This document shows, in pieces, positions 1 through 64,000 of a DNA stretch of 64,000 bases. This stretch comes from Erythrobacter sp. SCN 62-14 (lineage in GTDB: Bacteria > Pseudomonadota > Alphaproteobacteria > Sphingomonadales > Sphingomonadaceae), in NCBI GenBank assembly GCA_001724215.1, contig MEDW01000003.1, forward strand, positions 1-64,000, read 5' to 3'. Every line of letters starts with the position of its first letter. The first letter of the stretch is position 1. Both the position numbers and the translations under genes were made by a program. Under the pieces are notes generated by a model. It was not told the origin of the DNA, searched no databases, and worked only from the letters and a program-made list of their open reading frames with translations.

Positions 1-444
1 TTCCTTGCGGTAGGTGATGTCGCCGCAGGCCTTGTCGAAGTGGCACGCGAGCGCACGCCGTCCTTCATCGGCCACGGCCGGATCGATTGGCGCAGCGGCG
101 ATATGCTTGATCCGGCGCTCGGCACTTTTGTTCATGTCGTCGCGATGGATTCGCTGATCCACTATCAGCCCGCCGATCTTGCTGATGCACTCGCGCAGCT
201 GGCCGAGCGCACCACGGGTTCGATCCTCTTCACTTTCGCGCCGCGCACCGCCTTGCTGCAGACGATGTACACCGTGGGCAAGCTGTTCCCGCGTTCGGAT
301 CGCTCGCCCGCGATTGTGCCGACGCTCGAATGGGAAATCCGCCACAGGCTCAAGCTGCTGCCCGGCTGGCGGATTGGCCGCACCAAGCGGATTTCGAGTG
401 GGTTCTACACCTCGCAGGCGCTGGAATTGGTGAGAGTGGGATGA
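1..444 (+). CDS. bchM: Magnesium-protoporphyrin O-methyltransferase, C-terminal part (5' end outside window)
   Basis: Frame open from base 1 (FLAVGDVAAGLVEVAR...); SAM-methyltransferase C-terminus with DSLIHY and SGFYTSQALELVR; located just upstream of lhaA/puhA as in photosynthesis gene clusters. Confidence 0.82.
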   Translation, partial: FLAVGDVAAGLVEVARERTPSFIGHGRIDWRSGDMLDPALGTFVHVVAMDSLIHYQPADLADALAQLAERTTGSILFTFAPRTALLQTMYTVGKLFPRSDRSPAIVPTLEWEIRHRLKLLPGWRIGRTKRISSGFYTSQALELVRVG

Positions 445-1880
445 AACCAGAGGCTCGCCCCAAACCGCCGCATTGGACGGCCATGATCTACCGCATTCTG
501 CCTTTTGCAGATGCGGGAAGCACCGATCTGCCGATGAGCCAATTGCTGCGCCTGTCGCTGTTTCAGGTGACGGTGGGGATGGCGATGGTGCTGCTGAACG
601 GCACGCTCAACCGGGTGATGATCGTGGAGCTGGGCACACCGACCTGGCTGGTGGCGCTGCTGATTGCTGTGCCGGTGGTGGTCGCCCCGTTCCGCGCGCT
701 GATCGGGCACAAGTCTGACACGCACCGCTCGGTGCTGGGTTGGCGGCGCGTGCCCTATATCTGGTTTGGTTCGCTGATGCAGTTTGGCGGCCTTGCGATC
801 ATGCCTTTTGCGCTGCTGCTGCTTGGTGAGGCGGATCGGTTTGAGCTGGGGCTGGTGGCGGGCGCCCTAGCCTTCCTGCTGACCGGCATTGGATTTCACG
901 TGACGCAGACTGCGGGCCTTGCGCTGGCGACGGATCTGGCGCCTGAAATCAAGCGTCCGCGCGCGATTGCGCTGCTTTATGTCATGCTACTCGTTGGCAT
1001 GATGATCGCAGCCTTTGTGATTGGCGGCCTGCTGCATGATTACAGCCCGACCCGGCTGGTGCAGGTCATTCAGGGCACGGCGCTGATTACGCTGATCCTC
1101 AACACCATCGCCCTGTGGAAACAGGAGGCGCGCAATCCCAAGGCGACCGCGCCTGATCGCGATACGCCGACGTTCAGCGAATTGTGGCAGACTTTCATGC
1201 GCGATCGTCGCAACGCGCGGCTGCTTACCGCGATCGGCATTGGCGCTGCGGGCTTTGCCATGCAGGACGCTTTGCTTGAACCCTATGGCGGCGAAATCCT
1301 TAAACTGTCGGTGGGCGCGACGACCGGCCTTACCGGTGCATGGGCGCTTGGCTCGCTGATCGGGTTCATGTGGTCGGGCCGGATGCTGGGCTTTGGCGGC
1401 GATCCGATGCGGATTGCCGGCAAGGGTATTGTGATTGGCATCAATGCCTTCCTGATGGTGCTGTTTGCCGCGCCCTTGGGGTCGCCTGCGCTGCTTTATC
1501 TTGGCGCGCTCACCATCGGCATCGGGCTTGGGCTGTTCTCGGTTGGCACGCTGATGGAAGCGATGGCGCTGGCCAAGAGCGAAACCGCCGGCATGGCGCT
1601 GGGCGCCTGGGGTGCAGTGCAAGCCACTTGTGCAGGCGCTGGCATTGCGATTGGCGGCATCCTGCGCGATGTTGTCGCCATGTTGGTGCAAGGCGATGCC
1701 GCCACCGCTACGCTCGCCATGCGCTCGACCGGGTATAGCACAGTTTATGTTCTTGAGATTATCTTGCTTTTTATTGGGCTTATTGCGCTGGGGCCGCTCG
1801 TGGGCCGCAGCAGCCGAGAAGCTAAGAGTGACGCAGACCAGAGCGAGCAACCCTTTGGCCTGCAGGAATTTCCGACATGA
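441..1880 (+). CDS. lhaA: PucC/LhaA family light-harvesting complex assembly MFS-like protein
   Basis: Multi-TM protein with RLSLFQVTVGMAMVLLNGTLNRVMIVELG and FRALIGHKSDTHRSVLGWRRVPYIWFG, characteristic of the PucC/LhaA family; overlaps the bchM stop. Confidence 0.9.
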   Translation: MKPEARPKPPHWTAMIYRILPFADAGSTDLPMSQLLRLSLFQVTVGMAMVLLNGTLNRVMIVELGTPTWLVALLIAVPVVVAPFRALIGHKSDTHRSVLGWRRVPYIWFGSLMQFGGLAIMPFALLLLGEADRFELGLVAGALAFLLTGIGFHVTQTAGLALATDLAPEIKRPRAIALLYVMLLVGMMIAAFVIGGLLHDYSPTRLVQVIQGTALITLILNTIALWKQEARNPKATAPDRDTPTFSELWQTFMRDRRNARLLTAIGIGAAGFAMQDALLEPYGGEILKLSVGATTGLTGAWALGSLIGFMWSGRMLGFGGDPMRIAGKGIVIGINAFLMVLFAAPLGSPALLYLGALTIGIGLGLFSVGTLMEAMALAKSETAGMALGAWGAVQATCAGAGIAIGGILRDVVAMLVQGDAATATLAMRSTGYSTVYVLEIILLFIGLIALGPLVGRSSREAKSDADQSEQPFGLQEFPT

Positions 1881-1953
1881 TTGCCGCCTTTAAAATGCCA
1901 CCTGTCCCTGCCCAAGGCGCGATTGCCGCATGTTTCCATGAGAGGAACGTCAC

Positions 1954-2745
1954 ATGATGAACCACACTTATATTGTCGGCACATTCGATGTTGCCGAAGC
2001 CGCTTTCCTGCTGTTCTTTGTCTTCTTCATCGCGTTGGTGTTCTACCTCAACAAGGAGAGCCGGCGCGAAGGCTATCCGCTCGAAGATGAACTGACCGGG
2101 CGCATCCATCCCGGCAGCCTGTTCGATGGTGACAAGAAAGTGTTCAAGCTGCCCAATGGCCGCGGAACCTATATTCCCGAAGACGTGCCGCGTGATCCCG
2201 TGAGCATTCCGGCCAAGCCTGCGTTCCACTCGGCGGGCGCTCCTTATGTTCCGACCGGCGATCCCATGATCGATGGCCTTGGTCCGGCAGCTTGGGCAAA
2301 CCGCGCCAAATACCCCGACGTGACCGCAGATGGCCGTCCGCGTATCATTCCGATCGGCAATTCCTATCACGAAATGGAAATTGCCCCGGGTGATCCCAAC
2401 ATCATGGGCTGGCCGGTCAAGGCGGCTGATGGCAAGATTGCCGGCAAGATCACCGATATCTGGACCGATCAGGCCGAACACATCATCCGTTATCTTGAAG
2501 TCACGACCAATTCGGGCAAGAAAGTGCTTGCTCCGATGATGGTGGCCGCCGTCCAGACCAAGGGCTTCTTTGGCGACAAGCCGGAGCTGGTGGAAATCGA
2601 TGCGATCACCGCCGAGCAATTCGAGAACGTGCCTGAACTCGAAACCCCCGGCCAGATCACCCGCTACGAAGAAGATCGCATTCAGGCCTATTTCGGCGGC
2701 GGCTACATGTATGCAACCCCGGAAAGGGCAGAACCGTGGCTGTGA
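1954..2745 (+). CDS. puhA: Photosynthetic reaction centre H subunit
   Basis: N-terminal TM helix followed by YLNKESRREGYPLE and a PRC-barrel domain (AADGKIAGKITDIWTDQAEHIIRYLEV). Confidence 0.95.
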   Translation: MMNHTYIVGTFDVAEAAFLLFFVFFIALVFYLNKESRREGYPLEDELTGRIHPGSLFDGDKKVFKLPNGRGTYIPEDVPRDPVSIPAKPAFHSAGAPYVPTGDPMIDGLGPAAWANRAKYPDVTADGRPRIIPIGNSYHEMEIAPGDPNIMGWPVKAADGKIAGKITDIWTDQAEHIIRYLEVTTNSGKKVLAPMMVAAVQTKGFFGDKPELVEIDAITAEQFENVPELETPGQITRYEEDRIQAYFGGGYMYATPERAEPWL

Positions 2746-3515
2746 ACCAAAGCACTGATCAGGGGGCGGCAAACCCGCTGCCCCCCGGTCTTGATCACGC
2801 GCTGCTGGAGGGCGATGGCCCCACCGCACATGGCGACAAGATGGGCACTCCGCAGCCGGATGAACGTGTCTTGTGGAAGGGGCGTCCCAATGTCGCTCTG
2901 CTTGCTCGCGGCGCGTTCCGCACCTACTGGATTGCGTTCTACTTTGCCGTGCTCGTCGCGGTCTCATTGGCCACAAACCGGCCAGGCACCGCTGCTATCA
3001 TGGCAGGCGCCGGGGTTGTCACCATCGCAATCCTTTATTTCCTTGCATGGCTGAGTGCGCGCAGCACGCTTTACATTCTCACAGATGTGCGGGTCATTAT
3101 GCGCATCGGCATGGCCATCGAAACCCGGATCAATGTGCCTTTGAAGCAAGTCAAAGCGGCGCATCTTCGTGACAGCGGCAAGGGATTTGGCGACATTGCG
3201 CTGGAATTGAATGGTGATAGGTTGCTTGGTGTCGTGCTCCTGTGGCCGCATCTGCGCCCCTGGCATATCAATCACCCTCAGCCCATGTTGCGCGCCATTC
3301 CCGAGGTTGCACGCGTTGCCCAAATGATGGCCGATGCACGCGCGATTTATGGTGAAATTGAACAGAATTTGAGCGATATCAAAGAACCGGCTGCTGGACC
3401 TGCTCATCAGGGTGTCGGGTCCGTTGGCGCAGCCACGCTGCGTCCAGCGGCCACAACGCGCCCCGGTCTTGGTGATCCGCTTGGCGACAAGGGACTGGAG
3501 GGAGCTCCCGCATGA
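2736..3515 (+). CDS. puhB: Photosynthetic complex assembly protein PuhB
   Basis: PH-like membrane protein (DERVLWKGRPN...YILTDVRVIMRIGMAIETRINVPLKQV) directly downstream of puhA. Confidence 0.88.
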   Translation: MAVNQSTDQGAANPLPPGLDHALLEGDGPTAHGDKMGTPQPDERVLWKGRPNVALLARGAFRTYWIAFYFAVLVAVSLATNRPGTAAIMAGAGVVTIAILYFLAWLSARSTLYILTDVRVIMRIGMAIETRINVPLKQVKAAHLRDSGKGFGDIALELNGDRLLGVVLLWPHLRPWHINHPQPMLRAIPEVARVAQMMADARAIYGEIEQNLSDIKEPAAGPAHQGVGSVGAATLRPAATTRPGLGDPLGDKGLEGAPA

Positions 3516-4015
3516 TCGTTCGGGAATACGAAAAAGACGAAGTCACCGTCCACCGCGTGCCCTTGCTGTTGATGGGCGGTCTGGTGCTGATTTCGATCAT
3601 CCTCACGCTGCTGGTCACCAATGGCTATCTGCCCAAAAGCGCCGTGGCTGCTCAATATCGGGCTGAGGCCAATATTGAAGCGGCGGTGCAGCGTCCGATC
3701 AAATTCTACGATGAAGAAGACGGCACAGTGCGGGTTGAGGATGCCGACACCGGCGAAGTGGTGGGACGCTTTGGTATCGGCGAAGGTGGCTTCATCCGTA
3801 CCAGCGTGCGCAGCCTGGTGCATCAGCGTCGGATCCGCGATCAGGGTCCTGAAGTCCCGTTCCAATTGATCGGCTGGTCGGATTCCTCGCTGACCTTGCT
3901 TGATCCGGTCACTGATCGCAGCGTGGAAGTGGCCAATTTTGGACCCGACAACCGCTTGGTCTTTTCCAACATGCTGCCTGAAGAAAACGGATTTTCGCGC
4001 AGGGGGCGCAAATGA
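3512..4015 (+). CDS. puhC: Photosynthetic complex assembly protein PuhC
   Basis: Small protein with one N-terminal TM, located after puhB and overlapping it by 4 nt. Confidence 0.82.
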   Translation: MIVREYEKDEVTVHRVPLLLMGGLVLISIILTLLVTNGYLPKSAVAAQYRAEANIEAAVQRPIKFYDEEDGTVRVEDADTGEVVGRFGIGEGGFIRTSVRSLVHQRRIRDQGPEVPFQLIGWSDSSLTLLDPVTDRSVEVANFGPDNRLVFSNMLPEENGFSRRGRK

Positions 4016-4299
4016 CCAGTCGTCAGTTCGATATCCCCTGCACCATCACGATCGAACAGAGCCCGGATCATTTCCACGCGCATGTCGAGCTGGAGGGTGA
4101 CATCCCGCTCTATCCGGGAGATGAGGTCAAGGTGCATGGCGCGCCGATGACGGTGGATTTCGGACAGAGCCTGCAATTCACCCGCATGGCGACAGTCAAG
4201 CGCGCCAATGCCCTCACCCGCGCTTGGACGCGGATGGCCGCCTATTTCGATCTTACCGAATTGTACGAAGTCAGTTTCAACCCCGGGAGCATCCGATGA
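4012..4299 (+). CDS. Conserved-position uncharacterised small protein in the puh operon
   Basis: 95-aa ORF overlapping the puhC stop and the acsF start ([43 protein letters not shown]...). Confidence 0.75.
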
Positions 4300-5375
4300 A
4301 CGCCCACACCACCATCACCCCCCCAGCCCAGGAAGCCAAGCCTGATACGCTGGCGATGGCGGCGCATGAAACCGTGCTCTCGCCCCGGTTCTACACCACC
4401 GATTTCGACGCGCTCGACAAGATTGACGTGAGCCTCGTGCGGGCAGAGTGGGATCAGTTGATGGCCGATATGGTGGCCGACCCCAATAAAAAGCACTTCC
4501 GCAAGAATGAAAGCTTCGACGGGGTGATCAGCGCGCTCGAACCGGAACTGCGGGCCGAATTCATCGATTTTCTGGTGTCCTCGCTGACCAGCGAATTTTC
4601 CGGCTGCATTCTCTACGCCGAAATCGCAAAGCGCACCAAGAACCCCGACATGAAGCAGCTGTTCAAGCTGCTCGCCCGCGATGAAAGCCGCCATGCCGGG
4701 TTCATCAACGAAACTTTGAAGGATGAAGGCATCGGGATCAATCTGGGCTTTCTCACCAAGTCCAAGAAGTATCACTACTTCAAGCCGAAATTCATCTGGT
4801 ACTCGGTCTATCTGTCCGAGAAGATCGGCTATGCCCGCTACATCACGATCTACCGCCAATTGGCGCGCAATCCGCAATATAAGTTTCACCCGATCTTCGA
4901 TTGGTTTGAACAATGGTGCAACGACGAGTTCCGCCATGGCGAGGCCTTCGCCATGATCATGCGCGCTGATCCCAAGCTGCTGAAAGGCTATAACAAGCTG
5001 TGGATCCGCTTCTTCCTCGTCGCGGTCTATGCCACGATGTATGTGCGCGATCACGCGCGGCCTGCCTTCCACGCAGCACTGGGCGTTGATCCGACCGAAT
5101 ATGATTACGAGGTGTTCAAGGTGTGCAACCAGATCACCCGGCAGGTCTATCCGATGGAACTCGACATCGACAGCCCGGCCTTCCGCCGCCAGATGGAAGC
5201 GATGCGCCTTGCCTCGCTGCGCATCGAGGAAGGCAAGCGTCAGGGCGGCATCGGCGGCCTTGCCAAGCGGGTTTCCGGCATGGCAGGCGCTGGCCTTGCC
5301 TTTGCGCGGCTTTATCTGCACCCGACCAAAAAGAATGAACTGCCCGCCACCATCCGGATGCAGCCTGCATGGTAA
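4296..5375 (+). CDS. acsF: Magnesium-protoporphyrin IX monomethyl ester (oxidative) cyclase
   Basis: Diiron-carboxylate protein: [60 protein letters not shown]. Confidence 0.95.
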
Positions 5376-6238
5376 GCTGGGAAGGCCATATTCTCCCCTT
5401 CATCGTGACGGTTGTGGTGTGGTTTGTGGCAACGGGCCTGGTCGCCTGGGCCGATAACCGCCCGCGTTCCACTTTCTCACGCAGTCAGATGGTGGGCAGC
5501 ATCAGCGGGATCGCGGGGCTCGTCGTGATCCTGTTCGCCTCGCTGTCGGCAGAGGTATGGGCAATCTATCTCGGCTTTATCGGTGCACTGATGGTGTGGG
5601 GCTGGCATGAAATCAGCTTTCTCACAGGCGCGGCGGCTGGCCCGCGCCGCGGCCCTGCCGACCCTTCGCTCAAGGGGGTCGCGCGTTTCAGGCAGGCGGC
5701 ATCCACAGTGATGCATCACGAGGTCGCGCTGGCGCTGACTGCGCTGCTGCTGATTTCGCTGTCATGGAATGTGCCCAATCAGATCGGGGCAAGCGTGTTT
5801 GTGCTGATGTTCGCGATGCGGCTGATCTCCAAGATCAACCTGTTTGTGGGCGTGCCCAATTCGTCTGTCGAAATGCTGCCCGATCACCTTGCCTACCTAA
5901 AGTCCTATTTCGGCCCAAACCGAATGACGCCACTTTTGGCCGTGTCGATGATGGCCATCGCCAGCACGGCGGTCTGGTTTGCGAACGCCGCGCTTGCTGC
6001 CCCTGTCGGCAGCGCGCAGATGGTTGGAGCAAGCCTTTTGTTCACGCTTTCGCTGTTGGGCGTGATTGAACACCTGTTCCTCTCGCTTCCGTTCCGTGAC
6101 GGGATGCTGTGGGGTTGGGCGCTTCCGCAGAGCAAGCTGGCACAGGGCAAGCTGGCGGAGGCCAAGGTCAATGTTCCGGGCAAGCGGGATATTGCAAATG
6201 TAAACATGGATGCAAAAGGGACACCCCATGGATTTTGA
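5369..6238 (+). CDS. puhE: Photosynthetic complex assembly protein PuhE
   Basis: Polytopic membrane protein ([26 protein letters not shown]...[10 protein letters not shown]...[19 protein letters not shown]) in the canonical acsF-puhE-hemA order. Confidence 0.88.
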
Positions 6239-7448
6239 CGCTTTTTTCGCCCGCGAACTCGACAAGGTGCGTGAAGACGGGCGCTATCGGGTGTTCACCG
6301 ATATCAAGCGCCACCGCGGCCGCTTCCCTCATGCCACGCGCTTCATTGGTGAGGAAACACAGGCTGTTACCGTGTGGTGCTCCAACGATTATCTTGGCAT
6401 GGGCCAGCACCCCGAGGTGTTGCAGGCCATGCATGACTGCCTCGACGAATGCGGTGCCGGCGCAGGCGGCACGCGCAACATTTCGGGCACCAACCATCAC
6501 CACGTCCTGCTTGAGCAGGAACTGGCCGATCTGCACGGCAAAGAAGCCGCACTCTTGTTCACTTCGGGCTATGTCTCGAACTGGGCGGGCATCGGAACAC
6601 TCGCAGCCAAGATCCCGGGCTGCGTGGTGTTTTCCGATGCCCTCAACCATGCCTCGATGATCGAAGGGGTGCGCCACAGCCGCGCGCCTTACAAGATCTG
6701 GAAGCATAATGACCCTGAGGATCTGGACCGTCTGCTGTCCGATTACGGCCCCGAAGTGCCCAAGCTGGTGATCTTCGAAAGCGTCTATTCGATGGATGGC
6801 GATATTGCGCCGATCGCTGAAATTCTTGACGTGTGCGAAAAACACGGCGCAATGAGCTATATCGACGAGGTTCACGCGGTGGGCCTTTACGGCCCGCGCG
6901 GCGGCGGCATTGCCGAACGCGAAGGGTTGATGGACCGCATCACTGTGATCGAAGGCACGCTCGGCAAGGCGTTCGGCGTGATGGGTGGCTATATCGCGGC
7001 GAGCAAGGATCTGGTTGATTTTGTGCGCAGCTTTGCCAGCGGCTTTATCTTCTCCACCGCCCTGCCCCCTGCCATCGCAGCGGGGGCGGCAGCCAGCATT
7101 CGTCACCTAAAAACCAGCAGCGTCGAACGCGAAATGCAGCAGGAGCGCGTTGCACAAGTGCGTCGCAAGCTCGACATGATGGGCATTCCGCATCTGCCCA
7201 ATCCCAGCCACATCATCCCGGTGATGGTGGGTGATGCCAAGAAGTGCAAAATGATCAGCGACTGGCTGATGGACAATCACGGCATCTATGTCCAGCCGAT
7301 CAATTATCCCACTGTCCCGGTCGGGACCGAGCGGCTGCGCCTGACCCCTTCGCCGGTGCACACCGATGGCGATATTGACCGGCTAATCAAAGCGCTTTCC
7401 GAAATCTGGTCGCAGTGTGAGCTTGCCCGGATGGCCACGGCCGCCTGA
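6228..7448 (+). CDS. hemA: 5-aminolevulinate synthase
   Basis: PLP alpha-oxoamine synthase motifs: [52 protein letters not shown]. Confidence 0.96.
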
Positions 7449-7530
7449 TCGTGATGCAAAGGAGCGCAAGAGGGCGCGGATAACCACGCTCCCTCCCCCT
7501 CGTCAGCATTGCCTCCGAGACACCAGACAC

Positions 7531-7565
7531 AAAAAAGGCGGCGTGGTTTCCCACACCGCCTTTTT
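7531..7565. terminator. Bidirectional Rho-independent terminator between convergent hemA and cytochrome c genes
   Basis: AAAAAAGGCGGCGTGG-TTTC-CCACACCGCCTTTTT hairpin with A/T tracts on both sides. Confidence 0.9.
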
Positions 7566-7588
7566 CATTGAACAGTGGCCTCAGCCGA

Positions 7589-8110
7589 TCAGCTCTTGGT
7601 GCTTTCGAGATAAGCAATCAGGTTGGCGCGGTCCTGCGGGTTCTTGATGCCCGGGAAAGCCATCTTGGTGCCCGGCATGAAGCCCTTGGGATCTTCGAGG
7701 TATTCAAACAGCACGTCGGTGGTCCAGGTCACGCCGCTGTTCTTGTTGGCATCCGAATAGTTGAAGCCAGGGACGGTGCCCGACTTGCGGCCCACGATGT
7801 TGTGGAGCGACGGGCCAACGCGGTTCACGCCTTCGTCAAGCACGTGGCACGAACGGCATAGAGCGAACACGCGCTCACCAGCCTTCACGTCGGTGGTCAT
7901 GCCGGCAAAACCAGCGGTTGCAGCAGCCGGGGTAGCAGCGGCTTCTTCGGTAGCAGCTTCTTCAGCCGGAGCTTCTTCCTCGGCCGGGGCTTCCATTTCA
8001 GCCGGAGCTTCGGGAGCCGGAGCGGCCGCTTCTTCAGCGCCGCCGCCACAAGCCGAAACGGTCACGAGGCTGGCCAGCGCAATTGCGCTCAACAGGGTAG
8101 TACGCTTCAT
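7589..8110 (-). CDS. cycA: c2-like monohaem cytochrome c, predicted lipoprotein with an Ala/Glu/Pro-rich linker
   Basis: Lipobox-like LVTVSAC, acidic Ala/Pro-rich linker, then CRSCH and FMPGTKMAFPG (Met ligand region). Position matches cycA at the end of photosynthesis clusters. Confidence 0.8.
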   Translation of the reverse strand: MKRTTLLSAIALASLVTVSACGGGAEEAAAPAPEAPAEMEAPAEEEAPAEEAATEEAAATPAAATAGFAGMTTDVKAGERVFALCRSCHVLDEGVNRVGPSLHNIVGRKSGTVPGFNYSDANKNSGVTWTTDVLFEYLEDPKGFMPGTKMAFPGIKNPQDRANLIAYLESTKS

Positions 8111-8320
8111 GATTGCATGTCCTCTAACAACTGATGTCCTCCCGCATCGCGTGAGGCTTTAAAACACTTTTTCCGCTATGAAAAGCGGCGCCGTGCAGCG
8201 GGTTTGCGCAGTTTTGCGCCCGTCCGCCTTTTATCCCAACGCACCGATCGCAAAAGCGTTTCATAGCCCCCGAAAAGTCGGCCAGTTGCCTTGTGCTGCG
8301 GGCTGGCTAAAAGGACCGGC

Positions 8321-9130
8321 ATGAAAGACCTTCCCTGGCACAGCAAAACCATTCTCGCCCTCGCCGCATTCCTGCCGGTGTTCTTCCTGATCGCCGCGCT
8401 TGGCACCAAGATCGGGATCTGGGGCTGGCAGATTGGTCTCCTCGCGCTGACGATGGGGGGGGGATTCCTGCTGGCTGCGGGTTTGGCGCTGGTGTCGCTG
8501 GTGTCGCTGGTGATGGTGCTGGTGTTGCTGAAAAAACCGCGCAACAACACCCGCGCCGGCATCGCACTAAGCGGTGTGGTGGTGGCTGGCGCTGTGCTGA
8601 TCACTTTCGGCTCGATGGCGAGCACCGCGCAGGACAATCCGATCCATGACGTTGCAACCGACACCGCCAACCCGCCCGCCTTTTCACAAGCCACCATGGC
8701 TGCGCGCGAGAAATCGGGAGCCAATCCGCTCAATGATTACCAGACCCCGCTGAGCGAAATCCCGCTTTTTGCCGAGGTATCGCCAAGCCTTGCGGTTCGC
8801 AGCCATGCGCAGATCATCACCGATATCTATCCGACGCTCCGTCCACTGCCTCTGGGGCGCGCCACTGCACAAGCAGGCGCAGCCGCCGTCGCTGCGGCGA
8901 TGGACGATCTGGGGTTCAAGAACATTCGCATCGACAGTGAGGCAGGAATTGTCGAAGGCGTGGCCGAAACCCGCTGGTTCGGTTTCAGGGATGATATGGT
9001 GGCGCGCATCGGCGCGAACCAGATCGACTTCCGGTCGGTTAGCCGGGTCGGGCAAAGCGATCTCGGCGCCAATGCCAAGCGCATTGAGGCCCTGCGCGCT
9101 GCAACATCTGTGCGCCTTGGCGGAAACTGA
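8321..9130 (+). CDS. DUF1499-family membrane protein
   Basis: N-terminal TM helices followed by a DUF1499-like domain (VAETRWFGFRDDMVARI...VDFRSVSRVGQSDLGANAKRIEAL). Confidence 0.7.
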   Translation: MKDLPWHSKTILALAAFLPVFFLIAALGTKIGIWGWQIGLLALTMGGGFLLAAGLALVSLVSLVMVLVLLKKPRNNTRAGIALSGVVVAGAVLITFGSMASTAQDNPIHDVATDTANPPAFSQATMAAREKSGANPLNDYQTPLSEIPLFAEVSPSLAVRSHAQIITDIYPTLRPLPLGRATAQAGAAAVAAAMDDLGFKNIRIDSEAGIVEGVAETRWFGFRDDMVARIGANQIDFRSVSRVGQSDLGANAKRIEALRAATSVRLGGN

Positions 9131-9134
9131 TCAG

Positions 9135-9740
9135 TCAGTCACGAAACATGGTGATGGCAAGGGCGCTGCGCTGTAGGATAGTGAGCGCACATAAAGCGGC
9201 ATAGGCATAGGCGATCACACCGAACCACGCCGGAAACAGGCACATCGCAATGAACACCGCGATGGTTTCCGCCCCTTCGGCAAGGCCTGTCGAATAGAAA
9301 AAGCTTTTGCGGCCATGGGCGGCTGTCTCGGCCCCCCGTTTGGCGGCAATGGTGGCAAAGGCAAGGAAGCTGACGCCGGTGAGCACAAAACTGGCGACCA
9401 GCACCAGCGCAGGGAGAGTGTTTGCGGCCGCCAACACGCCAAAGCCGAGCGGAATAGACACATAAAAGGCGAAATCCGCGACAATGTCGAAATAGCCGCC
9501 CAGATCGCTTGGCCCCCGCACCCGCGCGACCGCGCCGTCGAGCCCATCAAACACCCGGTTGGCGATGATGAGCGCAAGGCCCCAGCCGATCGCGCCCGCC
9601 GCAATTGCGCCTGCCCCTGCCAGCCCCAGCGCAAGCCCTGCAAAGGTCAGCTGGTTGGCCGTAACACCCATCCCCGCCAGCACGCGCCCTGCGTGGTTGA
9701 GCGCGGGATCAATCAGCGGGCGCAGCCTTGCATCAAACAT
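9135..9740 (-). CDS. CDP-alcohol phosphatidyltransferase family protein
   Basis: Signature-like DGLDGAVARVRGPSDLGGYFDIVADF. Confidence 0.88.
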   Translation of the reverse strand: MFDARLRPLIDPALNHAGRVLAGMGVTANQLTFAGLALGLAGAGAIAAGAIGWGLALIIANRVFDGLDGAVARVRGPSDLGGYFDIVADFAFYVSIPLGFGVLAAANTLPALVLVASFVLTGVSFLAFATIAAKRGAETAAHGRKSFFYSTGLAEGAETIAVFIAMCLFPAWFGVIAYAYAALCALTILQRSALAITMFRD

Positions 9741-11007
9741 GGGTGATAAGCCCGATCCATGCCCCCGTCATGGCGGTGGCAAGATTGCCCGCAATCCAGC
9801 TTTTGATGCCCAGCCCCGCCGCCTCGGCGCGGCGCTCGGGGCACAATGTGCCGATGGTCGACACCAGCAAGCCCACGCTTGCCAGATTCGCCACTCCGCA
9901 CAGGGCATAGGTCACAATCAGCAGGCTCCTTGGCCCCAAGGTTCCGGCAGGCAGTGCGGCAAGTTCCAGATAGGCGACATATTCATTGAGCACCGCCTTG
10001 GTGCCCATCAGCGCGCCGGCCGCCTGCGCCTCGAACCATGGCACCCCAATCAGCCACATCAGCGGCGCAAAGGCCCAACCGAACAGGCGTTTTAGGGTGA
10101 GTGGTTCGCCCTCAACCTGCGGCGCCAGCGCCAATGCCTGATCGCTGAGCGCCACCAGTGCAAACACGACGATGATGACCGCAATCACGGCAAGGAACAG
10201 CTGCATCCCGTCCATCGTGCCTTTGACAATGGCATCAATGCTCGATTCGTATTTTAGCCCCGGCTCGGCTTCATCGAGCTCGGTGGCGAGCCTGTCACCT
10301 GTCTGCGGAACCATCAGGCGCGCAATCAGCAGCGCCGCGGGAAGCGACACCAGTGACGCAGCGATCATGTGGCCAACCGCGTCGGGAACAGTCCGGCTGA
10401 GCGTGGTGGCATAAAGGATCAGGATTGCGCCTGAGATCGTCGCCATGGCCAGCGCCATCACCTGAAAGAGCTCGGCCCGGCTCATCTTGGCAAAATAGGC
10501 CCGCACCACCAAAGGGCTCTCGACGACGCCCAGAAACATATTCGCCCCGCCAGACAGGCCGACCACACCCGACACACCGAGGCTGCGCCGCAAAAGAAAC
10601 GACAGCCCGCTCACCGCCGCCCTCAACACACCCCAATGCCACAGCAACGCAGCGAGAGCCGAGAAGACGATCACCAGCGGCAGAATCTGAAAGGCAATCA
10701 CCAGCGGCGGCTCGGCCCCTTCGGCCAGTTGAAAGGGCAAAGGCGCGCCGCCGAGATAACCGAACATATAGGATGAACCCACAAGCGTTGCCTGTTCAAT
10801 GGCCTGCACAGCGCTGTTGGCATAGCCCATCAAGTCCCAGACAAAAGGCACGCGCACCACCACCAGCGCCAAGGCTCCCTGAAGCGCCAGCGCACCTGCA
10901 ATCCAGCGCCACGAAGGCCGCGCCTCGCGGTTCTCGCTCATGGCCCACGCGAGGCCAAGCAGCACCGCAAGGCCAATCACCCCGCGAAACTGATCAAACG
11001 CTTCCAC
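9733..11007 (-). CDS. Concentrative nucleoside transporter (NupC/CNT family)
   Basis: CNT-family sequences GGANMFLGVVESPLVVRAY, GTKAVLNEYVAYLEL and YALCGVANLASVGLL. Confidence 0.88.
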   Translation of the reverse strand: MEAFDQFRGVIGLAVLLGLAWAMSENREARPSWRWIAGALALQGALALVVVRVPFVWDLMGYANSAVQAIEQATLVGSSYMFGYLGGAPLPFQLAEGAEPPLVIAFQILPLVIVFSALAALLWHWGVLRAAVSGLSFLLRRSLGVSGVVGLSGGANMFLGVVESPLVVRAYFAKMSRAELFQVMALAMATISGAILILYATTLSRTVPDAVGHMIAASLVSLPAALLIARLMVPQTGDRLATELDEAEPGLKYESSIDAIVKGTMDGMQLFLAVIAVIIVVFALVALSDQALALAPQVEGEPLTLKRLFGWAFAPLMWLIGVPWFEAQAAGALMGTKAVLNEYVAYLELAALPAGTLGPRSLLIVTYALCGVANLASVGLLVSTIGTLCPERRAEAAGLGIKSWIAGNLATAMTGAWIGLITHV

Positions 11008-11013
11008 GCGCGC

Positions 11014-13161
11014 TTACCCGCGCCGCCATGCGTGGTATTTCTCAACCATTTTCAGCAGCTTTTCCGGCTTTCTTGCGAGTTTCCATTGACCGGCGGCAAA
11101 TTTATTCGCCTCAGCAAAGGTGGGATAGGAATGGATCGTTCCAAGGATCTTGTTCAGCCCCAGCCCGTGTTTCATCGCCAGCACATATTCGGCAAGCAAT
11201 TCGCCCGCATGGGCCGCGACGATCGTCACCCCAAGGATGCGATCCTTGCCGGGCTGGGTGAGCACTTTCACAAATCCGCGCATCTCGCTTTCGGCAATCG
11301 CGCGGTCGAGATCGTCGATTGCATAGCGGGTGACTTCATAAGCGATGCCCTTGGCCTCGGCCTCGCGTTCATTGATCCCGACGCGGGCAAATTCGGGATC
11401 TAGAAAAGTGACTTGCGGGATGACTCTGTAATCGGCTGTGAACTTCTTCAAGTGCCCGAACAGAGCGTTTACAGCGGCATACCACGCCTGATGACTGGCC
11501 ACATGGGTGAGTTGATAGGGCCCTGCCACATCGCCTGCGGCAAAGATATTGGGAAAGCGCGTGGCCAGCAGGCCATCCGTGGAAAGCACGCCTTCGCCCT
11601 CGCCCGCGATCCCCAATTCCTCCAAACCGAAACCCGCCAAGCGCGGCCTCCGCCCCACCGCCACGATCAGCGCATCATAGGCGACGCGCAGTTCATCGCC
11701 TGCGCGCTCGGCTATCACCATGCCTTGCTCAAAGCGTGCGGCGGTGTGGCCTGTCAGCACACGCACTCCTGCTTCTTCGAGCACGGCGGCAGCAAGCTCG
11801 CTGACCTCGGCATCCTCGCGTCCCAACAGCCGATCCGCCTGCTCGATCAGTGTTACCTCTGCACCCAAACGGGCGAAGGCCTGCGCCAATTCGCAGCCAA
11901 TCGGTCCGCCGCCTAGCACGCACAAACGGCGCGGCACTTCATCCATTCGGGCAAAGGCATCCCACATCGTCTCGCTGGTCAGATAGCCCGATGTCTCGAT
12001 GCCGGGGATCGGCGGCACGACCGGTTCGGCGCCGGTGGCAAGGATGATGCTGCGCGTGGTGAGGCGCTGTGTCGTGCCATCGGTCCGTGCGATCTCGATT
12101 GTCCACGGATCAAGGATGCGCGCATAGCCTTGCACCACATCAACGCCCAAACCTTCGTAACGCTCGATCGAATCGTGCGGCTCAATCGCGCGGATCACAT
12201 CGCGCACCCGCTCGATCGTGTCGCGAAAGGGGACCCGTGGACGCACCGGGGCAATCCCGTAGCGATCAGCGCGGCGCATCTGCTGTGCCACTTTGGCAGA
12301 CTTAATCAGCGCCTTGGACGGAACGCAGCCGGTGTTGAGACAATCGCCGCCCATCGCGCCTGCCTCAACCAGCGTTACCTTGGCCTTGACTGTCGCCGCA
12401 ATATAGGAGGACACCAGACCGGCAGCGCCTGCACCAATCACCACCAGATTGCGATCAAACCTTTTGGGGCGGTCAAAGCCCGCATAGGCACGGCGCGCGC
12501 GCAAAGCGCCGATCACCAGTTTGGCCAGCCATGGTGCAATTCCCAAGAGCGCAAACGAGGCGAGCAGCGCGGGCGAGGCAATGCCGGAAAGGCTATCGAT
12601 CCGCGCCAGTTGCGTGCCCGCGTTCACATAGACAATCGTGCCCAGCAGCATCCCCACCTGGCTCACCCACAGGAAGGTGACAAACGGCAGCCGTGTGAGA
12701 CCCATCACCAGATTGACTACAAAGAATGGCACCACCGGGATCATGCGCAAGCTGAACAGATAGAACACTCCGTCGCGCTCCATCCCTGCGTTGATGCTGC
12801 GCAGCCGCTCACCAAAACGCGCTTCTAGCCCATCGCGCAGCACATAGCGTGCCGACAGAAAAGCAAGCCCCGCACCGAGCGTTGAGGCAAAGCTCACCAG
12901 CACTGTGCCCACCACCAGCCCGAACAGCGCGCCCGCTGCCAGCGTCATGATCGCAGCCCCCGGCAGAGATGCTGCCGTTACCGCCACATAAGCGAGAAAG
13001 AACGCCGCCAGCACCACAGCGGGGTTTTCGCTATAGAAGGCATCCCAACCCGCGACTGCCGCCTTCATCCCGTCAAAGGTGAGATATTGCCCGAGGCCAA
13101 ACCCGAAATAGGTGGCCATCACGGCAGCCAAAGCGGCGAGGATGAGAAGCTTTTTGAGCAA
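11014..13161 (-). CDS. VTT (DedA/TVP38-type) membrane domain fused to a dihydrolipoamide dehydrogenase/mercuric-reductase-like flavoprotein
   Basis: N-terminal multi-TM VTT domain (LPGAAIMTLAAGALFG...RMIPVVPFFVVNLVMGL), then GAGAAGLVSSY, GGDCLNTGCVPSKALI, and a C-terminal dimerisation domain. Confidence 0.88.
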   Translation of the reverse strand: MLKKLLILAALAAVMATYFGFGLGQYLTFDGMKAAVAGWDAFYSENPAVVLAAFFLAYVAVTAASLPGAAIMTLAAGALFGLVVGTVLVSFASTLGAGLAFLSARYVLRDGLEARFGERLRSINAGMERDGVFYLFSLRMIPVVPFFVVNLVMGLTRLPFVTFLWVSQVGMLLGTIVYVNAGTQLARIDSLSGIASPALLASFALLGIAPWLAKLVIGALRARRAYAGFDRPKRFDRNLVVIGAGAAGLVSSYIAATVKAKVTLVEAGAMGGDCLNTGCVPSKALIKSAKVAQQMRRADRYGIAPVRPRVPFRDTIERVRDVIRAIEPHDSIERYEGLGVDVVQGYARILDPWTIEIARTDGTTQRLTTRSIILATGAEPVVPPIPGIETSGYLTSETMWDAFARMDEVPRRLCVLGGGPIGCELAQAFARLGAEVTLIEQADRLLGREDAEVSELAAAVLEEAGVRVLTGHTAARFEQGMVIAERAGDELRVAYDALIVAVGRRPRLAGFGLEELGIAGEGEGVLSTDGLLATRFPNIFAAGDVAGPYQLTHVASHQAWYAAVNALFGHLKKFTADYRVIPQVTFLDPEFARVGINEREAEAKGIAYEVTRYAIDDLDRAIAESEMRGFVKVLTQPGKDRILGVTIVAAHAGELLAEYVLAMKHGLGLNKILGTIHSYPTFAEANKFAAGQWKLARKPEKLLKMVEKYHAWRRG

Positions 13162-13194
13162 GAGTGTTTCCTATGTGGCGGTGCGCTGCACCAC

Positions 13195-14313
13195 TTACGC
13201 GCCCGCCAGCTTGGCGTATGCGGCAATCCACCGGCTGTCTATGCGCTGCTTCAACGCTTGCGCCCAGCGGCCCTGCGCAGCGCATGCGCCATAGCTTGCC
13301 AGCGCGGTTCCGTCACCGCAACTTATCAGGTAAAGACTGGCAGGCCGCGGGGTGTAGCTGCTGCGCAGTTGCTTTCCCGTCAACACCGCGCGCAGATTGG
13401 CGGCAAGCACCGGACCTGTGTGCACCGCATGCACGCCCGAATGGGGTACGGCCCGATCTGTCCTTGTCGCGATATCGCCTGCGGCAAAAATATGAGGATG
13501 AGAAAGGCTGCGCTGGTAGCGATCAACCGCGATAAAGCCTGCCGCATCGCACGCCAATCCGCCAGCCTGCGGCCAGTCGGGCGCCGCGCTGCCGAGGGCG
13601 GCAATGATGATATCCACCGGCTCAAGGCATTGCGCCCCTGTATAAAGCGCACCATCGAGGACGCGCGCGTCATCCGCGATCACGGCGATCCCCCGCCCCG
13701 CCAATTCGCGTGTCGCGAGCGCCTTAAGCCGCCCGCCAAAACCGGGAAGAAGCCCTCCCCGTCCCGTCACCAGCACGACCTCACACGGCGCATCCAAGCT
13801 CGCCATATTCGCACAAGCAAAGGCCAGCTCCACACCCCCTGCCCCGCCGCCAATCACTGCGATCCGCTGCGCGCCTTGCCGGTTGGCGCTGCGCCACGCG
13901 TCAAATTGCGCGACAAAGCGATCCATTGGGCGCACTTCGCACAGGCGCGGATCATCGCCGAGAGTTTCGCGCGCACGCCCCACAGCGCCTGTATCAATCG
14001 ATGCCCAGGCAAAGGCGATCTGCTCACCCCTATCGCTCACCACGATCTGCCGCTCGGGATCAAGCCCGACGCAGTGGCCTGCGATCCATTCCACCCCGGC
14101 GCGCTGGCACAAGGCGGCCAAATCGACCCGGCCATCCTCTCGTTGATAGCGCCCGGCAAGCCACCCGGGCACCATCCCTGAATAGGTGAGAAAAGGTTGC
14201 GGCGTGAGCAAAGCCGCATGGCCACCCCCCGGTGTCCCCTTGCGCACCCAATCGGCCAGCACCGCGATGTTGGCATGTCCGCCGCCCACCAGTATGACAT
14301 CAAAACGGCGCAT
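13195..14313 (-). CDS. FAD-dependent NAD(P)-disulfide-oxidoreductase-like protein (similar to the N-terminal part of SelD fusions)
   Basis: FDVILVGGGHANIAVL, VIGGGAGGVELAFA, HPHIFAAGDIA. Confidence 0.75.
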   Translation of the reverse strand: MRRFDVILVGGGHANIAVLADWVRKGTPGGGHAALLTPQPFLTYSGMVPGWLAGRYQREDGRVDLAALCQRAGVEWIAGHCVGLDPERQIVVSDRGEQIAFAWASIDTGAVGRARETLGDDPRLCEVRPMDRFVAQFDAWRSANRQGAQRIAVIGGGAGGVELAFACANMASLDAPCEVVLVTGRGGLLPGFGGRLKALATRELAGRGIAVIADDARVLDGALYTGAQCLEPVDIIIAALGSAAPDWPQAGGLACDAAGFIAVDRYQRSLSHPHIFAAGDIATRTDRAVPHSGVHAVHTGPVLAANLRAVLTGKQLRSSYTPRPASLYLISCGDGTALASYGACAAQGRWAQALKQRIDSRWIAAYAKLAGA

Positions 14314-14714
14314 GGTTCCTCAAGCAATTCCTCAACACCTGCCGGAAGCGGCGAGTTGCGCCCATAAAACATTATTTCATCAAAGGCGCCATTTGTGCCC
14401 TGCGGTTCATGTGGCTGAAAGGTTCAAAAAGTATCGGGGCGCCCGGCCTATGCCAGCCCGCCTATGTCGGCTAGGCAAGGCAACCTGATGAACGCGAAAG
14501 GCAGCTTGAAGCAAGCGCATGATGCCGCCATCAAGCGCTCGGTCGATGTGCCGAAAGTGTGGAACATTAAAGGGCCAAGCCTTGGAACTGTCTTGCAAGT
14601 TTCTCATTATGGATGAAACGAGGCAGAGCTTAAGCCTGCCCGCTTCCGGGATGGGACAGGTCGACGCGCTCAATGACAGCGCTCCGCAGCTGCGGATTGA
14701 ACGGGAACACGCCT

Positions 14715-16481
14715 ATGCCGGTTAGAAAGCCAACCTATGGCGAAAGTCTATCCCTTTCAAAATTCTTCCGTATTTTCTTTGAGATACTCAAGCCGGAAGG
14801 CAATTTCTACTGGATTGCGATTGTCTATGGCGTGGGCATCAGCGTGCTGGCGCTCGCCACGCCGATCTCGGTGCAACTGCTGATCAGCACGATTGCAAAT
14901 ACCGCAATGCCGGCGCCTTTGGTGATGCTCTCGCTCACTTTGTTCGGCCTGTTGCTGCTATCTTCGCTGCTCTATGCCTTGCGCATCCATCTTATGGAGT
15001 TGTTTGCGCGGCGATTTTACGCACGGCTGGTCAGTGAAATCTCGCTGATTGCGATTTATGCACAAAACCCGTTTTTCACCGACAACACCCGCGCTGCGCT
15101 TTTCAACCGCTATTTCGATGTGATGGTGGTGATGTCGCGGATGCCTATACTGATCCTCGACGGCTATTCGATTTTGCTCGGCATCGGGGTCGGTTTTGTG
15201 CTGGTCTCGCTTTATCACCCGCTATTCCTGATCTTCACACTGGTGATGGTGGCGCTGATCGCGTTGGTCTGGTTCATCTGGGGGCCAAGCGCTGTACGCG
15301 CGTCGATTGACGTCAGCCACGCCAAGCACGCAACGGCTGCATGGCTTGAGCAGGTTGGCGAATCCAACGGCTTTTTCAAATCGCAGCGCCGGATTGACTA
15401 CGCGATCGAGCAAACCGACAAATTCACCCACGGCTACCTCAATGCGCGCAAGCGCTATTTCCGGCTGCATTTTTCGCAGTCGCTCTCATTCCTGTTCATG
15501 TACGCAGCCGCCAGTGCGGTGCTGCTGGGTCTGGGCGGCTGGCTGGTGATCAATTTCGAACTGACGTTGGGTCAGTTGGTGGCTGCCGAACTGGTGCTGT
15601 CTGCGGCGTTTTTCGGCGTGGCGATGCTGGGCAGCTACCTGACCTATTTCTATGACCTGTGTGCCGCAGTTGAAGAAGTTTCGCTGTTCTTCGATGTGGA
15701 GCAGGAAAACCCGCGCGGCGATGATCCGGTCGTGGGGAGCGATCACACGCTCACCTTCAAGGACGCAGGTGGCCAGGCACGCTTTGAAAAGGCCAATTTC
15801 AATTTCTCGCTTCCGACTGGCTCGATCACCATGGCTGCAACCAGCCAGCATGGCTTGCAACGCCTCTTCACCAACATCCTCAAGCTTTATGAACTGCCTG
15901 CCAATGGCTACACCACGCTGGGCGGGGTCGATTTGAAAGAGATCGAAACCCATCACCTGCGCCGATCGGTCTATGTGCTTGACCGGCCCAGCTTTGTGCC
16001 GATGACCGTGCGCGAATATCTCGGGCTTGCCTGTGACAAGGGCGATAGCTGGCGGATTGTCGAAGCGTTGGAGACAGTCGGTCTTGCCAGCACGATTGCG
16101 AGCTTTGAAAAAGGTCTCGACACCAAGATCGCTGCAACTGGCTATCCGCTGTCCACTGCCGAACTGCTTATGCTCAAACTGGCCAGTGCCATTCTTGCCA
16201 AGCCCAAGATTCTGGTGCTCACACGCCTATTTGATCTGATCGACGAACGTGATCTCAGCCGCACTTTTGCCGCGCTCAAGGAGCAGTCAAACACCACGGT
16301 GATCTATTTCTCCGACCGCGACAATCCGCTGGGCTGTGACCGGTTTCTTCATATGCAGGCCAGCACACAGACTTTCTATGACGATTTCGCCGAATTCCGC
16401 CGGGCCAGTCGAACGGTCCGGCCAAGTGGGCCTGATCCGCGCCGCTTGCTTGACGGCAGCCCCTCCAGCGGAGAGCAATAA
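14715..16481 (+). CDS. Type-I-secretion-like ABC transporter with degenerate nucleotide-binding domain
   Basis: Six-TM ABC permease architecture followed by an NBD-like fold; Walker A, signature, Walker B and H-loop positions are all non-canonical (see findings). Confidence 0.75.
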   Translation: MPVRKPTYGESLSLSKFFRIFFEILKPEGNFYWIAIVYGVGISVLALATPISVQLLISTIANTAMPAPLVMLSLTLFGLLLLSSLLYALRIHLMELFARRFYARLVSEISLIAIYAQNPFFTDNTRAALFNRYFDVMVVMSRMPILILDGYSILLGIGVGFVLVSLYHPLFLIFTLVMVALIALVWFIWGPSAVRASIDVSHAKHATAAWLEQVGESNGFFKSQRRIDYAIEQTDKFTHGYLNARKRYFRLHFSQSLSFLFMYAAASAVLLGLGGWLVINFELTLGQLVAAELVLSAAFFGVAMLGSYLTYFYDLCAAVEEVSLFFDVEQENPRGDDPVVGSDHTLTFKDAGGQARFEKANFNFSLPTGSITMAATSQHGLQRLFTNILKLYELPANGYTTLGGVDLKEIETHHLRRSVYVLDRPSFVPMTVREYLGLACDKGDSWRIVEALETVGLASTIASFEKGLDTKIAATGYPLSTAELLMLKLASAILAKPKILVLTRLFDLIDERDLSRTFAALKEQSNTTVIYFSDRDNPLGCDRFLHMQASTQTFYDDFAEFRRASRTVRPSGPDPRRLLDGSPSSGEQ

Positions 16482-17512
16482 TGGCAACGCTTGGCAATGC
16501 TCCACCGCGCTTCACGGCGCTTGAATCGGTTCAGATTCCCCGCGTCATGCGCACCATCTTCGTGATGCTGCTGACCGGATTTGTGCTGTCGTTGATCTTT
16601 CTGATCTATGTGCCTTGGGTACAGACCACCACCGGACGCGGCGTGGTTACCACCTTAAGCCCCAATGAGCGCGAACAGTCGATCAACGCGCTCGTTACCG
16701 GGCGGATTGAGGAATGGTATGTGCGCGATGGGGCCAAAGTGACGAAAGGCGATCCGATTGTCCGGATTGCAGATATCGACCCCCAATTGATCGACCGACT
16801 CGAAGCAGAAGTGCGCCAAGTCGAATTGCAACTCGACGCCTCGCGCAGCGCTTTGGCAACCGCGCAGATTGACGAACGCCGCGCGCGCGAGTTGTTTGAG
16901 GCAGGGCTTGCGCCGCGGCGCGACTACGAACAGGCGATGATCCGCATTCAGGATATGCGCGGCAAAGTCGCCAGTGACGAGGCAGCATTGGCCCGCGCCC
17001 GGGTCAACCTGTCGCGTCAGGCCGTGCAGATTGTCACCGCCCCGCGCGATGGCTTTATCCAGAAAGTGCAGGCAGGCGACGCAGCGACTTTTGTGCGGGC
17101 CGGCGATATGCTGGCAATGTTCGTGCCCGAAAGTTCCGAAAGGGTGGTTGAAGTCTTTATCAACGGCCTTGATGTGGGCCTTGTGCAAGTGGGCGCCAAG
17201 GCGCGCATCATGTTTGAAGGCTGGCCAGCAGTGCAGTTCAGCGGGTGGCCGGCCGTGGCTGTTGGCACGTTTGGCGGTGAGGTGATTTCAATCGATCAGG
17301 CATCGCAGCCCAATGGCCGGTTTCGCGTGCTGATTCGCGAGGACAAGACCGATCCCAACCCCTGGCCGGAAGAACGCTTTGTCCGCTTTGGCGCCAAGGC
17401 GCAGGCATGGGTGCTGCTCAACACTGTGCCGGTAGGCTATGAAATCTGGCGTCAGCTCAACAGCTTCCCACCCGAATTGCCGGGCGCTCCGGCGGGTTCG
17501 GGGGATCGCTAA
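16481..17512 (+). CDS. HlyD/membrane-fusion family periplasmic adaptor
   Basis: N-terminal TM, biotinyl-lipoyl-like segments (GRIEEWYVRDGAKVTKGDPIVRIADIDPQLIDRLEAEV), coiled-coil hairpin; TAATG overlap with the upstream ABC gene. Confidence 0.88.
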   Translation: MATLGNAPPRFTALESVQIPRVMRTIFVMLLTGFVLSLIFLIYVPWVQTTTGRGVVTTLSPNEREQSINALVTGRIEEWYVRDGAKVTKGDPIVRIADIDPQLIDRLEAEVRQVELQLDASRSALATAQIDERRARELFEAGLAPRRDYEQAMIRIQDMRGKVASDEAALARARVNLSRQAVQIVTAPRDGFIQKVQAGDAATFVRAGDMLAMFVPESSERVVEVFINGLDVGLVQVGAKARIMFEGWPAVQFSGWPAVAVGTFGGEVISIDQASQPNGRFRVLIREDKTDPNPWPEERFVRFGAKAQAWVLLNTVPVGYEIWRQLNSFPPELPGAPAGSGDR

Positions 17513-17517
17513 AAGCC

Positions 17518-19005
17518 ATGATGCGCTTTGGGGCCTGTTTGCTGCTCTTGTCGCTGGTTGCACCGGCGGCGCTGGTGCTGCCCGCAGCGCCGGGCGCAGC
17601 GCAGGACATTGCGCCAGTGGGCGAGCCGATGGATATTGCCCTGCGGCAAGGCACGCTCTTGCCTCAGCAAGTGCTGCGCTCATCATCGCTGACCTTTCCG
17701 GCAATCCTTGAAGCTTTCGAGCGTGAGGCGGCTGCCCGAGGTGATCAATTATCCGCCGATGGTGCGTTTGATCTGATGCTGCGCGGTGAAGTGTTTGATC
17801 GCATCACCGGCACTTTCGATGGCGGCTTTGCTTCGACCGAAGCGCGTCAGGCGCTGCGCCCGCTGGGGGCTGAGGTGTTCGCCTCTTATCGGGTGGCGCG
17901 TGGACGGTTTCCCACTTCTGAAAGCGGTTTCAACACCACCGAACTCGGCCAAATGCGGATCGGCGCGATGTTCTCCCTGCTGCGCGACCGGCGGATCGAC
18001 CAGCGGCGTTTTGCGATCGAGGACACGCGCCTGGCTGCCGGGCAAGCCAGCATCGACGTGCTGCTGGTGCAATTGAATGTCCAGGCCGAAGCCTTGCGGG
18101 CCTATTGGCGGTGGGTGGCAGCGGGCGAGGAAGTGCGGGTATTCGAGGAGTTGCTCGAAATCGCAGAAGCCCGTCAAGTCGGCCTCGCTCGCGGCGTGCG
18201 CGAGGGCGCGACGGCGGAAATCGCGCTCACCGAAAATGAGCAGAACCTGCTCAGGCGGCGCACGCTGCTGGAAGAGGCGCGGCGGAATTTCGAGACGGCG
18301 GCAAATTCGCTGAGCTTTTTCCTGCGCGATTCGTCAGGGCAGATGATTGTCCCGCGGCGTGCGCAGATTCCTTCACTTCAGCAAATCGCCCGGCTGCCTA
18401 CCACGGATGAATTGCTGGCCGCACCGCGCAACGAGGTGCTGGAGCGGCGCCCGGAACTGCGCACCTTGCGGCTGGCAAGCGAACGAGCGGCCAACCGCAT
18501 CGAATTGCGGCGCAATGATCTCCAGCCCTCGCTCCAAGGCCGAGCCGAAGTGCGCCAATCGTTCGGCGATGGCCCCGTCGGCATGGCCACCTTCGATTCG
18601 GCAACCGATACGCTGGTGGGCCTCACCTTCTCGGTTCCGCTGCAACGCCGCGAGGCACGCGGGCGCTTGGCACGGGCCGAGGCGGAACTGCGCGAGCTGG
18701 AACTGCGAGAGCGGCGCATTGCCGATCAGATCGAGGTTGAGATCGACAACATTCTGGCAACCCTCAACGCCGCGATCCGGGTCTCCTCGCTCGCGCAGGA
18801 CGAAGTGCGACAGGCCACCACCATGGTGCAGGCCGAGCGCACACGGTTTCGCCTGGGCGCGGGGGATTTCTTCCTTGTGAACCTGCGTGAAGAAGCCGCC
18901 GCGGATGCGCAGGTGCGTGCGATCCGCGCGGAACTTTCGGGCAGACTGGCTGCAGCCAATTACAACGCAGCCACGATCAACCTGCCCGAACTCGGCCTTG
19001 AATAA
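17518..19005 (+). CDS. TolC-family outer membrane efflux protein
   Basis: Signal peptide and two coiled-coil OEP repeats; third gene of an ABC-HlyD-TolC operon. Confidence 0.85.
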   Translation: MMRFGACLLLLSLVAPAALVLPAAPGAAQDIAPVGEPMDIALRQGTLLPQQVLRSSSLTFPAILEAFEREAAARGDQLSADGAFDLMLRGEVFDRITGTFDGGFASTEARQALRPLGAEVFASYRVARGRFPTSESGFNTTELGQMRIGAMFSLLRDRRIDQRRFAIEDTRLAAGQASIDVLLVQLNVQAEALRAYWRWVAAGEEVRVFEELLEIAEARQVGLARGVREGATAEIALTENEQNLLRRRTLLEEARRNFETAANSLSFFLRDSSGQMIVPRRAQIPSLQQIARLPTTDELLAAPRNEVLERRPELRTLRLASERAANRIELRRNDLQPSLQGRAEVRQSFGDGPVGMATFDSATDTLVGLTFSVPLQRREARGRLARAEAELRELELRERRIADQIEVEIDNILATLNAAIRVSSLAQDEVRQATTMVQAERTRFRLGAGDFFLVNLREEAAADAQVRAIRAELSGRLAAANYNAATINLPELGLE

Positions 19006-19014
19006 GGCCCAATT

Positions 19015-20952
19015 CTAGCGGTTTTGGCGTCCTTCAATCAGGCGATCGACCAGCGAAGGATCCGCCAGGGTTGAGGTATCCCCCAAGGCGCCGAAATCAT
19101 TCTCGGCAATCTTGCGCAGGATGCGGCGCATGATCTTGCCTGAACGGGTCTTGGGCAAGCCATCGGTGAACTGCAGGCAATCGGGCGTTGCAATCGGGCC
19201 GATTTCCTTCCTTACATGGGTTTTGAGCTCAGTATGGAGCGCCTCTGTGCTCTCCTCACCCGCGTTGAGCGTGACATAACAATAGATGCCCTGTCCTTTC
19301 AGATCATGCGGATAGCCCACCACCGCGGCCTCTGCGACCTTGGGGTGGGATACCAGCGCGCTTTCAACTTCGGCTGTGCCCATGCGGTGGCCGGAGACAT
19401 TGATGACATCGTCAACACGGCCGGTGATCCAATAATATCCATCCTCATCACGCTTGCAGCCATCGCCGGTGAAATATTTGCCCGCATAGGTGCTGAAATA
19501 GGTCTGCACGAAGCGCTCGTGATCGCCGTAAACGGTGCGCGCCTGCCCGGGCCAGCTATGCGTGATGCACAGATTGCCTTCGGTGGCGCTCCCCGGTTCA
19601 TGAGCGAGCACCACACCTTCATTGTCAACAAGCTGCGGGCGAATACCAAAGAACGGGAGGCCAGCGCTGCCTGGCTTCATATCATGCGCGCCGGGCAGCG
19701 TGGTGATCATGCAGCCGCCGGTCTCGGTTTGCCACCAGGTGTCAATAATCGGGCAGCGCCCCTCGCCCACTACATCGAAATACCAGCGCCAGGCTTCGGG
19801 ATTGATCGGCTCACCCACGCTGCCCAGCAAGCGCAGCGAGGCACGGCTGCGGCTGGTCACATGATCATCGCCCTCGCGCATCAGCGCACGGATCGCGGTC
19901 GGCGCGGTGTAGAGAATGTTGACCTTGTGCTTGTCGACCACATCCCAGAACCGGCCATGATCGGGATAATTGGGCACGCCTTCGAACACCACGGCGGTCG
20001 CGCCGTTCATAAGCGGGCCGTAGACGATGTAGCTGTGCCCCGTCACCCAGCCGATATCGGCGGTGCACCAGAACACTTCGCCTGGGCAGTAATCAAAAAT
20101 GTAGTGAAAGGTCGTCGCCGTCCACACGCCATATCCGCCGGTGCTGTGGAGCACGCCCTTGGGCTTGCCAGTCGAACCCGAGGTGTAGAGGATGAACAGG
20201 GGATCTTCAGCGTCCATCACCTCGCAGGGGCAATCCACATCGCTGGCGATATCGTGGAACCAGTGATCGCGCCCCTCAGCCATGGTGACAGCGCCGCCCG
20301 TGTGGCGCACCACCAGCACGCCGTCCACCGCGATGCCGTCATGCGCCAAAGCCGCATCAACATTGGCTTTCAAAGGCACGCGCTTGCCACCGCGCAGGCC
20401 CTCGTCAGCGGTAATGACAAAGCGGCTGGCGCAATCCTCGATCCTTCCGGCAAGCGCTTCGGGAGAAAAGCCGCCGAACACCACCGAGTGCGCCGCACCC
20501 AGCCGGGCGCAGGCGAGCATTGCGGTGACGCCTTCGATAATCATCGGCATATAGAGCGTTACGCGGTCGCCGCGCTTTACACCGAGTGCCTTCAGCGCAT
20601 TGGCCATAAGGATGACTTCGCGGTGAAGTTCACCATAGGTGAGACTGCGAGAAGGGGTGGCGGGATCATCGGGCTCAAAAATCAGCGCCGTGCGATCCGC
20701 CGCCTCGGCCAAGTGACGATCCACGGCGTTATAGCACAGGTTCAGCTGGCCATCAGCAAACCATTCTATGCCAACCGGATCATAGGACCACGATCCGCCC
20801 TTGGTCGGCGCGCGCATCCAGTCAAGCCGCTTCGCCTGTTCGAGCCAGAATCCGTCCGGGTCTTCAACCGAGCGCTGATACATCCGCGCGTAATCTTCGG
20901 GCAGGCAATGGCTGGCGCGGTCTGCCTGCGGGCGTTGGACAGCGTGGATCAT
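19015..20952 (-). CDS. acs: Acetyl-CoA synthetase
   Basis: AMP-binding motif [69 protein letters not shown]. Confidence 0.95.
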
Positions 20953-21085
20953 GGCGTTGAGTCTCCCTTCTCTTGGCCGGGCTATAGCGCAGGCTACACC
21001 GACCAGGTGCTTAGACAAAGGTCTTATGCTAACGCGTCCCCGCCGGGATCATATGCGCATCACTGTCGAGCGCAGCACAAACAGA

Positions 21086-21119
21086 AGGGGCGCAGCAGGC
21101 CAACACCTGCCGCGCCCCT
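21086..21119 (-). terminator. Putative hairpin terminator downstream of ompW
   Basis: AGGGGCGCAGCAGG-CCAACA-CCTGCCGCGCCCCT stem-loop just after the ompW-like stop, in minus orientation. Confidence 0.55.
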
Positions 21120-21146
21120 GCAGCTTTCTTGGGCTCTCGTAGCCGG

Positions 21147-21821
21147 TTAGAACCGGTAGGACACCCCGGCGCTGAGCACCCATGGGTCCAGCCGGTGATC
21201 GGTTTCGAGTGCCAGGGTGTTGCCTGCGAAAAATTGCGCGGTTGTGCCAATGAAATAGCGCTTGGCATCCAGCGAGAGGCCAAGTCCGCTGTCACCCAGT
21301 GCAATATCCACGCCCGCCTGCAGCGCAACGCCAAACTCGTTCGACAGGTTTGTGCGAGTAACGCCAATCGCCTGCGCGGTGCTGCCCGGCTTATCCGTCA
21401 ACCATATGAACAACGCAGGGCCTGCGCCGACATAGGGCTTGATGTCCTTGGCAAGGTCAAAATGATACTTGGCCGTCAGCGTGGCAGGCAAAAGCCGCGC
21501 CTCACGCACCAATTGTGCGCCCTGTGGCAGACCAGCAGTTGCCTTGACCTGATGCTGGGTGACCCCGGCAATCGTTTCGATCGAGACATTGTTGGTCACG
21601 AAATATTCGATGGCAGCCGTCGGCACGAAGTTGTCGGTTGCGTTCGTCTGGGTGTCGGCCGGCACGCCAACCAAATCAACGTTTACGCGCTTGATCTTGC
21701 CATCGGGCAAAACCGCGCTGCCCATGACCTTGACCTGGACGTCTCCGGCACGGTCCTGAGCCATCGCGGGACTGGCCGCCACGGCCAGCGCCGCACAGCC
21801 CAAAGTGATCAATTTATGCAT
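21147..21821 (-). CDS. ompW: OmpW family outer membrane protein
   Basis: Signal peptide, TAAIEYFVTNNVSIETIAGVTQHQV, KPYVGAGPALFIW, C-terminal GVSYRF. Confidence 0.88.
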   Translation of the reverse strand: MHKLITLGCAALAVAASPAMAQDRAGDVQVKVMGSAVLPDGKIKRVNVDLVGVPADTQTNATDNFVPTAAIEYFVTNNVSIETIAGVTQHQVKATAGLPQGAQLVREARLLPATLTAKYHFDLAKDIKPYVGAGPALFIWLTDKPGSTAQAIGVTRTNLSNEFGVALQAGVDIALGDSGLGLSLDAKRYFIGTTAQFFAGNTLALETDHRLDPWVLSAGVSYRF

Positions 21822-21918
21822 AATTCCTTCCCGTCCAGACAGCAGTGGTCGCGAACTGCAACCCAGGGTGTTTGCTGCCTATGGCGCCGCCGATAGCTTG
21901 ATGAGATGGCGATGCTCA

Positions 21919-21932
21919 TTGATCCCGATCAA
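21919..21932. promoter_or_regulatory. FNR/FixK-type binding box in the ompW-crp/fnr divergent intergenic region
   Basis: Perfect palindrome TTGATCCCGATCAA. Confidence 0.8.
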
Positions 21933-21970
21933 AGACGCAGCCGACATAATGCTCCATCTGAGCACCCATC

Positions 21971-22714
21971 ATGGCAAAGCGTCTGTCCCCAACTGCCGAT
22001 AATGGCATAGCCAAATTCCGGGCATCCTTGCCCGACGATCTGGCACACAGCGCGATCGCCGATGAACTGTGCGCAATCAGCCAGCACAAGCGTCTGATGA
22101 AAAGCGAAGCGCTCGTTTGCGATCCCCAAACTGATCGGCTCGTCTACATCGCGGCGGGAGCGGCCAAGCTGGTCGCACAGCCATCAGCAGGCAGCGAGAG
22201 CAATGCGATGCAAGTGCTGGCTTTCCATTTCCCGGGCGACATGATCTCAGTGCTGCGCGAGCGCGACAGCGATTTTCGCCTGATTGCGCTGGACCCGTGC
22301 GAGCTGTTGGTGTTTTCAACTGACAGATTTCTCGACATTGCCCAAGGCGAGCCAGCGATCCTGCGATGGGTGCTTACTCGCAGTCTGCAAGCGCTCCATC
22401 GCAGCCGCACTCGCATGATGCAGATGGGGCACAAATCGGCACGGCAAAGAGTGGCAGATTTCCTGATCTCGATGGCTGAGCACGGCGGCGGGCTGGCGGG
22501 CAAATCCTGTCGGCTGATCCTGCCGATGAGCCGGCGCGACATTGGTGACAGTCTGGGCCTCACGATCGAGACAGTCAGCCGCCAGTTTACCGAACTGCGC
22601 GAGGCTGGCCTGATCAAGACACAAGGCCGTTCTTTGGTCCAATTGCTGGATATGCCCGCTCTGGCCCAAGCTGCGGGCCAACACCGGTGTGCAGGAACCG
22701 TCCAGCACATTTGA
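21971..22714 (+). CDS. Crp/Fnr family transcriptional regulator (FixK/FnrL-like)
   Basis: cNMP-like beta-roll and FNR-type HTH LPMSRRDIGDSLGLTIETVSRQFTELREAGLI; adjacent to ccoN and two FNR boxes. Confidence 0.9.
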   Translation: MAKRLSPTADNGIAKFRASLPDDLAHSAIADELCAISQHKRLMKSEALVCDPQTDRLVYIAAGAAKLVAQPSAGSESNAMQVLAFHFPGDMISVLRERDSDFRLIALDPCELLVFSTDRFLDIAQGEPAILRWVLTRSLQALHRSRTRMMQMGHKSARQRVADFLISMAEHGGGLAGKSCRLILPMSRRDIGDSLGLTIETVSRQFTELREAGLIKTQGRSLVQLLDMPALAQAAGQHRCAGTVQHI

Positions 22715-22721
22715 CACAAAC

Positions 22722-22735
22722 TTGATTTAGATCAA
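22722..22735. promoter_or_regulatory. FNR/FixK-type binding box upstream of ccoN
   Basis: Perfect palindrome TTGATTTAGATCAA ending about 55 bp before the ccoN ATG. Confidence 0.85.
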
Positions 22736-22790
22736 TTCTAGCCACTCGGGGGCTCGTTAGTTGCGAGCTGACGAAAGGGGACTTTTCATC

Positions 22791-24458
22791 ATGGAATCAG
22801 TGGTACGGCGGCTTGGAATGTGGGGCGCAGTCCTCCTTCTGGCCATCATCGCGCTTGCTTTGGCGCAGGATACGGCCTTTGCCGTGCACATGGGCCTGAT
22901 CGCCTTTGTGGCGGCGCTTCTGGCAGTGCTGACAATGGTGCGGTTTGATCCGCTCGCACGCGCGCAAAGCATCTTCAAGATGCCGCCGGGGCCAAGCCGC
23001 TATGATGATGACGTGATCCGCTGGGGCGTGATTGCGACCATGTTCTGGGGGCTTGCAGGCCTACTCGTCGGCGTGATTATCGCCACCCAGCTCGTGTTCC
23101 CGCAATTGAATTTCGAACCCTGGTTCAATTTTGGCCGGGTGCGCCCGCTGCACACCAGCGCGGTGATTTTTGCGTTCGGCGGCAATGCCCTGATCGCAAC
23201 CAGTTTCTATGTGGTGCAGCGCACCTGCCGCACGACGCTGGCTTTCCCCGGCATGGCGCGGTTTGTGTTCTGGGGCTATCAGCTGTTCATCGTGCTCGCC
23301 GCCACCGGCTACCTGATGGGCGTCACCCAATCCAAGGAATATGCCGAGCCCGAATGGTATGTCGATCTGTGGCTTACCATCGTGTGGCTGGCCTATCTGG
23401 CGGTGTTCGTCGGCACGATTTTGCGCCGCCATGAACCGCATATCTATGTGGCCAACTGGTTCTTCCTCGCTTTCATCATCACTGTCGCCATGCTCCATGT
23501 GGTGAACAACCTTGCCATTCCGGTGAGCATTTTCGGATCGCGCAGCTACAGCGCCTTTGCCGGCGTTCAGGATGCGATGACCCAGTGGTGGTATGGCCAC
23601 AACGCGGTGGGTTTCTTCCTTACCGCAGGCTTCCTCGCGATGATGTATTACTTCGTGCCGAAGCAAGCGGGCCGCCCAGTCTATTCCTATCGCCTGTCGA
23701 TCATCCACTTCTGGTCGCTGATCTTCCTCTATATCTGGGCCGGGCCCCACCACCTCCATTACACCGCCCTGCCCGACTGGGCGCAGACGCTGGGCATGGT
23801 GTTTTCGATCATGCTGTGGATGCCTTCGTGGGGCGGGATGATCAACGGGCTGATGACCTTGAACGGCGCATGGGACAAGATCCGCACCGATCCGATTATC
23901 CGCATGATGGTGCTGGCGCTCGCCTTCTACGGGATGAGCACGTTTGAAGGCCCCGTCCTGTCGATCAAGGCAGTGAACTCGCTGTCGCACTACACCGACT
24001 GGACCATCGGCCACGTCCATTCCGGCGCGCTGGGCTGGAACGGCATGATCACCTTTGCCTGCCTCTACTTCCTGATCCCGCGCCTGTGGCAGCGTGAACG
24101 GATGTACTCGCTTCGTATGATCAACTGGCACTTCTGGCTCGCGACCGCTGGCATTGTTTTCTACGCCGCCAGCATGTGGGTCGCCGGGATCACGCAGGGC
24201 CTGATGTGGCGCGAATATGGCTCGGACGGATACCTCGTGAACAGCTTCATCGACACGGTGGTGGCGCTGGAAAAGATGTATGCGCTGCGTGCCTTTGGCG
24301 GGCTGCTCTACCTCTCGGGCGCGGTCATCATGTCCTACAATATGTGGATGACGATTGCCGGCAAGCTGCGCGACGAAGCGCCGCTGGGCGACACGCCGCA
24401 CGATGAGGCTGCCGACCGCCCGATTGTCGCACAGCCCCAAGCTCAACCCGCCGAATAA
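22791..24458 (+). CDS. ccoN: cbb3-type cytochrome c oxidase subunit I
   Basis: Haem-copper oxidase subunit: [65 protein letters not shown]. Confidence 0.98.
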
Positions 24459-24482
24459 GCGCAGCAAGGAAGGAACTTACCC

Positions 24483-25250
24483 ATGAGCAATGCTGCACCC
24501 CCAAGCGACGTTTTTGATGGCCATAAAAAGCTTGAGAAGAACGTCACCCTGCTCGCCGCTGCCACTTTGGTGACAGTAGCCATCGGCGGGATTGTCGAAA
24601 TCGCGCCGCTGTTCTGGCTCGATAACACCATCGAGAAGGTGGAAGGGATGCGTCCCTATACCCCGCTCGAACAGGCGGGCCGCGATATCTACATCCGCGA
24701 AGGCTGCTACACCTGTCACAGCCAGATGATCCGCCCCTTCAGGGACGAGGTTGAACGCTATGGCCATTACAGCCTCGCCGCGGAATCTATGTATGATCAC
24801 CCCTTCCAGTGGGGATCAAAACGCACCGGGCCGGACTTGGCGCGCGTGGGCGGGCGCTATTCGGATGAATGGCACGTCCAGCACCTGAAAGCGCCGCGCT
24901 CGGTCGTGCCGGAAAGCATTATGCCCAGCTACGCTTTCCTTGCCGAAACGCCGCTCAAAGTGCCGAACCCTTCGGCCACGCTCACCGCGCTGAGGCGGGT
25001 CGGCGTGCCCTACAGCGATGTCGATATCGAGATGGCCGAGAAAGATCTGATGGCGCAGGCCAATCCCGATCTTGATCCGGGCGATCTCGTGGAGCGCTAT
25101 CCCAAGGCGCAGATCCGCGATTACGATGGCAACCCGCGCCGCGTCACCGAAATGGATGCGCTGGTCGCCTATCTCCAGATGCTTGGCACGCTGGTCGATG
25201 TGAACAGCGCGGCAGCGCAGGAACAACTCGCCAAGGAGAAGGGCCGGTGA
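24483..25250 (+). CDS. ccoO: cbb3-type cytochrome c oxidase monohaem subunit II
   Basis: [63 protein letters not shown]. Confidence 0.98.
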
Positions 25251-25411
25251 GCTTTTATGAAACCCTGCGCCATTTTGCCGACTCTTATTGGCTGGCGCTG
25301 ATCTTCGGCCTCTATCTGACGCTCTGCCTGTGGCATTTCCGCCCAGGCGCCAAGCGCCATGTCGAGACCGCCAAGCACTCGATTTTCAAGGATGACGACG
25401 ATGGCGAATAA
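25247..25411 (+). CDS. ccoQ: cbb3-type oxidase small subunit CcoQ
   Basis: GTG-start ORF read manually: [54 protein letters not shown]; overlaps the ccoO stop and ccoP start. Confidence 0.9.
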
Positions 25412-26336
25412 GCGGATCGACGAGCCGACCGGCACCGAGACCGTCGGCCATGAATGGGATGGCATCGAGGAACTGAACACCCCGCTGCCGCGCTGGTGGC
25501 TGTGGACCTTCTATGCGACGATTGCGGTGGCGGCTGTCATTGTGGTGCTATACCCGGCGATCCCGATGCTGGAACGCGCGACCAAGGGAACACTGGGATG
25601 GACGAGCCGCGGGCAACTTGCCGCAGATATGAGCGCAGCTGACATGGCGCGCCAAAGCATCCGTGAGCAGATTGCGGTCACCGATATTGAACAATTGCCG
25701 CGCTCGCCGGAATTGTGGCAGGCTGCAATCAATGGCGGGGCGGCCGCGTTCCGGGTGAATTGTGTGCAATGCCATGGCGCAGGGGCTGCCGGTTCCGAAG
25801 GCTTCCCCAATCTCAACAATGATGATTGGCTGTGGGGCGGCACGCTTACCGATATCAAGCAGACCATCACCCATGGCATCCGCTGGGAAGCCGATGACAA
25901 CACCCGCATCAGCTTTATGCCGGCCTTTGGCGATATTTTCAGCAAGGCAGAGCTTGATGCAGTGACCGCCCATGTCCTTTCCTTGAGCGGGCAAGGCAAA
26001 GGCAGCGCCAAGGGCGCGAATATTTTCGCTGAAAACTGCGCCGCCTGCCATGGGCCAACCGGCGCAGGCGATCAGACCCAAGGCGCCCCGGCGCTGAACG
26101 ATGCAATCTGGCTCTTTGGCGGAAGCCCTGCTCAAGTTCGCAGCCAGATTGCCAACCCGCGCCACGGCGTGATGCCATCATGGGGTGACAGGCTTGATCC
26201 CGTCACCATCAAGATGCTGGCGGCCTATGTGCACTCGCGCGGCGGCGGCTTGACGCCTGAAGGCGATCCCGAAGCTGCCGCAGAGGAAATGCAGCAAGCC
26301 AGCAAGGCTCCTGCCAAGGCTGCCAATGATGGCTGA
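25401..26336 (+). CDS. ccoP: cbb3-type cytochrome c oxidase dihaem subunit III
   Basis: HEWDGIEELNTPLPRWWLWTFYATI; two CXXCH motifs (CVQCH, CAACH). Confidence 0.98.
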   Translation: MANKRIDEPTGTETVGHEWDGIEELNTPLPRWWLWTFYATIAVAAVIVVLYPAIPMLERATKGTLGWTSRGQLAADMSAADMARQSIREQIAVTDIEQLPRSPELWQAAINGGAAAFRVNCVQCHGAGAAGSEGFPNLNNDDWLWGGTLTDIKQTITHGIRWEADDNTRISFMPAFGDIFSKAELDAVTAHVLSLSGQGKGSAKGANIFAENCAACHGPTGAGDQTQGAPALNDAIWLFGGSPAQVRSQIANPRHGVMPSWGDRLDPVTIKMLAAYVHSRGGGLTPEGDPEAAAEEMQQASKAPAKAANDG

Positions 26337-27879
26337 CACGGGGCATCCCGATCAGACAAATAAGTCCCGCGATTGGGCAGGGGCGCTGGGTGAAAACCCT
26401 GCGCCCCAACCGGCGTCTGCGCCTGCGGGCGGCCCTCCTCCCCCACCCCAGCGCCCGGTCAAGCTTTATGAAGCGCGCAAGGCGGTGCACAATAAACGCA
26501 TTGATGGCCCGTTCCGGCGCTTCAAATGGCTGGTGATGCTGGTCACTTTGGGGATTTACTATGTGACCCCTTGGCTTCGCTGGGATCGCGGGCCGTTCGC
26601 GCCCGATCAGGCAGTGCTGATCGATCTTGAACATCGCCGCTTTTATATGTTCGATATCGAGATCTGGCCGCACGAATTCTATTTCGTGGCTGGCTGGCTG
26701 ATCATGGCGGGGATTGGCCTGTTTCTGGTGACCAGCGCGGTGGGCCGCGCGTGGTGCGGCTATGCCTGTCCGCAAACCGTGTGGACCGATCTGTTCCAGC
26801 ACGTTGATCGCTTTATCGACGGGGATCGCAACGCAAGAATGCGTCTTGATAAAGCCCCGTGGACAGCATCCAAGATCGCGCGGCGCGGGATCAAGTGGAC
26901 GATCTATCTTGCGATCAGCATGGCAACCGGCGGCGCGTGGATCCTCTATTTCGCCGATGCGCCCACGCTGTTTCGCGAATTCTTCACCGGCGAGGCTGCG
27001 TTTGTTGCCTATGCAACCGTGGGCATTCTCACCTTCACCACCTTCTGGCTCGGCGGTTTCATGCGCGAACAGGTGTGCATCTACATGTGCCCCTGGCCCC
27101 GCATTCAGGCGGCGATGCTCGATGAAAATTCGCTGATCGTGACTTACAAGGACTGGCGGGGCGAACCGCGCGGCAGTGTCAAGAAAGCGGAAAAAGCCCC
27201 CGACAAATTCGGGGACTGCGTGGATTGCAATATGTGCGTGGCGGTCTGCCCCACTGGCATCGACATCCGCGAAGGTCAACAGATTGGCTGCATCACCTGC
27301 GGGCTGTGCATTGATGCCTGCGACAAGGTGATGAAAGATGTCGGCCGCCCGCGCGGGCTGATCGATTACGCAACGCTCAACCAATGCGAAGCCGAAGCCG
27401 CAGGGGCCCCTGCCCAGCCTGCGTGGAAAGCTCTGCTCAGGGTGCGCACGTTCCTTTATCTCGGCGTGTGGAGCGCGATTGGCGCTGCGCTGCTGTTCGC
27501 GCTTGGCACGCGCACGCACACCGAGCTCACCGTGTCGCCCGATCGCAATCCGCCTTTCATGCTGATGAAGGATGGCGCGGTGCGCAACGCCTACACGCTT
27601 CGCCTCAGGAATATGCAGGCGCGCCCGCGCGATATGGAAGTGGCGCTGGTCGGCCTTCCCGAAGGCGCGCTGATGTGGACCGATGCGGTCAATATGGACG
27701 CCGCAGCCCCGCAACAGGTAATCTCGGTCCCTGCCAACGAAACCCGCATCATCCGCGCCTATGTGACAATCCCGGCAGGCACATACGCGGACAGCTTCAC
27801 CTTCCGCCTCACCTCATTGGCAGAGGACGGAGAGGTGGATCTTGCCCCTGCCAATTTCGCCCACCCTAAGGATCAATAA
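26326..27879 (+). CDS. ccoG: Cytochrome c oxidase accessory protein CcoG (FixG-like ferredoxin)
   Basis: AWCGYACPQTVWTDLFQHVDRFIDG; two ferredoxin motifs CVDCNMCVAVCPTGIDIR and CITCGLCIDACDKVM. Confidence 0.97.
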   Translation: MMADTGHPDQTNKSRDWAGALGENPAPQPASAPAGGPPPPPQRPVKLYEARKAVHNKRIDGPFRRFKWLVMLVTLGIYYVTPWLRWDRGPFAPDQAVLIDLEHRRFYMFDIEIWPHEFYFVAGWLIMAGIGLFLVTSAVGRAWCGYACPQTVWTDLFQHVDRFIDGDRNARMRLDKAPWTASKIARRGIKWTIYLAISMATGGAWILYFADAPTLFREFFTGEAAFVAYATVGILTFTTFWLGGFMREQVCIYMCPWPRIQAAMLDENSLIVTYKDWRGEPRGSVKKAEKAPDKFGDCVDCNMCVAVCPTGIDIREGQQIGCITCGLCIDACDKVMKDVGRPRGLIDYATLNQCEAEAAGAPAQPAWKALLRVRTFLYLGVWSAIGAALLFALGTRTHTELTVSPDRNPPFMLMKDGAVRNAYTLRLRNMQARPRDMEVALVGLPEGALMWTDAVNMDAAAPQQVISVPANETRIIRAYVTIPAGTYADSFTFRLTSLAEDGEVDLAPANFAHPKDQ

Positions 27880-28340
27880 TGAGCAGCGAGCACCCCTCGA
27901 AGGGCAAATTCACCGGACGCCACATGGCGATCATCATGGTGGCAGGCTTTGGCATTGTGATCGCGGTCAACGCCACCATGGCGGCCTATGCGATTGGCGG
28001 CTTTCACGGCGTGGTGGTGGAAAATTCCTATGTCGCGAGCCAGAAATTCAATGGCTGGCTGGAAGAAGCCGAACAGGCGCGCGCGCTCGGCTGGCAGGTG
28101 AGGCCCGAGCGCAGCAATGATGGCCATGTGTTGCTGCGCACCGCAGGCGTTCCCGAAGGCACGCGGTTCGAGGCCGCCCTGCGCCGCCCACTGGGTGAGA
28201 AAGCCTTTGCCGATCTCACCTTCCGCTCGCTTGGCGATGGGCTGTGGCGCTCGGACCAGCCGGTTGACGAGGGCCGCTGGCTGATCCGGCTGTCAGCCGA
28301 TGCCGGCGCGATAACCTGGGCCGAGGAAAGCGAATTCTAG
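27879..28340 (+). CDS. ccoH: FixH/CcoH family protein
   Basis: FTGRHMAIIMVAGFGIVIAVNATMAAYAIGGFHGVVVENSYVASQKFNGWL. Confidence 0.93.
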   Translation: MSSEHPSKGKFTGRHMAIIMVAGFGIVIAVNATMAAYAIGGFHGVVVENSYVASQKFNGWLEEAEQARALGWQVRPERSNDGHVLLRTAGVPEGTRFEAALRRPLGEKAFADLTFRSLGDGLWRSDQPVDEGRWLIRLSADAGAITWAEESEF

Positions 28341-28342
28341 CA

Positions 28343-30478
28343 ATGAATGCCCCCGCCCCCCTTACTGCGCCGGAAGAACGCCCGCTTGCCGCGACCCGCT
28401 TCACCGTGCCGGGGATGCGGTGTGCAGGCTGCATCGCCAAGATTGAGCGCGAACTGCCCAAGACCCCCGGCATTCATACCGCACGCGCCAATTTCTCGGC
28501 CAAGCGCGTGGCGATTGAACATGATCCGGGGCTGGATGAAGCAGTGCTCGAACGCGCTCTGCTCTCGCTCGGCTTTGAAGCGCAGCGCGTGGCCGATAAT
28601 CCTCTCGGAACCGACGCGAAAGAGCGCAAGCAACTCACCCGCGCTCTCGGCGTGGCAGGCTTTGGCATGATGAATGTGATGCTGCTCTCCGTCAGCATCT
28701 GGTCGGGCGCGGACGGGGCGACCAAGCACCTGTTTCATTGGCTTTCCGCGCTGATCGCCCTGCCGGTTATTGCCTATTCGGGCCGCCCCTTCTTTGCCAG
28801 CGCTTGGATGGCGCTGAGCCACAAGCGCACCAATATGGACGTGCCGATCTCGATTGGGGTGATCCTGGCAACCGCCTTGAGCATCTATGAGACGATCACA
28901 GGGGGCGAACACGCCTATTTCGAAAGCGCGGTGATGCTGCTGTTTTTCCTGCTCGCAGGGCGCGCGCTCGATGCCGAAATGCGCACGCGGACGCGCGCCG
29001 GGATTGGCGCCTTGCTGGGCCGGATGGGCAAGAGCGCCAGCGTGATTGCGCCCGATGGTTCAACGCGCCGCGTCGCCGCCGAAGCGCTTGAACCCGGCAT
29101 GCTGGTGCTCCTCGCCGCTGGCGAGGCGCTGGCCGCCGATGGCGTGGTGGAACAGGGTGCGAGCACGCTTGATAACGCTATGTTGACGGGCGAAAGCCTG
29201 CCCGAGCCGGTCTCGGTGGGAAGCGAAGTTCACGCAGGCGCAATCAATCTGGGCGCACCGATCCAGGTGCGCCTCACCCGTGTGGCCGAGGACACAGCCT
29301 TGGCCGAAATCGCCCGGTTGATGGACGAGGCGGGCCAATCGCGCAGCCACTATGTGCGCATCGCTGATCGCGCCAGCCGCGCCTATGCGCCGGTGGTCCA
29401 CACTCTTGCTGCACTGGCATTCGTGGGCTGGATGATCGCAGGCGCAGGCGTGCACCAATCGCTGGTGATCGCGATTGCGGTGCTGATTATCACCTGTCCC
29501 TGCGCAATGGGCCTGGCTGTGCCTTCTGCCCAAGTGGTGGCCTCGGGCGCGCTGCTCAAACGCGGGCTGTTGGTCAAGGACGGGAGCGCGCTGGAACGGC
29601 TTGCCGAATGCGACATGGCGCTGTTCGACAAGACCGGCACGCTGACCCTGGGCGAACCGCGCCCGGATATTGCGGCGCTGGATGCAGAAGCGCGCAGCGT
29701 CGCGCTGGGATTGGCGCAGGCGAGCCGTCATCCCTTGAGCAAGGGGCTTGCCGCCAGCCTGCTGCGGGAAGGGGTGGAGCCTGCACCCATCGCCAACATC
29801 CACGAGGCAAGCGGCGAAGGGCTGAGCGGCGAGTGGCAGGGCGTGTTGGTCGCGCTTGAGCGGCCCGACAGCGCCACCAGCGCGCTGGCCACGCGCCTTG
29901 TTATTGGCGAGCACAGCCAGATTATCACTTTTGCCGATCCGCTGCGCAGCGATGCGGCCGCGACGATCACGGCGCTCGGCCAATGGAATATCAGCGCGCA
30001 GATCCTCTCGGGTGACCGCGCTGCGCCGGTTGCCGAGGTGGCAGCCGAACTTGGCCTTGAAGCCACCGCCGAGGCCAGCCCGCAGGCCAAACTCGCCGCC
30101 TTGGAGGCCCTTCGCGCTGAAGGCCGCCGCCCGCTGATGGTGGGCGATGGGCTGAATGATGGCCCAGCACTCGCCGCCGCCCATGCCTCGATTGCGCCGG
30201 GCACGGCTTCGGACGCCAGCCAGCAGGCCGCCGACGCGGTGTTCATTGGTGAAAAGCTCATGCCCGTCGCCCTCGCCATCCGGGTGGCGCGGCGCACCAT
30301 GCAGATCGTGCGGCAGAATTTCGGCTTCTCGATTGTCTATAATGTGCTTGCCGTGCCGCTCGCGCTGTTCGGCTATGTCACGCCGCTGATTGCCGCGATT
30401 GCCATGTCGCTAAGCTCGCTGGTGGTGGTCGCCAATTCGCTGCGCCTCGCCAGCAGCGCGAAGGAGCCGCGCGGGTGA
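28343..30478 (+). CDS. ccoI: Cu-translocating P-type ATPase for cbb3 maturation
   Basis: HMA motif GMRCAGC, CPCAMGLAVPS, DKTGTLTLGEP, GDGLNDGPAL. Confidence 0.96.
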   Translation: MNAPAPLTAPEERPLAATRFTVPGMRCAGCIAKIERELPKTPGIHTARANFSAKRVAIEHDPGLDEAVLERALLSLGFEAQRVADNPLGTDAKERKQLTRALGVAGFGMMNVMLLSVSIWSGADGATKHLFHWLSALIALPVIAYSGRPFFASAWMALSHKRTNMDVPISIGVILATALSIYETITGGEHAYFESAVMLLFFLLAGRALDAEMRTRTRAGIGALLGRMGKSASVIAPDGSTRRVAAEALEPGMLVLLAAGEALAADGVVEQGASTLDNAMLTGESLPEPVSVGSEVHAGAINLGAPIQVRLTRVAEDTALAEIARLMDEAGQSRSHYVRIADRASRAYAPVVHTLAALAFVGWMIAGAGVHQSLVIAIAVLIITCPCAMGLAVPSAQVVASGALLKRGLLVKDGSALERLAECDMALFDKTGTLTLGEPRPDIAALDAEARSVALGLAQASRHPLSKGLAASLLREGVEPAPIANIHEASGEGLSGEWQGVLVALERPDSATSALATRLVIGEHSQIITFADPLRSDAAATITALGQWNISAQILSGDRAAPVAEVAAELGLEATAEASPQAKLAALEALRAEGRRPLMVGDGLNDGPALAAAHASIAPGTASDASQQAADAVFIGEKLMPVALAIRVARRTMQIVRQNFGFSIVYNVLAVPLALFGYVTPLIAAIAMSLSSLVVVANSLRLASSAKEPRG

Positions 30479-30624
30479 CAGGCCTTGCCTTCCTCATCCC
30501 CATCGCGCTCGGCATGGGCGCCTTGGGCCTTGCCGCCTTCATGTGGTCGATGAAAGCAGGCCAGTACGAGGATATGGACGGGGCTGCCAACCGCATCCTC
30601 ATTGATGAGGAGGACGAGGCGTGA
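30475..30624 (+). CDS. ccoS: cbb3 oxidase maturation protein CcoS
   Basis: GTG-start ORF read manually: MTGLAFLIPIALGMGALGLAAFMWSMKAGQYEDMDGAANRILIDEEDEA. Confidence 0.92.
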   Translation: MTGLAFLIPIALGMGALGLAAFMWSMKAGQYEDMDGAANRILIDEEDEA

Positions 30625-30830
30625 GCATCTCCCCCGCCTTTGCGCTCGCTGCCCTTATCCCGGTGCTGATCGGGCCTTTGCCGCAGGAAAGCGCCATGCT
30701 CACCGCCAAGCTGTGCGGCGGCGGCGAAATCACGATCCCGCTGGGTCAAGACACCCCCAGCGAGCGCGAGTGCCACCCCAAGGCCTGCCATGCCGGAACC
30801 TGCCGCGAGAAAGCAAAGCGCGGCAATTGA
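30621..30830 (+). CDS. Small exported Cys-rich protein downstream of ccoS
   Basis: 69 aa, hydrophobic N-terminus, LCGGGEITIPLGQDTPSERECHPKACHAGTC; overlaps the ccoS stop. Confidence 0.65.
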   Translation: MSISPAFALAALIPVLIGPLPQESAMLTAKLCGGGEITIPLGQDTPSERECHPKACHAGTCREKAKRGN

Positions 30831-30875
30831 TCCAGCGCAAAGACGCACGCGCGCCGGGGCTGTCTAACAGCCCTC

Positions 30876-32186
30876 ATGTGGACCTATCACCCCGATCTCC
30901 TCGAGCGCGCCGTGCCGCGCTACACCAGCTATCCCACCGCGGCCGATTTCGGCCCGCTTGAACAAGGCGCCATTGAGCGCGCGATTGCCGGGGCAGCTGG
31001 CGATGTCTCGATCTATCTCCACATCCCCTTCTGCGAGATGATCTGCTATTATTGCGGCTGCAACACCGGGGCGGCGGGCAAGCGCACGCGGGTGGAAACT
31101 TACCTTACCGCGCTCCATCAGGAACTTGCGACTGTCGCCAGCCTGCTACCCGCAGGCGCGCGGGTGCGGCGCATTGCTTTTGGCGGGGGCAGCCCCAACG
31201 CGATCCTGCCTGCCGAATTCCTTGCTCTTGTCGATGCACTCCACGCGCATTTCCCACTTTACGCACCCGAATGGTCGATTGAACTCGATCCGCGCAGCAT
31301 GAACCCCGCCTGGGGCCGCGCTATCGGCGAGGCGGGAATCACGCGGGCAAGCATGGGCGTACAGACCTTTGCGCCCCATTGTCAGAAGGCCATCGGACGC
31401 GAGCAAAGCCCGCTGCTCATCAGCCGCAGCGTGGAATGGCTGCGCGCGGCTGGCGTCACCTCGCTCAATTTCGATCTGATGTATGGTCTGCCCCATCAGG
31501 ACGCAGCCGATTTGGAGGATACGCTCGAGCACACCCGCCTGATGGGCGCAGACCGCATTGCGCTGTTCGGCTATGCCCATGTGCCCCACATGGTGCCGCG
31601 CCAGAAAATGATACCTCAAGAAACGCTCGCGGGCGCTGCGGAACGCTTTGCCATGGCCGCTCAAGGCTATGCCTATCTGACCGACCATGGCTACCGCCCG
31701 ATCGGCTTTGATCACTTCGCCCTGCCCCATGACCCTATGGCCGAGGCGGCGCGCACCGGAAGGCTCCGGCGCAATTTTCAGGGCTTTACCGATGATGGGT
31801 CAGACGTGCTGATCGGCATGGGTTCGACCGCGATCAGCGGCTTTCCCGGCCTGATCGCCCAGAATGAAAAGAACAATGGCCGCTACCGGATGCTGTCCTC
31901 GCAAGGGCGCTTATCCGCCACGCATGGCATCATCCGAAACCGCGAGGATCAGTTGCGCGGTGGTGTGATCGAGCATCTCCTGTGCGAAGGCCATGCGGCC
32001 ATCGCACCGTGCCTGTTGGGCGAGGTGCGCGCTCGCCTTGCCCCCTTCCTCGAACGTGATCTGGTGCGGATCGCGGGCAATGACCTTGCGATCACGCCGG
32101 AAGGCCTACCCTATGCCCGCGTCATTGCCAGCCTGTTCGACGCCTATCGCAAGTTCACCCAGCGCAGCTTCAGTTCGGCTATCTGA
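30876..32186 (+). CDS. hemN: Oxygen-independent coproporphyrinogen III oxidase (radical SAM)
   Basis: YTSYPTAADF, YLHIPFCEMICYYCGCNT, FGGGSPNAI, NFDLMYGLPHQ. Confidence 0.95.
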   Translation: MWTYHPDLLERAVPRYTSYPTAADFGPLEQGAIERAIAGAAGDVSIYLHIPFCEMICYYCGCNTGAAGKRTRVETYLTALHQELATVASLLPAGARVRRIAFGGGSPNAILPAEFLALVDALHAHFPLYAPEWSIELDPRSMNPAWGRAIGEAGITRASMGVQTFAPHCQKAIGREQSPLLISRSVEWLRAAGVTSLNFDLMYGLPHQDAADLEDTLEHTRLMGADRIALFGYAHVPHMVPRQKMIPQETLAGAAERFAMAAQGYAYLTDHGYRPIGFDHFALPHDPMAEAARTGRLRRNFQGFTDDGSDVLIGMGSTAISGFPGLIAQNEKNNGRYRMLSSQGRLSATHGIIRNREDQLRGGVIEHLLCEGHAAIAPCLLGEVRARLAPFLERDLVRIAGNDLAITPEGLPYARVIASLFDAYRKFTQRSFSSAI

Positions 32187-32276
32187 GCATCGACCTTGCA
32201 ATTCGGCACTTTGCCGCAAAACGACAAGCCGTGCTGCCATTGGACTGATACGCTCCCTCAAGGGGGGAGAATCATC

Positions 32277-33641
32277 ATGGCAGTTACCGACCACGTCGAC
32301 CTCAATGGCTTCATGGAGGGCGTGAAAAAACGCAACCCTCACCAGCCCGAATTTGTGCAGGCGGTGCAGGAGGTTGCAGAGGACATCTTCGACTTTATCG
32401 AGGACAAGGAACAATATCACGAACAGCAGATCCTGCGCCGCATGGCCGAACCGGATCGCGTCGTGAGCTTTCGCGTGTGCTGGGAAGATGACAACGGCAA
32501 TATCCGTGTCCAGCGCGGCTGGCGGGTGCAGAACAACAACGCGATTGGCCCTTACAAGGGGGGCATCCGTTTTCACCCGTCAGTCAATGAAAGCGTGCTC
32601 AAGTTCCTTGCCTTTGAACAAACCTTCAAGAACGCACTCACCGGCCTTCCCATGGGCGGGGGCAAGGGGGGATCGAATTTCAACCCCAAAGGCAAGAGCG
32701 TGCGCGAAATCATGCGCTTTTGCCAATCCTTCATGACCGAGCTTTACCGCCATATCGGAGCAGATGTGGACGTGCCCGCCGGCGATATTGGCGTGGGCGG
32801 GCGCGAAATCGGCTTCATGTTCGGCCAGTACAAGCGCATCACCAACAACTTTACCGGGGTGCTGACGGGCAAGGGGCTGGAATGGGGCGGCTCGCTGATC
32901 CGCACCGAGGCAACCGGCTATGGCGCGGTCTATTTCCTTGAAAACATGATGAAGCATCAGGGCCGCAGCCTTGATGGCTTGAGAGCGGTGATTTCGGGCA
33001 GCGGCAATGTGGCAACCCATGCCGCCGAAAAGATCGTCCAGCTTGGCGGCACGGTGCTGACCCTGTCCGATTCCGGCGGCTTCATCCATGATCCGGATGG
33101 CATCGATCAGGAAAAGATCGATTGGGTAAAGACCCACAAGACCCACCGCCGCGGGCGGATCGAGGATTATGTCGCCGAATTTCCCAGCGCCACCTTCCAT
33201 GCTGACAAAACCCCATGGGGCGTGGCGTGTGATGTCGCCCTGCCCTGCGCAACGCAGAACGAACTCTTGGGCGAGGATGCGAAAAAGCTGATCGCAAATG
33301 GCTGTATTGCGGTTTCCGAAGGGGCGAACATGCCGTGTGATCTCGATGCGGTGCACACCTTCAAGGATGCACGCCTGCTCTATGCGCCGGGCAAGGCATC
33401 GAATGCAGGCGGGGTTGCCGTATCAGGCCTTGAAATGAGCCAGAACTCGCTGCGCAAAAGTTGGAGCGAGGAAGAACTCCAGCAGATGCTCAAAGACATC
33501 ATGTCGGGCATCCATGATCGCTGCCTCACCTATGGTGACAAGGGGGCCAAAAAAGGGGGCTATGTCGATTATGTGAAGGGCGCGAATATCGCAGGCTTCA
33601 AGAAAGTGGCCGATGCGATGCTGGCTTTCGGCGTGGTGTGA
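32277..33641 (+). CDS. gdhA: NADP-type glutamate dehydrogenase
   Basis: FRVCWEDDNGNIRVQRGWRVQNNNAIGPYKGGIRFHPSVNESVLKFLAFEQTFKNALTGLPMGGGKGGSNF. Confidence 0.96.
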   Translation: MAVTDHVDLNGFMEGVKKRNPHQPEFVQAVQEVAEDIFDFIEDKEQYHEQQILRRMAEPDRVVSFRVCWEDDNGNIRVQRGWRVQNNNAIGPYKGGIRFHPSVNESVLKFLAFEQTFKNALTGLPMGGGKGGSNFNPKGKSVREIMRFCQSFMTELYRHIGADVDVPAGDIGVGGREIGFMFGQYKRITNNFTGVLTGKGLEWGGSLIRTEATGYGAVYFLENMMKHQGRSLDGLRAVISGSGNVATHAAEKIVQLGGTVLTLSDSGGFIHDPDGIDQEKIDWVKTHKTHRRGRIEDYVAEFPSATFHADKTPWGVACDVALPCATQNELLGEDAKKLIANGCIAVSEGANMPCDLDAVHTFKDARLLYAPGKASNAGGVAVSGLEMSQNSLRKSWSEEELQQMLKDIMSGIHDRCLTYGDKGAKKGGYVDYVKGANIAGFKKVADAMLAFGVV

Positions 33642-33701
33642 GCCTCGGGCAGGACGGATAGCAAGGTTCAATGCCGTGAACTTATGCGCCCACGTCTCGC
33701 T

Positions 33702-33742
33702 GCCCGGCCACCAATGATAGCAACAGGATATTGTGGCCGGGC
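33702..33742. repeat. Palindromic intergenic repeat, copy 1
   Basis: GCCCGGCCA...TGGCCGGGC inverted repeat; shares GCCCGGCCACCAATGATA and downstream GGGAGGCGGGGTGG with the copy at 39949-40019. Confidence 0.8.
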
Positions 33743-33920
33743 GGGTTCAAGGAACTGGGAGGCGGGGTGGGAGCAACGCCGCTTATCTGACGCCCGGTGC
33801 ATGGGCTGACGTGACCGCAATCGGACCTTGCGCCCGATGCAGGAGAGCCTTGGATGCATAGCAAAGCCTTGAAATAGCGAAACCTTCGTGACGGGCAAGC
33901 GCAGACCTGCGCTTGTTCTA

Positions 33921-34340
33921 TCAGCGGCGCCGTTCACGAAAGAGCATGCGCAGTTCGAGCAGATTGGCGACCCTTAAAGCAAATTCGAACACATCGAACG
34001 GCTTGGTGACAATATCGCGTGCCCCCAGAGCGAGCGCCCGGCGCTTCGCTTCCAGAGAGGTATCGGCCGTCAGCACCATAATCGGCACCAGATCATCGCG
34101 CCCTGCCAGACGTTCCAGCCGGTCGAGCAGAGCATAGCCGTCAAGATCGGGCATCATCAGATCAAGCAACACAAGATCAGGCTGGAACGCAAGATAGCGC
34201 TCCACCGCCTGCGCGGGATCAAGCAAGGTTTCAATCTCGCTGTAGCCCTCTCGTTCAAGGACTGCGCAAACCAGCGCGAGGTTGGCGGGCTCATCATCGA
34301 TCACCAGCAGTCGCATGGCCGACAAGTCGCGCTCGGCCAT
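33921..34340 (-). CDS. Response regulator, receiver domain only
   Basis: MRLLVIDDEPANLALV...LVLLDLMMPDLDG...IMVLTADTS...KPFDVFEF; start overlaps the hybrid kinase stop. Confidence 0.9.
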   Translation of the reverse strand: MAERDLSAMRLLVIDDEPANLALVCAVLEREGYSEIETLLDPAQAVERYLAFQPDLVLLDLMMPDLDGYALLDRLERLAGRDDLVPIMVLTADTSLEAKRRALALGARDIVTKPFDVFEFALRVANLLELRMLFRERRR

Positions 34341-36679
34341 CATGTCGCACAATCCGCCAAGGCGCGTTGCAAATGCTCGGTAAGCCGCGCCAGATCGATC
34401 GGCTTGGTCAAAACCGCCCGAGCCCCGTGCCCGATCCAGTCTTCCTGCGCGGCCAGCGCATCTGCGGTAAGCAGGATCACGGGCAAACCGGGCAATTCGC
34501 GTTGCAATTGGCTGAGCACCCAATCGCCTGTCCGATCAGGCAAATGAAGATCAAGCAGCACCAGATCAGGCCGGTGGCGCAGCGCAAGATCGAGCCCGAT
34601 GCCCGCCTGCATCGCGCTCAGCAATCTTGCATCGGGCAATTCGCGGGCAATCACCGCCTCGATCAGCTGGGCGTTGGCAAGATTGTCCTCGATCAGCAGA
34701 ATGCTTGCGCGATGCGGCCTAAGGGGCAGGCCTTGCGCAGCACATACAGGATCTTTTGGCACTTCGGGGGATTGGGCCGAAGAGGGCAATTCAATCCAGA
34801 AGCACGCGCCCGCACGCCCATCGGTGCGCGGCGAATAACCGATCGCACCGCCCATGGCATCGATCAACGCGCGCGACAGCGAAAGGCCCAGCCCCGTGCC
34901 CTCGGAACGGGCTGCGGCAGCGCCCAGCCGAGTGAAAGGCTGGAACAGGTGGACTGACTGATCGGGTTCGATGCCAATTCCTGTATCAGTGAAGCTGACC
35001 CGCACGCGGTCCTCCCGCTGCTCGGCCTTGATCACCACGCTACCACCTTGGCAATTATACTTGATCGCATTGTTCAGCAGATTGAGGAGCACCTGCAACA
35101 ACCGCCGACGATCGGTCAGGACAGGAGGCAGATCAGCCGGTTCAACCAGAACTGTGACTTCGCGGCTTGTGGCATGGGGTAACAACAATCCGACGGCTTC
35201 TTCAATCACGGGGTTGAGCGCTGCCGGAGCCATATCGAGCGCCAGCTTGCCCGCTTCGATACGGGCGATGTCGAGCACTTCGTCGATCAATCCCAGAAGG
35301 TGCCGTCCGGCTCTCAGGATCTGCCCGACGCTGTCGCGTTCAGGCGCGCGCGATGGGCCGCGCTCGATCTCCAGCAGCTGGGCAAAGCCAAGGATCGCAT
35401 TGAGCGGTGTGCGCAGTTCGTGGCTCATGCGTGACAGGAACAAGCTCTTTGCCGCGCTGGCGGTTTCGGCTTCGTGCCGGGCAGCCTCCAGTGCCTCCTC
35501 GGCGCGCCGACGCTCTGTGATGTCGCGGGTGACCTTGGAAAAACCGCGCAGCGCGCCGGCATCGTCATAAAGCGCGGTGATGACGACATTGGCCCAGAAA
35601 TGCGTGCCGTCCTTGCGCACGCGCCAGCCCTCGTCCTCCACTCGGCCATCGCGCACAGCATCAGCAAGGTTGCGCATCGAGCGCTCCCAACTGTCCTCGC
35701 CGGGGTAGAACACCGAAAAATGCCGGCCAAGAATTTCATCGCTGCGCCAACCTTTGATCCGCTGAGCGCCGGTGTTCCAGCTGACGACATGGCCGGCGGG
35801 ATCAAGCGCAAAAATTCCGTAATCACGCACCCCCTCAATCACCAGACGGAAGCGTTCCTCGCCCTCACGCAGCGCCTGTTCGCGCGCGCGCAACAGCTGG
35901 CTTGCCTCACCCATGCGCTCGGCCAGCGCGCCGATTTCGTCATGGGCAGGTCCGAAAGACGGCAAAGCTTCGCCTTGTGCCAACTGCACCGCGCCGCGTT
36001 CGAGACGCTGCACCCGGCGCACGATGCCGCTGGAGAAAAGAAACACCGCAAACAGGCTACCGACCAGGCCGCTCACCGTCAGGATGGCGGTGGCGATAAG
36101 GCCATTGCGACGCAACCGATCAAGGCGCTCCTGGCGTGCGGCGAGCAATTCGCGCTCGCGCGCCTGCATGCCATCAATTTCGCTGCGCAAGCTGTCCAGC
36201 ACCTGCTTGTTCTCGCCAAGGCCAACTGCGATCGAGGGATCTGCGACAACCTCGGCGCCGCCGCGCTGGCGCGCTGCAAACAATGCGGCAAGGCCTTCGC
36301 GCTTGCGTTCTGAAAGCGTTTCGATGCGCGCCAGACGAGCAGCAGCTTCCGCATCGCGGATCGAATTGCGCAGCCGCTGCGTGACTTCGGGCACGCGCGT
36401 CTCGGCTCGGGTATAGGCTTCGAGGAAACGCGCTTCGCCGGTCAGGAGATAACCGCGCACTCCACTCGAGGCTTCCGCCAGCAAGGCGTGAACCTCGTTT
36501 ACATCGGTCTGAATAGCGATGGTGAGACGCACGTCTTCACCGGCACGCGCTTCGAGACGATTGATGGTAAACAGCGCGGCGAGCGAGCCGAGGAAGATAA
36601 GCAGCGGCAGCGCCACCACCACCAGCCCCTTTGTGGCGAGGCGGCGATTGGCCCACCAGTTGCCGATTGTGGCGATCAT
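34340..36679 (-). CDS. Hybrid sensor histidine kinase (CHASE3-HAMP-PAS-HisKA-HATPase-REC)
   Basis: SHELRTPLNAILGFAQLL, NNAIKYN, DTGIGI, GTGLGLSLSRALI; C-terminal REC LVLLDLHLPDRTGDW. Confidence 0.92.
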   Translation of the reverse strand: MIATIGNWWANRRLATKGLVVVALPLLIFLGSLAALFTINRLEARAGEDVRLTIAIQTDVNEVHALLAEASSGVRGYLLTGEARFLEAYTRAETRVPEVTQRLRNSIRDAEAAARLARIETLSERKREGLAALFAARQRGGAEVVADPSIAVGLGENKQVLDSLRSEIDGMQARERELLAARQERLDRLRRNGLIATAILTVSGLVGSLFAVFLFSSGIVRRVQRLERGAVQLAQGEALPSFGPAHDEIGALAERMGEASQLLRAREQALREGEERFRLVIEGVRDYGIFALDPAGHVVSWNTGAQRIKGWRSDEILGRHFSVFYPGEDSWERSMRNLADAVRDGRVEDEGWRVRKDGTHFWANVVITALYDDAGALRGFSKVTRDITERRRAEEALEAARHEAETASAAKSLFLSRMSHELRTPLNAILGFAQLLEIERGPSRAPERDSVGQILRAGRHLLGLIDEVLDIARIEAGKLALDMAPAALNPVIEEAVGLLLPHATSREVTVLVEPADLPPVLTDRRRLLQVLLNLLNNAIKYNCQGGSVVIKAEQREDRVRVSFTDTGIGIEPDQSVHLFQPFTRLGAAAARSEGTGLGLSLSRALIDAMGGAIGYSPRTDGRAGACFWIELPSSAQSPEVPKDPVCAAQGLPLRPHRASILLIEDNLANAQLIEAVIARELPDARLLSAMQAGIGLDLALRHRPDLVLLDLHLPDRTGDWVLSQLQRELPGLPVILLTADALAAQEDWIGHGARAVLTKPIDLARLTEHLQRALADCAT

Positions 36680-37329
36680 CAGGCCGCCTCGCCGCGGCGA
36701 TGCTCCACGGCCAGAATGGCCGCTTGCGTCCGGTCGCGCACCCCCAACTTGCCAATCAAGCGTTCGACATGTGTCTTTACGGTGCCCGGACTGATGCCAA
36801 GCACTTGGGCGATTTCCTTGTTGGTTCGGCCTGCAGCAAGGGCGTCGAGCACTTCCCACTCACGCGGGGTCAAACGATCAAGAGCAGCGCGCGCGGAAGC
36901 CTGGCCGGGATCGACCACGGCGCGTCGCATCAGCTTGGGCGGAAAGGCGACCCCGCCCGTCAGAACCTGTTCGAGAGCCGCCAGAAAGGCGGTGCGCGAT
37001 GCATCCTTAAGCACAAACCCCCGCGCCCCCGCGGCGATCGCGGCGCGCAGATAATCGGCGGTGTCGTGCATTGTCAGCATGACAACCGGCAGATCGGGCA
37101 TTTCCTCAGCAAGCTGACGCGCCACCTCCAACCCGTCGATTTCGCCGGCTGCGTAGCGGATGTCGAGCAGCGCAAGATCGGGCGCGTGTTCGCGGCACAG
37201 GCACAGCGCTTCCTCGCCCCTCGTCGCTTCGGCCACCACCTGATAACGCCCATCCCTTTCAAGCATGGCGCGCAGGCCCTCGCGGGCAAGAACATGGTCA
37301 TCCGCAATGACGACACGCGCAAGGCTCAT
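36679..37329 (-). CDS. NarL/LuxR-family response regulator
   Basis: REC domain plus HTH LTPREWEVLDALAAGRTNKEIAQVLGISPGTVKTHVERLIGKLGV. Confidence 0.95.
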   Translation of the reverse strand: MSLARVVIADDHVLAREGLRAMLERDGRYQVVAEATRGEEALCLCREHAPDLALLDIRYAAGEIDGLEVARQLAEEMPDLPVVMLTMHDTADYLRAAIAAGARGFVLKDASRTAFLAALEQVLTGGVAFPPKLMRRAVVDPGQASARAALDRLTPREWEVLDALAAGRTNKEIAQVLGISPGTVKTHVERLIGKLGVRDRTQAAILAVEHRRGEAA

Positions 37330-38372
37330 TGGGGGGGAAGCTCCGCCAGGATGGTACAACCAGCGCCGGGAGCGCTATCGACCTTCAACTCTCCGCCGAG
37401 CAATTCGATCCGCTCACGCATATAGGCAAGGCCAAGCCCGCCTGCACTCCCGCCTGGGCTGAGCGCAGCAGGATCAAAGCCGCGGCCATTGTCGCACACC
37501 CGCAAACGCCACGCGCCAGCCTTGCCGCGATCAAGCCGGACAGTAACCCGTGTGCCCGGCCCGGCATGAGCGACCGCGTTGTTGAGCGCTTCCTGCGCAA
37601 TCCGGAAAAGCGCTGTCTCGATGATCGGTTCGGGCCGCGCTGCGCCGTCGAGTGCAAGTTCGACCTCAAGCCCCTCATGGCCTGCTTCATGAGCAAGTTG
37701 ACCAAGCGCCGGGACCAGCCCGAGATCATCGAGGACCGGCGGACGCATTCCTGCAATCACCCGGCGCAGTTCCTGCACCAGCGCACGAGCCTGATCAGTG
37801 GCTGCCAGAAGATCAACCGGATCGCCATCACCAGCCAGTTCCAGCCGTCGCATCAGCGCAGCCGCCGATTGCGCGACACCATCATGAAGTTCATGGGCAA
37901 TGCGGCTGCGCTCGGTTTCCTGTATGCGCAGCAATTCTCCGAGAAGGCGCACCAGCCGCGCCTCGCGCGCCCGCGCCGAAAGGCTTGCACCGATCAATTG
38001 ACACAGCAGCGACAGCGTCTTGTGGTCTTCGCTGCTTGGCTCGCCGCGCCTGTCCGCCAGCACCAGCCAGCCCGCGCCGCCCTGCCCCCGTCCGGGTGCA
38101 GGCAAGGCTAGAACCAGTTCGCTCGCCCCGCCCTGCGGCTTGCTGGCAGGTGGCAGAACCAAACAACCCCGAGCATATCCGGCAAGATGGGCCGCCCCGG
38201 TGGCCAGCTGCGCTGCTACCTCGTCAAGCGTGTCAGGGGTCGCTGCCGCAAGCGCCTGCCCGGCCTCGACCAGAACGCGCAGGCGCGCAGCGCGTGCCTC
38301 GGCTGCGCGATAAAGCGCCCGCAGGTCAGCGGTGTTCTCAGGCATACCCGCAGAAGAAGAACCGGAAGTCAT
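37326..38372 (-). CDS. NarX/DesK-type (HisKA_3) sensor histidine kinase with GAF-like N-terminus
   Basis: RIQETERSRIAHELHDGVAQSAAALMRRLELA; RIAQEALNNAVAHAG; DNGRGFDP. Overlaps the LuxR-type regulator start. Confidence 0.92.
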   Translation of the reverse strand: MTSGSSSAGMPENTADLRALYRAAEARAARLRVLVEAGQALAAATPDTLDEVAAQLATGAAHLAGYARGCLVLPPASKPQGGASELVLALPAPGRGQGGAGWLVLADRRGEPSSEDHKTLSLLCQLIGASLSARAREARLVRLLGELLRIQETERSRIAHELHDGVAQSAAALMRRLELAGDGDPVDLLAATDQARALVQELRRVIAGMRPPVLDDLGLVPALGQLAHEAGHEGLEVELALDGAARPEPIIETALFRIAQEALNNAVAHAGPGTRVTVRLDRGKAGAWRLRVCDNGRGFDPAALSPGGSAGGLGLAYMRERIELLGGELKVDSAPGAGCTILAELPPQ

Positions 38373-38511
38373 GCCACCTTGCTAGACCGCCCAAACCGCT
38401 TTGTCATACGCCATCCGGCATAGGTCATTACGCTTGCCGGATGGCTGACGCGCGTCTGCGCAGAAACAGCCAGATCCATGATCACTATTCACCCTGTCAT
38501 GGAGAAACACT

Positions 38512-39105
38512 GTGTCCAAAAAACTTTTCGCATTGCTCGCCGCAGCCAGCCTGCCCGCACTCGCCGCCTGCAACCAAACAGAAGACAGCGCCAAAGCCGC
38601 GCCCACAGAGGCAATGCTGCAATACAGCGCCAACTGCATCACTGAAAAAGACATCGTCGATGCCCAGGTGGCCTGGGGCGATGGCATCATCAAGATCGGT
38701 GAAGTCTTCACCGCAGGCGGCGACTATCGCGAGGCTGCCGCCAAGCACATCGATGACTTCTACGGCTATGATCTCAGCCTGGTGCTGTTCAAGCCGACCC
38801 TTGCCTCGGTCGAGCAGTTCCGCGCGTCCTTTGATGGTGCGCTGTCCTATTTCGTCGGCGGCAATCCGTCATTCCCTGAAGACAAGGGCTTTGCGATCAC
38901 TCCGTGGACCAAAGTGCGCTGGCAGAACGCCGGGATCATCAACAACAGCTGTTATATGGCGATTGCCATGGGCAATTACTTCTTCACCCCGGCCAATGGC
39001 GGTCCGGAGACCAAGGTGGAATACAACTTCGGCTACGTAAAAGACGCCGAGGGCAAGATCCGGATCGTTTCGCACCATTCCTCGTTGCCGTTCAACGGCA
39101 GCTGA
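38512..39105 (+). CDS. Exported lipoprotein of the NTF2-like/COG4337-like fold, putative iota-class carbonic anhydrase
   Basis: Lipobox LAAC; C-terminal KVEYNFGYVKDAEGKIRIVSHHSSLPF, resembling the HHSSxP end of iota-carbonic anhydrases. Confidence 0.55.
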   Translation: MSKKLFALLAAASLPALAACNQTEDSAKAAPTEAMLQYSANCITEKDIVDAQVAWGDGIIKIGEVFTAGGDYREAAAKHIDDFYGYDLSLVLFKPTLASVEQFRASFDGALSYFVGGNPSFPEDKGFAITPWTKVRWQNAGIINNSCYMAIAMGNYFFTPANGGPETKVEYNFGYVKDAEGKIRIVSHHSSLPFNGS

Positions 39106-39130
39106 CAGGCTCGTCGCTTCCTCATGAGTT

Positions 39131-39164
39131 GTGCAGGCCGCGCCCGAACAAGCGCGGCCTGCAC
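39131..39164. terminator. Perfect 12-bp inverted repeat between two + strand genes (terminator-like, no T tract)
   Basis: GTGCAGGCCGCG-CCCGAACAAG-CGCGGCCTGCAC. Confidence 0.45.
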
Positions 39165-39201
39165 GCTCAATCCCTGACCTGACATTTCCGAAAGTTCTGC
39201 C

Positions 39202-39894
39202 ATGCCAACCTCGCTCCTTTTGCGCACTGGGCGCCGCGCCATGCTCGGGCTTGCCCTGCTTGCCGGATTGGCTGTCCCTGCCCAAGCCAGCGAAGAGGAT
39301 TTCAACCTCTGGCTCGGGCAATTTGCAACCATCAACACCAGCGACAAGGTCTATGTCAGGCTGGAAGCGCAGGAACGTTTCACCAATGACGCAGATCGGC
39401 TGGGGCAATTGCTGCTGCGTTCGCTGGTGGGCTATCGGCTTAATGATAATGTCAATATTGGCGCAGGCTATGCCTATATTTTCACCGATCCGGTTGGGCC
39501 GGTCGAACTGAACGAGCATCGGCTCTATCAGGAATTAAACGTTCGTCTGCTGAGAACTGCTGGCGGTTTGACCCTGGACTCGCGCACCCGGCTCGAACAA
39601 CGCTTTTTTGAGGAGCGCGACGGCACCGCCTGGCGTGTGCGGCAGTTCGTCCAGCTGCGCGCGCCGATAACAAAACACAATCGACTGGTCGCCTTCTCCG
39701 AACCCTTCATCGACCTCAACCAGACCAGCGTGCAACGCGGCGGCTTGTCGATCTGGCGCAATTTCGCAGGCATATCGGTGCCGCTGACCAAAGGAGTCGA
39801 GATCGTGCCGGGCTATCTCAACCAATATGTCGTGCGTGACGGGCCCGACCGGATCGATCATACGGCAAACATCAATCTGTTCATGAATTTCTAG
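39202..39894 (+). CDS. DUF2490-like outer membrane protein
   Basis: Signal peptide; EEDFNLWLGQFATINTSDKVYVRLEAQERFTND...LLRSLVGYRLNDNVNIGAGYAYI; C-terminal aromatic residue (INLFMNF). Confidence 0.75.
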   Translation: MPTSLLLRTGRRAMLGLALLAGLAVPAQASEEDFNLWLGQFATINTSDKVYVRLEAQERFTNDADRLGQLLLRSLVGYRLNDNVNIGAGYAYIFTDPVGPVELNEHRLYQELNVRLLRTAGGLTLDSRTRLEQRFFEERDGTAWRVRQFVQLRAPITKHNRLVAFSEPFIDLNQTSVQRGGLSIWRNFAGISVPLTKGVEIVPGYLNQYVVRDGPDRIDHTANINLFMNF

Positions 39895-39948
39895 CCGGCC
39901 AGAGATTGGCAGCTGATACTCAAGCTCGTTGAGCTTCGCTCATACCTC

Positions 39949-40019
39949 CCACCCCACCTCCCTGCCCGGCCACCAATGATACCAATAGGGTATGGTGGCC
40001 GGGCAGGGAGGCGGGGTGG
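39949..40019. repeat. Palindromic intergenic repeat, copy 2 (26-bp arms, one mismatch)
   Basis: CCACCCCACCTCCCTGCCCGGCCACC ... GGTGGCCGGGCAGGGAGGCGGGGTGG. Confidence 0.85.
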
Positions 40020-40190
40020 AAGGCGCATGGGTTCACGCCAGTGAACCTTGGTATGACGTGGAGCCTGCCTGCTGCCGGAAGGCCGTATAACCCACCCTGC
40101 CCAGCCATGCGGGTGGCCGATTGGTGACGCATTGATTGGCAGGGCAGAGGAAGTCCGTATCTGCCCCACGCAGTGGGTCCGAGTCCTTGG

Positions 40191-41114
40191 CTATTTCACG
40201 CCCAGAGCTTCTGCCTGCCGCCGCAGCTCAGCCGCTTCACCCGGATTGGCGCGGATCGCTGCCTCAAGCGCAGCCTTCGCCTTGGCAGGCTCTCCCAGCG
40301 TCATGCGACTCCTTATCAGCATCACCCAGCCATCGAGGTTGCCGGGGTTCTGCTGCAGCCGCGCTTCAAGCTGGGCGACCATGCCTTGCGCCATTTCGCG
40401 CTGCTCGGCAGGGCTCATGCTGCCTGCCGCCGCCATCTCAGCGGCGCTTGGCCCGCGCACTGCCGGCAGGCCTGCGCCGCTGGGGGAAGCACCCGCACTG
40501 CGCCGCTCATTGGCAGCGGCAATCCGGGCAGCGACTTCAATGCCATTTATCTGTCCAACCTGCTCGATGGTGCGCACCAGGTCAGATTCCCACGGCGCGC
40601 CGGGAGGGGTATCGGCCAGCAACGCCAGCCATGCGGCAATGGCGCCTTGGTGATCCTTGTCGAGATCCTTCTTCACCGCGAGAAAATAGCGCGCGCGGGC
40701 ATCCTTGGGATCAAGTGCCACAGCCTTTTCGAAAGCCGCCAGCGCCTCTGACGGCAAAGGATCGCGCGCGCTTGCCATCACCAGTGCCTCACCCAACGCC
40801 GACCACAGCGCGCTTTGCTGGTCATCGATGGCCAGTGCGCGGGTATAGGCCTGCGCCGCCGCGGCAAATTCGCTGCGTTCAAAATGAGCAAAGGCCAGAT
40901 TGCTCCACGCGCGTGGATCATCGCTCGAAGCCTCGGCAAGCGTGCGCAGTTGTGCAAGATCAGGCTCGCCCTCGCCCTGCGAGCCGGCGACAGGCGCTGT
41001 TCCGCCTGTGCCTTCATAAATGTTGTAACCAATCGAAGCCGCCGCCAGCACCAAAGCTGCGCCCAGCAAATACCAGCCGAGCCGATTTGTGCCGTTTTGT
41101 GTCTCGCTATCCAT
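40191..41114 (-). CDS. TPR protein resembling CcmI/CcmH C-terminal (cytochrome c biogenesis) modules
   Basis: One N-terminal TM then NrfG/CcmI-like TPRs (DDPRAWSNLAFAHFERSEFAAAAQAYTRALAID); C-terminal LEARLQQNPGNLDGWVMLIRSRMTLGE. Confidence 0.78.
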   Translation of the reverse strand: MDSETQNGTNRLGWYLLGAALVLAAASIGYNIYEGTGGTAPVAGSQGEGEPDLAQLRTLAEASSDDPRAWSNLAFAHFERSEFAAAAQAYTRALAIDDQQSALWSALGEALVMASARDPLPSEALAAFEKAVALDPKDARARYFLAVKKDLDKDHQGAIAAWLALLADTPPGAPWESDLVRTIEQVGQINGIEVAARIAAANERRSAGASPSGAGLPAVRGPSAAEMAAAGSMSPAEQREMAQGMVAQLEARLQQNPGNLDGWVMLIRSRMTLGEPAKAKAALEAAIRANPGEAAELRRQAEALGVK

Positions 41115-41222
41115 CAGACAAGCGCTAGCAGTGCGCGCAGCAACCGGCAATTCGCACTGGCAAAGGTGCGCGTTTTCTTTATGCTGCTCTTAGGCACAAT
41201 TGGGTCCAGAGGGGGGGATCGA

Positions 41223-43676
41223 TTGTCGGACTTGTATAAAGTCGCCATAATTGGATCAGGCCCTGCCGGATTGAGCGCTGCGGCGCGCGCGGCGGCAATT
41301 GGCATGAGCCATGTGCTGATCGAAAAAACCGATCACCTCTCCGACACGATCTTCAAATACCAGAAGGGCAAGCACGTCATGGCAACGCCCGCCAATCTGG
41401 TGCTCAGAAGCGATCTCGATTTCGACGCGGGCAAGCGCGAGGCGATCCTTGGGACGTGGGACGAACAGATCGCCACGGGGCGCGTGAACGTAAAACTCAA
41501 CGCCGAAGTGACCAAGGTCGAAGGCGCAAAAGGCAATTTCGCGATCCACTTGCGCAGCGGCGAAGTGGTGGCAGCTGAAGCCATCGTGCTCGCCATTGGC
41601 ACACAGGGCAATCCCAACCGGCTGCGCTGTCCGGGAGCGGATTCGCCGATGATCCAGTATCAATTGGATGATCCGGGCGAATATTTTGATGAACACATCA
41701 CCGTGATCGGATCGGGCGATGCGGGGATTGAAAATGCGCTGGGTCTGGCAGCTGACCCGGCGCAGCGCAATGTGGTGACGATCCTCAACCGCTCGGCTGA
41801 TTTCGCCCGCGCCAAGGCGGCGAACGTGGCGCTGCTCGAAGAAGCCGAACGCGAGGGGCGCATCTTTGTGCGGCGCGAGACGACACCTGCCGAAGTTCGG
41901 GACGGCGAATTGCTGCTCGACACCCGCGACGGGCAGGAGGCGATTCCCTGCCAGCGCATCATCGCACGCACCGGCTCGCAGCCACCGCGCGGCTTTGTGG
42001 AGGCCATGGGCATCGAATTTTCGAGCAGCGAACCCGGTGCCTTCCCCAAGCTTTCGCCCGTGTTCGAAACCACCACGCCCGGCATCCATGTGATCGGCGC
42101 GCTGGCGGGCTATCCGCTGATCAAGCACTGCATGAACCAGGGCTATGATGTGATCGAGTTCCTGAACGGGAACGCTGACTTGAAGCCCGCCGATGAGCCT
42201 ATTCTGGCGGAGAAATTCAATCACCTTCCCGGCAATCGCAACGTGGATGAATGGCTCGGCGTGTTTGGCGACAATATCGGCATTCTGGCCGATCTTTCCA
42301 CCCTGCAGCTGCGCGAATTGATGCTCGATTCCACGGCTCACGCCTATGAGCCGGGCGACGTGATTTTCCGCCGCAACGAGCCGGGTTCCTCGATGTTCGC
42401 GATTGCCGAAGGCTCGGTCGCGGTTGAAGTCAGCCCGCATGATCCCTCGATCACTGTGCCGATCGAACAGGGCTCGATCTTTGGCGAGGTGGGCCTGATT
42501 TCCGGCCGCCGCCGGGGTGCGACGGTGCGCGCGGCGGAGCCTGTCATTGCGCTCGAATTGTCGCGCACCGCAGCGCTGAAATTGCTGGCAACCTCGCCGG
42601 GAGCAGCGCGCGCGGTCACCGCGATTTCGATTGAACGCCAACTGCTCCAGATGTTCGGTTCAGGCCTCACCCGCGAAGATGTCGCGCCGCTCGTCGCCAG
42701 TGCAGAAGTGATGCAGGCGCGCGCGGGCCAAGTGATCGTCACTGAAGGGGCGGATGACAAGGACATCTTCATTATCCGGCGCGGGTCGATGATTGTGGAG
42801 AAGGAAATCGGCGGCAAGCCGGTGTTCCTCTCTTACCTGCCCGCTGGTTCCTATTTCGGCGAAATGGCGGTGATCGATGGTTCAGCCCGCACCGCCACGG
42901 TGAAAGCCGCGATCAAATCCGAGGTGATCCGACTGCCGGGCGACGGGTTTCTAGCGCTACTCGATAAAAACCCGGCGCTGCGCGAAAAGGCGCTGGCCGA
43001 CATGGCGGGGCGCCGCGCCACCAACGCCTTTATCGAGAGCCGGAAAGGCGATTTCACCGGCGCGGTTGATCTCTACTCCGAAACCGCCGCCTTCCTTGTC
43101 GACAACGGCATTGGCGAGGCAACCGATGTGCTGCTCATCGATGAAAAACTCTGCATTGGCTGCGACAATTGCGAGAAGGCCTGTGCCGACAGCCATGATG
43201 GCCTCTCCCGGCTCGACCGCGAGGCCGGGCGTTCCTACGCCCATCTCCATGTGCCGACGTCATGCCGCCACTGCGAGCATCCCCATTGCATGGCCGATTG
43301 CCCGCCCAATGCAATCCACCGCGGCCCGGATGGCGAGGTGTTCATCGATGAAACCTGCATCGGCTGCGGCAATTGCCAGCGGAACTGCCCCTATGGCGTG
43401 ATCCGCATGGACGCAAAGCCGCCGAAAAAGCCGAGCCTCCTCCAATGGATGCTGTTTGGCGCGGGCCCCGGCCCGGGCGAGGCGCCCTATGGCTGGCGCA
43501 AGAAGGAAGCGGCCAAGCAGCAAATGCCGGAGGCCAAGCTCGCGATCAAATGCGATATGTGTTCCGGCATTGATGGCGGCCCGGCCTGTGTGCGCGCCTG
43601 CCCGACGGGCGCGGCCATCCGTGTGAGCCCCGACAAATTCCTCACCTTCACCAAGCTCACCGAGGATGTGGAGTAA
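41223..43676 (+). CDS. Fusion: FAD-dependent oxidoreductase - two cNMP-binding domains - four [4Fe-4S] ferredoxin motifs
   Basis: VAIIGSGPAGLSAAAR and TVIGSGDAGIENA (FAD/NAD); two cyclic-nucleotide cassettes (GSIFGEVGLISGRRRGATV, GSYFGEMAVIDGSARTATV); four Cys clusters. TTG start; in-frame ATG alternative at 41181. Confidence 0.9.
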   Translation: MSDLYKVAIIGSGPAGLSAAARAAAIGMSHVLIEKTDHLSDTIFKYQKGKHVMATPANLVLRSDLDFDAGKREAILGTWDEQIATGRVNVKLNAEVTKVEGAKGNFAIHLRSGEVVAAEAIVLAIGTQGNPNRLRCPGADSPMIQYQLDDPGEYFDEHITVIGSGDAGIENALGLAADPAQRNVVTILNRSADFARAKAANVALLEEAEREGRIFVRRETTPAEVRDGELLLDTRDGQEAIPCQRIIARTGSQPPRGFVEAMGIEFSSSEPGAFPKLSPVFETTTPGIHVIGALAGYPLIKHCMNQGYDVIEFLNGNADLKPADEPILAEKFNHLPGNRNVDEWLGVFGDNIGILADLSTLQLRELMLDSTAHAYEPGDVIFRRNEPGSSMFAIAEGSVAVEVSPHDPSITVPIEQGSIFGEVGLISGRRRGATVRAAEPVIALELSRTAALKLLATSPGAARAVTAISIERQLLQMFGSGLTREDVAPLVASAEVMQARAGQVIVTEGADDKDIFIIRRGSMIVEKEIGGKPVFLSYLPAGSYFGEMAVIDGSARTATVKAAIKSEVIRLPGDGFLALLDKNPALREKALADMAGRRATNAFIESRKGDFTGAVDLYSETAAFLVDNGIGEATDVLLIDEKLCIGCDNCEKACADSHDGLSRLDREAGRSYAHLHVPTSCRHCEHPHCMADCPPNAIHRGPDGEVFIDETCIGCGNCQRNCPYGVIRMDAKPPKKPSLLQWMLFGAGPGPGEAPYGWRKKEAAKQQMPEAKLAIKCDMCSGIDGGPACVRACPTGAAIRVSPDKFLTFTKLTEDVE

Positions 43677-44548
43677 TGGCGAGCCGCGCATCCGGCGCTG
43701 GCAAAAGCCGCTTTAGCCGTGACGAGGCGCGGCGCGATTCCGATCATGTGAGCTTCCTCAAACACCGCCGTTTCCGCTGGCTGTGGATTGCGCTTGTCCT
43801 GAGCGGCACGGCGGTGCTCGCCTATGCGCTGATCGATCAAGAGCCGCGCCCCAATGGCGGGACATGGCTTGGCTATACGCTCGGCACCATCGGCGTGCTG
43901 CTGATCCTGTGGCTTTCGCTCTTGGGTGTGAGGAAGCGCCACATCACCACCGGCGCGTGGAGCCTCAAGGCGTGGACATCGGCCCATGTCTATCTCGGCC
44001 TCTCGCTGATCGTGATCGGGACGCTGCACACCGGGTTTCAGGTGAGCTGGAATGTCCACACGCTCGCCTATGTGTTGATGATGGTGGTGATCTTGTCGGG
44101 CATCTGGGGGGTGATCGCCTATGCCACCTTGCCCGCGCACCTTTCTGCCAATCGCCGCGAAATGACACGCATCGAAATGCTCGATGCGCTCGCGGCACTG
44201 GATCGCCAATTGGATAGCGCCGCGCAGCCGCTCGAACGCGCCGAGGCCGACCTGGTGCTGGCAACGCTCACGCAAGATATCTTCCACGGCGGCGCATGGG
44301 GGCGGCTTACCGGGAGCTATCCGGCTTGCGCCACTGCCCGCGCGCTCAAGGCCATCGGGACGGGCGATGAAGCCCACGCGCGCGTCCATGCCCTGCTGGA
44401 TAAACGCCGCGAACAGCTCGCCCAGATCCGCGGTTACTTGCGGATCAAGGCGCTGCTGGAAATCTGGCTGTTCCTCCACATCCCTGCCACCATTGCCCTG
44501 ATCGCGGCGCTTATCGCGCACGTCATCAGCGTGTTCTATTACTGGTGA
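43676..44548 (+). CDS. Cytochrome-b-like four-helix membrane protein
   Basis: Two HX13H motifs in predicted TM helices (HVYLGLSLIVIGTLH; HIPATIALIAALIAH). TAATG overlap with the upstream gene. Confidence 0.7.
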   Translation: MASRASGAGKSRFSRDEARRDSDHVSFLKHRRFRWLWIALVLSGTAVLAYALIDQEPRPNGGTWLGYTLGTIGVLLILWLSLLGVRKRHITTGAWSLKAWTSAHVYLGLSLIVIGTLHTGFQVSWNVHTLAYVLMMVVILSGIWGVIAYATLPAHLSANRREMTRIEMLDALAALDRQLDSAAQPLERAEADLVLATLTQDIFHGGAWGRLTGSYPACATARALKAIGTGDEAHARVHALLDKRREQLAQIRGYLRIKALLEIWLFLHIPATIALIAALIAHVISVFYYW

Positions 44549-44559
44549 GGGGGCAGGCG

Positions 44560-46344
44560 ATGGCATTCCTCATCCGCACCATCGACTTCACCGCCTCGGG
44601 CCGCGAGATCATTCGTGATCGGGTCGTGGAACAGGCGCACCTCACGGTGGGCCGCGCGGCGGAATGCGATATCCACCTGCCCGATCTCGCGGTGGAACAG
44701 CGCCACTTGGCGCTCACCCTTGCAAGCGATGGCACTTTGCGCGCCGAGGCGCTCGGCACGCTCGGCTTTGCGCTCGACGGGCGCAGCGTCACCGAGGGCG
44801 TGATCGATCCGGGCGTCGGCGGCGAAATTGCGCTTGGCTCTGCCCTGATCGCAGCAGCGCGCGATGAAGCGGGCCGAGTCACCCTCACCATCCGCCAAGC
44901 CCCTGCCGAGGAAGGCAAGGGCGATGCGGTGGCAGGCTTCGCGCTCGCCAGCGCCCTGCCGAGCAAGCGCGCCGCCTCATGGGTGCTCGCCAGCCTTATC
45001 CTCGTGCTGCTGCTGGCCGTTCCGGTCTTCACCCATGCCACCCGCACGATCACTCCCAATGATCCGGACAAGATCACGCACGGCCAGACCGTGCTCGATG
45101 CCGCGTGGAGCACTGGCGCGCTTTCGGTGAAGCACCACGCGCTCGAAGAAAATTGCGAAAGCTGCCATGTGAACGCCTTTGTCTCGGTGCGCGATGAGAC
45201 CTGCATTTCGTGCCACAAGGGGCTGGGCGATCACGCCGCGAAACCGCGCCTCATCGCCGGGATGCCGGAGCTTTCATCAGGCGATGCCGCCTTGTGGAAA
45301 ATCGCCGGAATGTTCGGCAAGGAAGGGCGCGGCGCCTGCACCACCTGCCACACCGAACACGAAGGCAAGGTGCGACAACAGCCTGCAAGCGAGGCTTTCT
45401 GCAGCGATTGCCACGACAAGCTGGATACGCGGCTTACCGACACCGCTCTCGCCAATGCGCATGATTTCGGCAAACAGCACCCGCAATTCCGCCCCACTTT
45501 CTATGCCGCCTATGGGGCAAAAGAGCCGGTGCGCCTGTCGCTCGATAAAAAGCCGGTGGAGCAAAGCGGGCTGATTTTCCCGCACGATGTCCACATGGAT
45601 GAACGCGGGGGTGCGGCGCGCATGGCGATCAGCCTTGCGCAATATGGCGCGCCGCTTGAGTGCAAGGATTGCCACGCGGCCACTGCTGACAAAATCAGCT
45701 TCAAGCCGGTCGAGATGGAGCAATCCTGCGAGAGCTGCCACAGCCTTGTGTCAGGGCGCGGCGCGGGCGGCTTCACCAGCCTGCGCCACGGCGATGTGCG
45801 CAAATTCCGCGAGGATATTGCAGGCCTGAGGCAAGGCGCCGCCCGCAAGCCTGTTGGCGCCGCCCGCCAGCGGCCGGGGCAGTTCGGTGAGGCCGGACGT
45901 TACTACGCCCAATTTGGCCGCCCGGTGAACGCCCATATCAGCCTTGCACGAGGCCTTGAAAAGGGCGGGGTGTGCACCGAATGCCACCTGCCCACACAAA
46001 CGGGTGGCCGCGCTGACCTCGTGCCGGTGAACCTGCCTGATCGCTTCCTGATGCATGGCTATTTCAGTCACGAGGCGCACAAAAAGGAAGAATGCACCGA
46101 TTGCCACGCGGCCGACAAATCCAAGACCGCGAACGATCTTTTAATCCCTGATCTGGCAAGTTGTCGTGACTGCCACCTTGGAGCAACCGCCCAGAAAACC
46201 AAGAAAATCGTGCCCTCATCCTGCGCGATGTGCCACGCCTATCACGTCCCATCAGGACAATGGTCGCAAAGCCGTTCTGAAACGACCAAAGGAGCCTCCA
46301 GCTATGTTGCAGACGCCCGCCGCGCCAAAGGCTCCGACCAGTGA
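44560..46344 (+). CDS. Forkhead-associated (FHA) domain - TM - decaheme c-type cytochrome
   Basis: FHA-like N-terminus (HLTVGRAAECDIHLPDLAVEQRHLAL), one TM (WVLASLILVLLLAVPVF), then ten CXXCH motifs counted by eye. Confidence 0.88.
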   Translation: MAFLIRTIDFTASGREIIRDRVVEQAHLTVGRAAECDIHLPDLAVEQRHLALTLASDGTLRAEALGTLGFALDGRSVTEGVIDPGVGGEIALGSALIAAARDEAGRVTLTIRQAPAEEGKGDAVAGFALASALPSKRAASWVLASLILVLLLAVPVFTHATRTITPNDPDKITHGQTVLDAAWSTGALSVKHHALEENCESCHVNAFVSVRDETCISCHKGLGDHAAKPRLIAGMPELSSGDAALWKIAGMFGKEGRGACTTCHTEHEGKVRQQPASEAFCSDCHDKLDTRLTDTALANAHDFGKQHPQFRPTFYAAYGAKEPVRLSLDKKPVEQSGLIFPHDVHMDERGGAARMAISLAQYGAPLECKDCHAATADKISFKPVEMEQSCESCHSLVSGRGAGGFTSLRHGDVRKFREDIAGLRQGAARKPVGAARQRPGQFGEAGRYYAQFGRPVNAHISLARGLEKGGVCTECHLPTQTGGRADLVPVNLPDRFLMHGYFSHEAHKKEECTDCHAADKSKTANDLLIPDLASCRDCHLGATAQKTKKIVPSSCAMCHAYHVPSGQWSQSRSETTKGASSYVADARRAKGSDQ

Positions 46345-47228
46345 TCCCCGCGCAAGAAACGCGTGATCCGCGCGCGCTGCTGATCGCGCAAATCACCGAT
46401 ATTCACGTCGGCTTTGCCCCCGATGAAAAGCCGGAGGAATTGAACCTCACCCGCTTTCGCGCGGTGCTGGAGCGCTTGTTCCACGGCCCCAATGTGCCCG
46501 ATCTGCTGGTGCTGTCAGGCGACATCACCGATCACGGCGATGGGGAAAGCTTTGCCAAGACCGCCGCCCTGCTAGAATGCGGCCCCTGCCCGATAGTGCC
46601 CATGGTGTGCAATCATGACAGCCGCGAGGGATTGCTCGGCGCTTTCCCGCATATGGAGGCGGCGGAAGGCGGATTTCTGCATTGGGCGTTCGAGATGGCG
46701 GGCCTCAGGATCATCTGCCTCGACAGCCTCGAAGATGGCCGCCACGGCGGCGCTTTCTGCGAAGCGCGGGCGGCATGGCTCACCGCAAGGCTGGCCGAAG
46801 CGCCCGAGACGCCGACGCTGATCTTCCTGCATCACCCGCCGGTGGTGGCCGGGATCGACTGGATGGACCCGGCACCTGATGAGCCGTGGATTGTCCGGCT
46901 GCGCAGCGTGCTCGAAGGGCAAACACAGGTGCAGGCGATCCATTGCGGGCACTTGCACCGCCAGATCACCACCCGCTTTGCCGGCATCCCGCTGGGCGTG
47001 ACGCCGTCGGTTGCGCCTTTGGTGGCGATGGATCTCTCCGCGATCGATCAGGATGTGCCCGATGATCGCGAGCTTATCACCACCGAACCGCCGACCTATG
47101 CGCTGCACCGCTGGGACGGGCAGCGGCTGGTTTCGCATTACGAACGCGTGGGCGATTGGCAGGTGCTCGCCCGCTACACGCAAGGCTTGCAACCCATGAT
47201 CCGCGATATGTTTGCAGAGCGCGGTTAG
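46341..47228 (+). CDS. Calcineurin-like metallophosphoesterase, CpdA (cAMP phosphodiesterase)-like
   Basis: QITDIHVG, LSGDITDHGD, CNHDSREG, LHHPP, HCGHLHRQ. GTG/ATG overlap with the FHA-decaheme gene. Confidence 0.82.
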   Translation: MIPAQETRDPRALLIAQITDIHVGFAPDEKPEELNLTRFRAVLERLFHGPNVPDLLVLSGDITDHGDGESFAKTAALLECGPCPIVPMVCNHDSREGLLGAFPHMEAAEGGFLHWAFEMAGLRIICLDSLEDGRHGGAFCEARAAWLTARLAEAPETPTLIFLHHPPVVAGIDWMDPAPDEPWIVRLRSVLEGQTQVQAIHCGHLHRQITTRFAGIPLGVTPSVAPLVAMDLSAIDQDVPDDRELITTEPPTYALHRWDGQRLVSHYERVGDWQVLARYTQGLQPMIRDMFAERG

Positions 47229-47238
47229 CCCCCGCCCC

Positions 47239-50200
47239 TTAGCGCCCTGCCCGTTGCTGGCTTGCAGGAGGCGGCAAGCGCCCGATCCAGCGGCTCATAT
47301 TGACCTCGTCGCTGACTTTCCACGGCACGCCTGCGCGGGTCATGAACAGCCGCTCCATTTCAGGCCGGGTGAAGGGCCGCGAACCAAGCCGTCCAAACAC
47401 CGCGATCTGCCCGCCGGTTTCATCCACCGCGCGGTCGCGGTCGAGCCCCTTGGAGATGGAGATCGCGGGTGAAGGCGTCTTGGCGAAGGCAATCAGTTCG
47501 GGCACGGGCGTAGGTGAAAAACCATAGAAATTGCGCTGGCTATCGGGACTGGTGAGTTGCAGCAGCTTCATGCCGTTGCGCCCATCCGCCACATAGGCAA
47601 ACAGCGAGGCATTGGTGGTCGCCACCATCACATCCTCGGCATCATTCAGCGCGCCATCGAGCGTCACCTTTTGGTGGATGCGCGGGGCGAGCGGGTTCTT
47701 GACGTCGAGGATCACGAGGCCCTCGGCCTTGGCCGCGACATAGGCATAGGTGCGCGCGACATAGATGCGGCGCGCGTCGCTAAGGCGCACTGTGGCTTCG
47801 GGCCGGGCGATAGGATGTCGCAGGTTGGTGACATCGAACAGCTTCACCCCATCCGCATCCGAAACCCACAAATAGCGGAACTGGATCGCGCTCGCCCGTG
47901 CATCGCGAAGCTCGCGCACCGCAGCAAGCTTGGGTTCGAGCGGATTGGCGAGATCGACCACGACAAGCCCACGCGCCGCGGTAATGAAGGCAACCTCGCC
48001 CGCCAAGTGGATATGCCGCGCCCCATCGAGCACGCCTCCGGGGTTCCACGCGGTGCTGCCATCGGCGAGCACTTCGCGCCGCAGCCGGTTGCCGCGGAAT
48101 TCGCCGTCGGCCAGCGTGTTGACATTGACGAGCACCAGCCCCTCCACGCTGTCAGTCACCACCGCATAATTATAGATCGGCAGGAACGCCTGTTCCTGAT
48201 TGATTGCGCGCATTTCAGGGGTGCTGCGGGTGGGCGCAATCGGCTGATTGGTGGGCAGCGCCATGCAGGTGGCGTTCGCGGTCTTGACCTGCGTGTTGTG
48301 GCCCAGCTTGGAGAACGGCCCCGTCAGGATGCGCTCGGACACCCCCTTGTTGGCGACAGAGGCGACATCATAGGCGCGAAAGCCGCCCTTGCCTTCGGCC
48401 ACGAACATATATTCGCCGCGCACCTGCAAGCAGCCGACCCGGCCCGGCGTTCCCTGATTGATGTTGACGAATTCCTCTAACGGCTTGGTTTCGCCCGAGA
48501 GGTTCTTGTCGAAAGTATTGCCGCGCACCCAGTTCTTCAGTTCGCGGCCATTATCCTCAACGTGCATCCGCCAATAATCGGGATAGGCGTATTTGTGGAG
48601 GTATGACCCGATCACCGATTGCGGCTCGTCATATTCGGTGACGCGGGTCGCCTGAAACCCGCCCTCAAGACCCGTCCACGCGTTCATCCCAACGAAGTTT
48701 ACATAATTCGTGCCCAGCAAGAGCAGCTGCGCCATGATCGCGTTGTTATCGTCCTTGTCGGAAAGGTGGCAATCCGAGCAGGTCTTGGTCTCGGTTTTCC
48801 GCACAGTGTGCGGGAAATGCGGCGCGAAGGCCTGTGACGAGAACCCGATCGCGCTGATCGGCGGCTGCTGCACGTAGATGCGCTCGCGGTTGATGTTCAT
48901 CGAGGACAGCACCAGCGCCGAGGATGACCGCACCGGGGCGATCTGATTGCCCTTGGTGGTCTGGTGCTTGCCGAGCTGGAACATTTCATCGCGCGCGACC
49001 TGCGGGTTGTAAGTCGCAAAGTTGCGCGTCTCGCCGCCTTCATAACGGTGCGAGGCGGTTTTCCAGTTGGCCTCAATCGGCAGGTGACACCCGCCGCAGC
49101 TGGTCGTCCATGACAGGTGGCAGGTGAAGCACGCCATTTCGGGATCGCGGTGGGCGCGGTCTTCAAGGCTGACACCTTCACCAAATTCAAACCGGCCGGT
49201 TTCCGCGCCATAGCGGCTCATCAGCTTGGCGCGCGCCGCCTTGGCGTTGAATTCGGGCGAGGTCGGATCGACTGCGTCCTTCACCAGGCTCACCACCCAT
49301 TCGAGCTTGGGATCGACAATCGAGCGCTGAATCAGCTTGCGGCGGCCATCTGCGCCTTCGACCCATTCAAAGCGGCGCTGGCCATCGGGGTTCCTGAGCA
49401 GCGCAAGGTTATGCCCCTGCGGCGGGGCAGCAGGCCCGCTGGTGCGAAGCGTGGGGTAGGCATCTGCCGTGCCGTGGCAATCCTTGCAGCCGATTTCGAT
49501 GGCGTTTGCCACCTCGCCATAGATGAGGCCATTGCCGTGGCTGTCCTGTTCGTAATGGCAATCGGCGCATTGCATCCCGACCTCGGCGTGGATGCTCATC
49601 ATGTGGACTGCTTTTCCGGGATTGACGCCGGGTTCGACAAACTTGCCCTCGCCTTCCTTGCGCCATTTTTCGGGATCATCGGGATCGATGATCTTGCCGT
49701 CGGCATCGAGCAAATTGCCCTCGCGGTCGCGCTTGAAGATGGCGCGGAAATTCCAGCCGTGGCCGTGATAATCGGCAAATTGCGTATCTTTGAGCTTGGG
49801 GTTCAAGTCATAGACATTGCGCAGGAAATCGAGATCTGCCCACTTGCCTTTTGGCGCCGCGCCCTCCGGGTTGCGATCGAGCACCGCGCGCACTTCGGCA
49901 GAGGTGGGATACTTCTGCTGCTCTGGCCACATGAAAGGCGCATCGCTTTCATAGTCCCACATGGTGTAGCCGAGGTAGGAATTGAGGAAGATATTGGGCT
50001 GGTGCATATGGCAATTCATGCACTGCGCGGTGGGGATGGCGCGGGTGAAGACGTGTTGAAGCGGGTGGCCCTTCTCCTTCATCTTGCCGTCGATGGTGAG
50101 CGCGCCGTCCTCATAAGTCTTGCCGGGCTCCTTCACCGCCGCATGTTTTTTATCCTTCTTGCCATAGCCTCCGCCCGCAGGCTCCAGCTTGTTCGCGATC

Positions 50201-51330
50201 GTGGGGTCAACCGTGATGGTCTGCCCATCGCGGCCATATTGCGCATAGGTGAGCGAATGGCGCGGCTCGCGGTCATTGGCATAGACCACATGGCAGGATG
50301 CGCAGCCCGAATGGCGATAATCGCCCGGCTGATCGTTGGTCCCCATGAACCATGTGAAGGGATCATTGAGGCGCGTCTTGTGGATGTTGAGCGCGGGGAT
50401 CGCCACCCTCAGCCCCGTGCCGGGGCCGCGATTGGATTGCTTCAAATCAGGCCGCCCCGGCTCCTCCAACCGCTGGATCTGGCCCGATGGGCTCGGCAAG
50501 CCGATTTCGGGGAATTGCGAATTGATGGTGCGCCCGCCGCGTTCAAACACCCGGAACACATCGCCCGGCGGGATCACCTGCCATGTGGGCAGGGGGTAAA
50601 GCTCAGCCAGCACGCCGCGCGCTTCCTGTTCGGCTGACAGCTTGCCATCCTTGCCGGCGCCGGGCGAAGTGATCTTCGCAGGCTTGCCATCGCGGGTATA
50701 GGCCTCTCCCAAAGCGTAATTCTTGAAGGGCAAAATGCCGTTATTATAGGCCGCCCCGCCCCACAGCATCGCGCCTGTCGCCATGATTGATCGTTCCGCC
50801 GCCTCGATCGCCTGAATGTGACACGCCCCGCAGGCATCGCGCGCCACGCGGTAATCGGATGGGTTCACGAATTTGACGAATTCAGGCGCTTCCTTGTTGA
50901 GCAGCGCATAGGTCCGCTTGGGATTGGCGGATGAGGGAAAATGCCAGCTATCGGGATATTTGGGAAGCACATGCGCCCGGTCGCGCGCGGCGACATAATC
51001 GGGGTGATCGTGCGGCAATTCGGCGTTGCCGCGCACAGACGTATCCCCGCCGTGGCAATCGGTGCAGCCTATCCGTACGGCAGGCGAAAGGTGCATGGTG
51101 GGTGCATCGGATTTGGTGTGGCAGGTGAGACAGCCTTCTGATTTCTTATCCATTTCCGCGACCGATTGCTGGGCCGGAGCGGGCGCGGCAATCACGCGGG
51201 AATAATCGCGCTTCACCGGTTTTTCCTTGTCGGCCGCCATCGTGTCGCCCGCCAGCATCGCAAGCGCCAAGAGGCCTGCTCCGATCACCAGAGCGAGTGT
51301 GCGCATCAGGGGTTGGGTCAGCCAAGCCAT
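47239..51330 (-). CDS. Exported decaheme cytochrome with C-terminal LVIVD-repeat beta-propeller
   Basis: Signal peptide, ten CXXCH motifs counted by eye, C-terminal repeats such as VAFITAARGLVVVDLANPLEP and YAYVAAKAEGLVILDVKNPLAP. Confidence 0.9.
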   Translation of the reverse strand: MAWLTQPLMRTLALVIGAGLLALAMLAGDTMAADKEKPVKRDYSRVIAAPAPAQQSVAEMDKKSEGCLTCHTKSDAPTMHLSPAVRIGCTDCHGGDTSVRGNAELPHDHPDYVAARDRAHVLPKYPDSWHFPSSANPKRTYALLNKEAPEFVKFVNPSDYRVARDACGACHIQAIEAAERSIMATGAMLWGGAAYNNGILPFKNYALGEAYTRDGKPAKITSPGAGKDGKLSAEQEARGVLAELYPLPTWQVIPPGDVFRVFERGGRTINSQFPEIGLPSPSGQIQRLEEPGRPDLKQSNRGPGTGLRVAIPALNIHKTRLNDPFTWFMGTNDQPGDYRHSGCASCHVVYANDREPRHSLTYAQYGRDGQTITVDPTIANKLEPAGGGYGKKDKKHAAVKEPGKTYEDGALTIDGKMKEKGHPLQHVFTRAIPTAQCMNCHMHQPNIFLNSYLGYTMWDYESDAPFMWPEQQKYPTSAEVRAVLDRNPEGAAPKGKWADLDFLRNVYDLNPKLKDTQFADYHGHGWNFRAIFKRDREGNLLDADGKIIDPDDPEKWRKEGEGKFVEPGVNPGKAVHMMSIHAEVGMQCADCHYEQDSHGNGLIYGEVANAIEIGCKDCHGTADAYPTLRTSGPAAPPQGHNLALLRNPDGQRRFEWVEGADGRRKLIQRSIVDPKLEWVVSLVKDAVDPTSPEFNAKAARAKLMSRYGAETGRFEFGEGVSLEDRAHRDPEMACFTCHLSWTTSCGGCHLPIEANWKTASHRYEGGETRNFATYNPQVARDEMFQLGKHQTTKGNQIAPVRSSSALVLSSMNINRERIYVQQPPISAIGFSSQAFAPHFPHTVRKTETKTCSDCHLSDKDDNNAIMAQLLLLGTNYVNFVGMNAWTGLEGGFQATRVTEYDEPQSVIGSYLHKYAYPDYWRMHVEDNGRELKNWVRGNTFDKNLSGETKPLEEFVNINQGTPGRVGCLQVRGEYMFVAEGKGGFRAYDVASVANKGVSERILTGPFSKLGHNTQVKTANATCMALPTNQPIAPTRSTPEMRAINQEQAFLPIYNYAVVTDSVEGLVLVNVNTLADGEFRGNRLRREVLADGSTAWNPGGVLDGARHIHLAGEVAFITAARGLVVVDLANPLEPKLAAVRELRDARASAIQFRYLWVSDADGVKLFDVTNLRHPIARPEATVRLSDARRIYVARTYAYVAAKAEGLVILDVKNPLAPRIHQKVTLDGALNDAEDVMVATTNASLFAYVADGRNGMKLLQLTSPDSQRNFYGFSPTPVPELIAFAKTPSPAISISKGLDRDRAVDETGGQIAVFGRLGSRPFTRPEMERLFMTRAGVPWKVSDEVNMSRWIGRLPPPASQQRAGR

Positions 51331-53171
51331 CAGTAAGTCAGCACCACATTGGCCAGCACCGAGAAAAACTCGCGGCCTGTGCCCAGATTATCAAACAGAT
51401 TGCGAAAGCCCTTGCCCGGCAGCAGCGCGGCGGCCGACAGCCGCATCACAATGTTCTGCGTCGCCTTGGGCCGCCAGATTGCGGCGGCTGACAGATCAAA
51501 ACCGATCTCGCGCGGGATGCTGCCTTCGTTCCTTAACACCTGTAAAACCTGCGTGTTCTGGAACCACAGGTGGTTGGCATTGGTGGAAAGTCGGAACTCC
51601 GGCGTCAGATCGAAATCCGCGCCAATGCCGGTCAGGATCAGGCCGGGATTGACGAAATTGGATTGGCCCTGCTCTTTCGAGCTGCGCAGCGAGTTGAGGA
51701 TGCCATTGCGCCCATTGACGCTGACGGCGCGCCCGCCACCTGCGAAAGGAATGGTCTGGCGGATCCAGTAAGAGGTATCCGCCCCTGCAAAAATCGGGTT
51801 TTCAAAGATCGCATCAAACCCGGTTTCCTTGTTGTCAAACGGGTCTTTATCGCCGCTTGCATAGGCGCCGGACAGACGGAAGCGCATCCAGTTATTGTCG
51901 TAACTTGCCTCCAGCGCGCCGAACTGGGCGTTGATATTGGCAGGCTCTCCGGTGAAGATATTGTTGCGGTTTTCGCCGAGCGCCCAATAGGCGCTCGCCG
52001 TCAGGTTGATGCGTCCGATGCGGCCATCAGCGTTGTAGCCCAGATAGACCACATCATAATCGCGCCCCCGCAAATCGCCGAGCAAAGCCGGGCGCACCGG
52101 AAAGCCATTGGTGTCCACCTCGATGCGGCCGCCTTCGCGGTTCATGTTGTAGGCAACAGTGATCTGGCTGGTGAGCGCGGGGATCAGGAAATCCTGCCGG
52201 TAGGCATTGGCGACAAACACAAAATCATCGCGCGGGCGCTGGACAATCGAATTGAGGCCGGAATTGGTGTCTTTCTCCAGCCGCCAGAACGCGCCGAGAT
52301 TGAACTGAAAGCGGTTGTTGTCGCGCGAGCCGAACAGCCGCACGCCCAATTGCTGATCGTTGAACAGGAACCCGCGGAAATCCGACTGAAACGGCTGGAT
52401 GCCTGCGCGGATCGAGATGAAATCGAAGCGTTCCGTGTCGAATTCGGTGAAGTGGTAATCGACGAAAGCTTCCTGCACCCCCACGAAACTGTCAAAGCGG
52501 GTCGTCCCGCGCGAAGGCTCGACAAACAGCACGCGCCGTTCGGGCACTTCGACATAGTTCATGTTGAAAGCGAGCGTGACGCGGTATTCAATCGAGGGCG
52601 GCTTGAAGTTGGTCGAGCCTTTGAGCAGCGCTGCGCCGACCAGAAAAGTCTGGCTCAGCACAGTCGAGAAATTGTTGCCGAACACATCGAGCCGGTCGGG
52701 GTCCTGCGTCGTCTGGATCCCGACAGGAATCGGGAAAGTGCGCGGTTCATACACAGTGTCGCTGATGAGATTGGCGACGAAAAACCAATCATCGCCTTTA
52801 ATCGGCAGCCACGGCACTTTTTCGCGGTTGATCGGGCGATCCCCCTTGTAAGTGTTCTGGTTATAGGGGTCGAACAGGTTTTCGCGCACCAGCCCCAGCG
52901 TTTCAATCAGCCGCCAGCGATCAGGGATCGGGAGCTGATCGCGCGGGAAAGCTTCGGGCGGCGGCGCACGGATCGCGCCTTCGTTGCGCTGGATGGTGCG
53001 TTCGGGCAGCGGCGCGGTGTAGCCGGGCCGCTGGCGGCCTTCGATCAGTTCCGGGTCAACCGGCGGCGCGTCCTCCTCCCAATCGGCGGGCGGCGGGGAT
53101 GCTTGCTCGCTCGGCTCTTCGGCGGCGACCGGTTGCACAATCAACGCAGCAGGGAGGAAGAGCCAAGCCAT
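51330..53171 (-). CDS. Outer-membrane beta-barrel protein (DUF1302-like), 613 aa
   Basis: Signal peptide, alternating amphipathic strands, LGLVRENLFDPYNQNTYKGDRPI, C-terminal FFSVLANVVLTY; start overlaps the upstream gene region and stop overlaps the decaheme start. Confidence 0.8.
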   Translation of the reverse strand: MAWLFLPAALIVQPVAAEEPSEQASPPPADWEEDAPPVDPELIEGRQRPGYTAPLPERTIQRNEGAIRAPPPEAFPRDQLPIPDRWRLIETLGLVRENLFDPYNQNTYKGDRPINREKVPWLPIKGDDWFFVANLISDTVYEPRTFPIPVGIQTTQDPDRLDVFGNNFSTVLSQTFLVGAALLKGSTNFKPPSIEYRVTLAFNMNYVEVPERRVLFVEPSRGTTRFDSFVGVQEAFVDYHFTEFDTERFDFISIRAGIQPFQSDFRGFLFNDQQLGVRLFGSRDNNRFQFNLGAFWRLEKDTNSGLNSIVQRPRDDFVFVANAYRQDFLIPALTSQITVAYNMNREGGRIEVDTNGFPVRPALLGDLRGRDYDVVYLGYNADGRIGRINLTASAYWALGENRNNIFTGEPANINAQFGALEASYDNNWMRFRLSGAYASGDKDPFDNKETGFDAIFENPIFAGADTSYWIRQTIPFAGGGRAVSVNGRNGILNSLRSSKEQGQSNFVNPGLILTGIGADFDLTPEFRLSTNANHLWFQNTQVLQVLRNEGSIPREIGFDLSAAAIWRPKATQNIVMRLSAAALLPGKGFRNLFDNLGTGREFFSVLANVVLTY

Positions 53172-53174
53172 CGC

Positions 53175-55130
53175 CTAAAGCCCCTCGCACACGTTCTGCG
53201 CTGCGGTATCTAGGAAAGGCGCGAAGGGGCAGTTGATATAGCGCAGCCGCACCTGCCGCGTGCCCACCTGCACAAGCACGCGGTCTGCGCGGATCGCATT
53301 CGGCGCATTGCCGATGCCGGTCCCCGCCTTCTGCGCGCCATTGTGAAGGCCGAGAAAGCTGATCATGTCATCCTGATCGATCCCGTCGCCCGACACACCA
53401 ATCGCGCCGACCAGCACATTACCGCGATAGATCGGAACAGAGCCGGGAAAGATCTGGATGCCATTGGCAAGGCGGCTCGTGCCCGCAGGCGTCACCGGCA
53501 GGCTGGTGCAATTCCTCGGCGTATCAGTGGGCGCAGCGCCGGTGACAAAGCCCAAGTGCTGCGCCAAATTGCCGATGATGAGCGCCGATTGCAGCCCGGT
53601 CGAAAAGGGATTGAACTGTGCGATGGGGCGCGAAAACGGCCCCGGTGGGCGGCCCAATTCGCCATCGGGGAAATAGGGGCGCGCAAGGTTTCCGGTCGCC
53701 CGGTCCGAGAAAGCGAATTGCCCGGTCAGCGCCTGTGGATTGCCGAGGAAATCGCGCGCGCGACTCACGAATTGCGGCACTTCGCCGCTGGCCGCCTGCA
53801 TTTCGGCAGCCGCAAAGGGGGCAGAGAAGAAATTGGCGCTGCGCGCCTTCTGCAAGCTCACATCAATCCCGAAAATCGGCGCATCGGGCGAACGCACAAT
53901 GCCGAGCACCGCCCCGCGCGTATCAACCAGGCTGATCGTCACTTCGGCGCGGCTGTCCAAGGGCTGGCGGATTTGGGCGCGCGCGCGGCTCATGATGGTG
54001 AAGGCTTCTTCGAGGATCACCCGCGCCTCGGCAAAGGAGATGGGGGTGGCGACATCGCCTGCATCTGTCCCGCCGCGGACCGGGAAGCGGGCAGCGCCCA
54101 TACCGTTGGTCAGCACAAAGGCATCGCGCAAGCTGAACTCGGAAGGCAAAGACGCGCGCACGCCCGAAGCCTCGCTGCCATAGGTTGCCCCTGCAACAAG
54201 GCCGCCGCCGCCGAAATAACCCGCCACCGCCACCAGCGCGCCGGGGGTTGCCGCAAAGCTCGCGCCGCCAATCGCACCGACTTGCGAATAGGCCGCATCG
54301 GTGTAGCGCAGCGATGTGCCGTCAGCGAAAATGCGGTCTGCGCGGATGGTGATCGGTGCTTCGAAGCCCACCGTGCCGGCCAGCGCAATCAGCTCATCCA
54401 GATCATTGTCGCGGTCGAGCACATTGGGATCAAACCCATAGACCCCGTCGGCCATCACCCCGATACCGCCCACTACGACGCCGTTTTTATAAAGCGGAAA
54501 GCCCCCCGGATCAGCCGCCAGCCCCAAGGGCGAGCGCTTGGGCCCGACCATCCCATCACTCGCCCGCGCGGCCAGATCAGAGCAGGGCAATTGGCTGAAC
54601 TGGACGCCAAACAAAGGCCCGCTTTCAAGGCCAGCCGTGCTGGGGGCGGGCGGGAAGTGCTCTTGCACGATCATGCTGGCGGTGCGGGTGGAAAAGGCAT
54701 TCCCGCTGCTCGACAGATAAGCCCCGGTGATTGCCTTGGCGATGGCGGCAGCGGCGCTGGGCACTTCCAGCCCTTGCGCATCAATATTGTCGCCATTGGG
54801 CGCCGCCGATATCCGCGCAGTCGCTCCTGCTCCCGGCATGGCAAACACGCCGAGCACATTGCCCACGCGGTCAGTAACGGCGATAGTGGCGCTGGCCCCG
54901 CTGGCACGGGCCTGGGCTGCGGCCTGCGCAATGATCGTGCCGACTTCGGCTGCACTCAGGTTTTCGGCGCGCGGCACGGAATAAAACGCGCCGCTAGGAG
55001 GCGGAGCAGGTGGCGGCGCGGGCGGCGCGGTTCCGCCGCCGCCTCCGCCGCCACTTTCACCGCCGCCGCCGCACGCGCTCACCACCAGGGCAAGGCCAGC
55101 CAGCAGCGCGGTTCCCCCCTTGCGCCCCAT
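53175..55130 (-). CDS. Lipoprotein with two GlcG/HbpS-like (DUF336) haem-binding domains
   Basis: Lipobox VSAC followed by Gly/Pro linker; ATIAVTDRVGNVLGVFAMPGA and VTISLVDTRGAVLGIVRSPDAP repeats. Confidence 0.85.
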   Translation of the reverse strand: MGRKGGTALLAGLALVVSACGGGGESGGGGGGGTAPPAPPPAPPPSGAFYSVPRAENLSAAEVGTIIAQAAAQARASGASATIAVTDRVGNVLGVFAMPGAGATARISAAPNGDNIDAQGLEVPSAAAAIAKAITGAYLSSSGNAFSTRTASMIVQEHFPPAPSTAGLESGPLFGVQFSQLPCSDLAARASDGMVGPKRSPLGLAADPGGFPLYKNGVVVGGIGVMADGVYGFDPNVLDRDNDLDELIALAGTVGFEAPITIRADRIFADGTSLRYTDAAYSQVGAIGGASFAATPGALVAVAGYFGGGGLVAGATYGSEASGVRASLPSEFSLRDAFVLTNGMGAARFPVRGGTDAGDVATPISFAEARVILEEAFTIMSRARAQIRQPLDSRAEVTISLVDTRGAVLGIVRSPDAPIFGIDVSLQKARSANFFSAPFAAAEMQAASGEVPQFVSRARDFLGNPQALTGQFAFSDRATGNLARPYFPDGELGRPPGPFSRPIAQFNPFSTGLQSALIIGNLAQHLGFVTGAAPTDTPRNCTSLPVTPAGTSRLANGIQIFPGSVPIYRGNVLVGAIGVSGDGIDQDDMISFLGLHNGAQKAGTGIGNAPNAIRADRVLVQVGTRQVRLRYINCPFAPFLDTAAQNVCEGL

Positions 55131-56521
55131 CAGCCAAGCCTGCCAATCGCGCCGGCAGCCGCCTTCAAAGCGCTGCGGAAATCGGCGGGGCGATAGGCGT
55201 TGGGCTCTTCCACCGCCTTGTAAGCGCGCGCCAGATTGGCGCGGATACCCGCTGCCGCCCCGCTGGTGACGCGGCCCTCGCGCACCAGAGCATTCAAGAG
55301 CGTGTCCACCGCCATCACCGCCTGCACCGATCCGGCATAGTCGGTGAACTGCGCAGAGGTTGCCTCACCTGCGATAATGGCGATCACGCGGAAGGCATCA
55401 TCTTTGCCATAGCCGCGCGTGCTGAGCGCATCAGCGAGCGCCCCGGCCCGCGCACCCAGCCCTTGCGCCGCTGTGCGCGCCGCGCCTGCATCGCTTGCCA
55501 TCGCCTTGTGGAAATCACGCGCCGCAGTGCGGAATGCAGCGGCTTCTGACGGGACCAGCGCGCCCGCCACCGCGCCGAGCAGGATGATGTTTTCATCATT
55601 GAAAGGCGGATTGCCAAAGGCGATGGGACGGGCGGGATTAACCTCAAAGGTCAGCTTGCGGTTTGGCCCGTCAGTGATGGTGCGGTGGCACGAATGGCAA
55701 TCGTAGAAATAGAACTGCGGGAAGATGCCTTCTGACGCAAATTTGGGCTGGGCAAACAGGCTGGTGGCCCGCCGCACCGCTTCGGCCTGTCCCACCGCCC
55801 AGAACCGCACCGCATTCGGGCGCGATTTGCGCGCCACATAGTCGGCATCAATATCGTGGTGCTGTTGCAGCGTGCTGAACAGATCAAGCTCGAAGGAAAT
55901 GCGCGGGTGGCCTGCTGCCATCATCGCGTGAGTCACGAATTGCCCCGGCTTGGATGAACCATAGTGGCAATCAAGGCAGACATTGGCGCGCGCCTTGGGG
56001 GTATCAAGCGGGATCAGCCCTGCCGCAATGTTGCTCGCATGGGTGGCAGGCCGGGCATAGTGTGCCGCCAGCCAGCCTGCGCCGCTGGTCGATCCCGAAG
56101 CGCCGTGGCAGCTTTCGCAGCCCACCCCATCGCTGAGCGTGAATTTCGCGCCGCGCTGCGCTTTGGGGGCATAGGTCGCATGGCAGCCTAGACAGGCCTC
56201 GGCAGAGGTTGCAGACCCCAATCCAAGGCTGGCGGCAATCTGCTGCCCGCGCCGCCCGGCAAGCACGGCGTAAGCGCGGCTATGGGCGCCCGAGGGTGAG
56301 GAGGGTTCTTGCCAGGTGGCTATTTCATCCTGCCGGACAACCGCGCCGTTGCCTTCAGCCCGGCCATGGCAAGTGGAGCCTGCACAGCTGGCCACGCCTT
56401 CAAACACCGGATTACCAATCGCGACGGAAGCGGGAAAAATCACGCAGAGCGCGAGCATTGCCCCGCCCGCAGGCGCAAGCAACCGCCTCAACGCGTGGTT
56501 CAAAGCCGATCTTTCCGCCAT
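55130..56521 (-). CDS. Multihaem cytochrome c554-like protein
   Basis: CAGSTCH (CX4CH) plus CLGCH, CESCH, CLDCH, CHSCH; N-terminal signal. Confidence 0.85.
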   Translation of the reverse strand: MAERSALNHALRRLLAPAGGAMLALCVIFPASVAIGNPVFEGVASCAGSTCHGRAEGNGAVVRQDEIATWQEPSSPSGAHSRAYAVLAGRRGQQIAASLGLGSATSAEACLGCHATYAPKAQRGAKFTLSDGVGCESCHGASGSTSGAGWLAAHYARPATHASNIAAGLIPLDTPKARANVCLDCHYGSSKPGQFVTHAMMAAGHPRISFELDLFSTLQQHHDIDADYVARKSRPNAVRFWAVGQAEAVRRATSLFAQPKFASEGIFPQFYFYDCHSCHRTITDGPNRKLTFEVNPARPIAFGNPPFNDENIILLGAVAGALVPSEAAAFRTAARDFHKAMASDAGAARTAAQGLGARAGALADALSTRGYGKDDAFRVIAIIAGEATSAQFTDYAGSVQAVMAVDTLLNALVREGRVTSGAAAGIRANLARAYKAVEEPNAYRPADFRSALKAAAGAIGRLG

Positions 56522-56637
56522 CTCTTCCCCCTTCGAGATGCCTTGCTGTGCCAGCCTCAGACCTTAGCCTGCGCCTGATTCAGCCCGATGCCCATCCTTG
56601 CCGTATGAACGAGGCTTGTAAACACCCTATTGTGCCT

Positions 56638-57393
56638 TCACGCTTCCATATCCTCTGCGGCCTGCGCTGCTGCTTCGAGCGATGTGCTGAGCTGCTCAAG
56701 TTGGACAGCGCACCCTTTGCCGATCAGCGCTTCGGCAAGCGCATCGGGTGCCTCATAATCCTCGCTCAAAAGCATAAAGCCAAGCTGGGCGGCGAGCGTC
56801 CCGTCGGGCGCGGTCACCTGATAGGTTGTCCCTTCGCGGATCGGCAGGCGCGCAGGATCGAGCGCAGCGATCATCACCGTGTCATCGAAAGTCACCTCGA
56901 CCTGCGCTTCCCCCGCTTCATCGGCGATGCGGTAGGTCGAGACGCCAGCCGTGCCAGGACGCCACAGCCGCACAGTGTCGAGATCATAAAGGCAGATCGT
57001 ACCCGAGCGCGTCACATCGACATACCACAGGCTGGGATTGCTGGGCGCGTCATCCACTTCGCCGCGCACCGCCCCGGTGCGCACCCGGCTGGCGGCCCGC
57101 TTGCGGGTAAGGGCAGCAAAGCGCTCGTTCGCCACTTGCGGGCGATCTCCCACCCGGTGGCTGCCCGCGCCCTTGATCACGCGGGTACCGCCCGAGGTCA
57201 GCACTGTCACCACATCGCCATCGCGCAAGGTGATTGTGGCATTGTCATCGAGCTTGGTGCCGACAGGAAAGCGTGAGGCCGATGGCCCGGAGGATTTCAC
57301 CACCACGCCTGCCAAGACGCTCGCTGGCATGGCAAGACATGCGCCGGCAAGCAGTGCACCGGAAATCCGTTGTTTCAACCTAGCTGAGAACAT
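56638..57393 (-). CDS. FecR-like periplasmic protein
   Basis: Signal peptide; FPVGTKLDDNATITLRDGDVVTVLTSGGTRVIKG resembles FecR domains; overlaps the adenylate cyclase stop. Confidence 0.6.
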   Translation of the reverse strand: MFSARLKQRISGALLAGACLAMPASVLAGVVVKSSGPSASRFPVGTKLDDNATITLRDGDVVTVLTSGGTRVIKGAGSHRVGDRPQVANERFAALTRKRAASRVRTGAVRGEVDDAPSNPSLWYVDVTRSGTICLYDLDTVRLWRPGTAGVSTYRIADEAGEAQVEVTFDDTVMIAALDPARLPIREGTTYQVTAPDGTLAAQLGFMLLSEDYEAPDALAEALIGKGCAVQLEQLSTSLEAAAQAAEDMEA

Positions 57394-59440
57394 AAGTCCC
57401 TCCCTCATCCACGCGGCCCAAACGTTCCAACAGTTTTTGTAAGGCCAAATCGTCCCCATGACCAGCGCAGAGCGCCTCAACAATGGCGATTGCGCCCTGA
57501 GTGTCACGCCCGATCAGCCCCATCGCTTCGACAAGGCGGGCGCGGTCATGTGCAGGGAAATCGGGCGCAGGCTCGAACAGGTCAACCGGACGAGCGCGGC
57601 CGCGCAATTGCACCCGGCCCATAGGGCGCCACCAGTCGAGCCCGGATGCTTCGGCAAATTCGCGGCTTGCCATCACGCTTGAGGCCAATTGCTTGTTCGC
57701 AGCCTCCAGTCGGGCTGCGGTGTTCATGCTGTCGCCAAGGGCAGTGTACTGGATGCGCGTTGCCCCGCCGAAATTGCCGATCACCGCCTCGCCATAATGA
57801 AGCCCGACGCGGGTCTTGCCGATCGGCGGCAGGCTGGCATCCATGGCAGCGACTTCGGCACGGAAGGCCTCACCCGCCTGCCAAATTGCATAGCCTGCCT
57901 TTGCCGCGCGCGCACCATCATCGGGCCGGCTGATCGGCGCTCCCCAGAAGGCCACCACCGCATCGCCCACGAATTTGTCGATCACCCCGCCATTATCGAG
58001 CACCACCTGGCTCAGCATATCGAGATAGCGATTGAGCAAGGTTGCGACCATTTCCGGCTCGAGCGCATGGCTCATCTTGGTGAAGCCTTCCAGATCGCTG
58101 AACAGCACAAAAATGCTGCGTTTATCGCCACGCAATTCGAGCAGTTCTGGCTCCTCGATGATCGCCTGCGCAATGTCGCGTGGGATATATTTGCCAAGCG
58201 CACTTTGCGCGAAATTGCGGCTGGCTGCGCCCGATGCGCGCGCTGCAGCCGTCACGCCGGCAAAGGCGATGATCCATCCCGCCAGCCAGCCGACAGCCGG
58301 CAGGCCATAGGTGTCCACCCCGCGCGCCTCCAGCGCCCAAGGCAGACCGAGCAGCAAGGCAAGCAAACCCGCCAGCACCGGAACCAGCCGCCGCGCAGGC
58401 CATTCCAGCAGCGCAATCAGCGCAGCGCTTGCCACCACCAGCACCGCCATCAGCCATTTCAGCGCGGGCGAAATCGCACGCAGCGCCTTGCCATCCAGCA
58501 TCTGGGCGATGATATCGCCATGCACGGCCAGCCCTGCCGGACGCTGGCCACTGACCGACGTGAACGAGGTATCAACGCGGTCATAATCGACGATATCGCC
58601 GCCGATGAGAACATATTTGCCGGCAATCTGCTCAGCCAGAAAAGGCAGCACATCGGGATCGGGATCGGCGAACAGATCAATCTGCAAAGAGGCAAACAGC
58701 GGCTCATCAGCAAAGCGCGGGCGGCGATAGGCAATCGCACCGCCATAATCGGCAAATTCGCTCGGCAATTCAGCAGCGTCTTCCAGCATAGCACGGCCCA
58801 GCAAGGGCGGCAGACCCGGCGTTATCGGCGGCCACACCCGCGTCGCGCCAAAAGCATTGTCGAGCCGGATGCTCGCTGCGCGCGACCGCGTGCCCTCGAT
58901 CTGATCGAGGAATTCTTCCAAAAACATCTGCTGTTCGTAAACCAGATCGCTTTCATTGGTGGCGATGTTGGCATAGGCGACCGCAGTTGGCGTCTGCATA
59001 TCGCGCAGCGCGGCAATCAGCGCCTCGTCTTCATCCTGTGGCTGATCGAACAGGATATCGATCCCGATGGCTTTGGCATTCATCGTGTCCAGCGTGCGCA
59101 ATGCTGCCGCCAAGATCCCGCGATCCAAGGGCGAGCGTTTGCGCGCCCGGATCAGCGTCTGATCGTCATAGACCACCAGCACGATGCGATCATCTTGGCC
59201 CACCATCGGCGCGGTGAAGTAAGCACGCAAATCATAAAATGCGCGCTCTGCATCATTGGTCAGCGGAGTTGGCCCACCATTCTCACCGGGCAGATTCCAA
59301 CTGAAGCGTGCGACAAACAGCGCCAGCAGGATCAGCAGCATGGTTGCCACCAATTGCAGCGGTCCCGCCTCGCGCACATTGCGCCACCCACGCGCCACCA
59401 TGCGCAAGCCGTCGCGCGGGATCGTGGCCAAAGTGTTCAC
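57380..59440 (-). CDS. CHASE2-domain adenylate cyclase (class III)
   Basis: N-terminal CHASE2 (DDRIVLVVYDDQTLIRARKRSPLDRGILAAALRTLDTMNAKAIGIDILFD), three TMs, cyclase domain FSDLEGFTKMSH, GGVIDKFVGDAVVAFWGAP, YTALGDSMNTAARLEAANK. Confidence 0.92.
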   Translation of the reverse strand: MNTLATIPRDGLRMVARGWRNVREAGPLQLVATMLLILLALFVARFSWNLPGENGGPTPLTNDAERAFYDLRAYFTAPMVGQDDRIVLVVYDDQTLIRARKRSPLDRGILAAALRTLDTMNAKAIGIDILFDQPQDEDEALIAALRDMQTPTAVAYANIATNESDLVYEQQMFLEEFLDQIEGTRSRAASIRLDNAFGATRVWPPITPGLPPLLGRAMLEDAAELPSEFADYGGAIAYRRPRFADEPLFASLQIDLFADPDPDVLPFLAEQIAGKYVLIGGDIVDYDRVDTSFTSVSGQRPAGLAVHGDIIAQMLDGKALRAISPALKWLMAVLVVASAALIALLEWPARRLVPVLAGLLALLLGLPWALEARGVDTYGLPAVGWLAGWIIAFAGVTAAARASGAASRNFAQSALGKYIPRDIAQAIIEEPELLELRGDKRSIFVLFSDLEGFTKMSHALEPEMVATLLNRYLDMLSQVVLDNGGVIDKFVGDAVVAFWGAPISRPDDGARAAKAGYAIWQAGEAFRAEVAAMDASLPPIGKTRVGLHYGEAVIGNFGGATRIQYTALGDSMNTAARLEAANKQLASSVMASREFAEASGLDWWRPMGRVQLRGRARPVDLFEPAPDFPAHDRARLVEAMGLIGRDTQGAIAIVEALCAGHGDDLALQKLLERLGRVDEGGTYVLS

Positions 59441-59455
59441 CGCGCGCCGCCTCGC

Positions 59456-60505
59456 TCAGCGCGCCAGCGCCGCAGCACCATCCCCGACAATCGCGAAGGC
59501 CGACCAGTAGAAGGGGTGCGAGGTTTCAGGATCATCCATCAGATCCAGCTGCGAGCGGCGCAGTGCTGCTGCCGTGGTGCTCCCATCATCGGCAAACAGT
59601 CCGGAAATCAGTCGCTGCGTCGCGTTGAAATCATCAGGCACCGGCCAATGGCTTGCCAGCACGGTGCGTCCCCCGGCGCCCACAAAGGCGCGCACCAACC
59701 CATCAAGCGCGAAATCACCGCCGGTTGTCACACCAGCCTCGCGGGTTGCGCCAATTGTCGCGCTGCCCGCAGTGTCGCAGGCCGACAGGATCACCAGATC
59801 GGCATCAATCCTGAGGTTGAAAATCTCACCGAAAGTCAGCAGGCCATCGGAATCCCCTTGGCCAAAGGAGGTCAACAATGCCGGGCGTGGCGGGCATTTC
59901 GGTTGGGGGGCAGTGACCAGCCCGTGAGTGGCAAAATGCAGGATGCGGTAATCGGCCAGATCCTCCATCTCGCGGATGGCGCTGTCGGTGAATTCGCCGC
60001 GGGTCACCACCCGCGAGCCGTCTCCGAGTCTGCGAGCGGCAGCAAACAGTTCATCGGACTTGATCGGCCGTGCCCAGATATTGGGAGACCACAAGCAATT
60101 CTCCCCGCCTTCAAGCGCAGCCCGCGTGCGCGCACGAGTGATCTCCACTTCGCCCAGCGGTGCATTTTCGCCCAGTCCGAGATAGGGTCGCTGTGCGCTG
60201 GAACGCCGCGCGGCGCGCACATCACGAAACGCCGCCGGTGCAACCGCCGTGGTGATCTCGCTGCCGCGGCCCAGCCAGGCGATGCCGCGGAAATCATATT
60301 CATCCCCGCCGCGCGCGGTGCTCGCCTGCTTATAGCGCGCAAGGCTGGCATCATCGGTCACCAGCAGATTGATCGGCAATTTGAGCAAGGCACCATCGGG
60401 CTCGAAGATGATGTGGCGATGGCCGGGCAAGACCTCGGCGATCGGTGCAAACAAGCGCACATAAAGCTCGCGCGAGGCATCGACATCAAACGGATAGGTC
60501 AGCAC
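59456..60505 (-). CDS. CHAT-domain peptidase, C-terminal part (split gene)
   Basis: CHAT catalytic motifs YRILHFATHGLV and DLVILSACDTA; begins inside the CHAT fold (YPFDVDASRELYVRLFAPI). Confidence 0.85.
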   Translation of the reverse strand: MLTYPFDVDASRELYVRLFAPIAEVLPGHRHIIFEPDGALLKLPINLLVTDDASLARYKQASTARGGDEYDFRGIAWLGRGSEITTAVAPAAFRDVRAARRSSAQRPYLGLGENAPLGEVEITRARTRAALEGGENCLWSPNIWARPIKSDELFAAARRLGDGSRVVTRGEFTDSAIREMEDLADYRILHFATHGLVTAPQPKCPPRPALLTSFGQGDSDGLLTFGEIFNLRIDADLVILSACDTAGSATIGATREAGVTTGGDFALDGLVRAFVGAGGRTVLASHWPVPDDFNATQRLISGLFADDGSTTAAALRRSQLDLMDDPETSHPFYWSAFAIVGDGAAALAR

Positions 60506-62493
60506 CGCAAGGTCGTCACCAGCGTTTCGAGCTGCTGCGCGTTTGCATCGACTTGCCAGACCCGCGCAGCAGTCGGGGTAAGATAAAGCATATAGGCGTC
60601 CGGATCGAGCACCACGAGCTTCACATAGGCCTCATCGCTGCGCAGTGCGGCTTGCAGATCAGCGAGTGACACCGCACTGTCTGCAACCGCACGATAGCGG
60701 GGGTTTTGCGCCAGCAATTGCAACAATTCGCCCTGCTGCACCTCGAGTTGCGCAAGGCCAAGGCGGCGCTCCTCAAGCAATTGGAGCTGATCGGACGTGG
60801 GCTGCGCAAGCCCTTCCAATTGCTGCACGCCAAAGCGCGCCTGTTCGATGGCACGCGCCAGGTTGGTCACGCGGCGGAACAATTCGGCGGCCTCGTCGCT
60901 CCCCCCTGACAATTCGCGCGCAAGCACCGCCTGCGTCTGGGCAAGGCCGGAACGTTGCAGCAATTGGCTGGCGGTGAACAGATCATCGACGGCAGCTGCA
61001 TCGCTAATCCCACCATCAGCGCCAGCCAGCACCACAGCAAAATAGGGCTGCATCAGCGCCCGCAACGAGCCCAGAGGGCGGCCTTTGGCATCACGCACGA
61101 TCTGACGATAGAGCCCCAGCGCCTCGCTGCGCCGATTGCTGCGCGCGTAAAGCCCGGCCAGCTGCGCGCGCGCGCTGTCCCAAGCCGGAGAGCCGGGGTA
61201 GGCGGCGCCAACCAGCGCAATGGCTTGCCTGTGCAGGCCTTCCGCCTCACCCAGCCGCCCAGCGCGCTCGGCCATAGCGGCAAGCTCACCAAGCACCTGT
61301 GCGCGCAACCAGATGATCGAGGTCACTTGCCCGCCGCGCACTTCGGCAAGCGTGGTGTTGGCGCTCGTAAGGAAGCGCGCGGCCTCATCATTGCGACCAA
61401 CCTGCCCAAGCGCGGTGGCGCGCAGGTAATCGGCCTGACCATCAAGCAATTGGGCGCGTTCCAGCGGGGTCAGCGCATTGGCTAAGGCACCGCTCAACAG
61501 CTGCTGGTTTTCTGCGGCAAGCCGTCCTGCCAAGGCTGGTCCGATCGTCAGTTCGCGCAGCGCCTCAGCGTCGATGAAATCGCTCGCCAGCGGCGCTTCA
61601 AGGATGGTCAGGGCGCGCTCGGCTTGCTGCTGGTTAAGCGCATCAAGCGCTTCGTAATTGCGCTGCAAGCGGGCCAGAATGGGGCTATTTGCGCTTTCAC
61701 GGCGTGTCTGGACCAACAACCGCCGAGCCTCGATGAAATTGCCAAGATTGGATTGCTGCAAGGCCTGATTGAGCAGCGCTTCGGTGCCACTGCCATTGCC
61801 CGTGGTCGCAGCAGAGGCACCAAAAAACTCCGCTGCCTCGGCAAAATTGCCCGCATTGCTGCGACGATAGCCTGCGACCAGCGCCAGATCCGAGGCAATC
61901 GCGGCGGCCTGCTGGCGGGCAAAGCTGAGCGTGTCGGTAAGCTGGGTCAGCGGAATATCGACCGCGCCCGGTAAAACCCGATCATTCGCCAAGGAGGCAA
62001 GCCCGAGTTCAAGCGCCTTGCCATAGGCGGAAAGGCCGCTGGCGGCGTAAATGCGTCCCCCCGCTTCGCCGGCAAGAACTGCGGTGCGCAGCACGCTGCC
62101 CGGCGCGGTGCAATCAAGCCGCGCCAGATTGTCCAGCCTCGCCAGATCGCCATTGCCGCCGTCGCTGGCCAATGTGCAAACCGCATCTGCAGAAGCAAAA
62201 CGCCGCGCCGGATCGCCATCATTGCGGCCCTTCACCACCCACAGCGTGCCTACGGGCGCTGCGGCATCGCGGCAAATCACCGAATAGCGCCGGTCAAACA
62301 GCGCTGCGCCGGGTTCTGGTGCGATGATCTGCGCCTCACACAGTCCATTGCTGCCAATCGGGAAGGCATCGCGCAAGCTGATCGGGAGCTGGCTGGTGGT
62401 CTGGGCGCGCAGCGGCGCGTCAAGGCTCGCCGCAAAGCCGAGACAGGCAGCCGCAGCGGCGAGCACACGGACGAGCATTGCTGGTCTCTTCAT
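60499..62493 (-). CDS. TPR protein with N-terminal CHAT segment (5' half of split TPR-CHAT gene)
   Basis: Signal peptide, TPR-like repeats, then AYVKLVVLDPDAYMLYLTPTAARVWQVDANAQQLETLVTTLR-C-stop, the usual start of a CHAT domain. Confidence 0.85.
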   Translation of the reverse strand: MKRPAMLVRVLAAAAACLGFAASLDAPLRAQTTSQLPISLRDAFPIGSNGLCEAQIIAPEPGAALFDRRYSVICRDAAAPVGTLWVVKGRNDGDPARRFASADAVCTLASDGGNGDLARLDNLARLDCTAPGSVLRTAVLAGEAGGRIYAASGLSAYGKALELGLASLANDRVLPGAVDIPLTQLTDTLSFARQQAAAIASDLALVAGYRRSNAGNFAEAAEFFGASAATTGNGSGTEALLNQALQQSNLGNFIEARRLLVQTRRESANSPILARLQRNYEALDALNQQQAERALTILEAPLASDFIDAEALRELTIGPALAGRLAAENQQLLSGALANALTPLERAQLLDGQADYLRATALGQVGRNDEAARFLTSANTTLAEVRGGQVTSIIWLRAQVLGELAAMAERAGRLGEAEGLHRQAIALVGAAYPGSPAWDSARAQLAGLYARSNRRSEALGLYRQIVRDAKGRPLGSLRALMQPYFAVVLAGADGGISDAAAVDDLFTASQLLQRSGLAQTQAVLARELSGGSDEAAELFRRVTNLARAIEQARFGVQQLEGLAQPTSDQLQLLEERRLGLAQLEVQQGELLQLLAQNPRYRAVADSAVSLADLQAALRSDEAYVKLVVLDPDAYMLYLTPTAARVWQVDANAQQLETLVTTLRC

Positions 62494-62494
62494 C

Positions 62495-64000
62495 TCACTG
62501 CCCCCCTGCGCCGGCCGGACCAAAAACGCGATTGCCATAGGTCGATGCATCACCCCCGGTGGTCACCGGATCATCCAGCGGGCCATCTTCGGAAATGAGC
62601 GGCGCATCGATGAGGCTGGGGAAGTCCATCCCAAAGCGGCTGTCATCCTCTTGCTGGGACAGGACAATCTCCTCCGATTGCTCGAGCGGATCGAGCACCA
62701 CTGAAGCGTTTGTCACCGGCACGTTCGGAACCTGCGACGTCGTCGGCGGCGGCGGCGGCGGCGGTGGCGGCGGAGGCGGCGGCGGCGATGGCGGTGGCGG
62801 TGGCGGTGGCGGTGGCGGTGGCGGCGGTGGCTGAACAGGGACGCAATTCGTCCCGGTGATCAGGCAATCGTTGAATTCACTCGTATCCGAGTAGATCGTC
62901 TCGGGAATGCTGGCGAAATTGTAATCAACCTCTGCAAAAAACGCCTCACCGGTTACGAAACTGTTGGGCCCGGTCTGGCGGCGGCCATAGGCAAAGACAT
63001 CCAGCGGCGGGCCGGACAAGGGCGAAATCTGGGCGATCGACAAGCCGCCCTCACCCACCAGCAATCCGCCTTGCTCAATGCCCGTCATCCCGGTGTTGCG
63101 CACCAGCAGCGAGGTGACAACGCCGATATTGATTGCGCGCGCTGCGATATAGCCGAGCGGGTTATCGCTGCCCGCTGCGGCAACCCGCAGCACGTCATTG
63201 CGGCCTGCAAAATTGCGATCCAGCCGCAATTGTTCAATCAGCGCAAGATCTCCCACCCAGATATCGGCGGCTGTCATATTGAGAGTGCCGGAAGGAAGAT
63301 TCTCACTATCCGTCAATTGGATACCGCCGGGGGTCAAGACTTCGATCCGGTTATTGGCGGCAAGCGTGAACACATGGTCAACCCCCGCCGGTGTTACGGC
63401 GACCCCGCCCTCAACCCGGATCAGGCCGCCGGCTTGATCGGCACGCACCGCAAAGCTGTTGAAACCATTGGCAGCCGTTCCATCAATCGTCAGATCGCGA
63501 ATGACAATATCGGCGCGGTCAGGATCACTGCCGGTGATGCGCGGCCCGTTGAAGGTGAAATTGCGCACCTGCAGCTGGTCAAACTCGGCCTGAGTGAGTG
63601 TGAAGCCGGAGCCTTCGGTCGGTCCGCCAAGCACCGCCGAATTCACGGTTTCCAGCGAAGTGACATTCATGTTCTGCGCCGCGACCTGAACCTCGTCGCT
63701 GACAAACAGATTGCGCGAAGTCAGATCGATCGATGTCGCGCTGATGCCCAAGCGTGGCGGGCCATCGCCATCCAGAAAGATAAAGCCCTGCGAACGAATA
63801 TCAAAGGCTGGCCCGCCACTGGTCGGACCGCCGATAAAGCCTTCAAGGCCAAACATATCCAACTCGCCTGCCACAAGGCTGAAGTCACCCAGAACATCCA
63901 CGTTCAGCGCGTTGGCGATCGAGATGTCGCCGCCATAGGCCTCGATTGCTGATCCATCACCCAGCGAGCTCAGGATGTCGCCCAGAGCTGTTGCTGTGAT
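62495..64000 (-). CDS. Filamentous-haemagglutinin-like secreted protein, C-terminal part (5' end outside window)
   Basis: Beta-helix-like repeats (SLETVNSAVLGGPTEGSGFTLTQAEFDQLQVRNFTFNGPRITGSD...); polyproline tract; frame remains open to the window edge. Confidence 0.75.
   Translation of the reverse strand: MTATALGDILSSLGDGSAIEAYGGDISIANALNVDVLGDFSLVAGELDMFGLEGFIGGPTSGGPAFDIRSQGFIFLDGDGPPRLGISATSIDLTSRNLFVSDEVQVAAQNMNVTSLETVNSAVLGGPTEGSGFTLTQAEFDQLQVRNFTFNGPRITGSDPDRADIVIRDLTIDGTAANGFNSFAVRADQAGGLIRVEGGVAVTPAGVDHVFTLAANNRIEVLTPGGIQLTDSENLPSGTLNMTAADIWVGDLALIEQLRLDRNFAGRNDVLRVAAAGSDNPLGYIAARAINIGVVTSLLVRNTGMTGIEQGGLLVGEGGLSIAQISPLSGPPLDVFAYGRRQTGPNSFVTGEAFFAEVDYNFASIPETIYSDTSEFNDCLITGTNCVPVQPPPPPPPPPPPPPPSPPPPPPPPPPPPPPTTSQVPNVPVTNASVVLDPLEQSEEIVLSQQEDDSRFGMDFPSLIDAPLISEDGPLDDPVTTGGDASTYGNRVFGPAGAGGQ
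62740..62832. repeat. GGC/GGT trinucleotide tract encoding polyproline on the minus strand
   Basis: Long run of (GGC/GGT)n interrupted by GAT/GAG; translates on the minus strand as PPPPPPPPPPPPPPSPPPPPPPPPPPPPP. Confidence 0.95.

Follow-up and report, generated by a model that had tools for sequence, protein, structure and literature searches.

We identified a conserved gene module in which a large decahaem cytochrome ending in an LVIVD-type propeller is paired with an outer-membrane barrel and accompanied by a core with a remote likeness to PCC4. In the reading that we favour, with a confidence that is evenly balanced, the module would form an outward, NAD(P)H-fed redox chain that spans the envelope, has a PCC4-related core and places the decahaem at a selective 18-strand pore. 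The window, that is, the whole stretch of DNA analysed, comprises 64,000 nucleotides of Erythrobacter sp. SCN 62-14.

Gene content and organisation of the module

The features of the window that make up the module, with their companions, are listed below.

41223..43676, + strand: core 1, cytoplasmic protein with an NAD(P)/FAD (YpdA-like) domain, two cNMP-binding domains and a ferredoxin-type region
43676..44548, + strand: core 2, inner-membrane protein (IMP) with two WX3HX13H motifs and SGXXG; PCC3/PCC4-type, predicted b-haem protein
44545..46344, + strand: core 3, N-terminal FHA/YscD-like domain, one TM segment and 10 CXXCH; putative bitopic relay cytochrome
46341..47228, + strand: calcineurin-like phosphoesterase, a frequent companion of the core
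47239..51330, - strand: decahaem-LVIVD protein, 1363 aa, with a Sec-type signal-like N-terminus and without a lipobox
47536..48450, - strand: residues 961-1265, the propeller region of LVIVD type; the conserved C-terminal tail behind it extends to about residue 1345
48451..51231, - strand: ten-haem region, residues 34-960, with 13 invariant non-CXXCH His
51330..53171, - strand: outer-membrane barrel of 613 aa that ends in VVLTY, with 18 predicted strands and an AlgE/OprD-like fold
51642..51857, - strand: barrel loop L7, residues 439-510, 72 residues on the predicted extracellular side, 28 invariant
53175..55130, - strand: HbpS-like lipoprotein with HbpS-like (PF03928) domains
55130..56521, - strand: c554-type cytochrome with 4 CXXCH and one invariant CX4CH
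57380..59440, - strand: CHASE2-adenylate/guanylate cyclase, an upstream companion in part of the loci

The stop codon of the barrel gene and the ATG of the decahaem gene share base 51330 (TGATG), giving a one-base overlap, and the two genes were on the same strand at 140/140 loci, with a median gap of about -5 bases. Judged by this linkage, the barrel and the decahaem are not chance neighbours. An earlier note on this DNA had described a decahaem start overlapping the stop of a 613-aa barrel that ends in VVLTY, and both the overlap and, in an 18-strand model, the barrel were confirmed.

From gene order and content, the pair closes a larger conserved module as its two final genes and is its predicted outer-membrane end. 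The module consists of a pentahaem c554-type cytochrome, an HbpS lipoprotein, the barrel, the decahaem and three core genes. The c554 and HbpS genes share the operon of the barrel and decahaem, and the core genes lie nearby. As a rule c554, HbpS, barrel and decahaem follow one another in this order, and in Sphingomonadales they are faced by nad, IMP, FHA-decahaem and phosphoesterase. In divergent loci of Alpha- and Gammaproteobacteria the core and outer-membrane genes usually form a single series (nad, IMP, FHA-decahaem, HbpS, barrel, decahaem), and in 18/20 of those fetched the core, HbpS, barrel and decahaem genes formed one single-strand cluster. The cytochromes of the module keep 10, 10 and 4(+1) haem motifs. 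Two family searches placed all c554- and c7-family matches of the window's genome in this locus. No FNR, CRP or Fur-like motif upstream of the c554 and core genes stood out above shuffles. The gene set, its conservation and linkage, the haem counts, the motifs and the two-way use of outer-membrane modules by the core are all read from sequence.

The decahaem-LVIVD protein

The 1363-aa ORF contains CXXCH at residues 67, 89, 167, 343, 437, 588, 615, 734, 745 and 851 and nowhere else, and it begins with a hydrophobic signal-like segment; no lipobox or surface signal was seen in the protein. LVIVD (PF08309) scored 46 bits against a Pfam cut-off of 20.2, with the best stretch at 1185-1218, and was present in 22/22 aligned homologues (E <= 0.01). 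The exported ten-CXXCH protein with LVIVD that the earlier note had proposed is therefore borne out by the motif count and the family score. Exactly ten CXXCH were found in 50/50 and 61/61 homologues in two sets of full-length proteins, and 13 His outside these motifs were invariant, enough to provide ten putative distal haem ligands. At about 136 aa per haem the protein is large and haem-sparse. AlphaFold2 gave a poor model for residues 34-973 (pLDDT 53, pTM 0.43). A PDB sequence search returned no relatives of either the decahaem or the barrel, and a literature search for LVIVD in cytochrome papers found no relevant paper. The earlier note had recognised no Mtr/Omc/Pcc homologue by eye, and Pfam, NCBIfam and PDB sequence searches likewise gave no match to MtrA, MtrB, MtrC, OmcS or Pio.

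The outer-membrane barrel

The barrel model has 18 strands (pLDDT 82.6, pTM 0.79), joined by short turns at one end of the barrel and by long loops at the opposite end. Among the matches listed, the best fold match was AlgE (Z 28.8, rmsd 3.0 A, 363 residues aligned, 14% identity), and OprD/Occ porins were also near (OccK, Z 26). On the model, this likeness to AlgE and OprD would be one of fold only, and implies no function. L7 is both the longest loop on the predicted extracellular side and the most conserved long segment of the barrel, with 28 invariant columns and a mean top-residue frequency of 0.84 against 0.69 for the barrel overall; it may either reach into the lumen or offer a surface for docking. 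The lumen-facing charges are balanced, which does not support an Arg-lined, AlgE-like electropositive pore. Pfam and NCBIfam gave no family match for the barrel, including none that would place it with MtrB/PioB. MtrB was also not among the 50 matches listed in the fold searches, a listing that is not evidence of absence.

Relation of the core to PCC4 and exchange of outer-membrane modules

According to He et al. (2017, PMC5566968), the inner-membrane protein of PCC3 and PCC4 is marked by two WX3HX13H motifs and SGXXG, and a PCC4 cluster is defined as having this IMP, a PF13247 gene, a porin and cytochromes that carry 4, 5 and 10 haem motifs; the electron direction proposed for both is inward, to quinone (He et al. 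2017, PMC5566968). The motifs of the IMP are present in core 2, and two W-X3-H-X13-H with SGXXG were found in 26/26 IMPs. Core 1 has a PF13247 match of 44.5 bits and overlaps the IMP start by one base, which corresponds to the PF13247-type Fe-S gene adjoining the IMP in PCC4 subgroup II. The haem counts differ, being 4 (+1 CX4CH), 10 and 10 here rather than 4, 5 and 10, and the 5-haem protein was not found in genome G000. Our comparison used loci identified by composition rather than the sequences of He et al., and hhalign of the barrel against the porins of these loci gave a probability of only 0.2%.

Loci L242-L245 have the PCC4 composition (4-, 10- and 5-haem cytochromes, IMP, PF13247 protein and porin), the 4-haem gene of L243 falling beyond the contig end, and their core proteins are remote homologues of those in the window. 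By motif and homology, the core is thus a remote relative of clusters with PCC4 composition. The two share the IMP motifs, an adjoining PF13247 Fe-S protein with cNMP domains, and 10- and 4-haem cytochromes that are remote homologues. They differ at the outer-membrane end, where PCC4 has a pentahaem protein and a porin and the window module instead has the HbpS lipoprotein, the AlgE-like barrel and the decahaem-LVIVD protein. Core 1 of the window also differs by a fused FAD/NAD(P) domain; the Fe-S protein of L242 has cNMP domains and lacks this one. The PCC4-type proteins group as a single clade of the IMP tree (100/100), apart from the window-type clade.

We also found that the outer-membrane end is exchangeable, because some genomes join this core to a PCC4-type pentahaem-porin pair. 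L179-L181 combine an IMP and FHA-type decahaem of the window type with a pentahaem protein and a porin, the genomes of L178 and L182 have a window-type core and, at a different site, the pentahaem cassette, and G453 carries both modules, as a complete window-type cluster and a separate c554-pentahaem-porin cassette. No homology was detectable between the decahaem-barrel and pentahaem-porin modules. An IMP occurred in 29 genomes of a 289-genome class sample, 20 with the decahaem, 7 with the pentahaem (1 with both) and 3 with neither. The pentahaem-associated cores fall at more than one place inside the window-type clade, in a tree with many open inner branches and a bootstrap that had not settled, which makes the number of exchanges unsure. 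Through exchange on a common core, the part played by outer-membrane modules would become open to direct test.

The IMP also occurs in other settings. In L238 and L239, from genomes outside the class, it forms a single ORF of about 1120 aa with the Fe-S/FAD protein, accompanied by an FHA-cytochrome with 9 motifs. At L185 (1224-3657, - strand) a distant IMP adjoins a 21-haem cytochrome in a PCC3-like arrangement, with no porin in view.

Distribution

In the Sphingomonadales sample, 75/296 genomes had a homologue of the decahaem at E <= 1e-10, every one of them a member of the window's own family; in the class sample 25/337 genomes had one, 3 of them from that family. Among 398 genomes sampled from the phylum, one outside the class (G947) had a homologue. 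A second genome outside the class (G761, locus L236) has the HbpS and barrel genes on a contig that ends at the expected decahaem start. Named hosts include Erythrobacter, Porphyrobacter, Sphingobium, Novosphingobium, Sphingomonas and Blastomonas, and many hosts are aerobic heterotrophs. In Sphingobium herbicidovorans the gene set lies on a plasmid typed as conjugative, where its annotation goes no further than 'multiheme c-type cytochrome', 'hypothetical protein', 'heme-binding protein' and similar. The module thus occurs in about a quarter of the sampled Sphingomonadales genomes (75/296), mostly of aerobes not known for extracellular electron transfer. Given this frequency and the occasional conjugative plasmid, an unrecognised envelope redox route may therefore be common.

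Proposed route of electrons and alternative explanations

The start of core 1 was set by homology at TTG 41223, the mechanical ORF start being at 40815. Its ferredoxin-type region has four 4Fe-4S Cys motifs, kept in 69/69 core-1 proteins, and the cNMP phosphate-cassette motif was found in at least one copy in 69/69 and in at least two copies in 55/69. An FAD/NAD(P) domain was identified in the window protein. Its similarity to YpdA is below the family cut-off, which counts against the proposed chain.

In the favoured chain, electrons would pass from NAD(P)H to FAD and the 4Fe-4S clusters of core 1, the cytoplasmic cNMP-domain protein, and from these clusters to two b haems of the inner-membrane protein. 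They would then travel through the FHA-decahaem relay and the pentahaem c554-type protein to the decahaem-LVIVD protein. The latter would be located at the periplasmic face of the selective 18-strand barrel, or docked on it, and would exchange electrons with a small or soluble partner passing through or docking at the pore. The HbpS lipoprotein may serve in haem or metal handling. Since core 1 combines the FAD/NAD(P) domain with four Fe-S motifs, it would supply the electron entry, and the outward direction is proposed because this entry is an NAD(P)H-type flavin domain. The cNMP domains, the phosphodiesterase-like gene (46341..47228, whose best named matches are cyclic-nucleotide phosphodiesterases, below cut-off) and the CHASE2-cyclase of part of the loci together suggest cyclic-nucleotide control of the chain. 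We infer the order of the carriers, the direction, the place of the decahaem, the nature of its partner and this control.

It is possible, if doubtful, that the whole chain is powered by NAD(P)H and gated by a cyclic nucleotide, that its outer-membrane heads are exchangeable, and that the giant decahaem-propeller protein acts on a specific substrate moved by a dedicated AlgE-like pore. The module would then be an electron-driven surface enzyme or export system and would not serve mineral extracellular electron transfer.

The decahaem-LVIVD protein might also be a catalytic oxidoreductase of the periplasm that is fed by the core, with the barrel importing its substrate or exporting its product, and we consider this rather unlikely. 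A purely periplasmic enzyme would fit the operon order as well, which counts against the favoured chain, and the barrel has a fold typical of substrate-specific or polymer-export pores and a lumen lined by conserved charged residues. A five-coordinate site in so large and haem-sparse a module would be compatible with the 13 invariant His, although these suffice for all haems to be bis-His; moreover, no known catalytic domain is present, and the pentahaem alternative on the same core also offers only cytochrome families.

A true porin-cytochrome conduit, in which all or part of the decahaem lies in or through the barrel, the propeller stands outside and electrons pass to or from minerals, humics or electrodes, is unlikely. 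It would account for a tightly linked pair of barrel and multihaem genes and for a core related to PCC4, but the barrel of MtrB has 26 strands against 18 here, in an AlgE/OprD fold with a long, conserved L7, and the decahaem is large, haem-sparse and without lipobox or surface signal. Because the model of the barrel is an 18-strand pore of AlgE/OprD type and not one of MtrB size, threading by the decahaem is unlikely, as is, by size, an insertion of the MtrAB type. A short haem-bearing segment could still enter an 18-strand barrel, the fused Cyc2 having one haem, and a 2026 survey counts a matching group of large decahaems with porins of about 20 strands as EET (PMC13264449).

The porin-cytochrome logic suggested in the earlier note survives in part. 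An inner-membrane electron entry with the b-haem motifs of PCC3/PCC4, a multihaem relay in the periplasm and an outer-membrane barrel with its decahaem agree with it, whereas the 18 predicted strands of AlgE/OprD type, the conserved L7 and the roughly 136 aa per haem speak against a conduit of MtrAB style that would hold the cytochrome within the barrel. The LVIVD propeller would be no more than a candidate for the surface domain that the note had imagined, since no lipobox was seen and no feature puts the protein outside the outer membrane. That note had named a barrel too narrow or plugged, and unrelated to the cytochrome, as grounds for giving up the idea; the barrel probably is too narrow or plugged, but it is not unrelated to the cytochrome. 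Metagenome counts of a porin next to a decahaem do not imply an MtrAB-type conduit.

Electron uptake by an inward chain that oxidises Fe(II), Mn(II) or another outside donor and reduces quinone or NAD(P)+ is improbable: the direction proposed for PCC3/PCC4 and the resemblance of the IMP to a quinone-active cytochrome b are in its favour, but core 1 has a flavin domain of NAD(P)H type, fused to its Fe-S region, that is absent from the PCC4-like relative, and many hosts are aerobic heterotrophs.

Comparison with other known systems

Group 1 of the 2026 Sterkfontein MAG survey (PMC13264449) comprises eleven clusters in which a decahaem gene of 4-5 kbp adjoins one for a porin of about 20 strands, 7/11 clusters also having a ferredoxin-NADP reductase gene, and is classed there as EET. 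Matched by description, it is probably the same gene pair as ours; its text gives no LVIVD, HbpS, IMP or PCC4 relation (PMC13264449). To that survey our analysis adds the propeller, the HbpS lipoprotein, the AlgE-like fold and conserved loop of the barrel, a remote kinship with PCC4 and the swapping of outer-membrane modules.

MtrCAB and PioAB likewise have an outer-membrane barrel and a decahaem in one operon. They show no sequence match, however, and the window pair has an 18-strand AlgE-like barrel and a far larger, haem-sparse cytochrome with a propeller. The Geobacter ExtHIJKLMNOPQS cluster (selenite/tellurite) is alike in holding a porin, several multihaem cytochromes and a membrane cytochrome b. 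Its match here is local: ExtM (NF040943) scored 55.3 bits against a cut-off of 800, over about 50 residues of haem motifs, and this identity was rejected.

Other genes in the window

At a distance of about 9 kb from core 1, this genome has a cbb3 oxidase cluster (22761-32186, + strand), a microaerobic context; the cluster contains COX1/FixN, FixO, FixP, FixG, a heavy-metal ATPase and a HemN-like radical SAM protein. Divergent from core 1 is a gene for a CcmH/CycH-type cytochrome c biogenesis TPR protein (40191-41150, - strand), and a TPR gene occupies the matching position on the Sphingobium plasmid. Upstream of the c554 gene and on the same strand, 56638-63901 (-) encodes a FecR-like ORF, the CHASE2-cyclase, a CHAT protease-like protein and a TPR protein. 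This stretch is conserved in about 10-17 loci and possibly represents a signalling unit.
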